From Allomuricauda sp. (GTDB taxonomy: Bacteria; Bacteroidota; Bacteroidia; Flavobacteriales; Flavobacteriaceae), in assembly GCF_013911645.1 (NCBI RefSeq), contig NZ_JACESV010000007.1, forward strand, positions 1 through 64,000: a stretch of DNA of 64,000 nt, written 5' to 3'. Shown here one piece after another: positions 1 through 64,000 of this stretch; within the stretch, counting starts at the first letter, position 1, and every line of letters begins with the position of its first letter. A program made the position numbers and the translations under genes. Below the pieces are notes generated by a model. It was not told where the DNA came from, searched no databases, and worked only from the letters and a program-made list of their open reading frames with translations.

Positions 1-330
1 GACGACGACAATGATGGTGTTGCGGATGTGGATGATGCGTTCCCCACAAGTGAAGAACCTTCATTGGTACCCGCTCAAGCTTTTACCCCTAATGGTGATG
101 GCAACAACGATGCTTGGGTCATCCCCGGGATAGACAACTACCCAAATAATGTGGTGAAAGTCTATAACCGATGGGGGCACGAAGTGTTCGGCACCAAATC
201 GTACCGGAACAACTGGGAAGGTTTCTACAAAGATAGGAACGAGAAACTCCCTGCCGGATCGTACATGTACATCATCAACTTGGGCGATGGCAGTGCGCCG
301 CTTCAGGGATGGATTTTCATCAACTATTAA
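1..330 (+). CDS. T9SS type B sorting domain (gliding motility-associated C-terminal domain) protein, 3' end only
   Basis: Frame 1 is open from base 1 (DDDNDGVADVDDAFP, thrombospondin-3-like Asp repeats), then QAFTPNGDGNNDAWVIPGI...VYNRWGHEVF...LPAGSYMYIINLGDG, typical CHU_C/T9SS type B C-terminus; 5' end outside window. Confidence 0.9.
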   Translation, partial: DDDNDGVADVDDAFPTSEEPSLVPAQAFTPNGDGNNDAWVIPGIDNYPNNVVKVYNRWGHEVFGTKSYRNNWEGFYKDRNEKLPAGSYMYIINLGDGSAPLQGWIFINY

Positions 331-363
331 TACCAACAGAACAAAAAACACCATACAAAACAG

Positions 364-1254
364 ATGAGACTTTTCAATAACATACAATTACTGGCCCTGT
401 TCCTTGTGCTTTCCTTCTCGGTAAGCGCTCAGCAGGACCCCAACTATACCTTTTACCGCTACAACATGAACATCTACAACCCCGCCTTTGCCGGAAGCTC
501 GGAGGCTGCCGAGCTCTCCTTGGGCATCAGGAGCCAATGGGCGGGCGTTGAAGGTGCCCCCGAGAGCCAAAGTGCCATTTTCGGCATGCCCATGGGCAGG
601 AACGTGGGGCTTGGCGTGTCCATCCTCAACGACCGTACCTTCATAGAACAGCAGACCTGGATGGCCATCGATGTTTCCTACCACATCCGATTGGATGAAG
701 ACCACAGGCTATACTTTGGGATCAAGGGAAGTGCCAACTCCTATGATGCCAACACCAATGGCCTTGTCACCTATGGGGTTGGCCAAGATGGAACCCTGAT
801 GGACTACGATAGCCGTTTCACCCCCAATGTAGGGGCAGGGGTCTATTTAAAGCACGATAGGTATTTTGCATCCCTGTCCGCTCCCAAACTACTGACCCCG
901 GATCGCTTGCAGGAACGCGATGGAAATGCCTATTTGGGAACCGACCGCATGCACGCCTACCTCAGCGGGGGATATACCCTTCTCTTGGGCAAAACCTTGG
1001 ACCTGAAGACCATGGGGATGTTGCGCTACGTGGATGCCTCCCCCATATCGGTGGAACTGACGGGTATCCTGGACTTTGGGGAACGCTTTGAGTTTGGCGC
1101 CAGCTATAGGTACGATGAAAGCATCAGCGGACTGTTCCTGTTCAATATCAACAACGGATTCAATTTGGGCTATGCCTATGAGACCTCCATCCAAAACCCC
1201 ATTGACGGGCTGGACAACAATACCCATGAATTGTTTATGAGATTGAGGATGTAA
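364..1254 (+). CDS. PorP/SprF family type IX secretion system membrane protein
   Basis: Signal peptide, QQDPNYTFYRYNMNIYNPAFAGS motif, directly after the T9SS type B substrate. Confidence 0.92.
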   Translation: MRLFNNIQLLALFLVLSFSVSAQQDPNYTFYRYNMNIYNPAFAGSSEAAELSLGIRSQWAGVEGAPESQSAIFGMPMGRNVGLGVSILNDRTFIEQQTWMAIDVSYHIRLDEDHRLYFGIKGSANSYDANTNGLVTYGVGQDGTLMDYDSRFTPNVGAGVYLKHDRYFASLSAPKLLTPDRLQERDGNAYLGTDRMHAYLSGGYTLLLGKTLDLKTMGMLRYVDASPISVELTGILDFGERFEFGASYRYDESISGLFLFNINNGFNLGYAYETSIQNPIDGLDNNTHELFMRLRM

Positions 1255-1288
1255 CAATCTCAAAATCAATTAATACTGTTATAAGTGA

Positions 1289-1320
1289 TAAATGCCCTTG
1301 GCTAAAAGGGCATTTTTTTT
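1289..1320 (+). terminator. Rho-independent terminator after porP/sprF-like gene
   Basis: aaatgccctt-ggctaa-aagggcattttttttt stem-loop with T tract. Confidence 0.7.
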
Positions 1321-1847
1321 GCTTAAAAATGAATTTAAAATAGCAAATACTATCTTCATTCCCATATTTAAATCTTTTTGGCACATCTAGTTCGTCCACT
1401 TCAATTCACTGGTAATGAGGAGGCATATCTTCATTATTTGCCAGTGCTTAAATACAAGAGGCGTTATAGCAATCACTTAATGGAGCACTTAGGCTTAGCT
1501 CAAATGCTTTTTCATAAAGTCCGGATTAACTTCTATAATCTTTAGCAAGGCAAAGTTTCCACCCCCTATTAATTTTGAGTAATCTGAAGTATTTTGAGAA
1601 AATCCTTTTAGCGTTGTTAAAATGATTTGAGGAAAAATTATTGGGTATTTCATAGATGCATTGATTTGTAGATACCCTGATTTTTAGGACAGTTTTTCTT
1701 AAGCAAATCTGACTGTTGAAATCAAACTTTTGACCATTACCAAACTGTAATATTTTTTGAGAGGCTTACAAAACAACTAAAAAAGCTGTTCTACAATCCA
1801 CAAACAGTACCCCCCTTTTAAATCACCAACTTTTTGTAACGAAACCT

Positions 1848-2370
1848 TCAATAGAAAAAATCACGTATCTGCAAAACTTTGAACGTTTGTTGATCTATCC
1901 AAAATTCACTCCATTGTTTTTCATTGTGCTCTATTTTCAGCACCCAACAGCTGAACTCTTGATCATTAATGGACAGCTTTTCCTCTCTTACCTTTTGATA
2001 CGTATGGTATTCAGGTTTTGATTTGGAACCCGGATGATAAAAATTAATATCAAATTGATTGAAGTCCTCAAATGGCAACATCCCAAGTATTTCCAAATCC
2101 AATTCCCAGTTGAAAGCCAAAGCAGTATTTTCCATGGTAAACGTAGCTTGTTGTGCTTGACGGTGTCGTTGTCCGTATAGACCTTATTATCTTTAAAATG
2201 ATAAAATTTGCGCAGCTCACCTTGAGGGCTTTTACCCAATGTACTTACTACAATTTCTTCTGAAACAGGCTGAAATCTTTGACCTACTGTTATCTTATAG
2301 TCGTGGAGTTCTTTATAGTTCTGTCTTACCCAGCTAATGGGTCATTTTCACTCATAGGATTCTTAGTTCA
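1848..2370 (-). pseudogene. Decayed hypothetical protein gene with frameshifts
   Basis: Coding-like text continues across ORFs 1848..2135 and ~2140..2330 in different frames (…WVRQNYKELHDYKITVGQRFQPVSEEIVVSTLGKSPQGELRKFYHFKDNKVYTDNDTVKH / QATFTMENTALAFNWELDLEILGMLPFEDFNQF…); a further frame break near 2338. Confidence 0.5.
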
Positions 2371-2408
2371 CAAAAAAATCAAGTTTAAATACTTGCATTT
2401 TGTCTTAT

Positions 2409-3416
2409 TCAAAATATCTCAGTGATTTTAACAGGTCTATTCTCCCTGAGTGATTTGATTGCTGCCAGACCTATTTTCAACGATTGAAGTCCATCATTTC
2501 CATCAACTGGTGTCTTGTCATTATTTTCAAGGCTCTTTGCAAAGTCACAGATTTCGTTCTTGTACGCTTCCCTATACCGTTCCAAGAAAAAATGTAAAGG
2601 CAAGGCTGCATGTATGCCCTTATCGTTGTACAATTTATGAGAATCCATAAAGTTGTTATTGGACTGGACCATGCCCTTGGATCCAAACACCTCCACCCTT
2701 TGATCATATCCGTAGGACGCCTCCCTACTATTATCAATTACGGCCATAGTACCATCGGAATAGGTAAGCGTTACCACTGCAGTATCTATATCACCTGCCT
2801 TGCCAATGGCCTCGTCTATAAGAACGGCCCCCTTGGCGTATACCTCCTCTACTTCCTTATCGACCACAAAACGGGCCACATCAAAATCGTGAATGGTCAT
2901 GTCCAAAAACAGTCCACCCGATTTTTCAATGTAACTTATGGGCGGGGCCCCGGGATCCCGGCTGGTAATCTTGACCAAGTGGGGCTGACCCACAGCTCCG
3001 GTCTTCACTAAATCCTTCACTTTTCTGAACTCTTTGTCGAACCTACGGTTAAAGCCCAACATGAGCTTGACCCCGGCCTTGTTCACAATATCGAGGACCT
3101 CCACTACCCTCTGTAATGATAGATCGAGGGGTTTTTCACAAAAGACATGGATACCGGCCTTTGCAGCCATCTCCACATAATCTGCATGGGTGTCGGTTGG
3201 TGAGCAGATCACTATGGCGTCTATGGGGGTCATTGTCAACATTTCTTCGAAGTTAGAAGCAATGTACGGGATGTTCTTGTTCTTGGCATATTGTCTGCCC
3301 TCTTCCAAGGGATCCATGGCCGCGACCACTTGTACCCCTTCCATTTGGCAAATGTTGCCCAAATGAATCTTGCCTATTCTGCCTAAACCGGCAACGGCGA
3401 ATTTTGGTTTTTTCAT
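2409..3416 (-). CDS. iolG: Inositol 2-dehydrogenase (Gfo/Idh/MocA family)
   Basis: GLGRIGKIHLGNI Rossmann motif, VFCEKPLDLS, context of iol operon. Confidence 0.9.
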   Translation of the reverse strand: MKKPKFAVAGLGRIGKIHLGNICQMEGVQVVAAMDPLEEGRQYAKNKNIPYIASNFEEMLTMTPIDAIVICSPTDTHADYVEMAAKAGIHVFCEKPLDLSLQRVVEVLDIVNKAGVKLMLGFNRRFDKEFRKVKDLVKTGAVGQPHLVKITSRDPGAPPISYIEKSGGLFLDMTIHDFDVARFVVDKEVEEVYAKGAVLIDEAIGKAGDIDTAVVTLTYSDGTMAVIDNSREASYGYDQRVEVFGSKGMVQSNNNFMDSHKLYNDKGIHAALPLHFFLERYREAYKNEICDFAKSLENNDKTPVDGNDGLQSLKIGLAAIKSLRENRPVKITEIF

Positions 3417-3434
3417 GAATTTGATTTCTATAAA

Positions 3435-4340
3435 CTATAATCCCAATGTTATAATATAATCCCTATTTGACTTGGCGCATGCTTTTGGGTTTCCCATGCC
3501 CGGCAAAATATCTTGTTCCACTACAATCCAGTCATCGTATCCGGTTCGGCACAACAAATCCACAATTGCTTTAAAGTCAATATCTCCTTTGCCCAGTTCA
3601 CAAAAAACTCCTCTTTTGAGCGCATCGAAATAATCCCCTTGGGCCTTTCTGGATCTCTGGGCAGCTTTGGGGTCATAATCCTTAAAATGAACGTGCCAAA
3701 TCCTATCCCTATATTTTTCCAAAGCTTTTATCGGATCCCCACCTCCAAAGGCATAATGCCCCATATCGAGGCAAAGTCCGATCAGTTCGGGATCAGTAAG
3801 TTCCATAAGGGTATCTATTTCTTCAGGAGTTTCCACATAGCCAGCACAATGGTGATGGAAAACCGTCCTTATCCCGAAAGTATCTTTCACGGCCCTCGCA
3901 ATTTTTTCCGCCCCTTCGGCAAAAACCTGCCATTGTTTTCGATCCAACCCCATTTCGGGGGTTATCCTACCCGCATTTTGGGTCCTTTCCAATATCGAGG
4001 CATTGTCGTCCGCAAGAACGATAAAAGCATCACCATACCCTGCATTGTACATCAATTCGGCCACGCGCATAGCCGAAGCCTTCCCGTTTTCATGCTGATC
4101 GGCTTTGACCAGCGCAACGGGCACAAATGCACCGAGAAGCTCGAGTCCACGCTGGCTTATCTCATTCTTCAAAAGCGCGGGATCTGTGGGCATATATCCC
4201 CAGTCGCCAAGTTCGGTGCCCAAATACCCCGTTTCCTTGATCTCGTCCAAAACCTGTTCAAAACCTATTTCTTCAGATTTTTTTTCGAGATCGAATTCCA
4301 GAGCCCCCCATGAACAGGGGGCATTTGCTATCTTGATCAT
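3435..4340 (-). CDS. iolE: Myo-inosose-2 dehydratase (xylose isomerase-like TIM barrel)
   Basis: IANAPCSWGALEF...GYLGTELGDWGYMPTDP, VFHHHCAGYVETPEEID, LDMGHYAFGGGDP. Confidence 0.92.
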   Translation of the reverse strand: MIKIANAPCSWGALEFDLEKKSEEIGFEQVLDEIKETGYLGTELGDWGYMPTDPALLKNEISQRGLELLGAFVPVALVKADQHENGKASAMRVAELMYNAGYGDAFIVLADDNASILERTQNAGRITPEMGLDRKQWQVFAEGAEKIARAVKDTFGIRTVFHHHCAGYVETPEEIDTLMELTDPELIGLCLDMGHYAFGGGDPIKALEKYRDRIWHVHFKDYDPKAAQRSRKAQGDYFDALKRGVFCELGKGDIDFKAIVDLLCRTGYDDWIVVEQDILPGMGNPKACAKSNRDYIITLGL

Positions 4341-4350
4341 TTGTTATCCT

Positions 4351-5823
4351 TTAAAATTTGCGCGACCAAATATTTGGCCAACGTTCTATGACCACCTTGG
4401 TCTGTGTGAAAAATTCAATGGCATGCTTCCCTTGGCCGTGCAGATCGCCAAAAAAGCTATCCTTCCAACCACTGAAGGGGAACTGGGCCATTGGTGCCGC
4501 TACGCCTATGTTGATCCCGATGTTTCCTGCATCAGCTTCGTTCCTGAATTTTCTGGCATTGGCACCACTGGTCGTGAAAAGGCAGGCCATGTTCCCATAA
4601 TTGCCATTATTGACAAATTGCAAGGCCTCATCAATGTTCTTCATCGATATCAAGCTCATCACAGGTCCAAAAATTTCAGTTTGTATCAACTCTTTGTCCA
4701 AAGCCACATTTTCCAAAATGGTGGGGGTTATAAAATTTCCCTTTTCATATCCGGAAATCGTTGCATTTCTACCATCCAACAAAAGTTTGGCCCCTTCGTC
4801 CACCCCTTTTTGGATGAGTCCTTCAATCCTTGTTTTGCTTTCTGGGGTAATCACCGGTCCCATATCCACATTGTCCAGACCATAGCCCGTGGTCCTGTTC
4901 TTTACTGTTTCATAAATGGAATCCTTGATCTCCCCTTTTTCATCTCCTACAGTGATAATGGTTGAAGCGGCCAAACACCTTTGTCCGGCACATCCATATA
5001 CTGAATCCGCAATGATCTTGGAAGACATTTCAATATCCGCATCGGGCAGAACCACAACAGGGTTTTTAGCTCCGCCCTGCGCTTGAACCCGTTTTCCATT
5101 GGCCGTTCCCTTGGAATAAATGTAACGGGCTACCGGGGTACTTCCCACAAAGCTTACTCCTTTTATGATGGGGTTTTCCAATATTGCATCTACGGATTCC
5201 TTTCCTCCGTGCACCAAGTTCAACAACCCGTCCGGAATATTGAGCTGATCGATCAGTTCAAAGACCTTCATCATGGTCATGGGCACTTTTTCCGATGGTT
5301 TTACGATAAAGGCATTCCCCGTGGCAATGGCGTAGGGCAAAAACCAAAACACGATCATTCCCGGAAAGTTGAACGGAGTGATGCAGGCCGCTACTCCAAG
5401 TGGTTGGCGGATCATCATCTCATCGATACCCGTGGCAATGTCCTCAATGACATCCCCTGCCATGAGCATAGGAGTGCCACAAGCAACTTCCACATTTTCT
5501 ATGGCCCTCTGGATTTCCCCAAGCGATTCAGCCCTGGTCTTTCCCGATTCGTTGGTAATGACTTCTGCCAACGCTTCCCGATTGTCCTCCAATAAGGTTT
5601 TGAGCTGGTACAGTACCTGTGTTCTTTTCATCACGGGTACTTTGCTCCATTCTTTGTATGCTTTATGTGCGGCCTTGGTCGCCCGATCTACATCCTTTGC
5701 GGTATCCGTACCGTAAGGGACCTTTGCCAAAACTTCTTGATTGGCCGGATTATGTACCGCTATCGAATCTTTTGATGCGCTTTCGGACCATTTTCCGTCA
5801 ATGTAATTCTTTAAAATATTCAT
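4351..5823 (-). CDS. iolA: CoA-acylating methylmalonate-semialdehyde dehydrogenase
   Basis: ALDH family, 490 aa, YGCAGQRCLAAST active-site Cys motif, ITPFNFPGMIVFWFLPYAIATGN typical MMSDH. Confidence 0.92.
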   Translation of the reverse strand: MNILKNYIDGKWSESASKDSIAVHNPANQEVLAKVPYGTDTAKDVDRATKAAHKAYKEWSKVPVMKRTQVLYQLKTLLEDNREALAEVITNESGKTRAESLGEIQRAIENVEVACGTPMLMAGDVIEDIATGIDEMMIRQPLGVAACITPFNFPGMIVFWFLPYAIATGNAFIVKPSEKVPMTMMKVFELIDQLNIPDGLLNLVHGGKESVDAILENPIIKGVSFVGSTPVARYIYSKGTANGKRVQAQGGAKNPVVVLPDADIEMSSKIIADSVYGCAGQRCLAASTIITVGDEKGEIKDSIYETVKNRTTGYGLDNVDMGPVITPESKTRIEGLIQKGVDEGAKLLLDGRNATISGYEKGNFITPTILENVALDKELIQTEIFGPVMSLISMKNIDEALQFVNNGNYGNMACLFTTSGANARKFRNEADAGNIGINIGVAAPMAQFPFSGWKDSFFGDLHGQGKHAIEFFTQTKVVIERWPNIWSRKF

Positions 5824-5862
5824 TTTCTTGTTATTAAGGCTATATTAAAATAATTCTTTTTA

Positions 5863-7461
5863 TTATGAATTGCTTCCGAGCAATATGTAAATCAGTATGG
5901 TGACCAAGCAAAGTCCAATGGACATGGCTTTGGTGTATTTCCATGAAACAAGGCTCACCGCACCCACATCCACCATGTCGTATGAGCTTTTTCGTGGATA
6001 AAAATGGGAGACCACAAACATGACGGCCACATTCAGGACAAACTCAATACCCCACAAATGCACGAAATGGATCCCGTGTTCCGTATAAATCCACGACATA
6101 AAAATGTAGAACAGAAGCCCAAATATCAATGCCGCCTTCGCCCCTGTGGCCGAAATGCGCTTCATGAAAAACCCTGCCAACAAAATGGATGCAATAGGGA
6201 TAAAATAGATACCGTTGAGCTCTTGGAGCAATTGGTAAAGTCCGTCCGGTGCATTGGCCATCATAGGAGCCGCGAATATGGCTACCACCGCCAAAATTGC
6301 CGATGTGGCCTTGCCGACTACCACAAGTTTGCTGTCACTTATATCCTTATTGATGTGCTTTTTGACGATGTCTATACTGAACAGCGTGGCCACAGAGTTG
6401 AGTACGGAGTTGAACGTGCTCAATACAGCACCCATGATGACGGCCGCAAAGAAACCGATCAGCCATGTTGGCAACACCTTTTTTACCAGTTGTGGATAAA
6501 CACTGTCCTGGTTGCCATAATAGGCATCCTGAAAATAATAGTAACAGATTACCCCTGGTAACACGATAATCAATGGAATCAAAATTTTGAACAAACCCGT
6601 GAGCAAAAGACCCTTTTGGGCCTCCTTGAGGTTTTTGGCTCCCAATGCTCTTTGGACAATGGTCTGGTTCATACCCCAGAAATACAACTGGTTTATGATC
6701 AATCCCGTGAACAGCACTTCAAACGGCAGTACGGAATCGGGTGCCCCAACGACATTGAACTTTTGAGGTGCAAATTCATATACTTCGGTTAGACCATGCA
6801 ATACATTGCCATCACCTATGGCCATCAGGGCGAGGAAGGGAATGAGCAAACCGCCCAACAAAAGGCCGAACCCGTTGATGGTATCGGAAAATGCAACCGC
6901 TCTCAACCCCCCAAAGATTGCGTAAATAGATCCTATGGCCCCAATGACCACCACGGTAATCCATAAGCCCTGTGTCTTGTCTACCCCCAAAATTTCCGAT
7001 ACGCCAAAAAGGCTCTCTATACCAATGGCACCGGAATACAGTACTATGGGCAACAGAGTGACCACAAAAGAAAAAATCAAGATGATGGCCACTAATGAAC
7101 GTGTAAAACTGTCAAAACGGTTCTCCAAAAACTGGGGAATCGTGGTGAGTCCCATTTTAAGGTATTTAGGTACAAAAAACACGGCTGCCACGACCAATGC
7201 TATGGAAGATGTCACTTCCCATGCAATAACGATGAACCCGTTGACGTATGAATTCCCGTTCATGCCGATCAAGTGCTCCGAAGATATGTTCGTTAAAAGC
7301 ATGGAACCAGCAATCACAGTCCCCGTAAGGCTTCTTCCACCCAAAAAGTAACCATCTGATGAACTCAGGTTGGTTTTCCTTAGACTGTACCAGGTAAAGA
7401 GTGCAACTCCTCCCGTAAAAAGGACAAACGATGCCAGCATGATTATAAAATCTGAATCCAT
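5863..7461 (-). CDS. Sodium:solute symporter (SSS family), probable inositol transporter
   Basis: Multi-TM, GGRSLTGTVIAGSMLLTNISSEHLIGMNGNSY, located inside iol operon. Confidence 0.85.
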   Translation of the reverse strand: MDSDFIIMLASFVLFTGGVALFTWYSLRKTNLSSSDGYFLGGRSLTGTVIAGSMLLTNISSEHLIGMNGNSYVNGFIVIAWEVTSSIALVVAAVFFVPKYLKMGLTTIPQFLENRFDSFTRSLVAIILIFSFVVTLLPIVLYSGAIGIESLFGVSEILGVDKTQGLWITVVVIGAIGSIYAIFGGLRAVAFSDTINGFGLLLGGLLIPFLALMAIGDGNVLHGLTEVYEFAPQKFNVVGAPDSVLPFEVLFTGLIINQLYFWGMNQTIVQRALGAKNLKEAQKGLLLTGLFKILIPLIIVLPGVICYYYFQDAYYGNQDSVYPQLVKKVLPTWLIGFFAAVIMGAVLSTFNSVLNSVATLFSIDIVKKHINKDISDSKLVVVGKATSAILAVVAIFAAPMMANAPDGLYQLLQELNGIYFIPIASILLAGFFMKRISATGAKAALIFGLLFYIFMSWIYTEHGIHFVHLWGIEFVLNVAVMFVVSHFYPRKSSYDMVDVGAVSLVSWKYTKAMSIGLCLVTILIYILLGSNS

Positions 7462-7488
7462 TGGTTTGGTTGGTTTAATTGAGAGGGG

Positions 7489-9348
7489 TTATAGGTAATA
7501 TTTTTGGGTCTTCTTATTGTTTTGATAGGTTTCAAAGGATTCTTTGACAGCGTCTTTTTCAGACACTTCGGCCACGGCAACATCCCACCAAGCAAAACCT
7601 GGCACCCCTTTTTTTCGATCCACTTCAATGTAGATCAAAGTGGTCCTATCAATGGTCTTCGCTTCTTTTAAGGCCTCCTTGAATTCGGCCACGTTGGATG
7701 CTTTTATGACATAAGCGCCCATGCTCGCGGCATTCGCCACATAGTCCACGGGCAACAATCCGCCATCAAGCTGATCCGTTGCTTCGTTTCGATATCGGTA
7801 GTATGTGCCAAAACCTTCGCTCCCCAAAGAAGCAGAAAGAGAGCCTATACTGGAGTAACCATCATTGTTCAACAAGATAATGGTAAGTTTTTGCCGTTCC
7901 TGAATGGCAGTGACTATCTCCTGTGACATCATCAAATAACTGCCGTCACCCACCATCACATAGATTTCACTATTAGGTCTAGCCATCTTGGCACCAAGGC
8001 CACCCGCAATTTCATAGCCCATGCAAGAGTATCCGTATTCCAAATGGAAACCTTTCGGATTCCTTGTGCGCCATAGTTTATGTAGATCACCGGGCAGGCT
8101 TCCTGCTGCACAGAGCACAATGTCCTTGGCCTCCGAAAAATTATTCACGGCACCTATGACCTCGCCTTGAAAAGCGGGTGTTCCGTTTTTTTCCGCATAT
8201 ATTCCGGATACAAAATCATCCCAGTTTTTGTTGAGTTCCAATACTTTTTTCCGGTAGGGTTCCCCCACTTCAAAATCTGAAAGTTGTTGATTCAATTCTT
8301 CGAGAATCGCCTTGGCATCTCCCACCAAGGGAAGGGCACCGTGTTTGAAAGAATCGAATTCCGTTACATTAATATTGATGAAACGGACATTTGGATTTTG
8401 AAACCCTGATTTGGATATGGTGGTAAAATCACTGTAACGGGTTCCTATGCCTATGACCACATCGGCTTCCTTGGCCACTTCTATGGCTCCTGGGGTTCCC
8501 GTAACACCGACTGCACCCAAATTTTGGGGCACATCATAGGGCAACGATCCTTTTCCCGCATAGGTCTCTGCTACCGGAATTCCTGTTCGGGTGACCATTT
8601 CTTCCAAAACATCTGTGGCACCGCTATAAATGGTCCCTCCCCCGGCAACAATAAACGGTTTTTTGCTCTTTTTAATGAGTGAGACGGCCCGTGCCAATAA
8701 GCTACGATCAGGCAATGTCCTACCTATTGTCCATATTTTTTTCTCGAACATTTCAGATGGAAAGTCATAAGCCTCAGCTTGGACATCCTGTGGAATGCTC
8801 AAGGTTACCGCACCTGTCTCCGCAGGAGAGGTCAATACCCGCATGACTTCAGGTAGGGCCGTAATCAGTTGTTCTGGCCGGTTGATTCGATCCCAATATT
8901 TTGAGACAGGCTTAAAACAATCGTTTACAGAAATATCTTGCGTAGTATTGGATTCAAGTTGTTGCAGTACGGGAGCCACTTGTCTTGTTGCAAAAATATC
9001 CCCGGGGATGAGCAGTACAGGAATCCGATTTATGGTCGCCAAGGCTGCGCCTGTGACCATGTTTGTTGCTCCAGGCCCTATGGAGGTGGTACAGACAAAG
9101 GTTTCCAAACGGTTCTTAACTTTGGCATAGGCCACTGCAGAATGGACCATGCCCTGCTCGTTACGGGCCACATAAAACGGAAATTCCGGGTCTTGGTGGA
9201 GTGCCTGCCCGATTCCTGCTACATTTCCATGTCCCAGAATCCCAAAACATCCGGCAAAAAACTTGTGCTCCCTGCCATCCCGTTCCACGTATTGGTTCTT
9301 AAGGTACGCGATGGTCGCTTGGGCCACTGTCAATCGTATTGTTTTCAT
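7489..9348 (-). CDS. iolD: 3D-(3,5/4)-trihydroxycyclohexane-1,2-dione acylhydrolase (decyclizing), ThDP-dependent
   Basis: RLTVAQATIAYLKNQYVERDG, GCFGILGHGNVAGIGQAL, ThDP motif VMVGDGSYLMMSQE. Confidence 0.95.
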   Translation of the reverse strand: MKTIRLTVAQATIAYLKNQYVERDGREHKFFAGCFGILGHGNVAGIGQALHQDPEFPFYVARNEQGMVHSAVAYAKVKNRLETFVCTTSIGPGATNMVTGAALATINRIPVLLIPGDIFATRQVAPVLQQLESNTTQDISVNDCFKPVSKYWDRINRPEQLITALPEVMRVLTSPAETGAVTLSIPQDVQAEAYDFPSEMFEKKIWTIGRTLPDRSLLARAVSLIKKSKKPFIVAGGGTIYSGATDVLEEMVTRTGIPVAETYAGKGSLPYDVPQNLGAVGVTGTPGAIEVAKEADVVIGIGTRYSDFTTISKSGFQNPNVRFININVTEFDSFKHGALPLVGDAKAILEELNQQLSDFEVGEPYRKKVLELNKNWDDFVSGIYAEKNGTPAFQGEVIGAVNNFSEAKDIVLCAAGSLPGDLHKLWRTRNPKGFHLEYGYSCMGYEIAGGLGAKMARPNSEIYVMVGDGSYLMMSQEIVTAIQERQKLTIILLNNDGYSSIGSLSASLGSEGFGTYYRYRNEATDQLDGGLLPVDYVANAASMGAYVIKASNVAEFKEALKEAKTIDRTTLIYIEVDRKKGVPGFAWWDVAVAEVSEKDAVKESFETYQNNKKTQKYYL

Positions 9349-9442
9349 TGATCTTTCTCTTTTTGGTTGTACTTAAAAGTGCACCTTTTCACAATCCGTT
9401 TCATCTGTCCTTGATTGATAGTGCACCTGGCTGTTCCATAGT

Positions 9443-10456
9443 TCAGAAACCGCCCTTGTCCTCTATAAATTTCAGTGATTCTTCCAGGGTCGGCATAAAA
9501 TTGGCACACCCATTTTTGGTCACCACCTGTGCTCCGCTGGCATTGGCCATCCGGCATGCTTTGTACAGGTCCCAGCCTTGAAGCAGACCATATAAAAAGC
9601 CGCCTGCAAATGCATCACCCGCCCCCAATACGTTCAAGACCTCTACCGGAAACCCGGGCACATCTTCCCGTGAACCATCTTTTGAATAGATGCTTACCCC
9701 TTCCGAGCCCCTTTTTACCAAAAGCGTCTCAATTCCCGAAGAAAGCAACCATGCTATTGATTTTTCAATATCCCCTTTGATTTCGGGTGCCGATATCTGT
9801 TGGTGTTTGATGACCACCTGTGATGCCTCGCTCAGAGTAGCCGCAAGAATTTCCTCTTCGGTACCCATCGCGATCTTGACTTTGGGCAAAATGGCTCTTA
9901 CGGTGAGTCCAAAGGCACGGTAGTCATGCCACTGGTCTGCCCTGAAATCGAGATCCAAAACAATATTAACATTATGTTTTTGGGCTATCTCGGCGGCAAA
10001 AAAGGTTGCGCTCCTACTGGGTTCAACGTTCATGGCCGTACCGTTTATGAGCAATATCTTATGATCTTGTATGTTGGCCTTCAGCACATCATCTATATCG
10101 ACTTGGCTATCGGCCGCATTATCGCGATAATAGACCAAGGGAAACCTGTCGGGAGGTTCGATGCCCAAAATGACCGCACTGCTTCGTGCTCCATTTTTGA
10201 CTGGGATGCAGTCTGTGTTCACCTTTTCCTTATTCAAAAAGTTGATGATGAATTCACCAACTTTGTCTTTGCCCACTGCGGTAAGTAGGCTGGGTTGGAG
10301 CCCAAGGCGGGCACAGGCCACCGCTATGTTCAGCGGAGAGCCTCCCACAAAGGCGTCAAATCCTTTGATATCATTGAATGGGTAGCCTATGTTCTGCGAA
10401 TACAGGTCTATGGAAGATCTTCCGAACGTAATCACATCGTATTTCTTATTGCTCAT
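9443..10456 (-). CDS. iolC: 5-dehydro-2-deoxygluconokinase (PfkB family)
   Basis: DVITFGRSSIDLYSQNIG, GGSPLNIAVACARLG, LGAGDAFAGGFLYGLL PfkB signature. Confidence 0.93.
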   Translation of the reverse strand: MSNKKYDVITFGRSSIDLYSQNIGYPFNDIKGFDAFVGGSPLNIAVACARLGLQPSLLTAVGKDKVGEFIINFLNKEKVNTDCIPVKNGARSSAVILGIEPPDRFPLVYYRDNAADSQVDIDDVLKANIQDHKILLINGTAMNVEPSRSATFFAAEIAQKHNVNIVLDLDFRADQWHDYRAFGLTVRAILPKVKIAMGTEEEILAATLSEASQVVIKHQQISAPEIKGDIEKSIAWLLSSGIETLLVKRGSEGVSIYSKDGSREDVPGFPVEVLNVLGAGDAFAGGFLYGLLQGWDLYKACRMANASGAQVVTKNGCANFMPTLEESLKFIEDKGGF

Positions 10457-10459
10457 CTT

Positions 10460-11335
10460 TTAGTGTTTGTTCATTTGTGCGGTAACCAAGGGCAACCTAT
10501 TGTCTTTTGTTTTCCATGAACCATAGATCCACTCATGATCGGGATCTGTGGTATTGGCCAAGCACTGGTCGGTACCGGCCAAAAAATTGAGGTAGTAACA
10601 ATGGAAACCATGTTCTGCCACTACTGGATGAAATCCCTTTGGAATCATAACCACATCATTGTGGCGTGGCCTTACTATTTCGTCCAATGAACGGTCTGCC
10701 GTATATACTTGTTGAATGGCATAAGCCTCTGGTTTTTGGAATTTGTAGAAATAGGTTTCCTCTTGAACGGGCTCCAATACATTTCCTTCTACATCTAAAA
10801 TTCGCTCATCATGCTTGTGTGCGGGGAAGGAACTCCAATTGCCCGATGGGGTGTACACTTCTCGCACCACGATCTTACTGCATCCAAAACCGGGCGGCAC
10901 CAAGTCGTTGAACTGCCTTGTTGCGTTGTCCCCACCAAAAATTACCGTGGGCGTTTCTTCGGGCGTGACAAACTTTGCTGGATATTCCCCATCAGATTTG
11001 CACCATCCGAAGGCAATATCCAAAGTATCGCTCGTTGCGGTCAGTTCAAACCTACTGTCCCTTGGAATGTAGAGGGTGTGTGCTACTCCGCTGAACACAT
11101 CTTTCCGCCCATTCCTCGTTTCCCATGTTCCCTTATCGCTCTTCACTCTAAAGTTTCCGCTCAGGAGCACAATAACCATTTCATTGTCTCCCGTACTATG
11201 TTCCCAGTTCTCTCCCCTTCTCATTTCCCTGGCCCCAAAACTCAGATAGTTCCAATTTGCTGTCTCTGGAGTTATGCTATGGTATGTTCCTGGTGTTTTA
11301 AGGGGTTTGACCAATAAATGGGATTCTTTTCTCAT
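10460..11335 (-). CDS. iolB: 5-deoxy-glucuronate isomerase
   Basis: ETANWNYLSFGAREM, FPAHKHDE, ETYFYKFQKPEAYAIQQVYT, HNDVVMIPKGFHPVV. Confidence 0.93.
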   Translation of the reverse strand: MRKESHLLVKPLKTPGTYHSITPETANWNYLSFGAREMRRGENWEHSTGDNEMVIVLLSGNFRVKSDKGTWETRNGRKDVFSGVAHTLYIPRDSRFELTATSDTLDIAFGWCKSDGEYPAKFVTPEETPTVIFGGDNATRQFNDLVPPGFGCSKIVVREVYTPSGNWSSFPAHKHDERILDVEGNVLEPVQEETYFYKFQKPEAYAIQQVYTADRSLDEIVRPRHNDVVMIPKGFHPVVAEHGFHCYYLNFLAGTDQCLANTTDPDHEWIYGSWKTKDNRLPLVTAQMNKH

Positions 11336-12297
11336 CTGCTCATTACTATTTTGTTGTTTGTCCTTATTCTTTCTGCCTTGCCAGTGGCTCCCAAAAGTTC
11401 AAATTTTTGCAACATGAACTTTTCGTATTCTTGTATGTATTCCTTTCCGGGCAATATTGGGTCGAACAAGTCTGGAGTCTGTTTAAAAAACTCCCGATGC
11501 ACCCTGGCCCAGAGCAATCTGGTGTCGGTCGCAATATTGATCTTGCAAACACCGTACTTTATGGATTCTACTATCTCTTCCGGAGAAACACCCGCTGCTC
11601 CCTCGGTCAACTTTCCACCTGCTTGGTTGATCCGTTCTATTTCCTCTACATTGACGGCAGAGCCCCCGTGCAGTACAATGGGGAAACCGTTCAACCGATC
11701 CTGTATTTCTTTTAGTATATGGAATTGGATTCCCTGGCCTCCCGAAAATTTATAGGCCCCATGGCTGGTCCCGACCGCTACGGCAAGACTATCACATTTT
11801 GTGGCATTGACAAACACCGCCACTTCGGATGGTTGGGTGTAGCAGGAATGTTCCTCTGCAATGTCGATATCGTCTTCCACACCTGCGAGCACACCCAATT
11901 CAGCCTCCACGACCATATTGGCCTGGTGGGCCTTTTCCACCACGGTACGTGTCCGCACCACATTGGTCTCAAAATCATCGTGGGAAGCATCGATCATCAC
12001 AGATTGGTACTTTTTCGAGTTAATGGCGTCAAAGGCATGCTCTTCATTGCCATGGTCCAAATGAACGGCATATACAGCCTTGGGATAGATCTTTGCCGCG
12101 GCATCGATCATGGCGGACAACATTTTTGCATGGGCGTAGCTCCTTGCCACGGGGGTCAACTGCACTATAAAAGGAGCATTGGCCCGCTGTGCGGCACTAA
12201 AAAGCCCGTGCACCTGTTCCATTGTAAAAACATTTACGGCCGCAATGGCATATTTGCCGTAGCAGTCGTTAAAAAAAATCTTGGGAGAAACAACCAT
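11332..12297 (-). CDS. Class II fructose-bisphosphate aldolase family (IolJ-like DKGP aldolase candidate)
   Basis: YAVHLDHGN, VEAELGVLAG, PIVLHGGSAV, first gene of iol operon; 4-bp overlap with iolB. Confidence 0.85.
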   Translation of the reverse strand: MVVSPKIFFNDCYGKYAIAAVNVFTMEQVHGLFSAAQRANAPFIVQLTPVARSYAHAKMLSAMIDAAAKIYPKAVYAVHLDHGNEEHAFDAINSKKYQSVMIDASHDDFETNVVRTRTVVEKAHQANMVVEAELGVLAGVEDDIDIAEEHSCYTQPSEVAVFVNATKCDSLAVAVGTSHGAYKFSGGQGIQFHILKEIQDRLNGFPIVLHGGSAVNVEEIERINQAGGKLTEGAAGVSPEEIVESIKYGVCKINIATDTRLLWARVHREFFKQTPDLFDPILPGKEYIQEYEKFMLQKFELLGATGKAERIRTNNKIVMSR

Positions 12298-12352
12298 GTC
12301 CTTTTATTTTTTTAGTGGTCAGACAAAAGCCTTAAACCGAGGTTAAAAGAAC

Positions 12353-12385
12353 AAAAAAAACGCTATGCCCGAAAGCATTGGGGCG
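12353..12385 (-). terminator. Possible weak terminator/attenuator between lacI-type gene and iol operon
   Basis: Minus strand cgccccaatgctttcgggcatagcgtttttttt: CGC/GCG and ATGC/GCAT pairing with bulge, followed by 8 T. Confidence 0.35.
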
Positions 12386-12393
12386 AAAACTCC

Positions 12394-12409
12394 ATGCAAA
12401 GGTTTGCAT
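12394..12409. promoter_or_regulatory. Putative LacI-type operator upstream of iol operon
   Basis: ATGCAAAGGTTTGCAT inverted repeat; same motif at 22764 and 22927. Confidence 0.75.
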
Positions 12410-12425
12410 GAAAACCACATCAAAA

Positions 12426-13469
12426 TCAATCGGAAATACCGACCGAATCTTCTCTGGAGGATGCCCTTACAACCAGTTCCGGCTTAAATACTTCCATTCT
12501 GAATTCTTCCTTGGAATTTTTGTTTTTAATGCGTTGCAACAATATCCTGGCAGACAACATGCCCAAACTGTACACCGGTTGCCAAACGGTGGACAATGCA
12601 GGGGAAAAGTATAAGGAATGGGGCTCATCATCAAAACCGACGATTGAAATGTCACCAGGAATAGCCAGTCCCATTTTTTTGGCCACGTGCATGGCCGAAG
12701 CGGCTATATTATCATTAATGGCAAATATGGCATCTGGGGCATCCTCAAGTTCCAGTAATCTCTTGGTGGGTTTGATACCATCTTTATGGGAAAAGCCCTT
12801 AACGTGTTGGATGTAGTCTTTTCGTAAGGGCACCTTGTTCTTCTCCAGAGCATCAAGATAGCCTTGGAGCCTATGCTTTGTGGTGCTCAGGTTCAAAGGG
12901 CCGCCCAAATGGGCTATTCTTTTGCAGCCGGAACGTATGAGGTATTCCACAGCTTGTAATGCCCCGGAATAATCGTCCACCAAAACCTTGTCGCTTTCCA
13001 ACCCTGGGCAGTCCCGATCAAAAACCACCACGGGCACATCGTTCCTCTGCAAATTCTTGAAATGGTCAAAACTCTTGGTTCCTGATGATGGGGATACCAA
13101 AATGCCATCCACGCGCATCTTGGACAACTTCTTCACCAAGGTGACCTCTTCTTCGTAGGATTCATTGGAAATACAAATCATGATATTGTATTCCGTTGGT
13201 CCCACCACATCCTGGATGCCCGTAATAATAGCGGAAAAAAAGTGACTGGTTATTTCGGGCACTATGACCCCTATAGTATTGGATTTTTTTTGAAGGAGCC
13301 CCAAGGCCATGGGATTGGGTTGATAATCCAGTTCCTCGGCCAATTTTTTGATGGCTTTCTTGGTATCGTCCCCGATAGCGGGATGATCGTTAAGAGCCCT
13401 TGAAACTGTGGAAGGGGCAAGGTTGAGCTTGGCGGCAATATCCTTTAAGGTGACACGTCCCTTTTTCAT
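12426..13469 (-). CDS. LacI family transcriptional regulator
   Basis: KKGRVTLKDIAAKLNLAPSTVSRALNDHPAIGDDTK HTH plus periplasmic-binding-like sensor domain. Confidence 0.95.
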   Translation of the reverse strand: MKKGRVTLKDIAAKLNLAPSTVSRALNDHPAIGDDTKKAIKKLAEELDYQPNPMALGLLQKKSNTIGVIVPEITSHFFSAIITGIQDVVGPTEYNIMICISNESYEEEVTLVKKLSKMRVDGILVSPSSGTKSFDHFKNLQRNDVPVVVFDRDCPGLESDKVLVDDYSGALQAVEYLIRSGCKRIAHLGGPLNLSTTKHRLQGYLDALEKNKVPLRKDYIQHVKGFSHKDGIKPTKRLLELEDAPDAIFAINDNIAASAMHVAKKMGLAIPGDISIVGFDDEPHSLYFSPALSTVWQPVYSLGMLSARILLQRIKNKNSKEEFRMEVFKPELVVRASSREDSVGISD

Positions 13470-13661
13470 AGTGGATAGGTATAAATCTTTTCTTCATCTG
13501 GTTCTTTTGTACTTTTCAACCCTGAACAGGTACAACTATTAAGGGTTGGAAGTGACCTGTTAACAAAATACAATTATTTTTTCCATTACGCGTCCACAGA
13601 TTTGGTTACTGCAAATTTAAAATCGTAACGTATTGATTTTCAATGAAAAAATATTACCTAT

Positions 13662-14534
13662 CTAGATGTCTTTCAACCAATCCAAAAGAAACTGGCCCCA
13701 TTTTGCAAGTCTACCCTTTTGTAGGGCCAGGGCAAATCCATGTCCGCCATACGGGTAAATGTGCATCTCAACCGATATCCTTTTGTCCTTGAGTGCCTTG
13801 ACCAGCTGAAGGCTGTTTTCCAGCGGGACCACTTCGTCATCGGCGCTGTGGAGGATAAATGTGGGAGGCGTGTTTTCCCTTACCTGTAATTCATTGGAAT
13901 AGTGCTCCACCAAATCGTCGGAAAGCTGCTCCCCCAACAAGTTTTTCTTTGAACCGTTGTGAGTGTAGTCTTCTTTCATTGTCACCACTGGATAGATAAG
14001 TGCCATGAAATCCGGTCGGTTCTCATCTTCAAAGTGTGTCCCAAGTGTGGAGGCTAAATGCCCTCCTGCCGAAAAACCCATTATTCCGACCTTGTTGGGG
14101 TCAATTTCCCATTCTTCCGCATTTGAGCGGAGCAGTTCCATTCCCCTCTTGGCGTCCAGCAATGGGGTGAGGTGCGGGACCTCATTGGATTCGTCCTCAG
14201 GCAGTCTGTATTTTAGAACGGCCGCCGCTATGCCATAGCCATTGAGCCATTTGGCAACATCCGTTCCTTCCTTGTCGTAGGCCAACACACCGTATCCTCC
14301 CCCGGGACATATCATGACCATCTTGCCTGTTTTGATGACGCTGGATGGCAAATACACTTCCAAACTAGGCCCTATGACTTTTGAAATCACCCTGGCCTTT
14401 GGATTCTTTTGTACTTCTTCGAGATTTGATTCTTTGGCATTCGGGATTTTTCCTTCCCAGAGGGGGATAATGTGGTTTTGGGCCATACACAAATGGAATG
14501 ACCATAAAAATAGTATTGATACAATATATTTCAT
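13662..14534 (-). CDS. Secreted alpha/beta hydrolase (BD-FAE/acetylesterase-like)
   Basis: Signal peptide, MVMICPGGGYGVLAYDKEG oxyanion motif, IMGFSAGGHLAS nucleophile elbow, GGHGFALA His. Confidence 0.88.
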   Translation of the reverse strand: MKYIVSILFLWSFHLCMAQNHIIPLWEGKIPNAKESNLEEVQKNPKARVISKVIGPSLEVYLPSSVIKTGKMVMICPGGGYGVLAYDKEGTDVAKWLNGYGIAAAVLKYRLPEDESNEVPHLTPLLDAKRGMELLRSNAEEWEIDPNKVGIMGFSAGGHLASTLGTHFEDENRPDFMALIYPVVTMKEDYTHNGSKKNLLGEQLSDDLVEHYSNELQVRENTPPTFILHSADDEVVPLENSLQLVKALKDKRISVEMHIYPYGGHGFALALQKGRLAKWGQFLLDWLKDI

Positions 14535-14613
14535 TTTCCTAGTTTTTGTCGACCATCAACTGTTTTGCGCATTTAAATTTTACTGTTTCCTATTGCTCTC
14601 TGGATGCCCTTTT

Positions 14614-16527
14614 TCAATCGCAGCCAACGACTTTTTCCAAATCGTTCTTTACTTTCTGTTGTTCCACATAGTTGGTGTACAGGCCTTCATATGGCCTATC
14701 GGAAACGGCAAACATGACATCGGTGCAACGGATATTGTCGTACTGACCGTCACCCGATGCGCTTTGCATGTGGAAAATCCGACTGATGTAGCTGTCGTCT
14801 TTTGCATCAATGAACGCCCCGATATCATTGCCATAGTTCCCAGGGTTTCTCCAATCGGGCGACACCAATTTGTTGTTTTCCCTGTACCGTCTGAGTTGGA
14901 GGAAGTTTTCTTGCAGTATGCCATCAGTTGTGGCAAAGGGCTGAAAGTTGTTGGTGTGCTCACTCTTGGTTATGTTGTTGTTCGGCTGTATATAGAGCAC
15001 CACTTTTCCGAGCAGCCCCCCTTCCTTCGACCCGTTTTCGTCCATAAAGTACAAGGTCTTGCCATCAACAATCTTGTTTTGATCCACCAGATCCTCATTA
15101 TGGAACCCGCTGGAACTATGGTACCTCAGCTTGTCCCCAAACTTGTCCTGCATCAAACGAATGATGCTTTGCCATTTGGCATTTGCCATCCATTGTTCGT
15201 ACTCCTTGAGCTCTGTCATAATGAACAGGGGTTCGTGCTCTGGGTTGTCATTGCTCCAATTGGAGATATATGTTATCCAATCTTCCAAGAAAACGGACGA
15301 TGGATTGTCCACGCTTAAATCTACCTCATCTCCTGGGGCATCATGTCCTAGAACAAGTTCCCCTATCGCTATAGACATCAATTGGACGGATGTATCTTTT
15401 TGTAAAAAAAGGTAATATCCATTTTCAGATGGGTACATACCCGCTTCTGCACCGGACAACATATCAGATTCATTGTTGTACTCATTGACCAAATTAGGCT
15501 TGCCATTGTCCATGATCAATTGCGAACCCTTTACATCACCATTGGCGCCATAGGAGTTCACAAAGAGTTTTCCATTGGTGATTGAAGCCTGTACCGTGCC
15601 AGTGAGCTGGCTTGATGTGCTTGTTTGGTTGCCGTTCGTTGTCCAAGTGTTTCCATTGGTATCGACCGATTCGACCTTGAAATTAGTGACGGTATTTACA
15701 TTGTGCCTAAACATGTAAAGGTTGTTATCCTGCTCAAAAGGATACAGGGTTTCATTGGAGGGAACGGAATTTTGTTCATAGCGTGTTTCTCCAAGGGCAA
15801 CATCTCCACCATCAAAAGAGATGTCGATAATCTTATAGGTGGTACTGTCCTTGGCATGCACTGCTGTGTAGGCTGTATTGTTGAACACAAAAGTGGACAG
15901 GTTCACATTGGTGTCCCCTATGTTTCCTGAATGCAAGGGAGTCAGTGAAGTGCCATTGAAACTGTAAATGATAAAGTCACCGGCCAATGGTTCGTATCCA
16001 AAAATATATAGCCCGTTCTGAAAAGGCAGTATTGAAAATTTCCTATCGACTTCGTCCAAACCTTCTCCTGTATTCTGGTAAACTATTTGTGGATTGCCAT
16101 TGTCCAGGCTGAATATTTTGATACTGCCCCCGATTTTTGAATAGGAAAGGATATGTGGCTCTCCCATGTAATCGAACACGGTAAATCCATCCACTTGCTC
16201 GGCCCAAGTTGTCTGCAAGGCTTTTTGGGTATGGAAGGTGAACAGGTCGAATTCAAAAAACCTGAGCCCCCTTTCCAATTGTGTCTCGATTCCTTCCCTT
16301 TTCATCCCTCCAAGATTTCCTGAATAGGAATTGTGGGTCCCTGTAAAGAAAAACTGCCTATATATGGCGGTCGTGGAATCCGTAACAACAGGATCTGGAT
16401 CTGGATCCGGATTCTGCCCCTGTTTTTGGGGGTCTGGTTTCACAGCGGGTTCTCCGCTGTCCGATGAGCAACCGTAGGCCACAAAAAAGCCCAACAATGC
16501 GATACTGAAGAGAGTTGATCTTGTCAT
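14614..16527 (-). CDS. Phosphatidylinositol-specific phospholipase C-like lipoprotein with large beta-rich insertion
   Basis: Start likely MTRSTLFSIALLGFFVAYGCSS (lipobox); FFTGTHNSYSGNL...QLERGLRFFEFDLF and ELVLGHDAPGDEVDL...PLFIMTELKEYE match PI-PLC X-domain half-motifs. ORF opens at 16575. Confidence 0.8.
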   Translation of the reverse strand: MTRSTLFSIALLGFFVAYGCSSDSGEPAVKPDPQKQGQNPDPDPDPVVTDSTTAIYRQFFFTGTHNSYSGNLGGMKREGIETQLERGLRFFEFDLFTFHTQKALQTTWAEQVDGFTVFDYMGEPHILSYSKIGGSIKIFSLDNGNPQIVYQNTGEGLDEVDRKFSILPFQNGLYIFGYEPLAGDFIIYSFNGTSLTPLHSGNIGDTNVNLSTFVFNNTAYTAVHAKDSTTYKIIDISFDGGDVALGETRYEQNSVPSNETLYPFEQDNNLYMFRHNVNTVTNFKVESVDTNGNTWTTNGNQTSTSSQLTGTVQASITNGKLFVNSYGANGDVKGSQLIMDNGKPNLVNEYNNESDMLSGAEAGMYPSENGYYLFLQKDTSVQLMSIAIGELVLGHDAPGDEVDLSVDNPSSVFLEDWITYISNWSNDNPEHEPLFIMTELKEYEQWMANAKWQSIIRLMQDKFGDKLRYHSSSGFHNEDLVDQNKIVDGKTLYFMDENGSKEGGLLGKVVLYIQPNNNITKSEHTNNFQPFATTDGILQENFLQLRRYRENNKLVSPDWRNPGNYGNDIGAFIDAKDDSYISRIFHMQSASGDGQYDNIRCTDVMFAVSDRPYEGLYTNYVEQQKVKNDLEKVVGCD

Positions 16528-16546
16528 ACAACTAATATAAAGTATA

Positions 16547-16572
16547 AAAAGGGACCTGATCGGGTCCCTTTT
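16547..16572 (-). terminator. Intrinsic terminator-like hairpin inside susCD–PI-PLC operon
   Basis: AAAAGGGACC-cgatca-GGTCCCTTTTT on minus strand between the DUF285 stop and the PI-PLC start. Confidence 0.55.
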
Positions 16573-16592
16573 CAATTAAAAATAAATCCATA

Positions 16593-18116
16593 TCAATTAT
16601 CCCTGTTGCAGAACTCATTATTATCTGTTTTGTCAGCAACAAAATTGGGTTTATAGGCATCTTCCCATTGGGGTGCGTCGGTATCAAAATCGTAATTGCA
16701 CATTACGTTGCTCACGTCCCAACCGGAAAGGTCTTGGTTGAACACCTTGTTTTCTTTGAACAGGTTCTGCATATTGACCACATTGCTCACGTCCCAACCG
16801 GAAATATCTTGGTTAAAGGCGCAATTTTCACCACCGAACATGGTTTCCATGTTGTCCATACTGCTCAAGTCCCAATTATTGATCGAGGGATTGTTAAATC
16901 CGCTGTCCTTGAACATGTCCCACATGCTTACTACCTTGCTCATATCCCATGCACTAAGGTCGCCGTTGTAATCGGATTCCCTGAACATCTCACGCATGGT
17001 AATCACATTGCCCAATTTGTCGCCCCAACCCGAAAGGTCCTGATCAAAGGCATCGTTCTGCCTAAAGGTGGACTGGAAACTGGTCACATTGGAAACATCC
17101 CAATCACCAATGGGCTGGTTGAACGGGCAGTTCCTGAACATGTTTTTCATGGTCGTGGCACTACTCACATCCCATCCGGATATGTCTTGATCAAAAGCGG
17201 TATCCCTGAACATGGTCTCAAAAGTGGTCACATTACTTACGTCCCATTGATCTAAAGGCTGGTTGAAATTATTGGCCTTATAGAACATGTCCCACATGCT
17301 TGTGACACCGCTCACGTCCCAGTGGTTGATATTACTGTTAAAGGATGTGGCTTCCCTGAACATTTCCCTGAAATTGGTGGTTTCACTTAGGTCAGGGGCA
17401 TCTTCTGCTGTTATCTGCAGATTGGTGCACTTTCTAAAATAACCGCCGTCATTGCCCAACTTAACTTGTCCCCAGTTGGTGATGTCGATGATGTTTGCCG
17501 CACTCTCCTTGGTCATATCAAAGTTGAACCCATTGATTTCTCCCCAAACAGTGACCGTATAGTCACCGGCCTCTGCGTAGGTGTGCGTGGCAGACTCAAG
17601 GTCGTAGGTGGCCACTATACTTTCCTGCCCATCGCCCCAGAATACTTTGAAGTTGTAGGTCCCGGTCTCTATAAGTGGAAGGGTTATACTGCCATTGGCA
17701 TCCACTCTCCAAACGGACACAAATTCATCATCGGACTCAAACGGTTCCAATACTTTTAGATTGATGGTGTATTCCTCTTCCAGCCCAAATCCGGATACCA
17801 AAAGGGAGGAAGTCCCAGTAGAAAAACTTTCCCCGGATGCGGGCGAGGTTGTGATTCCATCCTGCAAATGGATGGTGAGCACCATGTCACTGGCATCACA
17901 ATTTTCCGGAAGGGAAGCTGTAATGCTTCTGGAATAATTGGTAACAGAAACCTCAATATCTTCCTCAATACAAGGGTTTTTGGAGGCTTCTATGATTATG
18001 GAGTCGATATAGACGTCCCTGTCGTCAAGGGAAAAGTCTGTACTGTCCACATCACAGGAACTGAGTGCAGCTCCGATAAATGCGATCAATAGGAAAAATT
18101 TATAAAATCGTTTCAT
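16593..18116 (-). CDS. BspA/DUF285-repeat surface lipoprotein
   Basis: Lipobox ALSSC; PKD-like segment (THTYAEAGDYTVTVWG); about nine W-D-V-S-N-V-x-x-M-x-x-M-F repeats; third gene after susC-susD. Confidence 0.88.
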   Translation of the reverse strand: MKRFYKFFLLIAFIGAALSSCDVDSTDFSLDDRDVYIDSIIIEASKNPCIEEDIEVSVTNYSRSITASLPENCDASDMVLTIHLQDGITTSPASGESFSTGTSSLLVSGFGLEEEYTINLKVLEPFESDDEFVSVWRVDANGSITLPLIETGTYNFKVFWGDGQESIVATYDLESATHTYAEAGDYTVTVWGEINGFNFDMTKESAANIIDITNWGQVKLGNDGGYFRKCTNLQITAEDAPDLSETTNFREMFREATSFNSNINHWDVSGVTSMWDMFYKANNFNQPLDQWDVSNVTTFETMFRDTAFDQDISGWDVSSATTMKNMFRNCPFNQPIGDWDVSNVTSFQSTFRQNDAFDQDLSGWGDKLGNVITMREMFRESDYNGDLSAWDMSKVVSMWDMFKDSGFNNPSINNWDLSSMDNMETMFGGENCAFNQDISGWDVSNVVNMQNLFKENKVFNQDLSGWDVSNVMCNYDFDTDAPQWEDAYKPNFVADKTDNNEFCNRDN

Positions 18117-18134
18117 TGTTTGTGTTTTTTTTGA

Positions 18135-19511
18135 TTAATAGCCGGGGTTCTGTTCCATATCCGTAATATCAACTTCAGCCTGTGGAATAGGGGCCAACAA
18201 TCTTATGGGGTCAACAGTGATACCTCTTCCTTCCGTTTGGAAGAAACTGTTCATAGTCTGTATGGCTTTGCCCGTTCGCAGTAGGTCGTACCAGCGGTGG
18301 CCTTCACCTGCCAATTCCAACCTTCTTTCGAAGGCAATGGCATTGCGCATGCTTGCTTGGTCGCTTGCAGTGGTGTTGTCCAGACCTGCTCTGTTCCTTA
18401 CCCTATTGAGATAAATCTCCGCAGTAGAGGTCTTGTTGTTCTCATTGAGGCATTCCGCATATAGTAGCAACACATCCGCATACCTGACCACAAAGTGGTT
18501 GTCCCCACCATCTTCCCTGTTGCTGTTGGGTGATGGTGTCCATTTGTTGATATAGTACACATTGTTGGATTCGTTGATCAAGTTTCGACGAAGATCTTCT
18601 GCCTCGTATAAATTGTACAGGGAACTTTCCATGGCCATGGCCCCCATGCCCCCTTGGTCATCAGGTTGGGTAAATATGTAATAGAACCGGCTTCCTTCAC
18701 TCATTCCATCTAAATTGGAAGTGTACTGAATACTGAAGACATCTTCATCGTTGCCTTCATTTTCCACACCAAAAAGGCCATCAATCGGAGCAAGGTCATA
18801 TTTTTCGGAACCCACGATGATTTCCAATTGTGCCTCTGCTTTGCCAAAGTCCCCTAGTCTCATGTAATGCTTAGCAAGAATGGCACGTGCTGCATATTCA
18901 TTTGCCCTGCCCACGCTATTGGTTTTTGGCAGAAGTGTTATGGCATCCAACAGGTCTGCCTCGATTTGCGTATAGATTTCAGACACTGGGGTCCGGACAT
19001 CATCAAACGCATTGGTAGGATCGTCCACCTCCAAAACCAAGGGAACATCCCCATAGATTGTTGTAAGCTGCTCATATAAAAATGCTCTGATGAATTTCAT
19101 CTCACCAATCCTTATACTTTTCAAGGATTCACTGTCATATAACACATTATCGATTACATCCAACACGGTATTTGCATATAAGATGCCCTCATAGGCATTC
19201 TCCCATATACTCCCAACAAAACCAGTGGTGCTGATCCATGAAAAATCTTCCAAAGGTCTCGCACCTCCATTGGAGTTTGGAGCTTGGATATATGCATTGT
19301 CAGAAGGAATCTCTCCCCACAGTATCATGTAATAATCATAGAGTGCCTGTAACTCATTATATGTAGCGGTCACTGTCGATTCAACATTTTCCTGTGTGGT
19401 GTAATAGTTGTCGGCCAAGATGCCTGTTTCTGGAAATTGGTCCAGTTCGTCTTCACATGCAAAGCATGAAAGCATTGCCAAAGTGTAAATATATATTCGT
19501 TTCATAACCAT
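18135..19511 (-). CDS. RagB/SusD family nutrient uptake outer membrane lipoprotein
   Basis: LSCFACEDELDQFPETG, C-terminal YADVLLLYAECLNE...RNRAGL, RRLELAGEGHRWYDLLRTGKA. Confidence 0.95.
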   Translation of the reverse strand: MVMKRIYIYTLAMLSCFACEDELDQFPETGILADNYYTTQENVESTVTATYNELQALYDYYMILWGEIPSDNAYIQAPNSNGGARPLEDFSWISTTGFVGSIWENAYEGILYANTVLDVIDNVLYDSESLKSIRIGEMKFIRAFLYEQLTTIYGDVPLVLEVDDPTNAFDDVRTPVSEIYTQIEADLLDAITLLPKTNSVGRANEYAARAILAKHYMRLGDFGKAEAQLEIIVGSEKYDLAPIDGLFGVENEGNDEDVFSIQYTSNLDGMSEGSRFYYIFTQPDDQGGMGAMAMESSLYNLYEAEDLRRNLINESNNVYYINKWTPSPNSNREDGGDNHFVVRYADVLLLYAECLNENNKTSTAEIYLNRVRNRAGLDNTTASDQASMRNAIAFERRLELAGEGHRWYDLLRTGKAIQTMNSFFQTEGRGITVDPIRLLAPIPQAEVDITDMEQNPGY

Positions 19512-19519
19512 AATTCTTT

Positions 19520-22500
19520 TTATTGGAATGTTAGATTGATGCCCGCAGAAATGAGTCTGGGAACTGCCGTTGTGCCAAAAATATGTCCTCTGTTCAGTGG
19601 GTTGCCCGTGTTGCCTCCATCAGGGTTCATTCCCCTGAACTTGGTCCAAGTGTGCAGGTTATTGGCAGAGACATATACGCGTAGGTTCTTTAGGTGCAAC
19701 TGTTCCAACACGTCGGAAGGTATGTTATACCCCAACTGTACGCTTCTCAATCTCAGGTAATCCGCATCAAGTACGTTGTAATTGGTGGGGTTTCTACTGG
19801 CAGACCTTGTAGCGGTGTTGCCATAAGCATCGGGAGGGGCTAAAAAACCATCCGGATTATGTACAGGGTCCCAATAATTGTTAAAATAGTGGTAGTTGGT
19901 ATTGGTAAACGCCTCCCCATACTCCAAATATCTGGAAGTCATCTCATCAAAGGCCATTCTTCCCACGGTTCCATTGAAGTTCAAGCTCATGTCAAACCCT
20001 TTATAGGCGAGGTTTATTCCAAAACCATAGGTTACTTCGGGGTTGTAGTCGCCCAAAAGCACCCTATCATTGGCATCAATAGTATCGTTTCCATCCGTGT
20101 CTTGGAATATGTAGTCACCCACTTCTGCAGATAGGGTAGTATTCTTTCTATTGTTATATTCAGCTACTTCTTCCTCGGATTTCAAAATCCCGATGATCTT
20201 ATAGCCATAAAGGTTCGCCAAGGACTCCCCTACCCGGGTAATGAACCTTTGATTTCCTCCTTCGAACAACTCGTCGGCACCTCCAAGGGAAAGAATCTCA
20301 TTATTGTTGGTTGCCAAATTGGCATCAAAGCCAAAGCTTAGATCCCCCAAGTTGAAATTAGATCCGCTGAGTTGGAATTCCCAGCCCTTGTTTCTCATTT
20401 CCCCAATGTTCTGAAGAGAATTGTTGAAACCAGTATGTTTGGGTACCGGCCTGTCCAACAAAAGATCGGTAATGTCTGCTACGTAGTAATCGACCCCTAG
20501 CCTGATTTTGTTGAAAAAACTCAAATCCACACCAAAGTTGTTGGAAGTATTAGTCTCCCAAGTAAGGGCATAGGATGGGGCACTGGACGGGGCGGCACCG
20601 GGATGGAGCGTACCATCATAGGGATAGTCCCTTCCTGTGCCAATGGAGGCATACTGTGCATAGTTGCCAATCTGATTATTCCCTGTTTGCCCCCAACTAT
20701 ATCTCAATTTTGCAAACGTGAGTATATCATTTTCCGGAAAAAAGGATTCATTGCTCAACACCCAACCTGCGGAGAACGAACCAAAGGTTCCATACCTATT
20801 GTCCCTTCCGAATCTGGAGGAACCATCGGTACGTATGGATCCCGATAGGAAATAGGTATCCTTGTAATCATACATAATCCTACCAAAATAGGAGAGCTGT
20901 GTCCATCGGCTTCGTGATGCCCCGGCCGTCTGCACAGTAGAGCCATCTATATTTTCAATGATATCGTTTGGAAAATCGAACCCGTCAACGGACAGTCCAG
21001 ATGAAGAGCTTTTCTGAAAACTTTGTCCTGCCAATGCATTGAACGAATGCTGGCCAATATCGAAGGTATAGTTGGCCGTGTTCTCTATGAGAACATCCCC
21101 CTGATCGCTTCTGCTTTCCGACCCCTGCTGAGGATTTCTTTCACTGATCAATTCACGGTATGCACCGGTGAGCATTGGCGCATACTGGTCGGTAAACTTG
21201 TAGTCTAACAGATAACCCAATGAGGTCTTTAGTTCCAGATTGTCTATAGGCTCATAGGAAAGATAGGCATTTCCGAAAGTCCTGAACTCTCTTCTATCAT
21301 ACTTGGACAATTCTGCCATGGCCACAGGGTTTTCTTGCAAGTTTGCATTATAGGGCCTGTTTGCACGAATTTGTGCCTCAATATTGTACCCGGTTGGGTG
21401 CGAATCGTCATAAGCAGAGAAAAATGGGTACATATATACCATGGCTCTGCCTGCTGGATCTATAGGGAACCTATATTGGTTACTTCCATTGGTAAGTCCT
21501 CTTTCAGAATAGTAACCGTTCATGTTTGCCCCGAACTTCAAACGTTCACTCAATTTGGTGTTGAACTTGATGTTAGTGGTATAACGTTTTTGGTCTGCAG
21601 TAATCACTATACCTTCCTCATCGGTGTACCCCAATGATACTGAATAGTTGGTGGCATCGTTCGAACCCGATACATTTATATGGTGGTTCTGTACTATCCC
21701 TGCCCTGTACACAGCATCTTCCCAGTTAAAATCCATTAGACCCTGTTCGTTATTCAGGTACGGAAGGGTATAATCCAATAAAAGTTCCCGCACGTTTGCT
21801 CCATTAGCAATACGCTGTGCCTCTGTGTCATTAACACTAACATTGCTATGGTTTTTCAGATATGCGTTGTTTCGTCCGTCCCTAAAGAAAATGGCCGCAT
21901 CATAAGCGTTCAAAAGGTCGTATGTCCCGGTACGTTCTTGTATCCCGGCCACGGAATTAATCTGAACTGTCGTTTTTTTGCTCCGTCCCTCTTTCGTTGT
22001 AATCATGATAAGCCCGTTGGCCGCCCGAGATCCATAAATGGCCGAAGAAGCCGCATCTTTTATCACATCAATGGATGCAATGTCATTGGGATTGATGACA
22101 TTGAGGGAGCTTCCTTCTGCCAACGGAAAACCATCGACCACCACGAGTGGGTTTGCGCTTCTGGTAATGGAGCCCGCACCCCGTATGGTTATAGTATTAC
22201 CATCCCCAGGGTTTCTTGCGTTGGTCAAAATGTCAACCCCAGGTAGTTTTCCTACTATGGCCTGGTCGAAGTTGGCGTTGGAATACTCCTGGATACTTTC
22301 TGCATCTATACTGACCACCGAGCCAGTGATTTTTTCCTTGGAGCTTGTCCCATAACCAATGACCACCACATCATCAAGAACATTGCTGGCCTCTTTCAAA
22401 ACAAAATCCAGGGTGAATACAGATGGGCCAACAGTTTTTTCCATTGTTTCAAAACCCATATAAGAAGCCACCAAAACAGGTGTGTCGGAACTGGTTTCAA

Positions 22501-22681
22501 TGGAATATTCCCCATTAAAGTCGGAAATAGCCCCATTGTTGGTTCCCTTCTCCACAACACTGGCCCCTGGAAGGGGGTACCCATCACTATCGATAACAGT
22601 ACCATTTATTTTCTTTTGGGCCCACGAAACCGTGGTAAGGCCAATTAGAAAAATTGTTACCAAAAATTTAAATTTCTTCAT
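19520..22681 (-). CDS. SusC/RagA family TonB-linked outer membrane protein
   Basis: Start likely MKKFKFLVTIF at 22681; GTVIDSDGYPLPGASVVEKGTNNG carboxypeptidase-like domain, plug, GAGSITRSANPLVVVDGFPL. Confidence 0.95.
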   Translation of the reverse strand: MKKFKFLVTIFLIGLTTVSWAQKKINGTVIDSDGYPLPGASVVEKGTNNGAISDFNGEYSIETSSDTPVLVASYMGFETMEKTVGPSVFTLDFVLKEASNVLDDVVVIGYGTSSKEKITGSVVSIDAESIQEYSNANFDQAIVGKLPGVDILTNARNPGDGNTITIRGAGSITRSANPLVVVDGFPLAEGSSLNVINPNDIASIDVIKDAASSAIYGSRAANGLIMITTKEGRSKKTTVQINSVAGIQERTGTYDLLNAYDAAIFFRDGRNNAYLKNHSNVSVNDTEAQRIANGANVRELLLDYTLPYLNNEQGLMDFNWEDAVYRAGIVQNHHINVSGSNDATNYSVSLGYTDEEGIVITADQKRYTTNIKFNTKLSERLKFGANMNGYYSERGLTNGSNQYRFPIDPAGRAMVYMYPFFSAYDDSHPTGYNIEAQIRANRPYNANLQENPVAMAELSKYDRREFRTFGNAYLSYEPIDNLELKTSLGYLLDYKFTDQYAPMLTGAYRELISERNPQQGSESRSDQGDVLIENTANYTFDIGQHSFNALAGQSFQKSSSSGLSVDGFDFPNDIIENIDGSTVQTAGASRSRWTQLSYFGRIMYDYKDTYFLSGSIRTDGSSRFGRDNRYGTFGSFSAGWVLSNESFFPENDILTFAKLRYSWGQTGNNQIGNYAQYASIGTGRDYPYDGTLHPGAAPSSAPSYALTWETNTSNNFGVDLSFFNKIRLGVDYYVADITDLLLDRPVPKHTGFNNSLQNIGEMRNKGWEFQLSGSNFNLGDLSFGFDANLATNNNEILSLGGADELFEGGNQRFITRVGESLANLYGYKIIGILKSEEEVAEYNNRKNTTLSAEVGDYIFQDTDGNDTIDANDRVLLGDYNPEVTYGFGINLAYKGFDMSLNFNGTVGRMAFDEMTSRYLEYGEAFTNTNYHYFNNYWDPVHNPDGFLAPPDAYGNTATRSASRNPTNYNVLDADYLRLRSVQLGYNIPSDVLEQLHLKNLRVYVSANNLHTWTKFRGMNPDGGNTGNPLNRGHIFGTTAVPRLISAGINLTFQ

Positions 22682-22763
22682 ATTAGGTTGATTATAATTG
22701 TTAATTCGGCAACCAAATAACAATAAAAAAACGATTTCGTTAATACGCCTACATCAAAACTTT

Positions 22764-22779
22764 ATGCAAAGGTTTGCAT
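22764..22779. promoter_or_regulatory. Putative LacI-type operator upstream of susC
   Basis: ATGCAAAGGTTTGCAT, identical to the repeat at 12394. Confidence 0.75.
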
Positions 22780-22926
22780 TGGTTAACCTTTAATTTGCAA
22801 GCATTTAACCGCTTGTTTATCCCCTATTTGAAAACATTTTATAAAGGGTGACAACAGTCTCTGCAAGGAGTGTGAAGGTACCCCCTTCCAACTCTTTGAT
22901 CCTTAGGGGTTGCAACACCTTTTTTT

Positions 22927-22942
22927 GTGCAAACCTTTGCAC
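22927..22942. promoter_or_regulatory. Putative LacI-type operator upstream of PLC/GDPD–alkaline phosphatase fusion
   Basis: GTGCAAACCTTTGCAC; reverse complement GTGCAAAGGTTTGCAC, same core as the other two. Confidence 0.75.
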
Positions 22943-23031
22943 AATATTTTTTTAAAGAATGTATTATTTGTCGTTGTTTTGAATTGTCCAATTTTCCCAA
23001 CTGGGTCTGTGGATGAATCTATCCTTTATAA

Positions 23032-24858
23032 ATGATTTCTATGCACCTTACATTGCACAAGTACAAGATTTCCTTGCTCCATTTGGTCGTTCTCATTGGT
23101 GTTTTCCAATTCCAGTCCAACGTCCATGGCCAGAGCATCCATTCACACAATGATTATGAACAGGCTGTTCCTTTTTGGGATGCTTTTTCTGGTGGTCTCC
23201 AATCTTTTGAAGTGGATGTGTTTCTAAAAAACGGAGTATTATACGCCACTCATGAGGAATCCGAAATAATCGAGGACAGGAACATTGAAAATCTTTATCT
23301 CCAACCTATACAAAAGGCCTTGGCTCTGAAACTTGGGAATCAAAAAGCCATCCAAGTGCTCATCGATATCAAATCCGAAGCGGAACCGACTCTGCAAGAA
23401 TTGATCAATGTGTTGGAAAAATACCCGGATATCATAGGGAACAACAATATCACCTTGGTCATTTCGGGAAATCGTCCGCCCGTCGAAACCTACCCAAACT
23501 ATCCACCATACATCAAGTTTGATTATCAAAGCTTGGAAAACTTCAACAACGAGAAACTTTGGGACAAAGTGGCTTTGATCAGTCTCAACTTCAAGAAGAT
23601 TTCTCCTTGGAACGGGTTGGGAAGACTAACCTCAGATGACCTTGACAAAGTAAAGACCATCATCGATAAGGCACACAGCTATGGAAAACCTTTTAGGTTT
23701 TGGGCCACTCCCGATACCAAAACGGCTTGGCGGGCACTTGCTGATCTTGGAGTGGATTTCATCAACACGGATATGCCCTTCGTTTGCATCGATTTTGTCA
23801 ATTCTTTGGAAAAAAGGAGATACGGAAACAAGATTTTCTCTGAAGTTTATACTCCCCGATATACCGTAGATCAAAAGGAAAAACCGGTGAAAAACATCAT
23901 ATTGTTCATCGGCGATGGAAATGGGTTGAGCCATATCTCTTCAGCAGCCTTGGCCAATGGGGGGGCATTGACCCTGACACAATTGAAGAGCATCGGTTTT
24001 CTGAAAACTGCCTCAGCGGATGATTTCACCACCGACTCGGCTGCTGCGGGCACTGCTTTGGCAACCGGAAGCAAGACATACAATCGTTCCATTGGGCTCG
24101 ATACCTTGAGGGAGCCTCTGGTAAATATTCCCGAAAAACTAGCCACATCTGGCTTTATTTCTGGTTGTGTAACCACAGACAAGTTGACCGGGGCCACACC
24201 AGCTTCCTTTTATGCGCATCAGGAAGACCGGTCACAAGTAACCTCCATTGCAGCAGATTTGTTCAATAGTGAGCTTTCTCTATTTGTAGGGGGAGGAAAA
24301 ACTGATTTTGAAAACAAGGAAAACCTAGTTGGCTTCACTCTAGTGGATCATATAGATGATATTGGTGATTCTGACCATGAGAAGGTCGGTCATTTTTTTT
24401 CCAATGGCGATGTGCCAAGTGTTCTGGAAGGAAGGGGAGATGCATTGGCCAGGGCGACCAAAGGAAGCATCGATTTCCTAAAGGCAAAGAACAAACCTTT
24501 TTTCCTGATGGTGGAGGGTGCAAAAATAGACAAGTATGCGCATAAAAAAAGCGTGGCGGGCATTGTAAGTGAGGGGATAGATTTTGACAGGGCCATAACG
24601 GAGGCCATAAAATTTGCCGATGTTTCGAAAAATACACTAGTCATTATTACCGCCGACCATGAAACCTCTGGTTTTGCCATTCCACAGGGCAATCTCAAAA
24701 GCAGGACCATTGAAGGGGATTTCACCACTTTTGACCACACTGCGGCCATGGTGCCCATTTTTGCCTATGGTCCACACTCCCATGAGTTTCAGGGTGTGTA
24801 TGAAAACAATGAAGTTTTCGATAAAATAATGAACATCTTGAGCATATACCTTGAATGA
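23032..24858 (+). CDS. Secreted fusion: PLC-like/GDPD-superfamily phosphodiesterase + alkaline phosphatase
   Basis: N-terminal HSHNDYEQAVPFWDAFSGGLQSFEVDVFLKNGVLYATHE (H...ExD...H) and C-terminal NIILFIGDGNGLSH...DSAAAGTALATG...IITADHETSGF. Confidence 0.88.
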   Translation: MISMHLTLHKYKISLLHLVVLIGVFQFQSNVHGQSIHSHNDYEQAVPFWDAFSGGLQSFEVDVFLKNGVLYATHEESEIIEDRNIENLYLQPIQKALALKLGNQKAIQVLIDIKSEAEPTLQELINVLEKYPDIIGNNNITLVISGNRPPVETYPNYPPYIKFDYQSLENFNNEKLWDKVALISLNFKKISPWNGLGRLTSDDLDKVKTIIDKAHSYGKPFRFWATPDTKTAWRALADLGVDFINTDMPFVCIDFVNSLEKRRYGNKIFSEVYTPRYTVDQKEKPVKNIILFIGDGNGLSHISSAALANGGALTLTQLKSIGFLKTASADDFTTDSAAAGTALATGSKTYNRSIGLDTLREPLVNIPEKLATSGFISGCVTTDKLTGATPASFYAHQEDRSQVTSIAADLFNSELSLFVGGGKTDFENKENLVGFTLVDHIDDIGDSDHEKVGHFFSNGDVPSVLEGRGDALARATKGSIDFLKAKNKPFFLMVEGAKIDKYAHKKSVAGIVSEGIDFDRAITEAIKFADVSKNTLVIITADHETSGFAIPQGNLKSRTIEGDFTTFDHTAAMVPIFAYGPHSHEFQGVYENNEVFDKIMNILSIYLE

Positions 24859-25168
24859 ATTTTTAACGATTAGTTTAGTTAGCTTTTAGATGCTGATGTT
24901 GAGAGAGCTTGGGAACAAAACCGTTCCCAAGTTTTCCCAATTATAACCTGTCACCACTAGCTAATAGATCAGATTAGACTCGTCACTTTTCCATGGCCTT
25001 TACTACTCCCTTCAACTACCCTCCACTTTGGTATTCGCTATCTAGGAGTAAAACATTCTGCTTTATTCAACAAATCTTGACTCATAAAGTTGTAAATGAC
25101 AACACACCATCGGGCATGGTCTCCGTAAGCTCCCTTTTCTTTCTAAATTTTGAGCGTAATTTTATTTT

Positions 25169-25301
25169 ATGAAAATTCTATTGATTGAGGACGAACTATA
25201 GGTACAAGGCACATGTCATATTCTATTTTGTGAAAAATGAGAAAATATTCATTGTAAGAGTTTTGGGCGGTCGGATGGATTTTCCAAAACACCTTAAGTA
25301 A
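25169..25301 (+). pseudogene. Chimeric remnant: response-regulator-like N-terminus followed by ParE-like toxin C-terminus
   Basis: MKILLIEDEL stop, then open frame YKAHVIFYFVKNEKIFIVRVLGGRMDFPKHLK stop, near-match to the end of ParE at 26712. Confidence 0.55.
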
Positions 25302-25326
25302 AGTTCAAATAAACGATTCCCAATTT

Positions 25327-26388
25327 ATGAAATCAAATACGCTAGCCTTATTTTTAGTGTTTTCCATAGTAATACTTGGATGTACCACCAAACCAGAAAA
25401 AGGTTTTTTGATCAATGGCAGAATAAGTGGATTGGACAATAGATATATTTATTTAGTATACGGAAACAAAATCGATAGCTCAAAAGTTCTGAATGGTTCA
25501 TTTTATTTTGAGGGGAAAGTTTCCTATCCTAAAAAATCTGCATTATATCCAGACTTACCATCCTCCAAGGAACAAATGACAATTGGAGTCTTAATGCTGG
25601 AAAACAGTGAGATAGATATTGTGGCAAGATATTCCGAAGGAATGACAAGTTCAGGACCAATCAAGTTTTTGGATATTGACAGTATCAATGGATCCAAAAG
25701 CCAAGTTCTTAAAGACCATTTTGAGGGAAAAATGCACCGTACCGTTTTTGAAGAACCAAATGACAGTATTAAGACTGAAACATTGTATGATAATTTGTTT
25801 GAGTTTTTATCTGCAAATCCAGAATTAGAATTGAGTGGGGAATATTTGGCAGATTACAGCACTCCTGGATATAATCTGACTAGCGACCAAATAAACAATC
25901 TTTTTGTTCTTTTGGATACCAGTTACCAAGACGAGCAAAGTTTGGAAAAAATAAGTAAAAACATAAGCCAAAGGAAGCTATTGGAAATTGGCAACACTCC
26001 ACCTAACATTGTTTTGCCTGACATGGAAGGCAACCTGTTGGATAGAAAAACACTAAAGGGAAAGATTGTTCTATTGGATTTTTGGGCTTCATGGTGCGCT
26101 CCATGCAGACAAGCAAATCCAGAACTTTTGAAAATTTATGAGAAATCAAAAGATAAGGGGTTTGAAATTTTGGGAATTTCAATAGATGAAAACTCCCAAA
26201 AATGGAAAGAAGCGATAATAGAGGATGGTATTAGCTGGTTGCAGGTTTTGGATTCTTTAGGAGAAACTAAAAGAACATATAATTTAAATTCCATTCCATT
26301 CAATATACTATTAGACCGTGAAGGACAAATTATGACAGTTGATGTAAACCATGTCGAATTAACTAGAATCTTAGAAACCGAGCTATGA
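25327..26388 (+). CDS. Thioredoxin-like lipoprotein (DUF4369-like N-terminus + TlpA/AhpC-TSA domain)
   Basis: VILGCTTKPEKGFLINGRISGLDNRYIYL; LLDFWASWCAPCRQANPELLKIYE. Confidence 0.88.
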   Translation: MKSNTLALFLVFSIVILGCTTKPEKGFLINGRISGLDNRYIYLVYGNKIDSSKVLNGSFYFEGKVSYPKKSALYPDLPSSKEQMTIGVLMLENSEIDIVARYSEGMTSSGPIKFLDIDSINGSKSQVLKDHFEGKMHRTVFEEPNDSIKTETLYDNLFEFLSANPELELSGEYLADYSTPGYNLTSDQINNLFVLLDTSYQDEQSLEKISKNISQRKLLEIGNTPPNIVLPDMEGNLLDRKTLKGKIVLLDFWASWCAPCRQANPELLKIYEKSKDKGFEILGISIDENSQKWKEAIIEDGISWLQVLDSLGETKRTYNLNSIPFNILLDREGQIMTVDVNHVELTRILETEL

Positions 26389-26506
26389 TAAACAATAGCT
26401 GACCAACCTATTAGCGAAGAGTAAATTCCACTATAAATTTTAAAAAGAGCCGTACACACCACTGGTGGTGCGAAAAAGTGTTATATTGCATCACAAACAT
26501 AGGTTT

Positions 26507-26749
26507 ATGGAAACAGTTAGAAAGTCAATCACTTTTACAAATCAACAAGATAGTTGGATAAAGCTTAGGGTTCAATCAGGTGACTTTACCAATGATAGTG
26601 AGTATATAAGGGATTTGGTAAGAAAGGACCAAGAAGAGAACATGAAACTCGCGGAGCTTAAGGCCGCAATTGATGATGGATTGCAAAGTGGCAGAAGTAA
26701 TCTCAAAATAAGTGACATTATCGCAAAAGTTGATAATGGGGAATTATAA
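26507..26749 (+). CDS. Type II antitoxin, ParD/CopG-like
   Basis: METVRKSITFTNQQDSWIKLRVQSGDFTNDSEYIRDLVRKDQEE ribbon-helix-helix; overlaps downstream ParE. Confidence 0.85.
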   Translation: METVRKSITFTNQQDSWIKLRVQSGDFTNDSEYIRDLVRKDQEENMKLAELKAAIDDGLQSGRSNLKISDIIAKVDNGEL

Positions 26750-27029
26750 TTTATCCACCAGGGCCCAATACGACTTAGTTGGCATTTATAAATATGGTAT
26801 AAAGTTTTTTGGCCCTCAACAGGCCTCTAAGTATTTATTGGATTTGGAAAGTTTTTTAGAGGAACTGTCCGAACGCCCAGAATTGGCCAAAGACGCATCG
26901 GCCATTTCCGGTCCTTTAAAATACTACAGCTATAAAGCTCATGTTATTTTCTACCAATTTGATAGTGTTGACGAAATTTTTATTGTCAGGGTGTTGGGCA
27001 AACGCATGAATTTTGTTGAGCATCTTTAA
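26712..27029 (+). CDS. Type II toxin, RelE/ParE family
   Basis: NLSTRAQYDLVGIYKYGIKFFGPQQASKYLLDLE...IFIVRVLGKRMNFVEHL; start probably at the internal Met before GNYNLSTRAQ. Confidence 0.88.
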   Translation: MTLSQKLIMGNYNLSTRAQYDLVGIYKYGIKFFGPQQASKYLLDLESFLEELSERPELAKDASAISGPLKYYSYKAHVIFYQFDSVDEIFIVRVLGKRMNFVEHL

Positions 27030-27128
27030 AGTTTATAAAAACGATTGAAAAGTGGCTAAAAAAAGGGCTGAACATATTATTCACTGAACCCAGTCAGGTC
27101 ACTTTTTAGCAAACCATAAGAAATTAAA

Positions 27129-27163
27129 CCCTGTAATTTAAATTACGGGGTTTTGTGTTTTTT
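27129..27163. terminator. Intrinsic terminator downstream of parDE
   Basis: CCCTGTAATTTAAATTACGGGG stem followed by ttttgtgttttttt. Confidence 0.55.
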
Positions 27164-27504
27164 AGACCTATCTTAATTTGATATAATATGGTTTAAAAGG
27201 GTTCACAATACGATCTAAGATGGTATGGATTATGGTTTTCCCTACAAAAAATGATGAAACCTTAGTGACAATCAATAAAATGTATTTGCTTATTACTGTT
27301 TCACGCTATATTTTAACGAGCTGGTAAAAAAGAATGGTATTGGATTATTGTCTTTTCAATTAAAAAATGTGTTGGCCATATTTGCCATTTCCACTTATTA
27401 AACCAAAAAGTATGCAGATATAATTTAGTCCAAGTTGGTACCAGATAACCGACCACGAGATGAATTGATAAAAGAGCCCCTGTTTTCTCACAAAGGAAGA
27501 TGGA

Positions 27505-28587
27505 ATGATAAAAACCACAACAAAAACAATGAACCCCCAATTAGAACCTTTTTTTGACCAATCCATGGATTGTCTCTGTATTGCAGACTATAATGGGTAT
27601 TTTGTGAGAGTGAACCCTGCTTTTATAAAGCTATTGGGGTATACCGAAGAAGAGCTGGGCTCAAAATTAATTTCCGAATTCATCTATCACGAAGATAGGG
27701 AACGAACGGCCGCTCACAGGGAAGAACTAAAAAACAATGTTCCACTGGTGAATTTCGAAAACAGGTATGTGTGCAAATCAGGAGCTATTGTCTGGCTACA
27801 TTGGACATCCATACCGTTGGAAAATGAGCGATTGATCTACGCCATAGCCAAGGATATTACGCATACCAAAAAACTGGAAAAGGAGCGCATATTGCATTTA
27901 AGTCAACTGTCCAAGGTAAATGAAAAGCTTAAACAACAGAACTATAGCACCTCACACGACCTTAGATCGCCTCTTAACAATATGCTGTCCCTGGTCAATT
28001 TATTGGATTTGACCAAAATTGATGATGTGGATACCAAAGAAATACTCAGTCTAATAAAACTATCCGCCGAAGGATTGAAGAATACCATGAACGCATATAT
28101 TGATTCCTATTCCGAAGAGGACGTTCGGAATATGGTGTTGGAAGATGTCGATTTTAAAAATGTTTTTGATAAGGTCCAGAACTCTATAAGCTCACTTATA
28201 CAAAGGGCAGGTGCCAAATTCCACATAGATTTTAGTGCCATGCCTAGTGTCCATTTCAAGGATATTTACATGGAAAGTATTTTTTTGAATTTAATCACCA
28301 ATTCCATTAAATATGCCAGACCCAGTGTTCCTCCCATCATCTCAATAAGCACAGCACAAGAAAATGGGAAAAAGAAACTAACCTATACGGACAATGGTCT
28401 TGGCTTTGATATGGAGAAAGTAGGCACCCTTATTTTTAAGTTGAACGAGAAATTTCATGGTAACGAAGACAGTAAAGGTGTTGGCTTATATTTAGTCCAC
28501 GAACAAGTTACCAGCCTTGGAGGAAGTATTTCGGTGGACAGCAAGGTTAACCAAGGGACCACCTTTACGATTCTATTCAAAGCGTGA
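27505..28587 (+). CDS. PAS-domain sensor histidine kinase
   Basis: PAS (FFDQSMDCLCIADYNGYFVRVNPAF), H-box STSHDLRSPLNN, N-box NLITNSIKYA, G-boxes DNGLGFD and KGVGLYLV. Confidence 0.93.
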   Translation: MIKTTTKTMNPQLEPFFDQSMDCLCIADYNGYFVRVNPAFIKLLGYTEEELGSKLISEFIYHEDRERTAAHREELKNNVPLVNFENRYVCKSGAIVWLHWTSIPLENERLIYAIAKDITHTKKLEKERILHLSQLSKVNEKLKQQNYSTSHDLRSPLNNMLSLVNLLDLTKIDDVDTKEILSLIKLSAEGLKNTMNAYIDSYSEEDVRNMVLEDVDFKNVFDKVQNSISSLIQRAGAKFHIDFSAMPSVHFKDIYMESIFLNLITNSIKYARPSVPPIISISTAQENGKKKLTYTDNGLGFDMEKVGTLIFKLNEKFHGNEDSKGVGLYLVHEQVTSLGGSISVDSKVNQGTTFTILFKA

Positions 28588-28740
28588 GCCCCCTCGCTTG
28601 CAAATTGATCGTACCATCTACTTTGTTTTCCAAACCAATTACGATAATATTCGGGACATTTTTTCCAAAAAACAATTGAGAAATGTCATTTTAAACCTAT
28701 TTGATTAATCTTAACTTTAGTTGAGTTTAAAAGGATAATC

Positions 28741-29145
28741 ATGCTAAATTCTGAGAAAATAGGAAACGAATTCTACCAAAACCTTGGCAAATTGTTTTAT
28801 GCAGTAGCCATGGCAGATAACAATGTAAGGCCCATCGAAATAAAAAGGTTGCGGAAATATGTTCGGCAACATTGGCTGGATATGGATGAAATTGAAGATG
28901 AGTTTCATACCGATGCCGCCTATCAAATAGAAATTGTTTTCGATTGGTTAAATGGAGAGGAGAAAGATGGTGGAGAATATTTCAAGGAATTCAAGGAGTT
29001 TTATAAAGAACATCCCGAAAAATTCACCGAACCTATCAAAAAATTGGTTGTTGAAACCGCCGAATCCATAGCCAAATCTTTTGCTGGAAAGAACAGATCG
29101 GAGATGTTGGCTATCTTTAAGCTCAAACAGCTCTTTAACCATTAA
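28741..29145 (+). CDS. TerB-like / conserved hypothetical protein
   Basis: All-alpha 134 aa; LGKLFYAVAMADNNVRPIEIKRL resembles TerB-like proteins. Confidence 0.6.
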   Translation: MLNSEKIGNEFYQNLGKLFYAVAMADNNVRPIEIKRLRKYVRQHWLDMDEIEDEFHTDAAYQIEIVFDWLNGEEKDGGEYFKEFKEFYKEHPEKFTEPIKKLVVETAESIAKSFAGKNRSEMLAIFKLKQLFNH

Positions 29146-29146
29146 C

Positions 29147-29788
29147 ATGTCTTTGGAAAAATATATAGATCACACCAATCTAAAACCCACCGCCACCCAT
29201 GCCGACATAACAAAGTTATGTAAAGAAGCCATTGAACACGGTTTTTATGCTGTTTGTGTAAACGGATGCCATATACCTTTGGCCACAGAAGTTTTAAAAG
29301 GAAGTCAAATAAAAACGGCTGCCGTAATCGGTTTTCCCCTTGGGGCCATGTCTACCAAGGCAAAAGTGTTCGAGGCCATGGACTGCATTAAAAATGGTGC
29401 GGACGAAATAGATATGGTAATTAATATTGGATGGCTTAAATTAAAAGAGGTTGATGCTGTTAGAGATGAGATCAAAGCGATAAAACAAGCGATTGGCAGC
29501 AATATTTTGAAAGTGATCATAGAAACCTGCTACCTGAGCGATGAAGAAAAAAAACTTGCCTGCACCCTAGCGGTTGATGCAAAGGCGGATTTTGTAAAAA
29601 CATCCACTGGGTTTGGAACCGGAGGTGCCACTTTGGATGACGTGGCACTCATGAAAAGCGTTGTGGGCAACAAGTTAAAAATAAAAGCTTCCGGTGGTAT
29701 AAAAACAAAGAAAGAAGCCCTACAATACATAGAACTTGGGGTATCTCGCATAGGAACCTCATCAGGCCCTGCTTTAATTGAACAATGA
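29147..29788 (+). CDS. deoC: Deoxyribose-phosphate aldolase
   Basis: MSLEKYIDHTNLKPTAT, VIGFPLGAMSTKAKVFE, VKTSTGFGTGGAT, KASGGIKTKKEA. Confidence 0.95.
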   Translation: MSLEKYIDHTNLKPTATHADITKLCKEAIEHGFYAVCVNGCHIPLATEVLKGSQIKTAAVIGFPLGAMSTKAKVFEAMDCIKNGADEIDMVINIGWLKLKEVDAVRDEIKAIKQAIGSNILKVIIETCYLSDEEKKLACTLAVDAKADFVKTSTGFGTGGATLDDVALMKSVVGNKLKIKASGGIKTKKEALQYIELGVSRIGTSSGPALIEQ

Positions 29789-29798
29789 TAAATTAGGA

Positions 29799-30503
29799 AT
29801 GAGCACCCATATAGAAGCCAAACAAGGAGAAATTGCAGAAACGGTACTCATGCCGGGCGACCCCTTGCGGGCCAAATGGATTGCCGAAACTTTTCTCGAA
29901 AACCCGTTTTGCTATAATAAAATACGCGGAATGCTGGGCTACACAGGTACATACAAAGGCAAACGGATTTCTGTACAAGGTAGCGGTATGGGAATGCCGT
30001 CTGCCATGATCTATTTTCACGAACTCATCAACGATTATGGAGTAAAAAACATTATTCGAGTGGGATCTGCAGGATCCTACCAAGAAGATGTAAAACTCAA
30101 TGATGTGGTCTTGGCCATGGCCGCTTCCACCACTTCGGGCATGAACAATTCCAGATTTATCAACTCGGATTATTCCCCAACTGCCGATTTTGATCTATTT
30201 ATAAAAGCCGTTAATTATGCCCAAAAAAACAATATCCCCATAAAAGCGGGCAATGTGCTTTCCTCGGACGAATTTTATAATGACGACCCCGAAGAATACA
30301 AGCTTTGGGCCCAATACGGTGTGCTTTGTGTGGAAATGGAGACCGCTGGGCTATATACCATTGCGGCAAAATATAACATTAAGGCTTTGACTATTTTAAC
30401 CATCTCCGATTCCTTGGTAACGGATGAAAGGCTTTCTGCCCACGCACGGGAAACAACTTTTAAGGATATGGTAGAAATTGCCTTAGCGGCTGCTTTGCCC
30501 TAA
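29799..30503 (+). CDS. deoD: Purine-nucleoside phosphorylase (DeoD type)
   Basis: MSTHIEAKQGEIAETVLMPGDPLRAKWIAE; GSGMGMPS; VCVEMETAGLYTIAAK. Confidence 0.95.
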   Translation: MSTHIEAKQGEIAETVLMPGDPLRAKWIAETFLENPFCYNKIRGMLGYTGTYKGKRISVQGSGMGMPSAMIYFHELINDYGVKNIIRVGSAGSYQEDVKLNDVVLAMAASTTSGMNNSRFINSDYSPTADFDLFIKAVNYAQKNNIPIKAGNVLSSDEFYNDDPEEYKLWAQYGVLCVEMETAGLYTIAAKYNIKALTILTISDSLVTDERLSAHARETTFKDMVEIALAAALP

Positions 30504-30505
30504 AA

Positions 30506-31786
30506 TTAGGCTTTAGGCTCATCATCTCCGGCAAAAACATAATCCTTTCCCACAGGCAACTCAAAAAGCTCCAAAGAAAAATAAGGTAGGGCAGCGAGCA
30601 AATGGTCAAAAATATCGGCCATCACATATTCGTAATTTTCCCATCGCTTATCCGAACTAAAGGCATATATTTCCAAAGGAATACCTTGCGGAGTAGGCTG
30701 CAACTGCCGTACCATCAAGGTCATTTTCTTGTTTATAGCGGAATGATTTTCTAGATAATTGGTCACATATTTTCGGAAAACGCCAAAGTTGGTCAGGTTT
30801 CTTCCGTTCACCAATAATTCCTTGTTAATTTTGTTTTCTTCATTATAGGCCTTGATCTGTTCGTTTCTTGTACCTATATAATTTTCTACCAGTTGGATTT
30901 TTTTAAGCTTTTCTATTTCCTCTTCAGATAAAAACCGAATACTCTTTTGCCTAATAATCAACGACCTCTTGATCCGTCGTCCACCCGAAACCTGCATGCC
31001 CCTCCAATTCTTGAAGGAATCCGAAATAAGGGCATAAGTGGGTATGGTGGTTATGGTCATATCAAAATTTTGGACCTTTACCGTGGCCAAGCTAATCTCC
31101 ACAACATCACCATCGGCTCCATATTTTTCGAATGTGATCCAATCCCCAATACGCACCATATCGTTAATGGTAACCTGAATACTGGCCACAAAACCTAAAA
31201 TGGAATCCTTAAAAATGAGCAGTACCACTGCGGAAGCAGCACCCAATGCGGTAAAAAATTTCCAAACCGTAGTATCGGTGACAATAGCAAAAACAGTGAG
31301 CACCCCCACTACCCATGCAAAAATCATGAATACCTGAACATAACTGTTTATGGGCTTGTCCTTAAACTTGGGACGGGTTTTTAAATACCCATTGACACTT
31401 TTAAAAAACTTCCGAAGTATAATCAGAGTCAAAAAAACGAAAAGTATTTTAATGGTCTTTAATGCGATTACCCCAGCATAATCAAAATCTGCAAAGGCTA
31501 TCGGAACAAACTCCAACAAGATTGTCAAAGGAACAATATGAGCCACATACCGGGGCACTCTGTGCGCCACCAAAAAATTATCAAAATTGTTGATGGATTT
31601 TCTGGCCAATCTTACGGACAAGGCACGCAATACTTTCCAAATGAGCACATCCAGCAACAGTACTAGTACAAGAACAACAAGCATAAGTACAAATACGTTG
31701 ATGTAAGCAGCCAAGCCTTCGCTCATTCCTGTCTCCAACAAATAATTGTAAAGCAAACGACCCAGGTCTTTGTCCATAGTTTCCAA
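30506..31786 (-). CDS. MscS family mechanosensitive ion channel
   Basis: TM helices then SILGFVASIQVTINDMVRIGDWITFEKYGADGDVVEISLATVKVQNFDMTITTIPTY. Confidence 0.93.
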   Translation of the reverse strand: METMDKDLGRLLYNYLLETGMSEGLAAYINVFVLMLVVLVLVLLLDVLIWKVLRALSVRLARKSINNFDNFLVAHRVPRYVAHIVPLTILLEFVPIAFADFDYAGVIALKTIKILFVFLTLIILRKFFKSVNGYLKTRPKFKDKPINSYVQVFMIFAWVVGVLTVFAIVTDTTVWKFFTALGAASAVVLLIFKDSILGFVASIQVTINDMVRIGDWITFEKYGADGDVVEISLATVKVQNFDMTITTIPTYALISDSFKNWRGMQVSGGRRIKRSLIIRQKSIRFLSEEEIEKLKKIQLVENYIGTRNEQIKAYNEENKINKELLVNGRNLTNFGVFRKYVTNYLENHSAINKKMTLMVRQLQPTPQGIPLEIYAFSSDKRWENYEYVMADIFDHLLAALPYFSLELFELPVGKDYVFAGDDEPKA

Positions 31787-31893
31787 TTGAAAGAAATACG
31801 GTACAAAATTACAGAATCTAATCTTGCTCCCAATATATGGGGGTCATCATTTTATCCGAGAAAAGCAGGTTGTATGATTTGATAAGGTTTATC

Positions 31894-31934
31894 AAAAAAA
31901 CCAAAGGCATTACGTGCCTAAAATGCCTTTGGTT
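31894..31934 (-). terminator. Intrinsic terminator after second PLC/GDPD-AP fusion
   Basis: AACCAAAGGCAT...ATGCCTTTGGTTTTTTT on minus strand. Confidence 0.75.
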
Positions 31935-31940
31935 CTATAT

Positions 31941-33710
31941 TTATTTCAATACCTCTAATATTTTATCGAAGATATATGTGTTCTCATAAACACCGCTAAA
32001 TTTTTTGGCTCCGGGCCCATAAGCAAACAAAGGCACCATAATTCCTGTGTGGTCAACGGTTAAAAAATCACCTTGCACGATACCATCTTTCATGCTGCCA
32101 CCAACTATTCCAAAACCAGAAGTTTCGTGATCAGCAGTGATGATCACCAATGTATTTTTGTCGGCATCGGCAAATTTTAATGCCTCTGCAATGGCTTGGT
32201 CAAAATCCAACATTTCCCGGATTATGTCGCCAGTGCTGTTGGAGTGTCCTCCATTATCAATTTGGGCACCTTCGACCATCAGAAAAAATGGATTGTTTTT
32301 GGCCCCCAGAACAGTTAGAGCCTTTGCAACACTTTTTGGAAGTGCATCTCCCCTACCATCCGCGATAGACGGAGCTTTATTGTCGCCCAAATAAATAGCT
32401 GTCGGTCTTTTAAAATCGGAGAAGTGTTCCAGTTCCTGTTCGGAAAATACCGCTTCAATGTTTTTTTTGTTCTTTTCCCCACCCGCAATAAAAAAGTCCA
32501 ATGGACTGCTTTTTAAATCCTCTATCAAGCCTGGGGTATCATCTCGTTCAACCCTATGGGCGTAGAATGATGAGGGCGTAGCTCCATAAATGGCATCCGT
32601 GGCAACTATCGCCGTATTGAAACCCTTTTTGCTCACCATATCCACTAAATTTGTCAGTGGTTCAGCCTGTGATCCTGTGCCTATGGCCCGGTTGTTGGTC
32701 TTTCTACCTGTAGCCATGGCGGTAGCTCCAGCGGCAGAATCGGTGATTAAATCATCATGTGAAGCTGTTTTCACCAATCCTATGTTTTTTAACCCTGTTA
32801 CACTTAGTTTACCCCGATTGGCAATCATGGCCGAGCTAATTTGCGCCAATCCATTGCCATCACCTATCATTAAAATAATATTGGTAGGCTTGGTATCGGT
32901 ATTGTATGCATATTTGGGTCGGTACACCTCAACTGTATCCTTTAATGTGAAGGTGTTTGCGTCCAGTTTATCCAAATACTGTTTGGCCAAGGCCGGTCTG
33001 TCCGTATTGATATAATCCACACCCAATTTTGCCAAACGTGCCCAAGCTGTTTTGGTATCCGGTGTGCCCCAAAATTGAAATGGTCTTCCAGATGTTTTGG
33101 CTTTGGCTATGGCCTTTTTTGCTTTCTCCAGATCAAGGGCGGTCATTCGTCCGTATCCATTCCATACAGAATAGTTTTTGTAACTGGAACTGATCAATGC
33201 AACTTTGCTTAAATCCATGTGTTCCAACTCGTCCAAATTCTGATGGTCGAACCAAATAAAACTTGGGTAATTTTTGTACTCTTCTGGTTTAGGCCGATTG
33301 CCAGAAATCACAAATTTGATTTTGTCCGCTTTGATCAAATTTGGGTAAGATCGCAGTATTTCTTCCAATTTTCCCAGTGTGGCATATGCTTCGGACTTGA
33401 TGTCGATAAGCAATTGAAGTGGCCTGAGTTCCCCTGATCTTTCCAAACTACTGAGCCTGTTCAAATACAGCTTATCAAAGGTTTTTCCCTTGACTATCTC
33501 ATCTTCGGCATGGGTAACATAGAGGGAGTCATTCCTTAAAAACACATCGGCCTCTATGGATGATGCCCCATTGCTGTAGGCATACCAAAATGGCAGTTTT
33601 TGGGCATAATCGTTATGGGAGTGGACTTTATAAACGGTCTGGGCAAAGATTTTTCCCGTAACGAAGAAAATCAATCCAACTATAACTAAAAAGGCTGCTC
33701 TCTTTTTCAT
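31941..33710 (-). CDS. Secreted fusion: PLC-like/GDPD-superfamily phosphodiesterase + alkaline phosphatase (paralogue of 23032..24858)
   Basis: HSHNDYAQKLPFWYAYSNGASSIEADVFLRNDSLYVTHAEDE; NIILMIGDGNGLAQ...DSAAGATAMATG...IITADHETSGF. Confidence 0.88.
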   Translation of the reverse strand: MKKRAAFLVIVGLIFFVTGKIFAQTVYKVHSHNDYAQKLPFWYAYSNGASSIEADVFLRNDSLYVTHAEDEIVKGKTFDKLYLNRLSSLERSGELRPLQLLIDIKSEAYATLGKLEEILRSYPNLIKADKIKFVISGNRPKPEEYKNYPSFIWFDHQNLDELEHMDLSKVALISSSYKNYSVWNGYGRMTALDLEKAKKAIAKAKTSGRPFQFWGTPDTKTAWARLAKLGVDYINTDRPALAKQYLDKLDANTFTLKDTVEVYRPKYAYNTDTKPTNIILMIGDGNGLAQISSAMIANRGKLSVTGLKNIGLVKTASHDDLITDSAAGATAMATGRKTNNRAIGTGSQAEPLTNLVDMVSKKGFNTAIVATDAIYGATPSSFYAHRVERDDTPGLIEDLKSSPLDFFIAGGEKNKKNIEAVFSEQELEHFSDFKRPTAIYLGDNKAPSIADGRGDALPKSVAKALTVLGAKNNPFFLMVEGAQIDNGGHSNSTGDIIREMLDFDQAIAEALKFADADKNTLVIITADHETSGFGIVGGSMKDGIVQGDFLTVDHTGIMVPLFAYGPGAKKFSGVYENTYIFDKILEVLK

Positions 33711-34837
33711 TTTGCTTGATTTATGGCATTGATCATTTTATGGTAAATCTCGTTGTTTTCATAGATGCCCTGGAAATTGTCCGACCCCTTGCCCTTGGCA
33801 AAAACAGGGATTAATTCCCCGCTATGCTGATCGGAATTGAAGTAAACGGTCACTTTTTCGGGCACTTCCCTTTTTTTGCCCGTACTTTTGTCCACTTCAT
33901 AATGTTTGCCAATACTCACTCCTCCTGTTTCATGGTCTGCCGTAACCACCAGCAAGGTATTCGGGTTGTTTTCCACATAATCCAACACAACTCCCAAGGT
34001 CTTATCAAAATCCAACACTTCGGATATCATCATTTCGGCATTTTCTGCATGTCCGCCCCAATCAATGTACGAGCCTTCGACCATCATAAAAAATGGCTCC
34101 CCTTTTTGATCAAAATAATCCAAGGCCATGGTAGTTGCTTCGGATAAATAATTGGCCCGCCCATCAATTTTTGAGGGAATCCCATCATCGGCCAAAACAT
34201 AGGCATTCCTTTTGTCCTTCGCGGTTTTTGATAGTGCCAAGGTATCCAAATGATAGTTTTTGTCCTTTAATTCCTCAAAAAGATTTCTTCCATCGTTTCT
34301 TTTATTGAAAAACTTTCTTCCTCCGCCCGCAAAAAAATCAACTTCAGCCTCAATCAACTGTGAAGCAATCTCATTGTGCATGTCACGGTCGGTTACATGG
34401 GCATAAAAGCTCGCAGGCGTTGCATGTGTAATTGTGGTAAGACTGATCAAGCCTGTTTGGTATCCATTCCCCTTCAACTGTTCCAAAATGGTTTCTTGCG
34501 GAAGCGAATCAACAGATACCCCAATGGCCCTTTTATAGGTTTTCTGTCCGGTTGAAAAGGCGGTGGCCCCAGCGGCCGAATCGGTGATGGTATAATCCGT
34601 TGCCGATGTTTGGTGAAATCCAATTTGCTTGAACCGTGAAAAATTGGGCAGGCTATCGCCAAAATAATAGGCCGTTGATACTTGTGGAACACCCATCCCG
34701 TCGCCTATCATAAAAATAATGCTCAGGGGCTCTTCATTGATGGATTCTATAGGTTTTTCTTCTTTTTTTGATGTGGTACAGCCCAAAATCCATAGAACGG
34801 CCAAAGATGCAGCAGCTTTTTTAAATGAAATTTTCAT
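33707..34837 (-). CDS. Alkaline phosphatase (lipoprotein)
   Basis: LGCTTSKK lipobox; IIFMIGDGMGVPQ; DSAAGATAFSTG; VVTADHETGG; ATGA overlap with 31941..33710. Confidence 0.93.
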   Translation of the reverse strand: MKISFKKAAASLAVLWILGCTTSKKEEKPIESINEEPLSIIFMIGDGMGVPQVSTAYYFGDSLPNFSRFKQIGFHQTSATDYTITDSAAGATAFSTGQKTYKRAIGVSVDSLPQETILEQLKGNGYQTGLISLTTITHATPASFYAHVTDRDMHNEIASQLIEAEVDFFAGGGRKFFNKRNDGRNLFEELKDKNYHLDTLALSKTAKDKRNAYVLADDGIPSKIDGRANYLSEATTMALDYFDQKGEPFFMMVEGSYIDWGGHAENAEMMISEVLDFDKTLGVVLDYVENNPNTLLVVTADHETGGVSIGKHYEVDKSTGKKREVPEKVTVYFNSDQHSGELIPVFAKGKGSDNFQGIYENNEIYHKMINAINQAK

Positions 34838-34865
34838 GAATCTGTTCTTTTTCTTTTATAACATG

Positions 34866-34899
34866 TAAGCGGCAAGTGGATAAACCAACCTGCCGCTTA
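34866..34899. promoter_or_regulatory. Intercistronic hairpin between SusD and phosphatase genes
   Basis: taagcggca...tgccgctta perfect 9-bp inverted repeat, no T tract. Confidence 0.45.
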
Positions 34900-34917
34900 G
34901 CTAAAAAATACACCCTA

Positions 34918-36663
34918 CTAATAACCTTCATTCTGCTCCAAATACCCTGCAACATTGGATGCGCCATCTATGGCGTCTTGTGGAATCGGGAACAATCTGT
35001 GATGAACGTTGTCATCTGTTTTTTCGGTCCAAGTATCTTCGTAACGACCAAACCGGATTTGATCGCTCCTGCGGAAACCTTCCCAGTACAACTCAAATCC
35101 TCTTTCACGGAACAAGATATCCAAATCGATAGCGGAAAGTGGTTCCGGAGTCTGCTCTGGACGTGCCGTTCTGGAGGTTCTAACTGTATTTACATCAGCC
35201 AGAGCACCGGCATTATCACCTGTCCGTAATTTAGCTTCTGCACGCATCAAATAGATTTCGGCCAAGCGCATCAAAACAAGGTCTACGCTACTGTAATTGT
35301 TGCCATTTGGCGAGGTACGGCTAAACTGGTATTTGGATACGCGGTAACCGTTTTTGTGCAATCTGCCTTCGTTGGAGAAATCCACCTGCAAGGTATGGTT
35401 CACATAATCCACATCCTTATCGGGACCATTCCCTTTTCTTTGGATTACCGGATAAATACGGTAACCTTCGTCGCAGGTGTAAAAAGAGCCGTTTTCGTCT
35501 TTGCGCGGCCCCCAAATTACACCTCGGATAATTCCCCTGTTGATTTCAAAATCTTCAGCGGACATGCAGTAGTAATGATCTTCATCATTTTCCGGTGAAA
35601 CACCCGTCAAGTCCCTGAGCTCTTCAGGGATAATCTGGTTTTCCTGATAAAATCTGGCATCGGCCTCCGCCGGGTCAACATCGCCGTAGGCATCTACCCA
35701 GGTCTGATAAAAATCCGGGGTAATGGCCGGCCCATCGGTACCATCTGCGCTGGGGTGTTCCGGTCTGGGATACCAAGATCCCGCCAACGACCAATAGGCC
35801 CATCGGCTGTGCTCCCTGTTCATCACGCCACGTTGATCCAAAGCAAAGATCAACTCTGGGTTGTCGTGGTTTTCATCATTAAAAAGCTCAAAATACTCTG
35901 GGGACAAGGAGTACATTCCGGAGTTGATGATATTGTCGGTGTACTCAATTACCTTGTTCATATCTTCTGAGGTAAAATCCGGTGTTCCGTAGGGATCGCG
36001 GTACACGGCAGCATTTAGGCTCAATCGGGCCAAGAACCCCCAAACGGTTGCTTGTGTTATTCGTCCCGGGCCTCTACTGGTATTGATCACATCAACAACT
36101 GAAAGCAGTTCATTTTCGATGTAATCAATGGCATCTTGCCCTCGGATCACTTCTGAAAGCTCACCTGAAGTTTCTTTCTTAAAAGCCAATCCCCAACTAT
36201 CCAAAGTAAGCATGTTCAAGTAGGCCCTTAGGGCAATCATTTCATATAGCCCCCCCTCTGCCTCTACGTTTCCTTCATCCGCAAGGGGTTGTAAAACATC
36301 AATTGCCGTTATTGTCCTGGATATGTTTCGTGTCACTTCGTTCCAAGAGCTTCCTACCAAACTATTACTTGGAGCAATATTGTGGCGATGTACTTCTAAA
36401 AACTTCCCATTATCGTACCAGTCGACCCCACCGCGATAAGGTAATATGGCCTCATCGGACGGAATTAACTGCAATCCATAGTAATTGGTGTGCCTCCAAG
36501 TCCAAGAAATTTGCCCATAAGCCGGAGCAATGGCCCCGCTTATGGCTTCTGCCTGTCCACTACCTTCCAGGGATTCGTCGATAACTTCTTCTTCAAGATC
36601 GGTACAGCTTACGTTTGAGAGCAAGCCTATTCCAAATAGTGCGATTATTATTTTATGCTTCAT
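34918..36663 (-). CDS. RagB/SusD family nutrient uptake outer membrane lipoprotein
   Basis: LLSNVSCTDLEEEVIDE; VDLVLMRLAEIYLMRAEAKLRTGDNAGALADVNTVR; FRERGFELYWEGFRRSDQIRFG. Confidence 0.95.
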   Translation of the reverse strand: MKHKIIIALFGIGLLSNVSCTDLEEEVIDESLEGSGQAEAISGAIAPAYGQISWTWRHTNYYGLQLIPSDEAILPYRGGVDWYDNGKFLEVHRHNIAPSNSLVGSSWNEVTRNISRTITAIDVLQPLADEGNVEAEGGLYEMIALRAYLNMLTLDSWGLAFKKETSGELSEVIRGQDAIDYIENELLSVVDVINTSRGPGRITQATVWGFLARLSLNAAVYRDPYGTPDFTSEDMNKVIEYTDNIINSGMYSLSPEYFELFNDENHDNPELIFALDQRGVMNREHSRWAYWSLAGSWYPRPEHPSADGTDGPAITPDFYQTWVDAYGDVDPAEADARFYQENQIIPEELRDLTGVSPENDEDHYYCMSAEDFEINRGIIRGVIWGPRKDENGSFYTCDEGYRIYPVIQRKGNGPDKDVDYVNHTLQVDFSNEGRLHKNGYRVSKYQFSRTSPNGNNYSSVDLVLMRLAEIYLMRAEAKLRTGDNAGALADVNTVRTSRTARPEQTPEPLSAIDLDILFRERGFELYWEGFRRSDQIRFGRYEDTWTEKTDDNVHHRLFPIPQDAIDGASNVAGYLEQNEGY

Positions 36664-36683
36664 TTTTGAAGTGTTTTTTTTGA

Positions 36684-39600
36684 TTAGAATGATACGTTTA
36701 AGCCAAATACAAGGGTTCTTGTTTTGGGATAATTGAAGTAATCAATCCCAAAGGTCTGTATGCCGTCTATAGTCAAGTTTGAATTGATTTCCGGGTCAAA
36801 ACCGCTGTAATCCGTAATCACAAATAGGTTTTGCCCCGTTATGGAAAAGCGAATCGTGTTTACCAATCCATCAAGACCGACCAATTCCGGACTAAGGTTG
36901 TAACCCAAAGTGGCATTGTTCAACCTCAAGAAATCACCGTCCTCCAAATATCTGGTGGATACGGCATTGGAGTTGGTGATATCCTCATTGGGAAATTGCG
37001 TGGCAATGGAGGTCGTGTTAAAGTTGGAACTTAAAAGCCCTTTACTGAACAACGACATTGCGGTGTGGTTGTACACCTTGTTTCCAGAAACCCCGTTAAA
37101 GTTCAATCCAAGATCAAAGTTCTTATAGTTGAAGTTCAGATAAAATGCATAGATCAAATCCGGCAATGCACTCCCCACTACTCTCCTATCTTCGGACAAA
37201 ATACTCAGGCCATCATCTCCGATTCCCAAGAACTCCTGCATATAATAAGCTCCTATTGGTTCACCATTAATGTTTCCGTTAATGGTTGCATCGGTCTGAC
37301 CCGCTCCTTGTGCAGCTCCCGTGGTCAGCACTTCGTAGGGTGAGTTGGACACTTCGTTTTTGGTATAGGCCAAGTTACCGCCGATGTTATAGGAAAAATC
37401 CTTGCTGTAATCGCTGTGGTAATCCAAAGCAAGTTCAAAACCGCTGTTCTTAATTTCCATATCGGGAATATTGGTCCAGTATTTATCGGTAGGTTGAACA
37501 GGGTCGGCCGGGGTTACTTCCAACAAAATATTCTCAGAAACTTTATTGAAATAATCCAACGTACCGGACAAGCGATTGTTGAACAGTCCAAAATCCAAAC
37601 CAAAATCCAATTGCTCGGATACTTCCCATTGGATGTCGGGATTGGCCAAACGGGTAAAAATGGTTCCGTAAGGGTAATCGGCCAAGGTCTTTTCGTCGCC
37701 ATTGATGGGGTAGGAATCATTATTGTCCCTACTATCGGTGAAACTTCTTTTTGTAATTTTTGATGGAATTTCTTGATTACCGGTTCTACCCCAACTTGCC
37801 CTAAGCTTTAAATTATTGATGGTTGTGTTCGAGCTCAAGAATTCTTCGTTCATAATGTTCCAACCAGCGGCAACGGAGGGGAAATATCCATACTTGTTGT
37901 TCCCACCAAACTTGGATGACCCGTCCGCCCTCATGGTGGCGGTAAGCATATACCTGTTATCGAACACATAATTGGCCCTACCAAAGAAAGATTGCAGCTC
38001 ATTCTTTGTGGCATAAGTATTCATAAAAGTTGGCATATCTTCAGAACTTATCTGATCCTGATATTTTGGGTCGATACCATTATCGGAAAAACCCTCCATT
38101 TCAAAACTCTTTTGGTGGACAAAGGTTTCTTGGTACGTATGCCCGACCAAAAAGGTAAAATTGTGTTTATCGGTCATCAAATTATACGTCAATGTATTCT
38201 CGATAAGACTGTTTTTGTTGGTGGTGTAGATACTGTTCAGTTCTCCCCTTATGTAATCTTCCAACAAAGAGTAGGGCTTGTACTGTATATCCCTTTGTGT
38301 AGATGAGTAATCCACGCCCAAGTTCAACTTATAGGTAAGCCCATTCACAATTTCCACGGAAGGTGCCAAGTTGGCCAGAATACGATGGTTCACGGCATCA
38401 TCACTGTATATTTGCTCTCTGGTCAAGGGATTGAGCATATTATCCAACAAGGTTGGTTGCCCATCGGTGTACAATGGTAATGTTGGGTTCAGCTGAAGCA
38501 TGTCTCCCACAATGGCCCTTGAATCTGCGCGAAGGTTCTCGGTCCTGGTAGCTGTCATATTGAACTCGACCTTTAAACGATCGTTGAAAGCCCTTTGGGT
38601 CAAATTCAATCGACCTGAATAACATTTAAGATCATTGCCCCTAAGAATTCCTTCTTGATCGTTCACCCCCAAGGATGCTCGGTAGGAGAATTTTTCGGAT
38701 GCGCCGCTCATGGCTAAATTCACATTTTTGGTAAACCCCGTTCTGCTAAGGGCATCCTGCCAATTGGTATTGGCACCTCCGTCTTCCAAATTACCTCCGG
38801 TAACCACAACTTCTTGTCTAAAGCGATCAGCCGAAAAAACATCAACTTGGTTAGCCAAGGTTGAAAACCCGGTGGATACGTTCAAATCCATGCTGGTTCT
38901 TCCGGCCTTGCCCCTTTTGGTGGTAATTACAATTACTCCATTGGCTGCTCTTGCACCATAAATTGCTGCGGCAGAGGCATCCTTAAGCACATCTATACTT
39001 TTTATGTCCTGTGGGTTGATGAAGTTCAAGGGGTTGGTCGGAACACCGGTGCTCGTATTGTCCAAAGCAAAACCATCAATTACATAAAGTGGTGTGGTGC
39101 CCGAACGAAGACTCCCTACACCCCTGATGATTACATCCTGTGCTGCTCCCGGTTCCCCACTAACGTTGGAAATGTTCACGCCCGCTACTTTACCTTGTAA
39201 AAGCTGTCCTGGGTTCATCACGATTCCTTTGTTAAAATCTTCGCTGTCCACGGAAGCGATAGAACCAGTCACATCGGTTTTTCTTTGGGTGCCATACCCA
39301 ACAACAACCACATCTTCCAACATGGTGGCATCCTGCTCCAACTGAATATTGATGGTACTGCGGCCATCTACGGAAACTTCTTGGGGTTTGTACCCCAAAT
39401 AAGAAATTTGCAGCACGGCATCACTTTCAACATCAATGGAAAAGTTTCCATCAAAATCGGTAATGGTACCGTTGTTTCTACCTTTTTCCATTACGGAAGC
39501 CCCTGCCAAGGGTACTCCACTTTCATCGGTAACTTGGCCCGTAACGGTAATAAAAACCACTTCCACCACTCTTTTTGGGGCCTTTGGCCTTACATCAATG

Positions 39601-39938
39601 GAAATGGTGTTGTTTATTCTTCTAAATGTAAGATGGGCATCTTTGGCCATCAATTCCAAAACAGACCTCAGCGACACATTTTGGTATGCAATATCGTAGG
39701 TGTTCTGTAACCTATCCACTTTGCGGTCGTACACAAATTTAAAATCCGTTTGGCCTTCAATTTGTCTTAGCACATCTACTACGGTGGCATTGTCCATGGA
39801 CAGGTCCACCTTAAAACTTTCCAAGTTCTGTCCTCTGACATCAGCGGCCAGCACTGGGTTCAGAAGTGCCAAAACAATCAGAAAGCAAAATGTATGGAAT
39901 GTCAACTTGATTAATTGTTTAATAGTTAGTGAATTCAT
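36684..39938 (-). CDS. SusC/RagA family TonB-linked outer membrane protein with N-terminal STN signalling domain
   Basis: STN-like NATVVDVLRQIEGQTDFKFVYDRKVDRL; VTGQVTDESGVPLAGASVMEKGRNNGT; VGYGTQRKTDVTGS. Confidence 0.95.
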   Translation of the reverse strand: MNSLTIKQLIKLTFHTFCFLIVLALLNPVLAADVRGQNLESFKVDLSMDNATVVDVLRQIEGQTDFKFVYDRKVDRLQNTYDIAYQNVSLRSVLELMAKDAHLTFRRINNTISIDVRPKAPKRVVEVVFITVTGQVTDESGVPLAGASVMEKGRNNGTITDFDGNFSIDVESDAVLQISYLGYKPQEVSVDGRSTINIQLEQDATMLEDVVVVGYGTQRKTDVTGSIASVDSEDFNKGIVMNPGQLLQGKVAGVNISNVSGEPGAAQDVIIRGVGSLRSGTTPLYVIDGFALDNTSTGVPTNPLNFINPQDIKSIDVLKDASAAAIYGARAANGVIVITTKRGKAGRTSMDLNVSTGFSTLANQVDVFSADRFRQEVVVTGGNLEDGGANTNWQDALSRTGFTKNVNLAMSGASEKFSYRASLGVNDQEGILRGNDLKCYSGRLNLTQRAFNDRLKVEFNMTATRTENLRADSRAIVGDMLQLNPTLPLYTDGQPTLLDNMLNPLTREQIYSDDAVNHRILANLAPSVEIVNGLTYKLNLGVDYSSTQRDIQYKPYSLLEDYIRGELNSIYTTNKNSLIENTLTYNLMTDKHNFTFLVGHTYQETFVHQKSFEMEGFSDNGIDPKYQDQISSEDMPTFMNTYATKNELQSFFGRANYVFDNRYMLTATMRADGSSKFGGNNKYGYFPSVAAGWNIMNEEFLSSNTTINNLKLRASWGRTGNQEIPSKITKRSFTDSRDNNDSYPINGDEKTLADYPYGTIFTRLANPDIQWEVSEQLDFGLDFGLFNNRLSGTLDYFNKVSENILLEVTPADPVQPTDKYWTNIPDMEIKNSGFELALDYHSDYSKDFSYNIGGNLAYTKNEVSNSPYEVLTTGAAQGAGQTDATINGNINGEPIGAYYMQEFLGIGDDGLSILSEDRRVVGSALPDLIYAFYLNFNYKNFDLGLNFNGVSGNKVYNHTAMSLFSKGLLSSNFNTTSIATQFPNEDITNSNAVSTRYLEDGDFLRLNNATLGYNLSPELVGLDGLVNTIRFSITGQNLFVITDYSGFDPEINSNLTIDGIQTFGIDYFNYPKTRTLVFGLNVSF

Positions 39939-39990
39939 AATTTCACATAATGTTTAAATGGTTATAAGTATTTGTAATTATTGAACTATC

Positions 39991-40029
39991 GACAGCCTGT
40001 TTCCGCTCGCCAAAGTGTTACAGGCTGTC
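39991..40029. promoter_or_regulatory. Hairpin between FecR and SusC genes
   Basis: gacagcctgt...acaggctgtc 10-bp inverted repeat followed by tcttttt on + strand. Confidence 0.4.
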
Positions 40030-40088
40030 TCTTTTTAATTTGTTTGCTTTTATGTCATAGTAATGCTGTTTTTTGGTTTGAGTTGGTT

Positions 40089-41042
40089 TTAGTCAGTACA
40101 TTTTCCTTTTAATTGGATTTTATTTTTATCCAAAAATTGATAGCGCAATCCGTTTTTAGCATACACAATGCTTTCCAGAATAGCATCCAATCTTTCGTTA
40201 TCGTATGTTGCGGTGATATGGCAATTGCCAATGGTATTGTTATCAACCACAAAAGTTACTCCGTACCAGCGTTCCAAGGTCTGTAGCACTTTGGACAGTT
40301 CTGCGTCATCAAAATGAATGATGCCGTCTTTCCAATGTAGAAATGAGGCAATATCTATCTTTTCCTTGGAAATGGATTTTGAATTTCTATTGAAAATACC
40401 CTGCTCATTGGGCAACAGGAGTAGTTCGCTTTCTTCTGAAGCTACTTTTACCTTGCCTGTTGCCACTGTTATTGCCACTTGCTGGTTTTCTGGATAGGTA
40501 TTCACATTAAAAGAAGTACCCAGCACCGTGGTTGCCACCTCGCCCGATTTTATGATAAAGGGTTTATCCAGGTTTTTAGCAACATCAAAAAAAGCTTCGC
40601 CTTCGAGTTCCACTTCCCTTGTATCGCCTTCAAATCGTTGCGGATATTTTATGGTACTGCCAGCGTTAAGATATACCTCGGTACCATCGGCCAAAACAAT
40701 GTGTAGCTTTTGTCCCCACTCCGTGGTTTTGGTAATCTTGGCAATGGGTTCCACCACTTCTGTTTGATGGGTAAAGGTGTAGGCAAAATATCCAAGTCCA
40801 ATCAACAAGGTTAACGAAGCCGCCACGCTGCTCCATTTTAGTATTGGCCTTCTTTTGGAATTATTTATATGTTTGGCCAATTTTTGACCTACCCGCTTCT
40901 TTTGTTTTGGATTTTTAAAAACGTTTTGATGGTTCTTGAAAAGCAACTTATGGTCAAACTCCTCCAAGAGTGATTCCTCCTTTTTGGTAATGGTACCATT
41001 CAGGTATTTTTTCATCAAAACTTTGATCTCATTTTCAGTCAT
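40089..41042 (-). CDS. FecR family anti-sigma factor
   Basis: Central TM, GQKLHIVLADGTEVYLNAGSTIKYPQRFEGDTREVELEGEAFFDVAKN. Confidence 0.95.
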   Translation of the reverse strand: MTENEIKVLMKKYLNGTITKKEESLLEEFDHKLLFKNHQNVFKNPKQKKRVGQKLAKHINNSKRRPILKWSSVAASLTLLIGLGYFAYTFTHQTEVVEPIAKITKTTEWGQKLHIVLADGTEVYLNAGSTIKYPQRFEGDTREVELEGEAFFDVAKNLDKPFIIKSGEVATTVLGTSFNVNTYPENQQVAITVATGKVKVASEESELLLLPNEQGIFNRNSKSISKEKIDIASFLHWKDGIIHFDDAELSKVLQTLERWYGVTFVVDNNTIGNCHITATYDNERLDAILESIVYAKNGLRYQFLDKNKIQLKGKCTD

Positions 41043-41163
41043 TGTATGTCCGTTTCAACTACAAGTACCAGAAACGTACAGGGACGCACACTCGAAAAAT
41101 CTGTTTTAATGATTACTTAATAGTACAGGAAACCTCTTAACCTTAAGCTAAAAAACCCATCAT

Positions 41164-41733
41164 TTAAAGGAACAATGATTTAACAATGGAAAGGTCTTTG
41201 CGAAGCCTTCGAAGTGCAAAGGAAATTTGATTCTCAACCGAGCGATGGGAAATGTTCAGTCGCTCCGCGATTTCCTTATTACTGATGTTGTGTATCCGGC
41301 TCAACCTAAATACTTCCTGACATCTTTGAGGAAGATTGGACATACTTACATCAATACGTTCGGTAAGCTCCATAAGGTCTTCTTCCAACTCCATTTCTGG
41401 GGCTATATAAATCGAATTGGCAGCCTCAATCTGTGTTTTGTTAAACTTGGTATCCCTTAAAGTATTGTAACATTTATACCGAATCGCTTTGAAGAGATAT
41501 GACTTAATATGGTTTACGTCTACAGTTTCCCTGCGTTGCCAATAATCGATCCAGATGTCCTGAACCAAATCCTTGGCCAAGGAATCGTTCATTACCAAAG
41601 ACGCTGCGTAAACGTACATGGGCTCCCAAAGCATGGAGAACAGACTGTTAAATGCATTCCTGTCCGAGGCTTTGACCCGGACAGCAAGTTCTTGCTGTGC
41701 TTCATTTGTATGGGGGTGTTTCATCACGGACAA
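41164..41733 (-). CDS. RNA polymerase ECF sigma-70 factor
   Basis: DLVQDIWIDYWQRRE region 2; LPQRCQEVFRLSRIHNISNKEIAERLNISHRSVENQI region 4. Confidence 0.95.
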   Translation of the reverse strand: MSVMKHPHTNEAQQELAVRVKASDRNAFNSLFSMLWEPMYVYAASLVMNDSLAKDLVQDIWIDYWQRRETVDVNHIKSYLFKAIRYKCYNTLRDTKFNKTQIEAANSIYIAPEMELEEDLMELTERIDVSMSNLPQRCQEVFRLSRIHNISNKEIAERLNISHRSVENQISFALRRLRKDLSIVKSLFL

Positions 41734-41889
41734 ATTTCATAAAAATAAGAGTGGACGGATATTATGATATTGTAAACTTTACGAAAGCTTGTTCTCGTGT
41801 TGGTTTTAAAAACCATCGACCATAAAAAGCCATTAAAATCCTTCCCTTTTGTCCAAAAAAATTATATTTGCACACCTAAAATTCCAAAG

Positions 41890-41973
41890 GCCCACGTGGT
41901 GGAATTGGTAGACACGCTACCTTGAGGGGGTAGTGTTCGTAAGGACGTGCTGGTTCGACTCCAGTCGTGGGCA
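41890..41973 (+). tRNA. tRNA-Leu (anticodon GAG)
   Basis: gcccacg/cgtgggc acceptor stem, ctacc-ttgaggg-ggtag anticodon arm, variable arm, ggttcgactcc T arm; CCA not encoded. Confidence 0.93.
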
Positions 41974-41980
41974 CAGAAGA

Positions 41981-42007
41981 AAACCGCAAAATCTTGCGGT
42001 TTTTTTG
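41981..42007 (+). terminator. Intrinsic terminator after tRNA-Leu
   Basis: AAACCGCAA-aatc-TTGCGGTTTTTTT. Confidence 0.75.
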
Positions 42008-42132
42008 TTTTCAAGGCTACGGATAGACTTCTATTTTTAGTCATTCTTTTTACTTCTGCTTTTTTTATTTATTTTCCGAGTAATTCCTAATCAGTCATAG
42101 TTGAATACTTATCCCTTATATAAACGATAGGC

Positions 42133-43236
42133 ATGGATGCACAAGTATCAAGTGAAATTTCCATGTTTTATGGATGGTGGCAGCTTTCGGTATGCCTTTT
42201 TGCATTTCTTTCCCTAATGGCCATTTGGTACCATATCGGGAAAAAGCAAAATGATTATGGCCCTGTATGGCTGGCCCTTTCGGTGCTTTGTTGGGCGTTT
42301 TCTGGGCTTGTGGAAATTGTGTACCTCAACAATAATGGTTTTTACCCTCATTTTAAAGATGGCCTTAGGAGTATTCTATCATTGACCAACAGTTTGTTTA
42401 TTTTGATGGCCCTGCCTTGGTTCAAATATTTGCCCAAACAATTGGCTCCTTTGATAAAATCGAAGTTTTGGCCCTACATCATCGGTATTCCTTATGCATT
42501 TGCACTGTTTCCTACCCTGTTCAAAATGTTTTTGGTCCGTGAAGCATACGTCATCAACGAGCTGGATGTTGTTTATGCGCTGTTGACCTTACTATTTTTA
42601 GGATTTGTTCTATGGGAATCTTTTATAAAAAGAAGACTCCCCCTCTTGGGTTGGTTGGCATTGATCACCATTTTGGTAACGTTGATGGCCCAGATGTACA
42701 AATTGATGGACAGCACCATCAATCTGTTGTTGTTTTCCGCTATTTTCAAAACTTCCCTGATCATGCTGTTCTTTGCCCTGGCACTAAGCTGGGTAAAGGA
42801 ACTTACCGAAACGGTGATACCAGGACCCCATCAGCTAAAACTTTTATTTGGCAAAACCGATAACCAAAAAAGCGGTGGCGAAACCTCCGTGACCTTGATC
42901 GGGTTTGCTGGCAATAAAGATAGAATCGTGCGGCTCACCCCTGCCCTCTACCGCTTGTTGAGAACATTTGCCGAACGCAAACTAAATTCAACCGATAATT
43001 GGTTGGAAATAAAGCCCAAAAATTTTGAAGCCTCAAAAAATTACGACATTAACGACCACAATGAGCTTAAAAGGTTATTGGAGGCGCTGCTTAATGGACT
43101 CTTCGGCAAAAAGAATTGGACAAGGGACAAACACTATAATCCCTTAAAAAATACATTGTTCGAAATGTCAGAAAACAGGGAAAGGAAAATTAGACTACAC
43201 ATTCCAAAAGAAAACATACGCATTGAAAATGAATGA
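42133..43236 (+). CDS. Hypothetical membrane protein with C-terminal cytosolic (possibly DNA-binding) domain
   Basis: About seven hydrophobic helices followed by a ~130-aa charged domain (RIVRLTPALYRLLRTFAERK...HNELKRLLEALLNGLFGKKNW). Confidence 0.6.
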   Translation: MDAQVSSEISMFYGWWQLSVCLFAFLSLMAIWYHIGKKQNDYGPVWLALSVLCWAFSGLVEIVYLNNNGFYPHFKDGLRSILSLTNSLFILMALPWFKYLPKQLAPLIKSKFWPYIIGIPYAFALFPTLFKMFLVREAYVINELDVVYALLTLLFLGFVLWESFIKRRLPLLGWLALITILVTLMAQMYKLMDSTINLLLFSAIFKTSLIMLFFALALSWVKELTETVIPGPHQLKLLFGKTDNQKSGGETSVTLIGFAGNKDRIVRLTPALYRLLRTFAERKLNSTDNWLEIKPKNFEASKNYDINDHNELKRLLEALLNGLFGKKNWTRDKHYNPLKNTLFEMSENRERKIRLHIPKENIRIENE

Positions 43237-43342
43237 CTTAGCTTTTATTTGTCAGTTCTTTGGTTACTGACATTTTGAGATTCATTCCGACAATTCCCAA
43301 TAAGTTCAATCCAACAATCGAAATTCAGGCAAACTTTCGACT

Positions 43343-44989
43343 ATGGATAAAACTCTTTTGTACATCACATTATGTATTCCAAGCAATGCAATTTTAGCAT
43401 CCACATCCGAAAAAGGTCTGGACGAAAAAATAAATGAAGCCTTTATGCCCTTTGCTGTATGGTGGGAAAACCTGATTTTGGCAGAAATCCCCATTTTCGG
43501 GCATGGCATTCCAATAATCCTTATCATTCTGATATTGGGGGCTCTGTTCTTCACTCTCTACTTTGGATTTGTCAACATCCGTCATTTTCCAACAGCCATA
43601 CAAGTGGTCCGTGGAAAATATGATGAATTTGAAAAGACAGCCCCCAAACCAAAACCACAGGTTTATGAAGTTGATGGTGACTTGGTGGATACCATTAAAG
43701 ATGAAGGACACTCGGGAGAGGTAAACCACTTTCAGGCCTTGGCCACCGCAGTATCAGGTACTGTAGGTCTGGGCAATATAGCCATGGTTGCCGTGGCCAT
43801 TTCCTTTGGAGGGCCCGGAGCCACTTTTTGGATGATTTTGGCCGGGCTGCTTGGCATGTCCACTAAGTTTGTGGAATGCACCCTTGGGGTAAAGTATCGA
43901 GATATTGATACTGATGGAAACGTATATGGTGGTCCCATGTATTATTTGTCCAAAGGGGTAAAAGAGCGAGGGTTTTCCCGCTTGGGCAAATTTTTGGCCG
44001 CCGTTTTTGCCATACTCTGCGTGGGGGCTTCCTTTGGTGGTGGAAACGCTTTTCAAAGCAACCAGGCCGCCGCCCAGATTATAGAACGTTTTGGTTTGAC
44101 TGGTGATGCTACGGGGAGCATCATTGGCCTTGTTTTTGCAATTTTGGCGGGAATTGTAATCATTGGTGGAATCAAACGCATAGCCAAGGTTACGGAAAAA
44201 GTGGTTCCCTTTATGGCCATACTATATGTGGGTGCTGCACTGTTCATCATAATTTCCAAAATAGAATGGGTCGATGATGCCTTTGCCCTCATCATAAAAG
44301 AAGCTTTCACACCCGAAGCAACAATTTCAGGTGGATTTGTAGGGGTTATGATCCAGGGGTTTAGAAGAGCTGCCTTTTCCAATGAAGCGGGCGCAGGCTC
44401 TGCCGCCATAGCCCACTCGGCCGTGAATACCTCGTTCCCAGCGTCGGAAGGACTGGTTGGCCTGTTGGAACCTTTTATTGACACCGTTTTGGTGTGTACC
44501 ATGACAGCCGTTGTCATCATCCTCTTTAACATGGACGGTGTTTTTGTATATGGCAATGTAGTAGAGGGCCAAGCCTTAATGACTGATGGAAGTCGATTGG
44601 GCGGGGTCAACATTACATCCCTGGCTTTCGAAAATTCCATTAACGGTTCTTCCTGGATCCTAATGGCCGCTGTATGCCTGTTTGCCTTCAGTACCATACT
44701 ATCTTGGTCCTATTATGGGCTACAGGCCTGGAAATACCTTTTCGGAAGGGGAAAAATGGTTGACTTAACCTATAAAATCATATTCCTCTTGTTTACAGTG
44801 CTGGGTGCTGCGATAACCCTGGATGCAGTGATAAAGTTTTCAGATGCCATGATATTGGCCCTGGTATTCCCAAACATGATCGGTTTGCTCATCTTGTTCC
44901 CCTATGTAAAAAAAGAATTCAAAGGCTATATGCATTTGATTGCCAAAAAATCAGCATTTAAAAAAGATAATGGCAAGAAACACCTATAA
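43343..44989 (+). CDS. Alanine/glycine:cation symporter (AGCS) family protein
   Basis: FQALATAVSGTVGLGNIAMVAVAISFGGPGATFWMILAGLLGMSTKFVECTLGVKYR. Confidence 0.93.
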   Translation: MDKTLLYITLCIPSNAILASTSEKGLDEKINEAFMPFAVWWENLILAEIPIFGHGIPIILIILILGALFFTLYFGFVNIRHFPTAIQVVRGKYDEFEKTAPKPKPQVYEVDGDLVDTIKDEGHSGEVNHFQALATAVSGTVGLGNIAMVAVAISFGGPGATFWMILAGLLGMSTKFVECTLGVKYRDIDTDGNVYGGPMYYLSKGVKERGFSRLGKFLAAVFAILCVGASFGGGNAFQSNQAAAQIIERFGLTGDATGSIIGLVFAILAGIVIIGGIKRIAKVTEKVVPFMAILYVGAALFIIISKIEWVDDAFALIIKEAFTPEATISGGFVGVMIQGFRRAAFSNEAGAGSAAIAHSAVNTSFPASEGLVGLLEPFIDTVLVCTMTAVVIILFNMDGVFVYGNVVEGQALMTDGSRLGGVNITSLAFENSINGSSWILMAAVCLFAFSTILSWSYYGLQAWKYLFGRGKMVDLTYKIIFLLFTVLGAAITLDAVIKFSDAMILALVFPNMIGLLILFPYVKKEFKGYMHLIAKKSAFKKDNGKKHL

Positions 44990-45136
44990 GAGTTTTTTTC
45001 CAAGGGAAAATCCTGTCTGCCTTTAGGAATATATCAAGAACAAGGACTTTGACGTTGAACTCTGCAATCCTTTATAACTTTTTGAGGGTTAGTGCAAATT
45101 TTATGATAAAAATCTAGGATGGCATCTATTTAATCG

Positions 45137-45158
45137 TAAATTTGTTTAATCTTTAAAC
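45137..45158 (+). promoter_or_regulatory. Putative -7 box TAAATTTG abutting inverted repeat GTTTAA-TCT-TTAAAC
   Basis: TAAATTTG fits the Bacteroidetes TANNTTTG -7 element; palindrome 45144..45158 directly upstream of the MerR-type start. Confidence 0.6.
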
Positions 45159-45165
45159 GTAAAAG

Positions 45166-46065
45166 ATGAACAGTGTAAAAACTTCTTTTAGTATTCGGGA
45201 TATGGAGAACCTTTCGGGCATAAAAGCCCACACCATCCGAATTTGGGAAAAGAGATATAATTTATTCCGTCCTGAAAGAACGAACACAAATATCCGGACA
45301 TACAACATTACCAGTCTACAAAAGTTATTGAACGTTACCCTACTTTATAACAATGGGTACAAAATTTCCAAAATCGCCAAGTTAGGGGATGAAAAAATAC
45401 CGGCATTGGTCAATGAGATTGTTTCGCAAAAAAGTGAAAAGAACCACATACTCAATTCATTGAAACTATCGATGCTCAATTTTGACCAATCACTTTTTTT
45501 GAAGACCTACAATGGGCTCATGGAGGAGAAATCGTTTACCCAAATCTTTAACGAGGTCTTTATCCCCCTGTTGAACGAACTTGGATTGTTGTGGCAAACC
45601 AACACCATAAGTCCGGCCCACGAGCATTTTATATCCAACTTGATCAAACAAAAAATATATATCCATACCGAGAAGCTTCAATTTGAAACTCCCGCAAAAA
45701 AAGATGAAGTATACGTTCTTTTTCTTCCTGAAAACGAGATACACGAATTGGGGCTCTTGTACATTAATTACCAATTGGCCCTTAACGGCTACAAAACCAT
45801 ATATTTAGGACAGACCATGCCGGTGGAAAGTCTTGAGGATTTACTGAAATATTACGATAACATCAGGTTTATTTCCTACTTTACCGTAGCACCCACCAAA
45901 GATGACATTGATGATTATTTTAAACGATTCCGTAAGGTGTTAAAAAAATCGCCCGGTTCCAAACTTTACGTTTTGGGTCATCAGATACAAGAATTTGAGG
46001 ATGAGCAACCTTCGGGTCCCATCAAAATATTTAAATCCATTAATCAACTGATAGAATCGCTTTAA
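45166..46065 (+). CDS. MerR family regulator with B12-binding-like domain (CarH/LitR-like)
   Basis: SFSIRDMENLSGIKAHTIRIWEKRYNLFRPERT; W-x9-EH (WQTNTISPAHEH); ENEIHELG; adjacent to crt genes. Confidence 0.88.
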   Translation: MNSVKTSFSIRDMENLSGIKAHTIRIWEKRYNLFRPERTNTNIRTYNITSLQKLLNVTLLYNNGYKISKIAKLGDEKIPALVNEIVSQKSEKNHILNSLKLSMLNFDQSLFLKTYNGLMEEKSFTQIFNEVFIPLLNELGLLWQTNTISPAHEHFISNLIKQKIYIHTEKLQFETPAKKDEVYVLFLPENEIHELGLLYINYQLALNGYKTIYLGQTMPVESLEDLLKYYDNIRFISYFTVAPTKDDIDDYFKRFRKVLKKSPGSKLYVLGHQIQEFEDEQPSGPIKIFKSINQLIESL

Positions 46066-46071
46066 GTCCAA

Positions 46072-47532
46072 ATGGAAAAAGTAATTGTCATCGGTTCTGG
46101 TTTTTCTTCCCTATCCGCCTCATGTTATTTGGCAAAAGAAGGATTTGAGGTGGAACTATTCGAAAAAAATGATACCGTGGGCGGCAGGGCAAGACAATTG
46201 GTCAAAGATGGTTTTACCTTTGATATTGGCCCAAGCTGGTATTGGATGCCCGATATTTTTGATAAATTTTTTGCTGACTTCAACAAAAAGACCTCGGACT
46301 ATTACCAGTTGGACAAGCTAAACCCCGCCTATAAAATTTTCTTCGAAGACGACGTGATCACCATAGGTGACTGTATGGATAAAATATGCAGCGAGTTCGA
46401 ACGCATTGAATCGGGAAGCAGCGTACATTTGAAACAATTTATAGCCGAAGCCCAAGAAAATTATAATATCGCTATCAACAAGGTGGTGTTGAGGCCAGGT
46501 CTTTCCCCTTTAGAACTTGTAACCAAAGAAACCGTTTTAAAGGTTGACCAGTTTTTTAAAACCATAAGTCAACAGGTGCGTAAACGCTTCAAAAATCCAA
46601 AGTTGGTATCCACTTTGGAGTTTCCCGTACTTTTCTTGGGAGCCAAACCCAGCAAAACCCCATCCTTCTACAATTTTATGAATTTTGCCGACTTTGGTTT
46701 GGGCACATGGCATCCAAAAGGTGGTATGTACGAAATCATCAAGGCCATGCAAAGTCTGGCAGAAGAATTGGGCGTAACCATACATACCAATAGCCCCGCA
46801 ACACATATTCTAGTATCCGATGGAGAGGTCTTGGGCATCAGGAGCAAAGGGGAAAATCATCTTGGTGATTATGTGGTGAGCGGTGCCGACTATCATCATT
46901 CCGAAACTTTATTGGATAAAAAATACCGACAATATTCCGAAGAATACTGGAACAAAAAAACTTATGCCCCTTCCTCTCTGCTGTTCTATATAGGTTTTGA
47001 CAAGAAATTGGAAAATATTGAACATCACAATTTGTTTTTTGACACCGACTTTGAAAAACATGCCCAAGAAATCTATGATAATCCCCAATGGCCCAGCAAT
47101 CCGTTGTTCTATGCCAACTTTCCGTCGGTAACCGATGCCACAATGGCGCCAAATGGTAAAGAAACAGGTTTTTTCTTGGTGCCCATTGCCCCTGGATTGG
47201 AAGATACACCACAAGTACGTGACCAATATTTTGATATTGTAATGGACCGATTTGAAAATTTAACCAAGCAAACTGTAAAAAAATCAGTAATTTTTAAGGA
47301 AAGTTTCTGTGTAAACGATTTTGTGGAGCAGTACAATTCCTATAAAGGTAATGCCTATGGCTTGGCAAACACGTTGCGCCAAACCGCTTTTTTACGACCT
47401 AACCTCAAAAGTAGCAAAGTAAAAAAATTGTTCTTTACCGGTCAGTTGACCGTTCCCGGCCCAGGGGTACCACCATCCCTGATCTCCGGAAAATTGGTGG
47501 CTGATTTAATCATTAAGGAAGTAAAAAGATGA
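46072..47532 (+). CDS. crtI: Phytoene desaturase
   Basis: VIGSGFSSLSASCYLAKEGFEVELFEKNDTVGGRARQ; PGPGVPPSLISGKLVAD. Confidence 0.93.
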   Translation: MEKVIVIGSGFSSLSASCYLAKEGFEVELFEKNDTVGGRARQLVKDGFTFDIGPSWYWMPDIFDKFFADFNKKTSDYYQLDKLNPAYKIFFEDDVITIGDCMDKICSEFERIESGSSVHLKQFIAEAQENYNIAINKVVLRPGLSPLELVTKETVLKVDQFFKTISQQVRKRFKNPKLVSTLEFPVLFLGAKPSKTPSFYNFMNFADFGLGTWHPKGGMYEIIKAMQSLAEELGVTIHTNSPATHILVSDGEVLGIRSKGENHLGDYVVSGADYHHSETLLDKKYRQYSEEYWNKKTYAPSSLLFYIGFDKKLENIEHHNLFFDTDFEKHAQEIYDNPQWPSNPLFYANFPSVTDATMAPNGKETGFFLVPIAPGLEDTPQVRDQYFDIVMDRFENLTKQTVKKSVIFKESFCVNDFVEQYNSYKGNAYGLANTLRQTAFLRPNLKSSKVKKLFFTGQLTVPGPGVPPSLISGKLVADLIIKEVKR

Positions 47533-48371
47533 AAACTATTTTTGACGAAGTATCCTACAACTGCAGCAAGGTCGTGACCCAGTCTTACAGCACCTCTTTT
47601 TCGTTGGCCACCAAAATGTTGGCACCGTCCATCCGTTCCGATATATACAATATTTACGGTTTTGTACGTTTTGCCGACGAAATTGTGGATACCTTTCACT
47701 ATTACGACAAGGCCAAATTGTTCAATGCCTTTGAAAAAGACATGGAACGGGCCATTGATGACAAAATTAGTTTGAACCCTATTTTGAATTCCTTTCAGCA
47801 TACCTATCACAAGTATGACATTCCGCATCATTTAGTAGCGTCGTTTATGAAAAGTATGCGCATGGACCTTACCAAGAAAAACTATGAGACTTTTGATGAA
47901 TACCGTGAGTATATTTATGGTTCTGCCGATGTTGTTGGTTTGATGTGCCTTTGTGTATTTGTAAAAGGGGACAAGGAAAAGTATGAAAAATTGAAAGAAT
48001 CGGCCATGGCTTTGGGTTCCGCTTTTCAAAAAGTGAACTTTTTACGTGATCTAAAAGCTGATTACGAGCATTTGAACCGGGCCTATTTTCCGAACACCAA
48101 CTTGATGGAACTGGACGAGGAGTCCAAAAAGCGTATCGTAAACGAGATCAAGGCCGATTTTGCGCTTGGGTACTCAGGAATTGTACAGTTGCCCGAACAA
48201 GCCAAGTTTGGAGTTTATACCGCATATAGATATTATAAAAAACTGCTCCAAAAATTGCAGGGCACACCTCCGCTGGAGATCAAAAACACTAGGATCCGTG
48301 TCCCCAATTATCAAAAATTTGGGCTGTTGGCACAATCGTATGTAAATTATAAATTACAATTGGTACAATGA
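47529..48371 (+). CDS. crtB: Phytoene synthase
   Basis: YSTSFSLATKM, IYGFVRFADEIVDTF, ALGSAFQKVNFLRDLKADYEHLNRAYFP. Confidence 0.93.
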   Translation: MKTIFDEVSYNCSKVVTQSYSTSFSLATKMLAPSIRSDIYNIYGFVRFADEIVDTFHYYDKAKLFNAFEKDMERAIDDKISLNPILNSFQHTYHKYDIPHHLVASFMKSMRMDLTKKNYETFDEYREYIYGSADVVGLMCLCVFVKGDKEKYEKLKESAMALGSAFQKVNFLRDLKADYEHLNRAYFPNTNLMELDEESKKRIVNEIKADFALGYSGIVQLPEQAKFGVYTAYRYYKKLLQKLQGTPPLEIKNTRIRVPNYQKFGLLAQSYVNYKLQLVQ

Positions 48372-48820
48372 AAGTAGCACTTTGGATATTGATATTTTTG
48401 GCAACTTTTTGCTTTATGGAGTTTATGGCATGGTTTACCCATAAATACGTAATGCATGGTTTTCTATGGAGCCTGCATAAGGACCACCATAAAAAAGATC
48501 ATGATTCCTGGTTTGAGCGGAATGATGCTTTCTTTATTTTTTACGCCGTCGTTAGCATGACGTTGTTTTACTTGGGCAGTTACACCTCGTTTTGGTATGG
48601 ATGGCCGTTAGGATTTGGCATTTTGGCCTATGGCATTGCTTATTTTACAGTTCACGATATATTTATTCACCAACGCTTTAAAATATTTAGGAATGCCAAC
48701 AATTGGTATGCGCGAGGAGTACGTAGGGCGCACAAAATCCATCATAAACATTTGGGTAAAGAAGATGGGGAATGCTTTGGAATGTTGGTCGTCCCTTTCA
48801 AATATTTTAAGAAGAAATAA
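48368..48820 (+). CDS. crtZ: Beta-carotene hydroxylase
   Basis: FMAWFTHKYVMHGFLWSLHKDHHKK, VHDIFIHQRF, RRAHKIHHKH His-box motifs. Confidence 0.92.
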   Translation: MKVALWILIFLATFCFMEFMAWFTHKYVMHGFLWSLHKDHHKKDHDSWFERNDAFFIFYAVVSMTLFYLGSYTSFWYGWPLGFGILAYGIAYFTVHDIFIHQRFKIFRNANNWYARGVRRAHKIHHKHLGKEDGECFGMLVVPFKYFKKK

Positions 48821-48823
48821 TAG

Positions 48824-49390
48824 CTATTCGGAAATCAGCTCGTCCAACAGGCTACGGGTCTTGTCGGAATTCCAATTGGCGGCCCCCGTTTTATCCACTA
48901 CTACATTGCCCTTTTTATCAATAATATAGGTTACGGGAATACTACTACTTTCCAACTCCTTTGGTGTGGCCGATGCTTGAAAATATACAGGTAAATCATA
49001 CCCTTTTTTCTTTAGAAATGCCTCAACTTTTTGTTTTTCATCATTGGCAACAAAGGCAAAAGTGACTTTATCTCCATAATCTTCGTAGAGCTCCACAAAA
49101 CCCGGTAGTTCGGCCACACAAGGGGGACACCAAGTTGCCCAAACGTTCACCAAAATAACTTCCCCTTGTTTTGATTGGAGGTTGGTTGATTTACCCTTTA
49201 GATCAACAAGGTTCCAGTTATAGTTTTTCAACCTAGTTTGTTCATCCTTGTCAACTGTGCTTGGACTGATTACTGTGGCAACGATTTTATTGACCCATAC
49301 CCGTGGATAGAAGCCCAAAGGGGTAAAAAGTATGAGCACTATGGCCAAAATCCATATAGCGTTGCCGATCTGTTCCTTGGTGATTTTCAT
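48824..49390 (-). CDS. TlpA-like thiol-disulfide oxidoreductase
   Basis: VILVNVWATWCPPCVAELPGFVELYEDYGDKVTF. Confidence 0.92.
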   Translation of the reverse strand: MKITKEQIGNAIWILAIVLILFTPLGFYPRVWVNKIVATVISPSTVDKDEQTRLKNYNWNLVDLKGKSTNLQSKQGEVILVNVWATWCPPCVAELPGFVELYEDYGDKVTFAFVANDEKQKVEAFLKKKGYDLPVYFQASATPKELESSSIPVTYIIDKKGNVVVDKTGAANWNSDKTRSLLDELISE

Positions 49391-49947
49391 TCTGCGATTA
49401 ACCGTTCTATTAATTTATAAACTTTATTGGTGCTCCAATCCGAAATTCCTTCTTCGTGAATCACAATGCTTCCTGATTTATCGATCAAATAGGAAGAAGG
49501 TACCTCGCTGGGATCAATGGGCATTTTTTCACCTATGATCAAATAGGTTACCGGAAATGTAAATTCGTGCTCTTCCATAAAAGCCTCAACAGGTGCTCTC
49601 TCCTCATTTGTGATGATGTAGAAATCAACTTCACCTTTATATTTGTCGTACAATTCCTGAATACTTGCAAGCTCTGCTTCCGATGGCAATCGCCATGAAG
49701 CCCATAAGTTGATGAAAATTACCTTTCCTTTGGATTTTTCAAAGTTGAAAAAGTTCCATTCTGCATCTTTTAGCTTCCAATCGTAATCGGTGATTTTTTG
49801 TTGCTCGCCCTTATCTATGATCTCAGGAGAAAATGCAAACGCCCTGTTCAACCAAATTTTCCCGTAGTAACCGATCGGGGTCACAAAAAACGATAGGATA
49901 AAAAGAATCAATACAACATTGAGAATGGTCTTTTTATTGATCTTCAT
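49387..49947 (-). CDS. TlpA-like thioredoxin-fold protein lacking CxxC
   Basis: Tandem paralogue of 48824..49390 with INLWASWRLPSEAELASIQELYDKY; both Cys absent. Confidence 0.85.
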   Translation of the reverse strand: MKINKKTILNVVLILFILSFFVTPIGYYGKIWLNRAFAFSPEIIDKGEQQKITDYDWKLKDAEWNFFNFEKSKGKVIFINLWASWRLPSEAELASIQELYDKYKGEVDFYIITNEERAPVEAFMEEHEFTFPVTYLIIGEKMPIDPSEVPSSYLIDKSGSIVIHEEGISDWSTNKVYKLIERLIAE

Positions 49948-49970
49948 TGAAAATTATTTATCAAAAATTA

Positions 49971-50006
49971 AAAACTCCTGACATCTTTTACAACATCAGG
50001 AGTTTT
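49971..50006 (-). terminator. Intrinsic terminator after aconitase gene
   Basis: aaaactcctga...tcaggagtttt inverted repeat with flanking A/T tracts. Confidence 0.7.
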
Positions 50007-50027
50007 TACAGATTATATTAGATACAA

Positions 50028-52295
50028 TTAAGCATTCTGCTTCTTGATCAAGTTCAAGGCCGAACCTTCGTTGAACCACTTGATTTGCGCATCGTTGTAC
50101 GAATGGTTTGTTACGATGGTATCCTTACTTCCATCGGCGTGCACTACTTCGATGGTCAAAGGTTTGTCCGGAGCAAACTCTGCTGCATCCACAATGTTGA
50201 ACGTATCGTCTTCCTGAATCAAATCGTAATCGTCCTCATTGGCAAAGGTCAAGGCCAACATACCTTGTTTCTTAAGGTTGGTCTCGTGGATCCTTGCAAA
50301 GGATTTTACCAATACAACGGCAACACCCAAGTGCCTTGGTTGCATGGCCGCATGCTCCCTTGATGAACCTTCACCGTAGTTGTGGTCTCCCACAACAACC
50401 GTCATGATTCCTTTTTTCTTGTATTCACGCTGCGTATCTGGAACACCTCCGTATTCACCGGTCAACTGGTTTTTTACAAAGTTGGTCTTTTGGTTGAATG
50501 CATTTACAGCACCAATCAAAGTATTATTGGCAATATTGTCCAAATGCCCTCTGAAACGCAACCATGGTCCTGCCATGGAAATATGGTCAGTAGTACATTT
50601 TCCAAAGGCCTTTATCAACAATTTCATACCCTGAAGATCGCTTGCTTTGATGGGCACAAATGGCTCCAACAATTGCAAACGCTCAGAATCCGAAGCCACT
50701 TTTACCTCTACTCCACTTCCATCTTCCAACGGGTCTTCATAACCGTTTTCCTTAACTTCAAAACCTTTTGGTGGCAATTCCCATCCTGTCGGTTCATCCA
50801 ACATTACTTCTTCGCCATCTTCGTTGATCAACTTATCCGTTAAGGGATTAAAATCCAAACGACCTGCAATAGCGATTGCAGCGGTCATTTCGGGCGAAGC
50901 TACGAAAGCGTGTGTATTGGGGTTTCCATCGGCGCGCTTTGCGAAGTTTCGGTTAAAGGAGTGAACGATGCTGTTCTTTGGTGCGTTCTTTGGATCTTTA
51001 TAACGGGCCCATTGACCTATACATGGTCCACAAGCGTTAGTAAAGATTTTGGCATCCAATTTTTCGAATATCTCAAGGATACCATCACGCTCCGTAGTAT
51101 ATCTTACTTGTTCCGAACCTGGGTTGATACCAAATTCAGCTTTTGTCTTCAATTTTTTATCCAAAGCCTGTTGTGCAATAGATGATGCTCTCGACAAATC
51201 TTCGTAGGAAGAGTTGGTACAAGAACCTATCAATCCCCACTCTACAGCCAAAGGCCAATCATTCTTTTCTGCTTTTTCCCTCATGGTACCTACTTCGGTT
51301 GCCAAATCCGGGGTAAATGGTCCGTTGAGCAAAGGCTTTAATTCAGAAAGGTTGATTTCGATTACTTGATCAAAATATTGTTCTGGATTGGCATAGACCT
51401 CTGGGTCAGCGGTCAAATGTTCTTTAACTTTATTGGCTTCATCTGCAACATCGGACCTGTCCGTAGCTCTTAAATAGCGCTCCATGGACTCGTCATAACC
51501 AAAGGTTGAGGTGGTTGCCCCAATTTCAGCACCCATGTTACAGATGGTTCCTTTACCAGTACAGGACATGGAAGTGGCTCCTGGGCCAAAATATTCAACA
51601 ATAGCTCCGGTTCCACCTTTTACGGTAAGAATTTCGGCCACTTTTAATATAACATCTTTAGGTGCTGTCCAGCCAGAAAGTTTTCCTGTTAATTTTACAC
51701 CGATCAACTTAGGAAATTTAAGCTCCCAAGCCATTCCCGCCATTACATCCACAGCATCGGCCCCACCAACTCCAATGGCCACCATTCCCAATCCACCGGC
51801 GTTTACCGTGTGGGAATCGGTTCCAATCATCATACCTCCGGGAAATGCATAATTTTCCAAGACAACTTGGTGAATAATACCTGCACCTGGCTTCCAAAAC
51901 CCAATTCCATATTTGTTCGATACAGACCCCAAGAAGTCAAAAACCTCTTTACTGGTTTCGTTGGCGTGCTTTAAATCCGTGGCTGCGCCATCCTTGGCTT
52001 GGATCAAGTGATCACAGTGAACTGTTGTAGGCACCGCTACTTTATCCTTGCCCGCCTGCATAAATTGAAGCAAGGCCATTTGCGCCGTTGCATCTTGACA
52101 AGCGATTCTATCGGGTGCAAAGTCAACGTAATCCTTGCCTCTTACAAATGCTTTTTCGGGTTTACCGTCCCAAAGGTGGGAGTATAAGATTTTTTCGGAA
52201 AGTGTAAGGGGCTTGCCCACCAATTCACGGGCTTTTTCCACACGTTCCCCTATGGAAGCGTAAACGCCCTTAATCATGTCTATATCAAATGCCAT
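50028..52295 (-). CDS. Aconitate hydratase (mitochondrial-type)
   Basis: [79 protein letters not shown]. Confidence 0.95.
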
Positions 52296-52399
52296 TATAC
52301 AATTGAGTTTTTAAGATTTTCGTAATTCGGTAAATTTACTAAAATGAGAAGTAATTTGGAATTAGAATCGCACTAAATAAGTGTTGACTTTCTTATTTT

Positions 52400-53353
52400 T
52401 TACAATAATTCCGTGATAATTTTTTCCTCATTGATGCCTTCAGCCTCAGCTTTGTAGTTTTTTAGTATCCTGTGGCGAAGGATTCCCAAGGAAACTGCTT
52501 TAACATCTTCGATGTCCGGAGAGAACTTACCATTGATTGCTGCATGGGCCTTAGCTGCCAAAACCAAGTTCTGTGACGCCCTCGGGCCTGCTCCCCAATC
52601 AATATAACTTTTTACGTAATCGGATGCACCTTCTTGGTCCGGCCTTGTTCTATTGACCAACCTAACCGCATAATCCACAACATTGTCCGGCACGGGAATA
52701 CGTCTTACCAAATGCTGTACTTCGATGATTTCGTCGGCATTGAAAAGTGTGTTTATCTGGACCTCATCATCTGCAGTAGTGGATTTCACCACTTGGATTT
52801 CCTCTTCGATCGAGGGGTATTTCAGCTCTATGGCGAACATAAAACGGTCCAATTGCGCTTCGGGCAATGGGTAGGTCCCTTCTTGCTCTATCGGGTTTTG
52901 TGTGGCCAGTACAAAATAGGGCCGATTTAATTTGTACTGTTTTCCTGCAATGGTCACAGCTCTCTCCTGCATGGCCTCCAGCAAAGCTGCTTGGGTTTTT
53001 GGCGGTGTACGGTTGATCTCATCAGCCAAAATGATATTGCCAAAAACCGGTCCCTTAATAAATTTAAAGTTTCGGTTTTGGTCCAAGACCTCACTTCCTA
53101 AAATATCGCTGGGCATTAGGTCGGGCGTAAACTGGATTCTTTTAAAATCCAGTCCCAAGGTTTGTGCAATGGTGTTGACCATTAAGGTTTTTGCCAGACC
53201 GGGAACACCGATCAACAAGGAGTGCCCCCCCGTGTAAATGGATAGTAGTATTTGCTCGATCACTTCATTTTGGCCCACAATGACCTTGGCAATCTCTTTT
53301 TTTAAATCTTGGTGCTTTTTTACCAGATTTTCTACTGCAACTACATCCGACAT
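52400..53353 (-). CDS. MoxR family AAA ATPase
   Basis: LLIGVPGLAKTLMVNTIAQTLGLDFKRIQFTPDLMPSDILGSE; ILADEINRTPPKTQAALLEAMQER. Confidence 0.95.
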   Translation of the reverse strand: MSDVVAVENLVKKHQDLKKEIAKVIVGQNEVIEQILLSIYTGGHSLLIGVPGLAKTLMVNTIAQTLGLDFKRIQFTPDLMPSDILGSEVLDQNRNFKFIKGPVFGNIILADEINRTPPKTQAALLEAMQERAVTIAGKQYKLNRPYFVLATQNPIEQEGTYPLPEAQLDRFMFAIELKYPSIEEEIQVVKSTTADDEVQINTLFNADEIIEVQHLVRRIPVPDNVVDYAVRLVNRTRPDQEGASDYVKSYIDWGAGPRASQNLVLAAKAHAAINGKFSPDIEDVKAVSLGILRHRILKNYKAEAEGINEEKIITELL

Positions 53354-53357
53354 ACAA

Positions 53358-54761
53358 TTATTCCTTTACCCAGTTGTTTGCAAAATCGCAGTTCCTACTT
53401 TCGGAGTCAACATGGATATAAGTATCCTCTATATGTTCGTCCATCCATTCTTTAATGGCCTTGAATTGTTTTTCTCGTAGTGCCAGTTCCTGGATTTTCA
53501 TGTAGTCTTTTGCAAAATCTGCCTCGTGCTCGTCATAACGGTTGGAAATCTTCATGATTTTGAACTTGGGAGCTCCTCCTCTTTGGTCATCTTCACGAAT
53601 GGGACGTGATATTTCACCATCCTTTAAATCCCTAACTTGATTGTATAGTGTTGGATCCATTTTGGTCAGCTCAAAACGGGAATCAAAGTTTACTGGGTTA
53701 CGGAGCAATCCACCATCGAACTTGGTCTCTTTTTCGTCTGAAAAGTTCAATGCAGCCTCTGCAAAGGTGTATTTGCCATCCAAAATTTGTTGGCGGATAG
53801 TATCCAATTCATTTACGGCCTTATCAATAGCACTTTGAGGAATTTTAGGAATCATCAGGATATGTCGAAGATCCAACTCTTGTCCCCTGATTTTTTCTAT
53901 ATAAATAATATGATAGCCGAAACTTGTTTCAAAGGGCTCCGATATCTCCCCTTCTTGAAGACTGAAGGCTACATCCTTAAATTCCTTTACAAACGGAGTT
54001 TCTTTCGTCATACTATAAAAACCTCCTTTGGATTTAGAACCTGGATCTTGTGAATACAAAATTGCCTTTACATTAAAGCTAGCATCGTTTTCCAAAACGT
54101 CCTGACGAATTTCCTTTAACTGGTCAATGACCTTTTGTTTTTCCTCTTCCGGGGCCTCGGGCTGTTTTACAATCTGGGCAATTTCCAGTTCTGCCCCAAA
54201 AACAGGTCTTTCATCTTCCGGAATTTTATAGAAAAATTGGCGAACTTCTTCCGGGGTCACTTCAATCTCTTCAACAATTTTGCCCTGCATTTTTTCGGAG
54301 AGCATACGCAGTTTGTTGATTTCAAAAAGCTCCTCGCGGAAACTTTCCATATCGGGCTTTTTATAGTAGCTCAGCATTTTTTCAACACTGCCTATTTGTT
54401 GGGTAAGTTGTTGTATCTGCTGATCACTTTGGGCGTTTACCATATCGTCGGACACCAATAAACTATCCTGTACCGCTTGGTGGGCGTACAATCTATCCTC
54501 CATAAGTTTGCCCAATAGGTTGCATCGGGTAACATCTTCGGTGGATGCCCCTTGATTTTGAAGGTCTATCAATGTTTTATCTATATCCGATTCCAAGATC
54601 ACGTAATCCCCGACCACGGCGGCAATACCATCCAATTTTACTTTTTTGGCGTTACTTGTGGAATCGTTAACGCCCAATGCTTCGTCGGCTTCCTGCGCTT
54701 GTACCATACCGAACAGTGCAAAAAATGCAATAAAAAGTCCTTTAATTTTCTTTGTCATAAA
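53358..54761 (-). CDS. SurA-like peptidylprolyl isomerase
   Basis: Start likely MTKKIKGLFIAFFALFGMVQAQ; KLDGIAAVVGDYVILESDIDKTL; two parvulin-like segments (YSQDPGSKSKGGFYS, LRHILMIPKIPQSA). Confidence 0.9.
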   Translation of the reverse strand, partial: FMTKKIKGLFIAFFALFGMVQAQEADEALGVNDSTSNAKKVKLDGIAAVVGDYVILESDIDKTLIDLQNQGASTEDVTRCNLLGKLMEDRLYAHQAVQDSLLVSDDMVNAQSDQQIQQLTQQIGSVEKMLSYYKKPDMESFREELFEINKLRMLSEKMQGKIVEEIEVTPEEVRQFFYKIPEDERPVFGAELEIAQIVKQPEAPEEEKQKVIDQLKEIRQDVLENDASFNVKAILYSQDPGSKSKGGFYSMTKETPFVKEFKDVAFSLQEGEISEPFETSFGYHIIYIEKIRGQELDLRHILMIPKIPQSAIDKAVNELDTIRQQILDGKYTFAEAALNFSDEKETKFDGGLLRNPVNFDSRFELTKMDPTLYNQVRDLKDGEISRPIREDDQRGGAPKFKIMKISNRYDEHEADFAKDYMKIQELALREKQFKAIKEWMDEHIEDTYIHVDSESRNCDFANNWVKE

Positions 54762-55623
54762 CCTCAAATTCATTCTTCTTAATAGCTTCATCAATAATTT
54801 CGGTTTCCAGTTTTTTTATGTAGTTCAACCGTCTCCTGTTCAATATCAATTGTTTGATGTCCGGCTCCACATAATCAAAAGGAGCTGTTTCGTTGACTTC
54901 CAACACATTGGTCACCAAGCCCAAATATACCTCTAACGAATCTTGTAACTCAAAAAATTGTGATTTTTTTAAGTGGGTTTCCTCATTTGCCCGCGTTAAA
55001 GGCGGGATTTCCTCGATTACCCGTGATGCACTTATCCAAATAGAATCATTAAAATGAATTTTTTTGAACTGTACCGCGATGGAATCCAAATATCTTTTAT
55101 CCGAAACGTCCCAATTTTTTATTTTGGCCTCTACACCGTCCCTGTCCAAAAACTTTTCGGACATGCCCACAAACCTGAGCTGCACCAATTTTTCGTTTAG
55201 TTTGAAGTTTTCCTTCTCCCGCTCGTAAAACTCCTGTAGCTGTGCCTTGGTAACGGAAGTGTCCTGGGATTGGTTCACCAATGCCTCTATATAAGCCCTT
55301 GTGTAGAGGTCGGCTCGGTAATCGGACACCAAACGGTCAAATTCGGCCAACTTTTCTTCGGGCAGATTTATTTTGGATTTGGACAACAATAATTGCTTCG
55401 ATGCCCAATTGTTGATATAATTGGCGACAAAAACGGTACTATCCTCCGCTGTCATGTCGTCTCTGATCAAGGAAGCAATGTCCTCTTTGTACAAAAAAGT
55501 ATCGTCCACCCTTGCCAAAGGTTCCTTCTCTTCTTCCTTGTTGAACATGCCCTCGCAAGAAGAAACGAGTATTGCAATAAAAGTGCAAAGAAGGAACAGC
55601 GTATTTTTTTGGTGCTTAAGCAT
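54742..55623 (-). CDS. PpiC/SurA-N-like lipoprotein, putative folding factor
   Basis: MLKHQKNTLFLLCTFIAILVSSCEG lipobox; KEEKEPLARVDDTFLYKEDIASLIRDDMT; overlaps start of SurA-like gene by ~20 bp. Confidence 0.8.
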   Translation of the reverse strand: MLKHQKNTLFLLCTFIAILVSSCEGMFNKEEEKEPLARVDDTFLYKEDIASLIRDDMTAEDSTVFVANYINNWASKQLLLSKSKINLPEEKLAEFDRLVSDYRADLYTRAYIEALVNQSQDTSVTKAQLQEFYEREKENFKLNEKLVQLRFVGMSEKFLDRDGVEAKIKNWDVSDKRYLDSIAVQFKKIHFNDSIWISASRVIEEIPPLTRANEETHLKKSQFFELQDSLEVYLGLVTNVLEVNETAPFDYVEPDIKQLILNRRRLNYIKKLETEIIDEAIKKNEFEVYDKEN

Positions 55624-55740
55624 TTCGCAAAAATAACAATTACAAAATCCCTTACAAGAAGGTTCTAATTTCATTAACAGATTTTTTTAGTTGGAGATAG
55701 ATGCCAGAAATTGCTACATTAGTGCAAAACCAAACCAAAC

Positions 55741-56193
55741 ATGAAGTACACTACCGAAATTGTTGTTAATGTCCCAAGGGAAGAATTCATCAAAAAGATG
55801 GACGATCCCGAAAACATGAGGCATTGGCAAAGAGGTCTTGTAAACTATGAGCAACTATCCCAAAACCCTGGACAGGAAGGTGCCCAAATGAGTCTCAGTT
55901 ACAAAATGGGCAAACGAGAAATAACCATGGTAGAGACCATCATCAAAAGAAACCTTCCCGACGAACTGCACACCATTTACGACACCAAAGGCGTGCATAA
56001 CATTCAAAAAAATTATTTTAAGGAAGAAGGGGGCAAAACCCGCTGGGTTTCCGAGTCTGAATTCCAATTTTCGGGATTTGGCATGAAAATTATGGGGCTT
56101 TTTATGCCCGGGGCGTTTAAAAAACAATCCTTAAAGTACATGCAAGACTTTAAATCCTTTGCCGAAACCGGCAAATCCGTAACCGACTCATAA
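55741..56193 (+). CDS. SRPBCC family protein
   Basis: MKYTTEIVVNVPREEFIKKMDDPENMRHWQRGLVNYEQL. Confidence 0.85.
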   Translation: MKYTTEIVVNVPREEFIKKMDDPENMRHWQRGLVNYEQLSQNPGQEGAQMSLSYKMGKREITMVETIIKRNLPDELHTIYDTKGVHNIQKNYFKEEGGKTRWVSESEFQFSGFGMKIMGLFMPGAFKKQSLKYMQDFKSFAETGKSVTDS

Positions 56194-56198
56194 AAACC

Positions 56199-56456
56199 AT
56201 GGAAAAGCTTTTGGACAGAAAAATAAAGATTATTTGGGACTTTAGAGGCCCCAATGCGGCCCATGTCGCCGAACACTATTTAAAACACCTCAAAGAATTT
56301 GTAGAGGCAGAGGAATTAAAACATGACCTTTCCGGAGTAGAACATTATAGTCCCACCCACAGTATTGCTTTTTTGGTCGTGGCCGAATTTGAATTAAAGG
56401 AGGCAAGGGAAATTCTGAAACCCCACAGGGGCCAGGTATATACGGGGGAAATTTAA
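56199..56456 (+). CDS. Conserved hypothetical small protein
   Basis: 85-aa ORF with plausible start directly after the SRPBCC gene. Confidence 0.65.
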   Translation: MEKLLDRKIKIIWDFRGPNAAHVAEHYLKHLKEFVEAEELKHDLSGVEHYSPTHSIAFLVVAEFELKEAREILKPHRGQVYTGEI

Positions 56457-56466
56457 TCTTTTTTTC

Positions 56467-57600
56467 ATGAGGTCCAGACTTGGGATATTGAGTTTACTTG
56501 TATTGGGGCTCTCCTGCTCCAAAAATTCATCTACCGACCCTTTGATCCAAGTGCTTTCTTCCGGGAATGTCAAAATTAGTAGGGTAATGGACAATCTGGA
56601 GGCACATGAAGTCCAAATAAGATACACCCAAATAGACCGAAGCAACGACAACATCGTTTTCACAGATTACGATTTTCAGGTTGACAAAAGCAACTATTTT
56701 TATCCTGCAAGCACGGTTAAATTCCCCGCTGCGGTGGCCACTCTGGAAAAACTCAACGAACTTGACTCACTTTCCCTAAACACCCGGTTTTTTGTTGAAG
56801 GTGATTCCGTAAACACAACATTCGCAAAGGCCATTTCAGAAATTTTTGCCGTCTCGGACAATGCTGCAAACAACCGATTGGTAGAGTTTTTAGGGCAAGA
56901 CGACTTGAATAAAAGGATGCAAAGGAGAGGCGTTTCGCCCATTCGGATAGCCCATCGTTTATCTACGGACAATGCTGATGATGTAACTACCAAACCATTG
57001 GTTTTTTACCTTAACGATTCCACGACCTCATTGAGCAAACCCATTATAAATTCTCCGATAAAACCACTTGAACTAAATAGGGCTGAAAAAGGAAAAGGTT
57101 TTATTTCTGATGAATCTTTGCAAATGGATCCTTTTGATTTTTCGTTGAAAAATTACTATCCCATCGAGGCACAGACTGCACTTTTAAAACGTATCATCTT
57201 TCCTGAAGCATTCCCAAGGGAACAACGTTTTAACCTAAGTGAAAGCCAACAAGAGTTTGTGTTGACCGCCATGCACACGCTTCCACCACAATTGGGTTAT
57301 GATCCCGATGAGTTTTATGATAGCTACGTAAAGTTTTTTATGTTTGGCGATAGCACCGAGCCCATGCCCGAACACATAAAAATATATAACAAGGTGGGGT
57401 ACGCATACGGCACGTTAACAGATTGCGCCTATATCAAGGACACCAAAAACAATGTTGATTTTATGCTCACGGCAACGATATTGGTCAATAGTGATGGTAT
57501 TTTTAATGATGATGCCTACGAATACGACGAAGTGGGCATTCCATTTTTGGCACAATTGGGTCGGGAACTATACAAGTATGAGCTAAGTCGGAAACGTTGA
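56467..57600 (+). CDS. Serine hydrolase, class A beta-lactamase-like lipoprotein
   Basis: LGLSCSKN lipobox; PASTVKFPAAVA (SxxK), VSDNAANNRL (SDN). Confidence 0.85.
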   Translation: MRSRLGILSLLVLGLSCSKNSSTDPLIQVLSSGNVKISRVMDNLEAHEVQIRYTQIDRSNDNIVFTDYDFQVDKSNYFYPASTVKFPAAVATLEKLNELDSLSLNTRFFVEGDSVNTTFAKAISEIFAVSDNAANNRLVEFLGQDDLNKRMQRRGVSPIRIAHRLSTDNADDVTTKPLVFYLNDSTTSLSKPIINSPIKPLELNRAEKGKGFISDESLQMDPFDFSLKNYYPIEAQTALLKRIIFPEAFPREQRFNLSESQQEFVLTAMHTLPPQLGYDPDEFYDSYVKFFMFGDSTEPMPEHIKIYNKVGYAYGTLTDCAYIKDTKNNVDFMLTATILVNSDGIFNDDAYEYDEVGIPFLAQLGRELYKYELSRKR

Positions 57601-57650
57601 TCAGCTCCCTTTCAACATTAAACTACTTTCTTCTAAAGGCAACCAAAGAG

Positions 57651-57715
57651 TCCTCCCCCAACCCCTCCAACGGAGGGGAGAATAGTTCCTCCCCTTTGGG
57701 GAGGTTAGGTGGGGA
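57651..57715. repeat. REP/BIME-like GC-rich palindromic intergenic repeat
   Basis: CCCCTCC-aac-GGAGGGG and CCTCCCC-ttt-GGGGAGG hairpins flanked by tccccca / taggtgggg. Confidence 0.75.
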
Positions 57716-57875
57716 CAAAACGTGAAAGAAAAAAGACCAAAGTCTTCACCTAAAGGCGAGGGATTTACCTCCAGATTCATACATTAAGAAAAGAGGGACA
57801 TTGGCCCAAGAATCAAATTCTTTTCGGCAATATCCCACCTTCCGGACTAGAAGAATCCATAAAAGTCAAGAAACC

Positions 57876-59492
57876 TCATCCAACCATTTCTGGTTGCATG
57901 TTCCAATTTTCGTTACCCAAGAGTACTTGGTCAAAATCTATACCTTCAATCGGTTTTAAGGTTTGGCTTGCTGCATCCCATTCTATTTTCCTTCCCAACT
58001 TCCAGGATAAACCTGCCATGTGGGCAGAAATAGCCTCATCAAAACCTTCTTTGATGCCGCAGCTTACGTTTCCGCCGTTTTTTATAACACTTAACCATTC
58101 CCTCATGTGCAAAAAGGTAGAATCTACACGAACCCCATCAATATAAGTCCACATTAGGCCTTTATCGGCAAAGTACTGCGATGTTGCCGATGATACGGCA
58201 TCTGTTGCATTCGCTGCTGGGTCGTATTGGTAGATAGGTACGTCAGGTCTCATTTTTTCCATTTCCAGCATATCGGCATATCGGGTAGACGCCCCATCGG
58301 GCCAAACCGTTAATCTATTGCCCAGTTCCATAGTGGCATCGTGCCCCATTAAAATAGTGGGGCGGTTGAAACCGTTGCCCAAGGTAGCACTATAGCAAAA
58401 GGTCATTCCTTTTTCCTTGCCCTTGGTTTGACTACTTCCTGTACTGAAATCGGGGAATTCCATATTCACTTGAATCACATCGGGAACATTACGGCCATCG
58501 TTATGGGTATAAATTCCACCTGAAGCACTTACCGAAGCTGGAATTCCCATATTGAGGACGCAGTTCAAGCGGTCGTAATCGTGCGTCAATAAATCCCCGG
58601 AAAGGCCAGAACCATAGGCCCACCATTTACGCCATCTAAAAAAGTGGTTTTTGTTGAACGGCACCTTTGGTGCCGACCCCAAGAATTGTTCCCAATCAAT
58701 GGTATCGGGACTGGCTTTTTCGTGGATATCGTAGTTCCATGCCCCGTTGTCGTCGTTCCTGTTTGTGTTTGTCTGGATCAAGGACACATGCCCCAGCGTT
58801 CCTTTTTCCACAATGTCGCGGGCCGTGCCAAAACTCAAGGTTTGCCTATGTTGGTGTCCTACTGCAAAAACCGCATCGGATTTTTCGGCCGCTTCACGCA
58901 AGGTATAGGTCTCGCCAACGGTATGCGTCATAGGTTTTTCTACATACATATGCACATTATTGTTCAATGCTTCGATAGACATGGGAGCATGCCAGTGGTC
59001 CGGGGTAGCGATTACCACGGCATCCACTTCGCCACTTTGGATCATATCCTTGTAGGTCAAATATCTTTTTATTTGATTATCATCCGTCGAGAAGGAGTTG
59101 ATGAATTTTTCGGCTCGTACATCGAATACATCACAAATACCGACCAACTTTACATTGAGCCGTTCTTGTTTCTCAAAATCTTCCAACCTTTTATTGTTCG
59201 GGTCTTCTTCGGCTTCCAAACGCATTTCTTCTTTCCATTCGTCCGTGGCAAAGCCCAATGCCCTGGTCAATTGTTCCCCTCGGATACCAAAACCTATAAT
59301 TCCGATTCGAACAGGTTCACCGCCAATACCTGGAACCGCAGGGGGCAATGATGGTTTTATATTAAGTTGTTCCAATATTTCCGAGCGTTTATTCCTAGAC
59401 CCCACAGAGGTCGCAGCTCCTGCCCACCATACAGCTCCGAGTATGGGCAGGCCTCCCAATCCTAGTAAAAGGTCTCTTCTAGTCCATTTCAT
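57876..59492 (-). CDS. Gfo/Idh/MocA family oxidoreductase with Tat-type signal
   Basis: MKWTRRDLLLGLGGLPILGAVWW; IGIIGFGIRGEQLTRALG; VYVEKPMTHTVGE. Confidence 0.9.
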   Translation of the reverse strand: MKWTRRDLLLGLGGLPILGAVWWAGAATSVGSRNKRSEILEQLNIKPSLPPAVPGIGGEPVRIGIIGFGIRGEQLTRALGFATDEWKEEMRLEAEEDPNNKRLEDFEKQERLNVKLVGICDVFDVRAEKFINSFSTDDNQIKRYLTYKDMIQSGEVDAVVIATPDHWHAPMSIEALNNNVHMYVEKPMTHTVGETYTLREAAEKSDAVFAVGHQHRQTLSFGTARDIVEKGTLGHVSLIQTNTNRNDDNGAWNYDIHEKASPDTIDWEQFLGSAPKVPFNKNHFFRWRKWWAYGSGLSGDLLTHDYDRLNCVLNMGIPASVSASGGIYTHNDGRNVPDVIQVNMEFPDFSTGSSQTKGKEKGMTFCYSATLGNGFNRPTILMGHDATMELGNRLTVWPDGASTRYADMLEMEKMRPDVPIYQYDPAANATDAVSSATSQYFADKGLMWTYIDGVRVDSTFLHMREWLSVIKNGGNVSCGIKEGFDEAISAHMAGLSWKLGRKIEWDAASQTLKPIEGIDFDQVLLGNENWNMQPEMVG

Positions 59493-59968
59493 TGTTCCTG
59501 AGTTTTAAGTTTGTACTTTCTAAGGTAATCCAGACCAAAGTATTTGCCTGTTGGTAGTTGGTAAATCACAATACAGGCCACAAGTTCAATCAAATTCTTA
59601 TTGATCAACCAGTAGTTTCCTTCTGCGTTCATTTGTGTTAACCCGGGAAATGGCGGATGGGCCAAGAAATACAATGCCAGCAGGCCAATGCCCACAATGG
59701 CCCCGATTTTTTCAAAGATTCCAAGGGTAAAGGTGACCCCAACCACCATAAGGGCAATAATGTTCAAAGTATCCACCCAACCTATGGTTGCATCGCCGAT
59801 CAACATGGTAAAAAACCACTCAAAAGGTCCTTGCGCGGTTGCCAAATACCCAAACGATGTCCATTCGGGATTGTACATCTTCACCACACCTTCAAATAAA
59901 AAGTGCCACCCGATAAAAATACGAAGCAGGGTAACACTTGCTTTCAGTTTATTTTGATTTTGGTTCAT
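59489..59968 (-). CDS. DoxX family membrane protein
   Basis: LLRIFIGWHFLFEGVVKMYNPEWTSFGYLATAQGPF, four TM helices; overlaps next gene by 4 bp. Confidence 0.85.
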   Translation of the reverse strand: MNQNQNKLKASVTLLRIFIGWHFLFEGVVKMYNPEWTSFGYLATAQGPFEWFFTMLIGDATIGWVDTLNIIALMVVGVTFTLGIFEKIGAIVGIGLLALYFLAHPPFPGLTQMNAEGNYWLINKNLIELVACIVIYQLPTGKYFGLDYLRKYKLKTQEQ

Positions 59969-60299
59969 AGTTATATAGTTAATTGCAAACAATCGTTGCT
60001 TCTGATATGTTTTAGAAATCAAGAATTGGGAAATGACACAGCTGAGCTTTTTTATTTTGAAATACTAAAAGTACCTAACACCACCACCAAATACCATGAC
60101 AAATGTCATTTTCAAGGATTAGACCTATTGCTTCTGTTTAAACATCAAAATCGTGACTTTAAAAAAATGGTTGAAAAGAATTTTCATCAAATAAAAGCAT
60201 GTTGAGACAACACACCAAACTGTGCAAGGCAGAACAAGTGTATTATGGAATCACGCGCCTATGATGATAAGAAGAAGAATATTGCCCTAAGCAAAACCC

Positions 60300-61601
60300 T
60301 TATGCTGGTTCACCGAACAAATCGTAGTCCGAAGCGTCCGTGATTTTGATGTTGACAAAGTCACCGATTTTCACGTAATGTTTGGTCGCATCAATAAGCA
60401 CTTCGTTATCTACATCGGGAGAATCAAACTCAGTACGTCCCACAAAATGATTCCCTTCTTTTCTATCGATAATACAACGGAAGGTTTCCCCGATTTTCTC
60501 CTGGTTGAGTTCCCAAGAAATTTGGGACTGGATTTCCATGATAATATTGGCGCGCTCTTGTTTCACCTCTTCGGGAACATCGTCTTCCAAATTGTAGGCA
60601 TGGGTATTCTCCTCATGACTGTACGTGAAACAGCCCAAACGTTCAAAGCGCATTTCTTGGACCCATTGTTTCAAGGTCTCAAAGTCTTCCTCTGTTTCTC
60701 CTGGGTAGCCAACGATCAATGTGGTTCTAATGGCCATTTCGGGAACGGCTTCCCTAAAATCTTGCAACAACTTCGTCGTTTTGGCCTGGGTAGTACCGCG
60801 TCGCATACTTTTAAGTATGGAGTCGGCTATATGTTGAAGTGGAATATCAATATAATTACAGATTTTGGGCTCGTTGCGCATCACCTCCAAAACATCCATT
60901 GGAAATCCTGTTGGAAATGCGTAGTGCAAACGAATCCATTCAATGCCGTCTACTCTGGCCAAGGCTTGGAGCAGCTCGGCCAAATTTCTTTTCTTATAAA
61001 GGTCAAGACCGTAGTAAGTAAGGTCTTGGGCAATCAGAATCAGTTCTTTGACCCCATTGGCCGCCAACTTTTCAGCCTCGGCCACCAAATCTTCAATAGG
61101 TGTGCTCCTGTGCTTGCCTCTCATTAATGGAATCGCACAGAACGAGCAAGGCCGATCACAACCTTCGGCAATTTTAAGATAGGCATAGTTTTTAGGTGTA
61201 GTGGTCAAACGCTCACCAATCAACTCGTGCTTGTAATCGGCACCAAGCGCTTTCAACAAATTGGGAAGGTCACTAGTCCCAAAATACTCATCCACATTGG
61301 GAATTTCTTTCTCCAAATCTGGTTTATAGCGCTCGCTCAAGCAACCGGTCACAAAAACTTTGTCCACATCTCCGGACTCTTTCTTTTGAACATACTCCAA
61401 AATGGTATTGACGCTTTCCTCCTTTGCATTGGCAATAAATCCGCAGGTGTTGATCACCACCACATTGCCTTCTTCTTCGTGAGCCACCTCTTTATTGTTG
61501 GCACGCAATTGTCCCATCAACACTTCGGAATCGTAGACATTTTTGCTACAACCCAAGGTCACCACATTGATTTTGTTCTTTTTAAGCGATTTTGTGCGCA
61601 T
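60300..61601 (-). CDS. rimO: Ribosomal protein S12 methylthiotransferase
   Basis: INVVTLGCSKNVYDSEVLMGQL; radical SAM CDRPCSFCAIPLMRGKHRS; C-terminal TRAM. Confidence 0.95.
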   Translation of the reverse strand: MRTKSLKKNKINVVTLGCSKNVYDSEVLMGQLRANNKEVAHEEEGNVVVINTCGFIANAKEESVNTILEYVQKKESGDVDKVFVTGCLSERYKPDLEKEIPNVDEYFGTSDLPNLLKALGADYKHELIGERLTTTPKNYAYLKIAEGCDRPCSFCAIPLMRGKHRSTPIEDLVAEAEKLAANGVKELILIAQDLTYYGLDLYKKRNLAELLQALARVDGIEWIRLHYAFPTGFPMDVLEVMRNEPKICNYIDIPLQHIADSILKSMRRGTTQAKTTKLLQDFREAVPEMAIRTTLIVGYPGETEEDFETLKQWVQEMRFERLGCFTYSHEENTHAYNLEDDVPEEVKQERANIIMEIQSQISWELNQEKIGETFRCIIDRKEGNHFVGRTEFDSPDVDNEVLIDATKHYVKIGDFVNIKITDASDYDLFGEPA

Positions 61602-61716
61602 AGTTCCTTAAAATGGAGTGCAAAAATACAATAACACAAAGCATTACAATCACTTTAGTGTATAATTTTAGTAAAGGAACACGTATCGAAATTAGATGAA
61701 AGCCATACCTAGACAC

Positions 61717-63381
61717 TTAATCCTGATACCCTTCCGGGATTTTTCGGGCCTTGGTCAGATTCTCAAAAGCTTTTCCCATCCGCAATAAATGGGCTTCTGA
61801 AAAAGGTTTCCCGATAAAGGTCAAGCTTTCCGGCTCGCCATCGGCTTTGTAACCCATCGGGATGGTCAAGGCGGGGTATTCGGCCACAGCGGCGTAACCC
61901 GCGTGGTAATTGTTGATGCTCAACACGGCATCAAGCTGCTTTTCTTCCATGATATTGAAAAAGGCCCTACCCGATTCCCTCAAATCTTGCTTTATTTTTT
62001 CGAATTGTTCTGCCGTGGTCGAATCGGCCAAAATACCATCAAAACGTGCTTGCCCGTAGGGTATTCTAACCAAAGAATCTTGATTGTTGAATGTAACCAC
62101 ATCTTCTACCGATGCTACTCTTACAGCGTCCCTATCTTTCACCTCAGCGTTTAAATAAGCAGGTAAATCCTCTTTCATATCCAAATTCAACAGCGTAGTG
62201 AAACCTTCCAAAGGAATACTTTCTGCTTCAAATGCAACTATTTGAGCACCAGCTTCTCGCAAAGCTTCCACATTGGCAGCATAAATGGAGTCCCCCTCCA
62301 TTAAGTTTGTCATCACCCCAAGACGAATTTCATTGAGGGGCTCTGGATTCATCCAAGCGGATAAAATACCCGGTTCCGCAGTCACTGATTTGTAGTCTGC
62401 TTCATCTTTCCCCAACATGGCATCCAACAGAATGGCATTGTCCGTCACATTTTTAGTCATGGGACCTGGGGTGTCCAAGGTACTCGATATAGGCACAATC
62501 CCTGTTCGACTCAATAAGCCAATGGTCGGTTTTAATCCCACTACAGAATTCTGACTGGATGGGGAAAGTATGCTTCCTGAAGTCTCGGTTCCAACTGCAC
62601 CCACGGCATAGTTGGCCGCTGTAGAAGTTCCACTGCCCGCGCTGGAACCACCCGTATCAAAAATCCTTCTTCCGTAGGGATTTAAGGTCTGTCCGCCTAT
62701 GGCGCTCTGGCCATTGGGACATACACTACAAATAAAGTTAGCCCACTCACTTAGGTTTACCTTACCTAAAATTAATGCTCCCTTTGACTTTAGACGTTCC
62801 ACGATAAAAGCATCATCGGTCTGGTTTTCTTTGAGAACAATGGCACCTGCTGTGGTTTTCATTTCGGAGGTTCCTATATTATCCTTCAATAAAATGGGCA
62901 TTCCATAAATAAGATGATGGATCTCCTTGCTCTCATCCAGTTGACGGGCTTCTTCAAGCACCTTTGGATTCAATGCAATTATGGTGTTTAAGGTGGTTTT
63001 GTTCGGCAACTCGTATTTATAAATTCGATGTAGGTAGAACAATACCAAATCTTCGTAGGTGAAAGTTCCATCATCAATATGGTTTTGAATGGTTGGGATA
63101 TCCTGTTCCAAAACCAAAGGTTTCATTTTTTCGTATTGCGCTTCGGTGAACTGGGATACTTCGTCATACAGAGGAAGAAACACTTCGTTCTTATCCAAGA
63201 CCTTGCTCTGGATGAATTTATAGCGCATCCTCTTGTTCTCGTGATCTGCATTGGCAGCAACCTCAGCGGAATCGTTATAGGGTGTCCAGAGAACAATATC
63301 CTCCTTGGGTTCAGCATTTTTATCTTTACAAGAAATGAATCCTCCGATGAGTAGAAAAGCACATAGAAAATATCTGAACAT
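61717..63381 (-). CDS. Amidase family lipoprotein
   Basis: MFRYFLCAFLLIGGFISCKDK lipobox; MPILLKDNIGT; GGSSAGSGTSTAANYAVGAVGTETSGSILSPSS. Confidence 0.93.
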   Translation of the reverse strand: MFRYFLCAFLLIGGFISCKDKNAEPKEDIVLWTPYNDSAEVAANADHENKRMRYKFIQSKVLDKNEVFLPLYDEVSQFTEAQYEKMKPLVLEQDIPTIQNHIDDGTFTYEDLVLFYLHRIYKYELPNKTTLNTIIALNPKVLEEARQLDESKEIHHLIYGMPILLKDNIGTSEMKTTAGAIVLKENQTDDAFIVERLKSKGALILGKVNLSEWANFICSVCPNGQSAIGGQTLNPYGRRIFDTGGSSAGSGTSTAANYAVGAVGTETSGSILSPSSQNSVVGLKPTIGLLSRTGIVPISSTLDTPGPMTKNVTDNAILLDAMLGKDEADYKSVTAEPGILSAWMNPEPLNEIRLGVMTNLMEGDSIYAANVEALREAGAQIVAFEAESIPLEGFTTLLNLDMKEDLPAYLNAEVKDRDAVRVASVEDVVTFNNQDSLVRIPYGQARFDGILADSTTAEQFEKIKQDLRESGRAFFNIMEEKQLDAVLSINNYHAGYAAVAEYPALTIPMGYKADGEPESLTFIGKPFSEAHLLRMGKAFENLTKARKIPEGYQD

Positions 63382-63385
63382 GATA

Positions 63386-64000
63386 TTATATTTTGAAGAA
63401 TGAATCGACAAATTCATATTTATTGAACACTTGAAGATCTTCGATACCCTCACCTACACCAATATATTTTACGGGGATCTGGAATTGGTCGGAAATTCCG
63501 ATGACAACCCCACCTTTTGCTGTTCCGTCCAACTTGGTTACGGCCAAACTGGTTACTTCGGTGGCCTTGGTAAATTGTTTGGCCTGTTCAAATGCGTTCT
63601 GTCCCGTAGATCCGTCTAGCACCAAAAGCACCTCGTGAGGCGCGTCGGGGACTACTTTTTGCATTACGCGCTTCACTTTGGAAAGCTCGTTCATTAGATT
63701 GACCTTGTTGTGCAGACGCCCTGCGGTATCCACCAAAACCACATCGGCGTTTTCTGCTACGGCGGAATTTAGGGTGTCAAAGGCAACGGAAGCGGGGTCA
63801 CTCCCCATTTTTTGTTTGATGATGGGCACATCCACCCGTTTTGCCCAAACTTCCAATTGGTCTATGGCGGCGGCACGGAAGGTATCAGCAGCACCCAGCA
63901 CCACTTTTAGCCCTTTTGCCTTAAACTTATGGGCCAATTTCCCGATAGTGGTTGTTTTTCCCACACCATTTACGCCGACCACCATAATCACGTATGGTTT
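63386..64000 (-). CDS. ftsY: Signal recognition particle receptor FtsY, partial at window edge
   Basis: VIMVVGVNGVGKTTTIGKLAHKFKAKG, LGAADTFRAAAIDQLEVW, VDTAGRLHNKVNLMNEL, TKLDGTAKGG. Confidence 0.95.
   Translation of the reverse strand, partial: KPYVIMVVGVNGVGKTTTIGKLAHKFKAKGLKVVLGAADTFRAAAIDQLEVWAKRVDVPIIKQKMGSDPASVAFDTLNSAVAENADVVLVDTAGRLHNKVNLMNELSKVKRVMQKVVPDAPHEVLLVLDGSTGQNAFEQAKQFTKATEVTSLAVTKLDGTAKGGVVIGISDQFQIPVKYIGVGEGIEDLQVFNKYEFVDSFFKI

Follow-up and report, generated by a model that had tools for sequence, protein, structure and literature searches.

Genes and putative operator sites of the locus

The window, i.e., the whole stretch of 64,000 nt of DNA of the marine flavobacterium Allomuricauda sp. 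analyzed here, contains an iol operon whose first gene encodes a class II aldolase, a gene for a LacI-family regulator of 347 aa, a presumed SusCD operon with an alpha/beta hydrolase gene in last position, and a divergently oriented gene for a GDPD/alkaline phosphatase fusion protein (Table 1). The sodium:solute symporter of the iol operon probably mediates inositol uptake across the inner membrane, as suggested by its genomic context. In the SusCD operon, the gene encoding a DUF285-repeat protein is an unexpected companion in an operon devoted to nutrient uptake. For the weakly PI-PLC-like protein no match was found in the PDB and, since its Pfam match also stays under the cut-off, a substrate assignment based on this gene was rejected. 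At positions 31941-41733, the window carries a second GDPD/alkaline phosphatase fusion gene, accompanied by a separate alkaline phosphatase gene, its own SusD/SusC pair and genes for a FecR-type anti-sigma factor and an ECF sigma factor. No operator copies were detected at this locus and thus the control of the two related phosphodiester systems appears to differ.

Table 1. Features of the locus with window coordinates, strand and basis of the assignment.
Feature	Position	Strand	Basis or remark
iolG, inositol 2-dehydrogenase	2409..3416	-	TIGR04380, above cut-off
iolE-like inosose dehydratase	3435..4340	-	TIGR04379, 214 bits, under curated cut-off of 290
iolA, (methyl)malonate-semialdehyde dehydrogenase	4351..5823	-	TIGR01722, above cut-off
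Sodium:solute symporter	5863..7461	-	Pfam SSF
iolD	7489..9348	-	TIGR04377, above cut-off
iolC, 5-dehydro-2-deoxygluconokinase	9443..10456	-	TIGR04382, above cut-off
iolB, 5-deoxy-glucuronate isomerase	10460..11335	-	NCBIfam TIGR04378, above cut-off
Class II aldolase, first iol-operon gene	11332..12297	-	Pfam/NCBIfam
T-rich promoter-like element, operator 1	12344..12360	-	+48..+64 from operator; conserved in fixed register; putative promoter role
Operator 1 (O-iol)	12394..12409	-	16-mer ATGCAAAGGTTTGCAT, core 12395-12408; ATGCAAACCTTTGCAT when read toward the iol operon
LacI-family regulator	12426..13469	-	Pfam LacI (PF00356) and Peripla_BP_3 (PF13377), above cut-off
Alpha/beta hydrolase	13662..14534	-	Pfam
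Weakly PI-PLC-C1-like protein	14614..16575	-	PF16670, 22.8 bits, under gathering cut-off of 29.9
DUF285-repeat protein	16593..18116	-	Within the presumed SusCD operon
SusD	18135..19511	-	Gene next after SusC
SusC-type TonB-dependent transporter	19520..22681	-	Likely ATG at 22681; listed ORF start is TTG at 22723
T-rich promoter-like element, operator 2	22714..22730	-	+48..+64; includes TTTATTGTTATTTGG; putative promoter role
Operator 2 (O-susC)	22764..22779	-	ATGCAAAGGTTTGCAT, core 22765-22778; ATGCAAACCTTTGCAT when read toward SusC
Operator 3 (O-gdpd)	22927..22942	+	GTGCAAACCTTTGCAC read toward the fusion gene; core 22928-22941
Similar element, operator 3	22964..22980	+	12 bp closer to operator (best offset -12); putative promoter role
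GDPD/alkaline phosphatase fusion	23032..24858	+	Downstream of operator 3

The original prediction had placed a shared operator between the lacI-type gene and the first iol gene, and by eye had seen its core recur in the window only before two other genes of the system. The position of this first copy was confirmed, lying between the stop of the LacI gene and the start of the aldolase gene, both on the minus strand. A pattern search agreed on the window, and the exclusivity holds genome-wide: the 14-nt core TGCAAANNTTTGCA occurs in exactly three copies in the whole genome (3.98 Mb, 99.96% complete), all before genes of the proposed system. A control pattern gave one copy in the same search and none once the centre was restricted to S S. 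Allowing one mismatch added merely four scattered sites, compared with three for the control, which corresponds to the background level. Two-mismatch sites in the window did not exceed the number obtained with shuffled sequences, and exact sites alone were used. Operators 2 and 3 are inverted copies of each other, and 83 bp separate the core of operator 2 from the likely SusC start codon, a distance found identically upstream of SusC in several relatives.

All three sites consist of two 6-bp arms (7 bp including the flanks) around a 2-bp centre. The predicted inverted repeat of LacI type stood insofar as each site is an even palindrome within the 14-22 bp class and precedes target genes, but the palindrome is imperfect, with CC/GG instead of the central CG pair at all three window sites. 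This does not exclude the motif from the family because, besides the central CG of 1173 out of 1303 published LacI-family motifs, 49 show a different centre and in 29 it is degenerate (PMC4052901). No exact site precedes the lacI gene itself in this genome, and autoregulation was dropped for this reason, though sites upstream of lacI exist in some relatives (G221, G113, G006, G294, and one MAG).

Co-occurrence and conservation in relatives

Among 301 Flavobacteriaceae genomes, including that of the window, 10 contain an orthologue of the LacI gene, with 61-77% identity to the window's LacI. The motif TGCAAASSTTTGCA is present in all 10 (32 copies), compared with 24 of the 291 others (26 copies; Fisher p=9e-11), i.e., a background of about 0.09 copies per genome where the orthologue is missing. 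iolD was identified in 19 genomes, comprising all 10 with the LacI orthologue and nine in which no orthologue was detected, and none of these nine carries a motif copy. Five of the nine were examined. The aldolase gene of G100 is truncated by a contig end, and in the remaining four the iol genes are more diverged or rearranged. The motif tracks the LacI gene and not iolD. Loci L165-L168 (G053, G066, G082, and G096) bear iolD within diverged or rearranged iol genes and have neither LacI orthologue nor operator. In G231, which belongs to the same genus as the window's genome, LacI, iolD, and motif are all missing, and thus the locus is accessory within the genus.

That the motif is bound by a transcription factor other than the adjacent LacI would fit the 24 genomes in which one or two copies occur in spite of a missing orthologue. 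Considering that the motif follows LacI rather than iolD, and that both further LacI paralogues identified in the genome carry Lys instead of Arg at AA-20, this explanation is improbable. Chance palindromes or a DNA or RNA secondary-structure element acting without any regulator would be harder still to reconcile with the data. Palindromes of 14 bp do arise now and then, as the background in genomes without LacI illustrates, but three out of three copies precede genes of one system, they are conserved across genera, a 2-nt centre is too short for the loop of a hairpin, and the co-occurrence with LacI already contradicts a chance origin, which therefore hardly merits consideration.

Placement of the site is conserved as well. 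In 18 of 20 loci with LacI beside iol genes, an exact site lies in the interval from LacI to the first iol gene or immediately before the latter, as in an IolR-type arrangement. The exceptions are L029, where the site has one mismatch, and L042, where it is located before LacI on the other side and not before the aldolase gene. The DNA flanking the conserved sites has diverged among the iol loci of the relatives. L043 and L044, which encode LacI homologues of 59% identity, contain neither iol genes in the retrieved DNA nor an exact intergenic site. G294 possesses two LacI homologues of this clade (L016 and L017), one of which has an in-frame TAA.

The genes behind the sites differ considerably among relatives. 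SusC genes in this position are just about 30% identical to the SusC of the window, while the GDPD/alkaline phosphatase fusions mostly share 60-62% identity. Further genes preceded by a site encode calcineurin-like phosphoesterases, a type I phosphodiesterase, an Exo_endo_phos protein, and GH92 proteins (mannosidases). Thus, regulator and operator are more constant than the outer-membrane modules. In Dyadobacter (L090, L105, and L106), LacI homologues with 44% identity are linked to iol genes, and ATGCAAACGTTTGAAA precedes iolB and, in a second copy, a SusC gene. These loci represent a sister form of the regulon in which the centre is CG.

Regulator and DNA recognition

The regulator combines an N-terminal LacI-type HTH domain with a periplasmic-binding-protein-like core, as identified by Pfam, and CcpA and PurR are among its closest solved structures. 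Based on a residue numbering checked on CcpA, its recognition helix is of the TVSR type (T21, V22, S23, and R24) and the hinge helix contains A55 and L58 (AA-51 and AA-54). Arg is located at AA-20 within the TVSR helix, a class linked to G at position 6 of the half-site (PMC2978694). In the phylogenetic tree, the iol-linked LacI proteins of the Flavobacteriaceae/Prolixibacteraceae and of the Spirosomataceae/Leadbetterellaceae form one clade (support 100/94).

Of the 22 exact sites located near LacI genes of the Flavobacteriaceae/Prolixibacteraceae clade, 17 have a CC/GG centre and five a CG centre; two additional matches with an AA/TT centre, not counted here, have unrelated flanks. Homologues with Leu at AA-55 account for these 22 sites, whereas all 31 exact sites of homologues with Arg or Lys at this residue have a CG centre. 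Leu at AA-55 was nevertheless not accepted as an explanation for the CC/GG centre, since the Dyadobacter iol-linked LacI proteins have Leu together with a CG centre. Furthermore, published covariation links AA-55 to the adjacent base, NT-2 (PMC2978694), which is unchanged here, and this likewise led us to discard AA-55 as determinant of the centre. The relation of AA-55 to the operator centre is a correlation alone, restricted to one clade and confounded with phylogeny.

Orientation of the proposed operators and promoter-like elements

Of 26 unambiguous sites, each of which serves one gene only, 23 show CC and three show GG in the centre when read toward the target gene; a count of 29:4 is obtained when hand-assigned shared divergent sites are taken in. 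Paired sites within one divergent region, including the pair of the window, point in opposite directions.

A T-rich element with a consensus of about TTTTTATTGTTATTTG is found at +48 to +64 in fixed register with the operator. At offset 0, the profile of the iol promoters reaches its highest score on the SusC promoters (summed 80.9, compared with -109.9 for the next best offset), and the same holds for the reverse comparison. TTTATTGTTATTTGG, part of the element at operator 2, is unique in the genome. Clusters of TAnnTTTG-like boxes occur at +57-59 and +46-48, with a spacing of about one helical turn, and the largest cluster was matched by none of 2000 random shifts. Given the position of the flavobacterial -7 box at -12 to -5 (PMC9723704), these clusters would put the operator centre near -63 or -52. 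The operator is therefore probably situated upstream of the core promoter, with the reservation that the sequences are related and that the same pattern could result if a promoter cassette had been duplicated. In consequence, ordinary repression should not be presumed, and the upstream placement seems easier to reconcile with activation or contact-dependent repression than with simple blocking.

A variant in which LacI acts from this fixed upstream position as an activator or as a polymerase-touching repressor, and not as a promoter blocker, draws on the constant distance of the T-rich element, the box positions, and the prevailing orientation of the CC centre. It is a serious candidate with less than an even chance of being correct, because register and orientation could also have been preserved by duplication from a shared ancestor of the iol and SusC promoters, and because repression is the usual role of local regulators of the LacI family.

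Proposed regulon

We propose that the three sites are, very probably, the operators of the adjacent IolR-like LacI, which would tie together the iol operon, the SusCD operon, and the GDPD/phosphatase gene. The operator role of the sites, as originally predicted, is well supported by the co-occurrence of motif and regulator, the lack of motif copies in iolD-bearing genomes without a detected orthologue, the conserved placement of the sites, and the TVSR/Arg20 class of the recognition helix. A LacI dimer would bind each 16-bp site with one HTH domain per TGCAAA arm, and the hinge-helix leucine L58 would sit at the central step of the operator. In this way, the three sites could couple inositol catabolism, outer-membrane uptake by SusCD (together with the PI-PLC-like gene), and the phosphodiesterase/phosphatase fusion. 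The effector is probably a metabolite of the inositol pathway. Concerning the sign of control, repression relieved by an inducer has slightly better than even prospects, and activation or contact to RNA polymerase from an upstream site would come close to an even chance. One may further speculate, as a rather unlikely scenario, that this LacI abandoned the central CG in favour of an asymmetric CC step, reads its operator in a fixed direction relative to transcription and acts as an activator from upstream of the promoter, which would allow new modules for uptake and for lipid/phosphodiester cleavage to join the inositol regulon via one operator-promoter cassette.

The proposed regulon links cytoplasmic inositol catabolism to SusCD-mediated uptake and to phosphodiesterases, i.e., the PI-PLC-like and GDPD/phosphatase proteins and, in relatives, other phosphoesterases and GH92. 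These gene links suggest that inositol phospholipids, glycerophosphoinositol, or glycosyl-inositol lipids serve as nutrients; judged from gene content, inositol phospholipids or their glycerophospho derivatives are likely substrates. The operator provides a sequence tag for finding further genes of this kind, and its oriented non-CG centre poses a testable question on DNA recognition in the LacI family.

Comparison with known systems

The E. coli PurR operator ACGCAAACGTTTGCGT and the cre sites of CcpA both have a central CG. The sites described here have the GCAAA..TTTGC arms in common with them, and the regulators share the hinge-helix leucine, but the centre is CC/GG and different effectors are to be expected. 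At AA-55, the regulator has Leu in place of the Ala of CcpA, and PurR has Lys. In Bacillus, inositol catabolism is controlled by an IolR of the DeoR type, which agrees with the regulator studied here in the controlled pathway and is unrelated in protein family and operator. The same applies to the RpiR-type IolR of Sinorhizobium (PMC8877191).

iol clusters have been reported in 2% of the Flavobacteriaceae (PMC9430895). In the open-licence papers covered, we found no description of a flavobacterial regulon comprising inositol genes, SusCD, and LacI. LacI-family IolR regulogs, known from other lineages, fall into seven non-orthologous inositol groups (Ravcheev et al. 2014, PMC4052901, Table 1), and this phylum was sampled in that survey by one Bacteroides group only. 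Features in common with these regulogs are the control of inositol genes by a LacI-family protein, the even palindrome, the local regulon, and an operator position about 30-140 bp from the start codon. Unlike in these regulogs, the centre is mostly CC/GG and the regulon includes SusCD and phosphoesterase genes, to which relatives add GH92 and other phosphoesterases. The system is apparently an undescribed, new regulog of a known kind.
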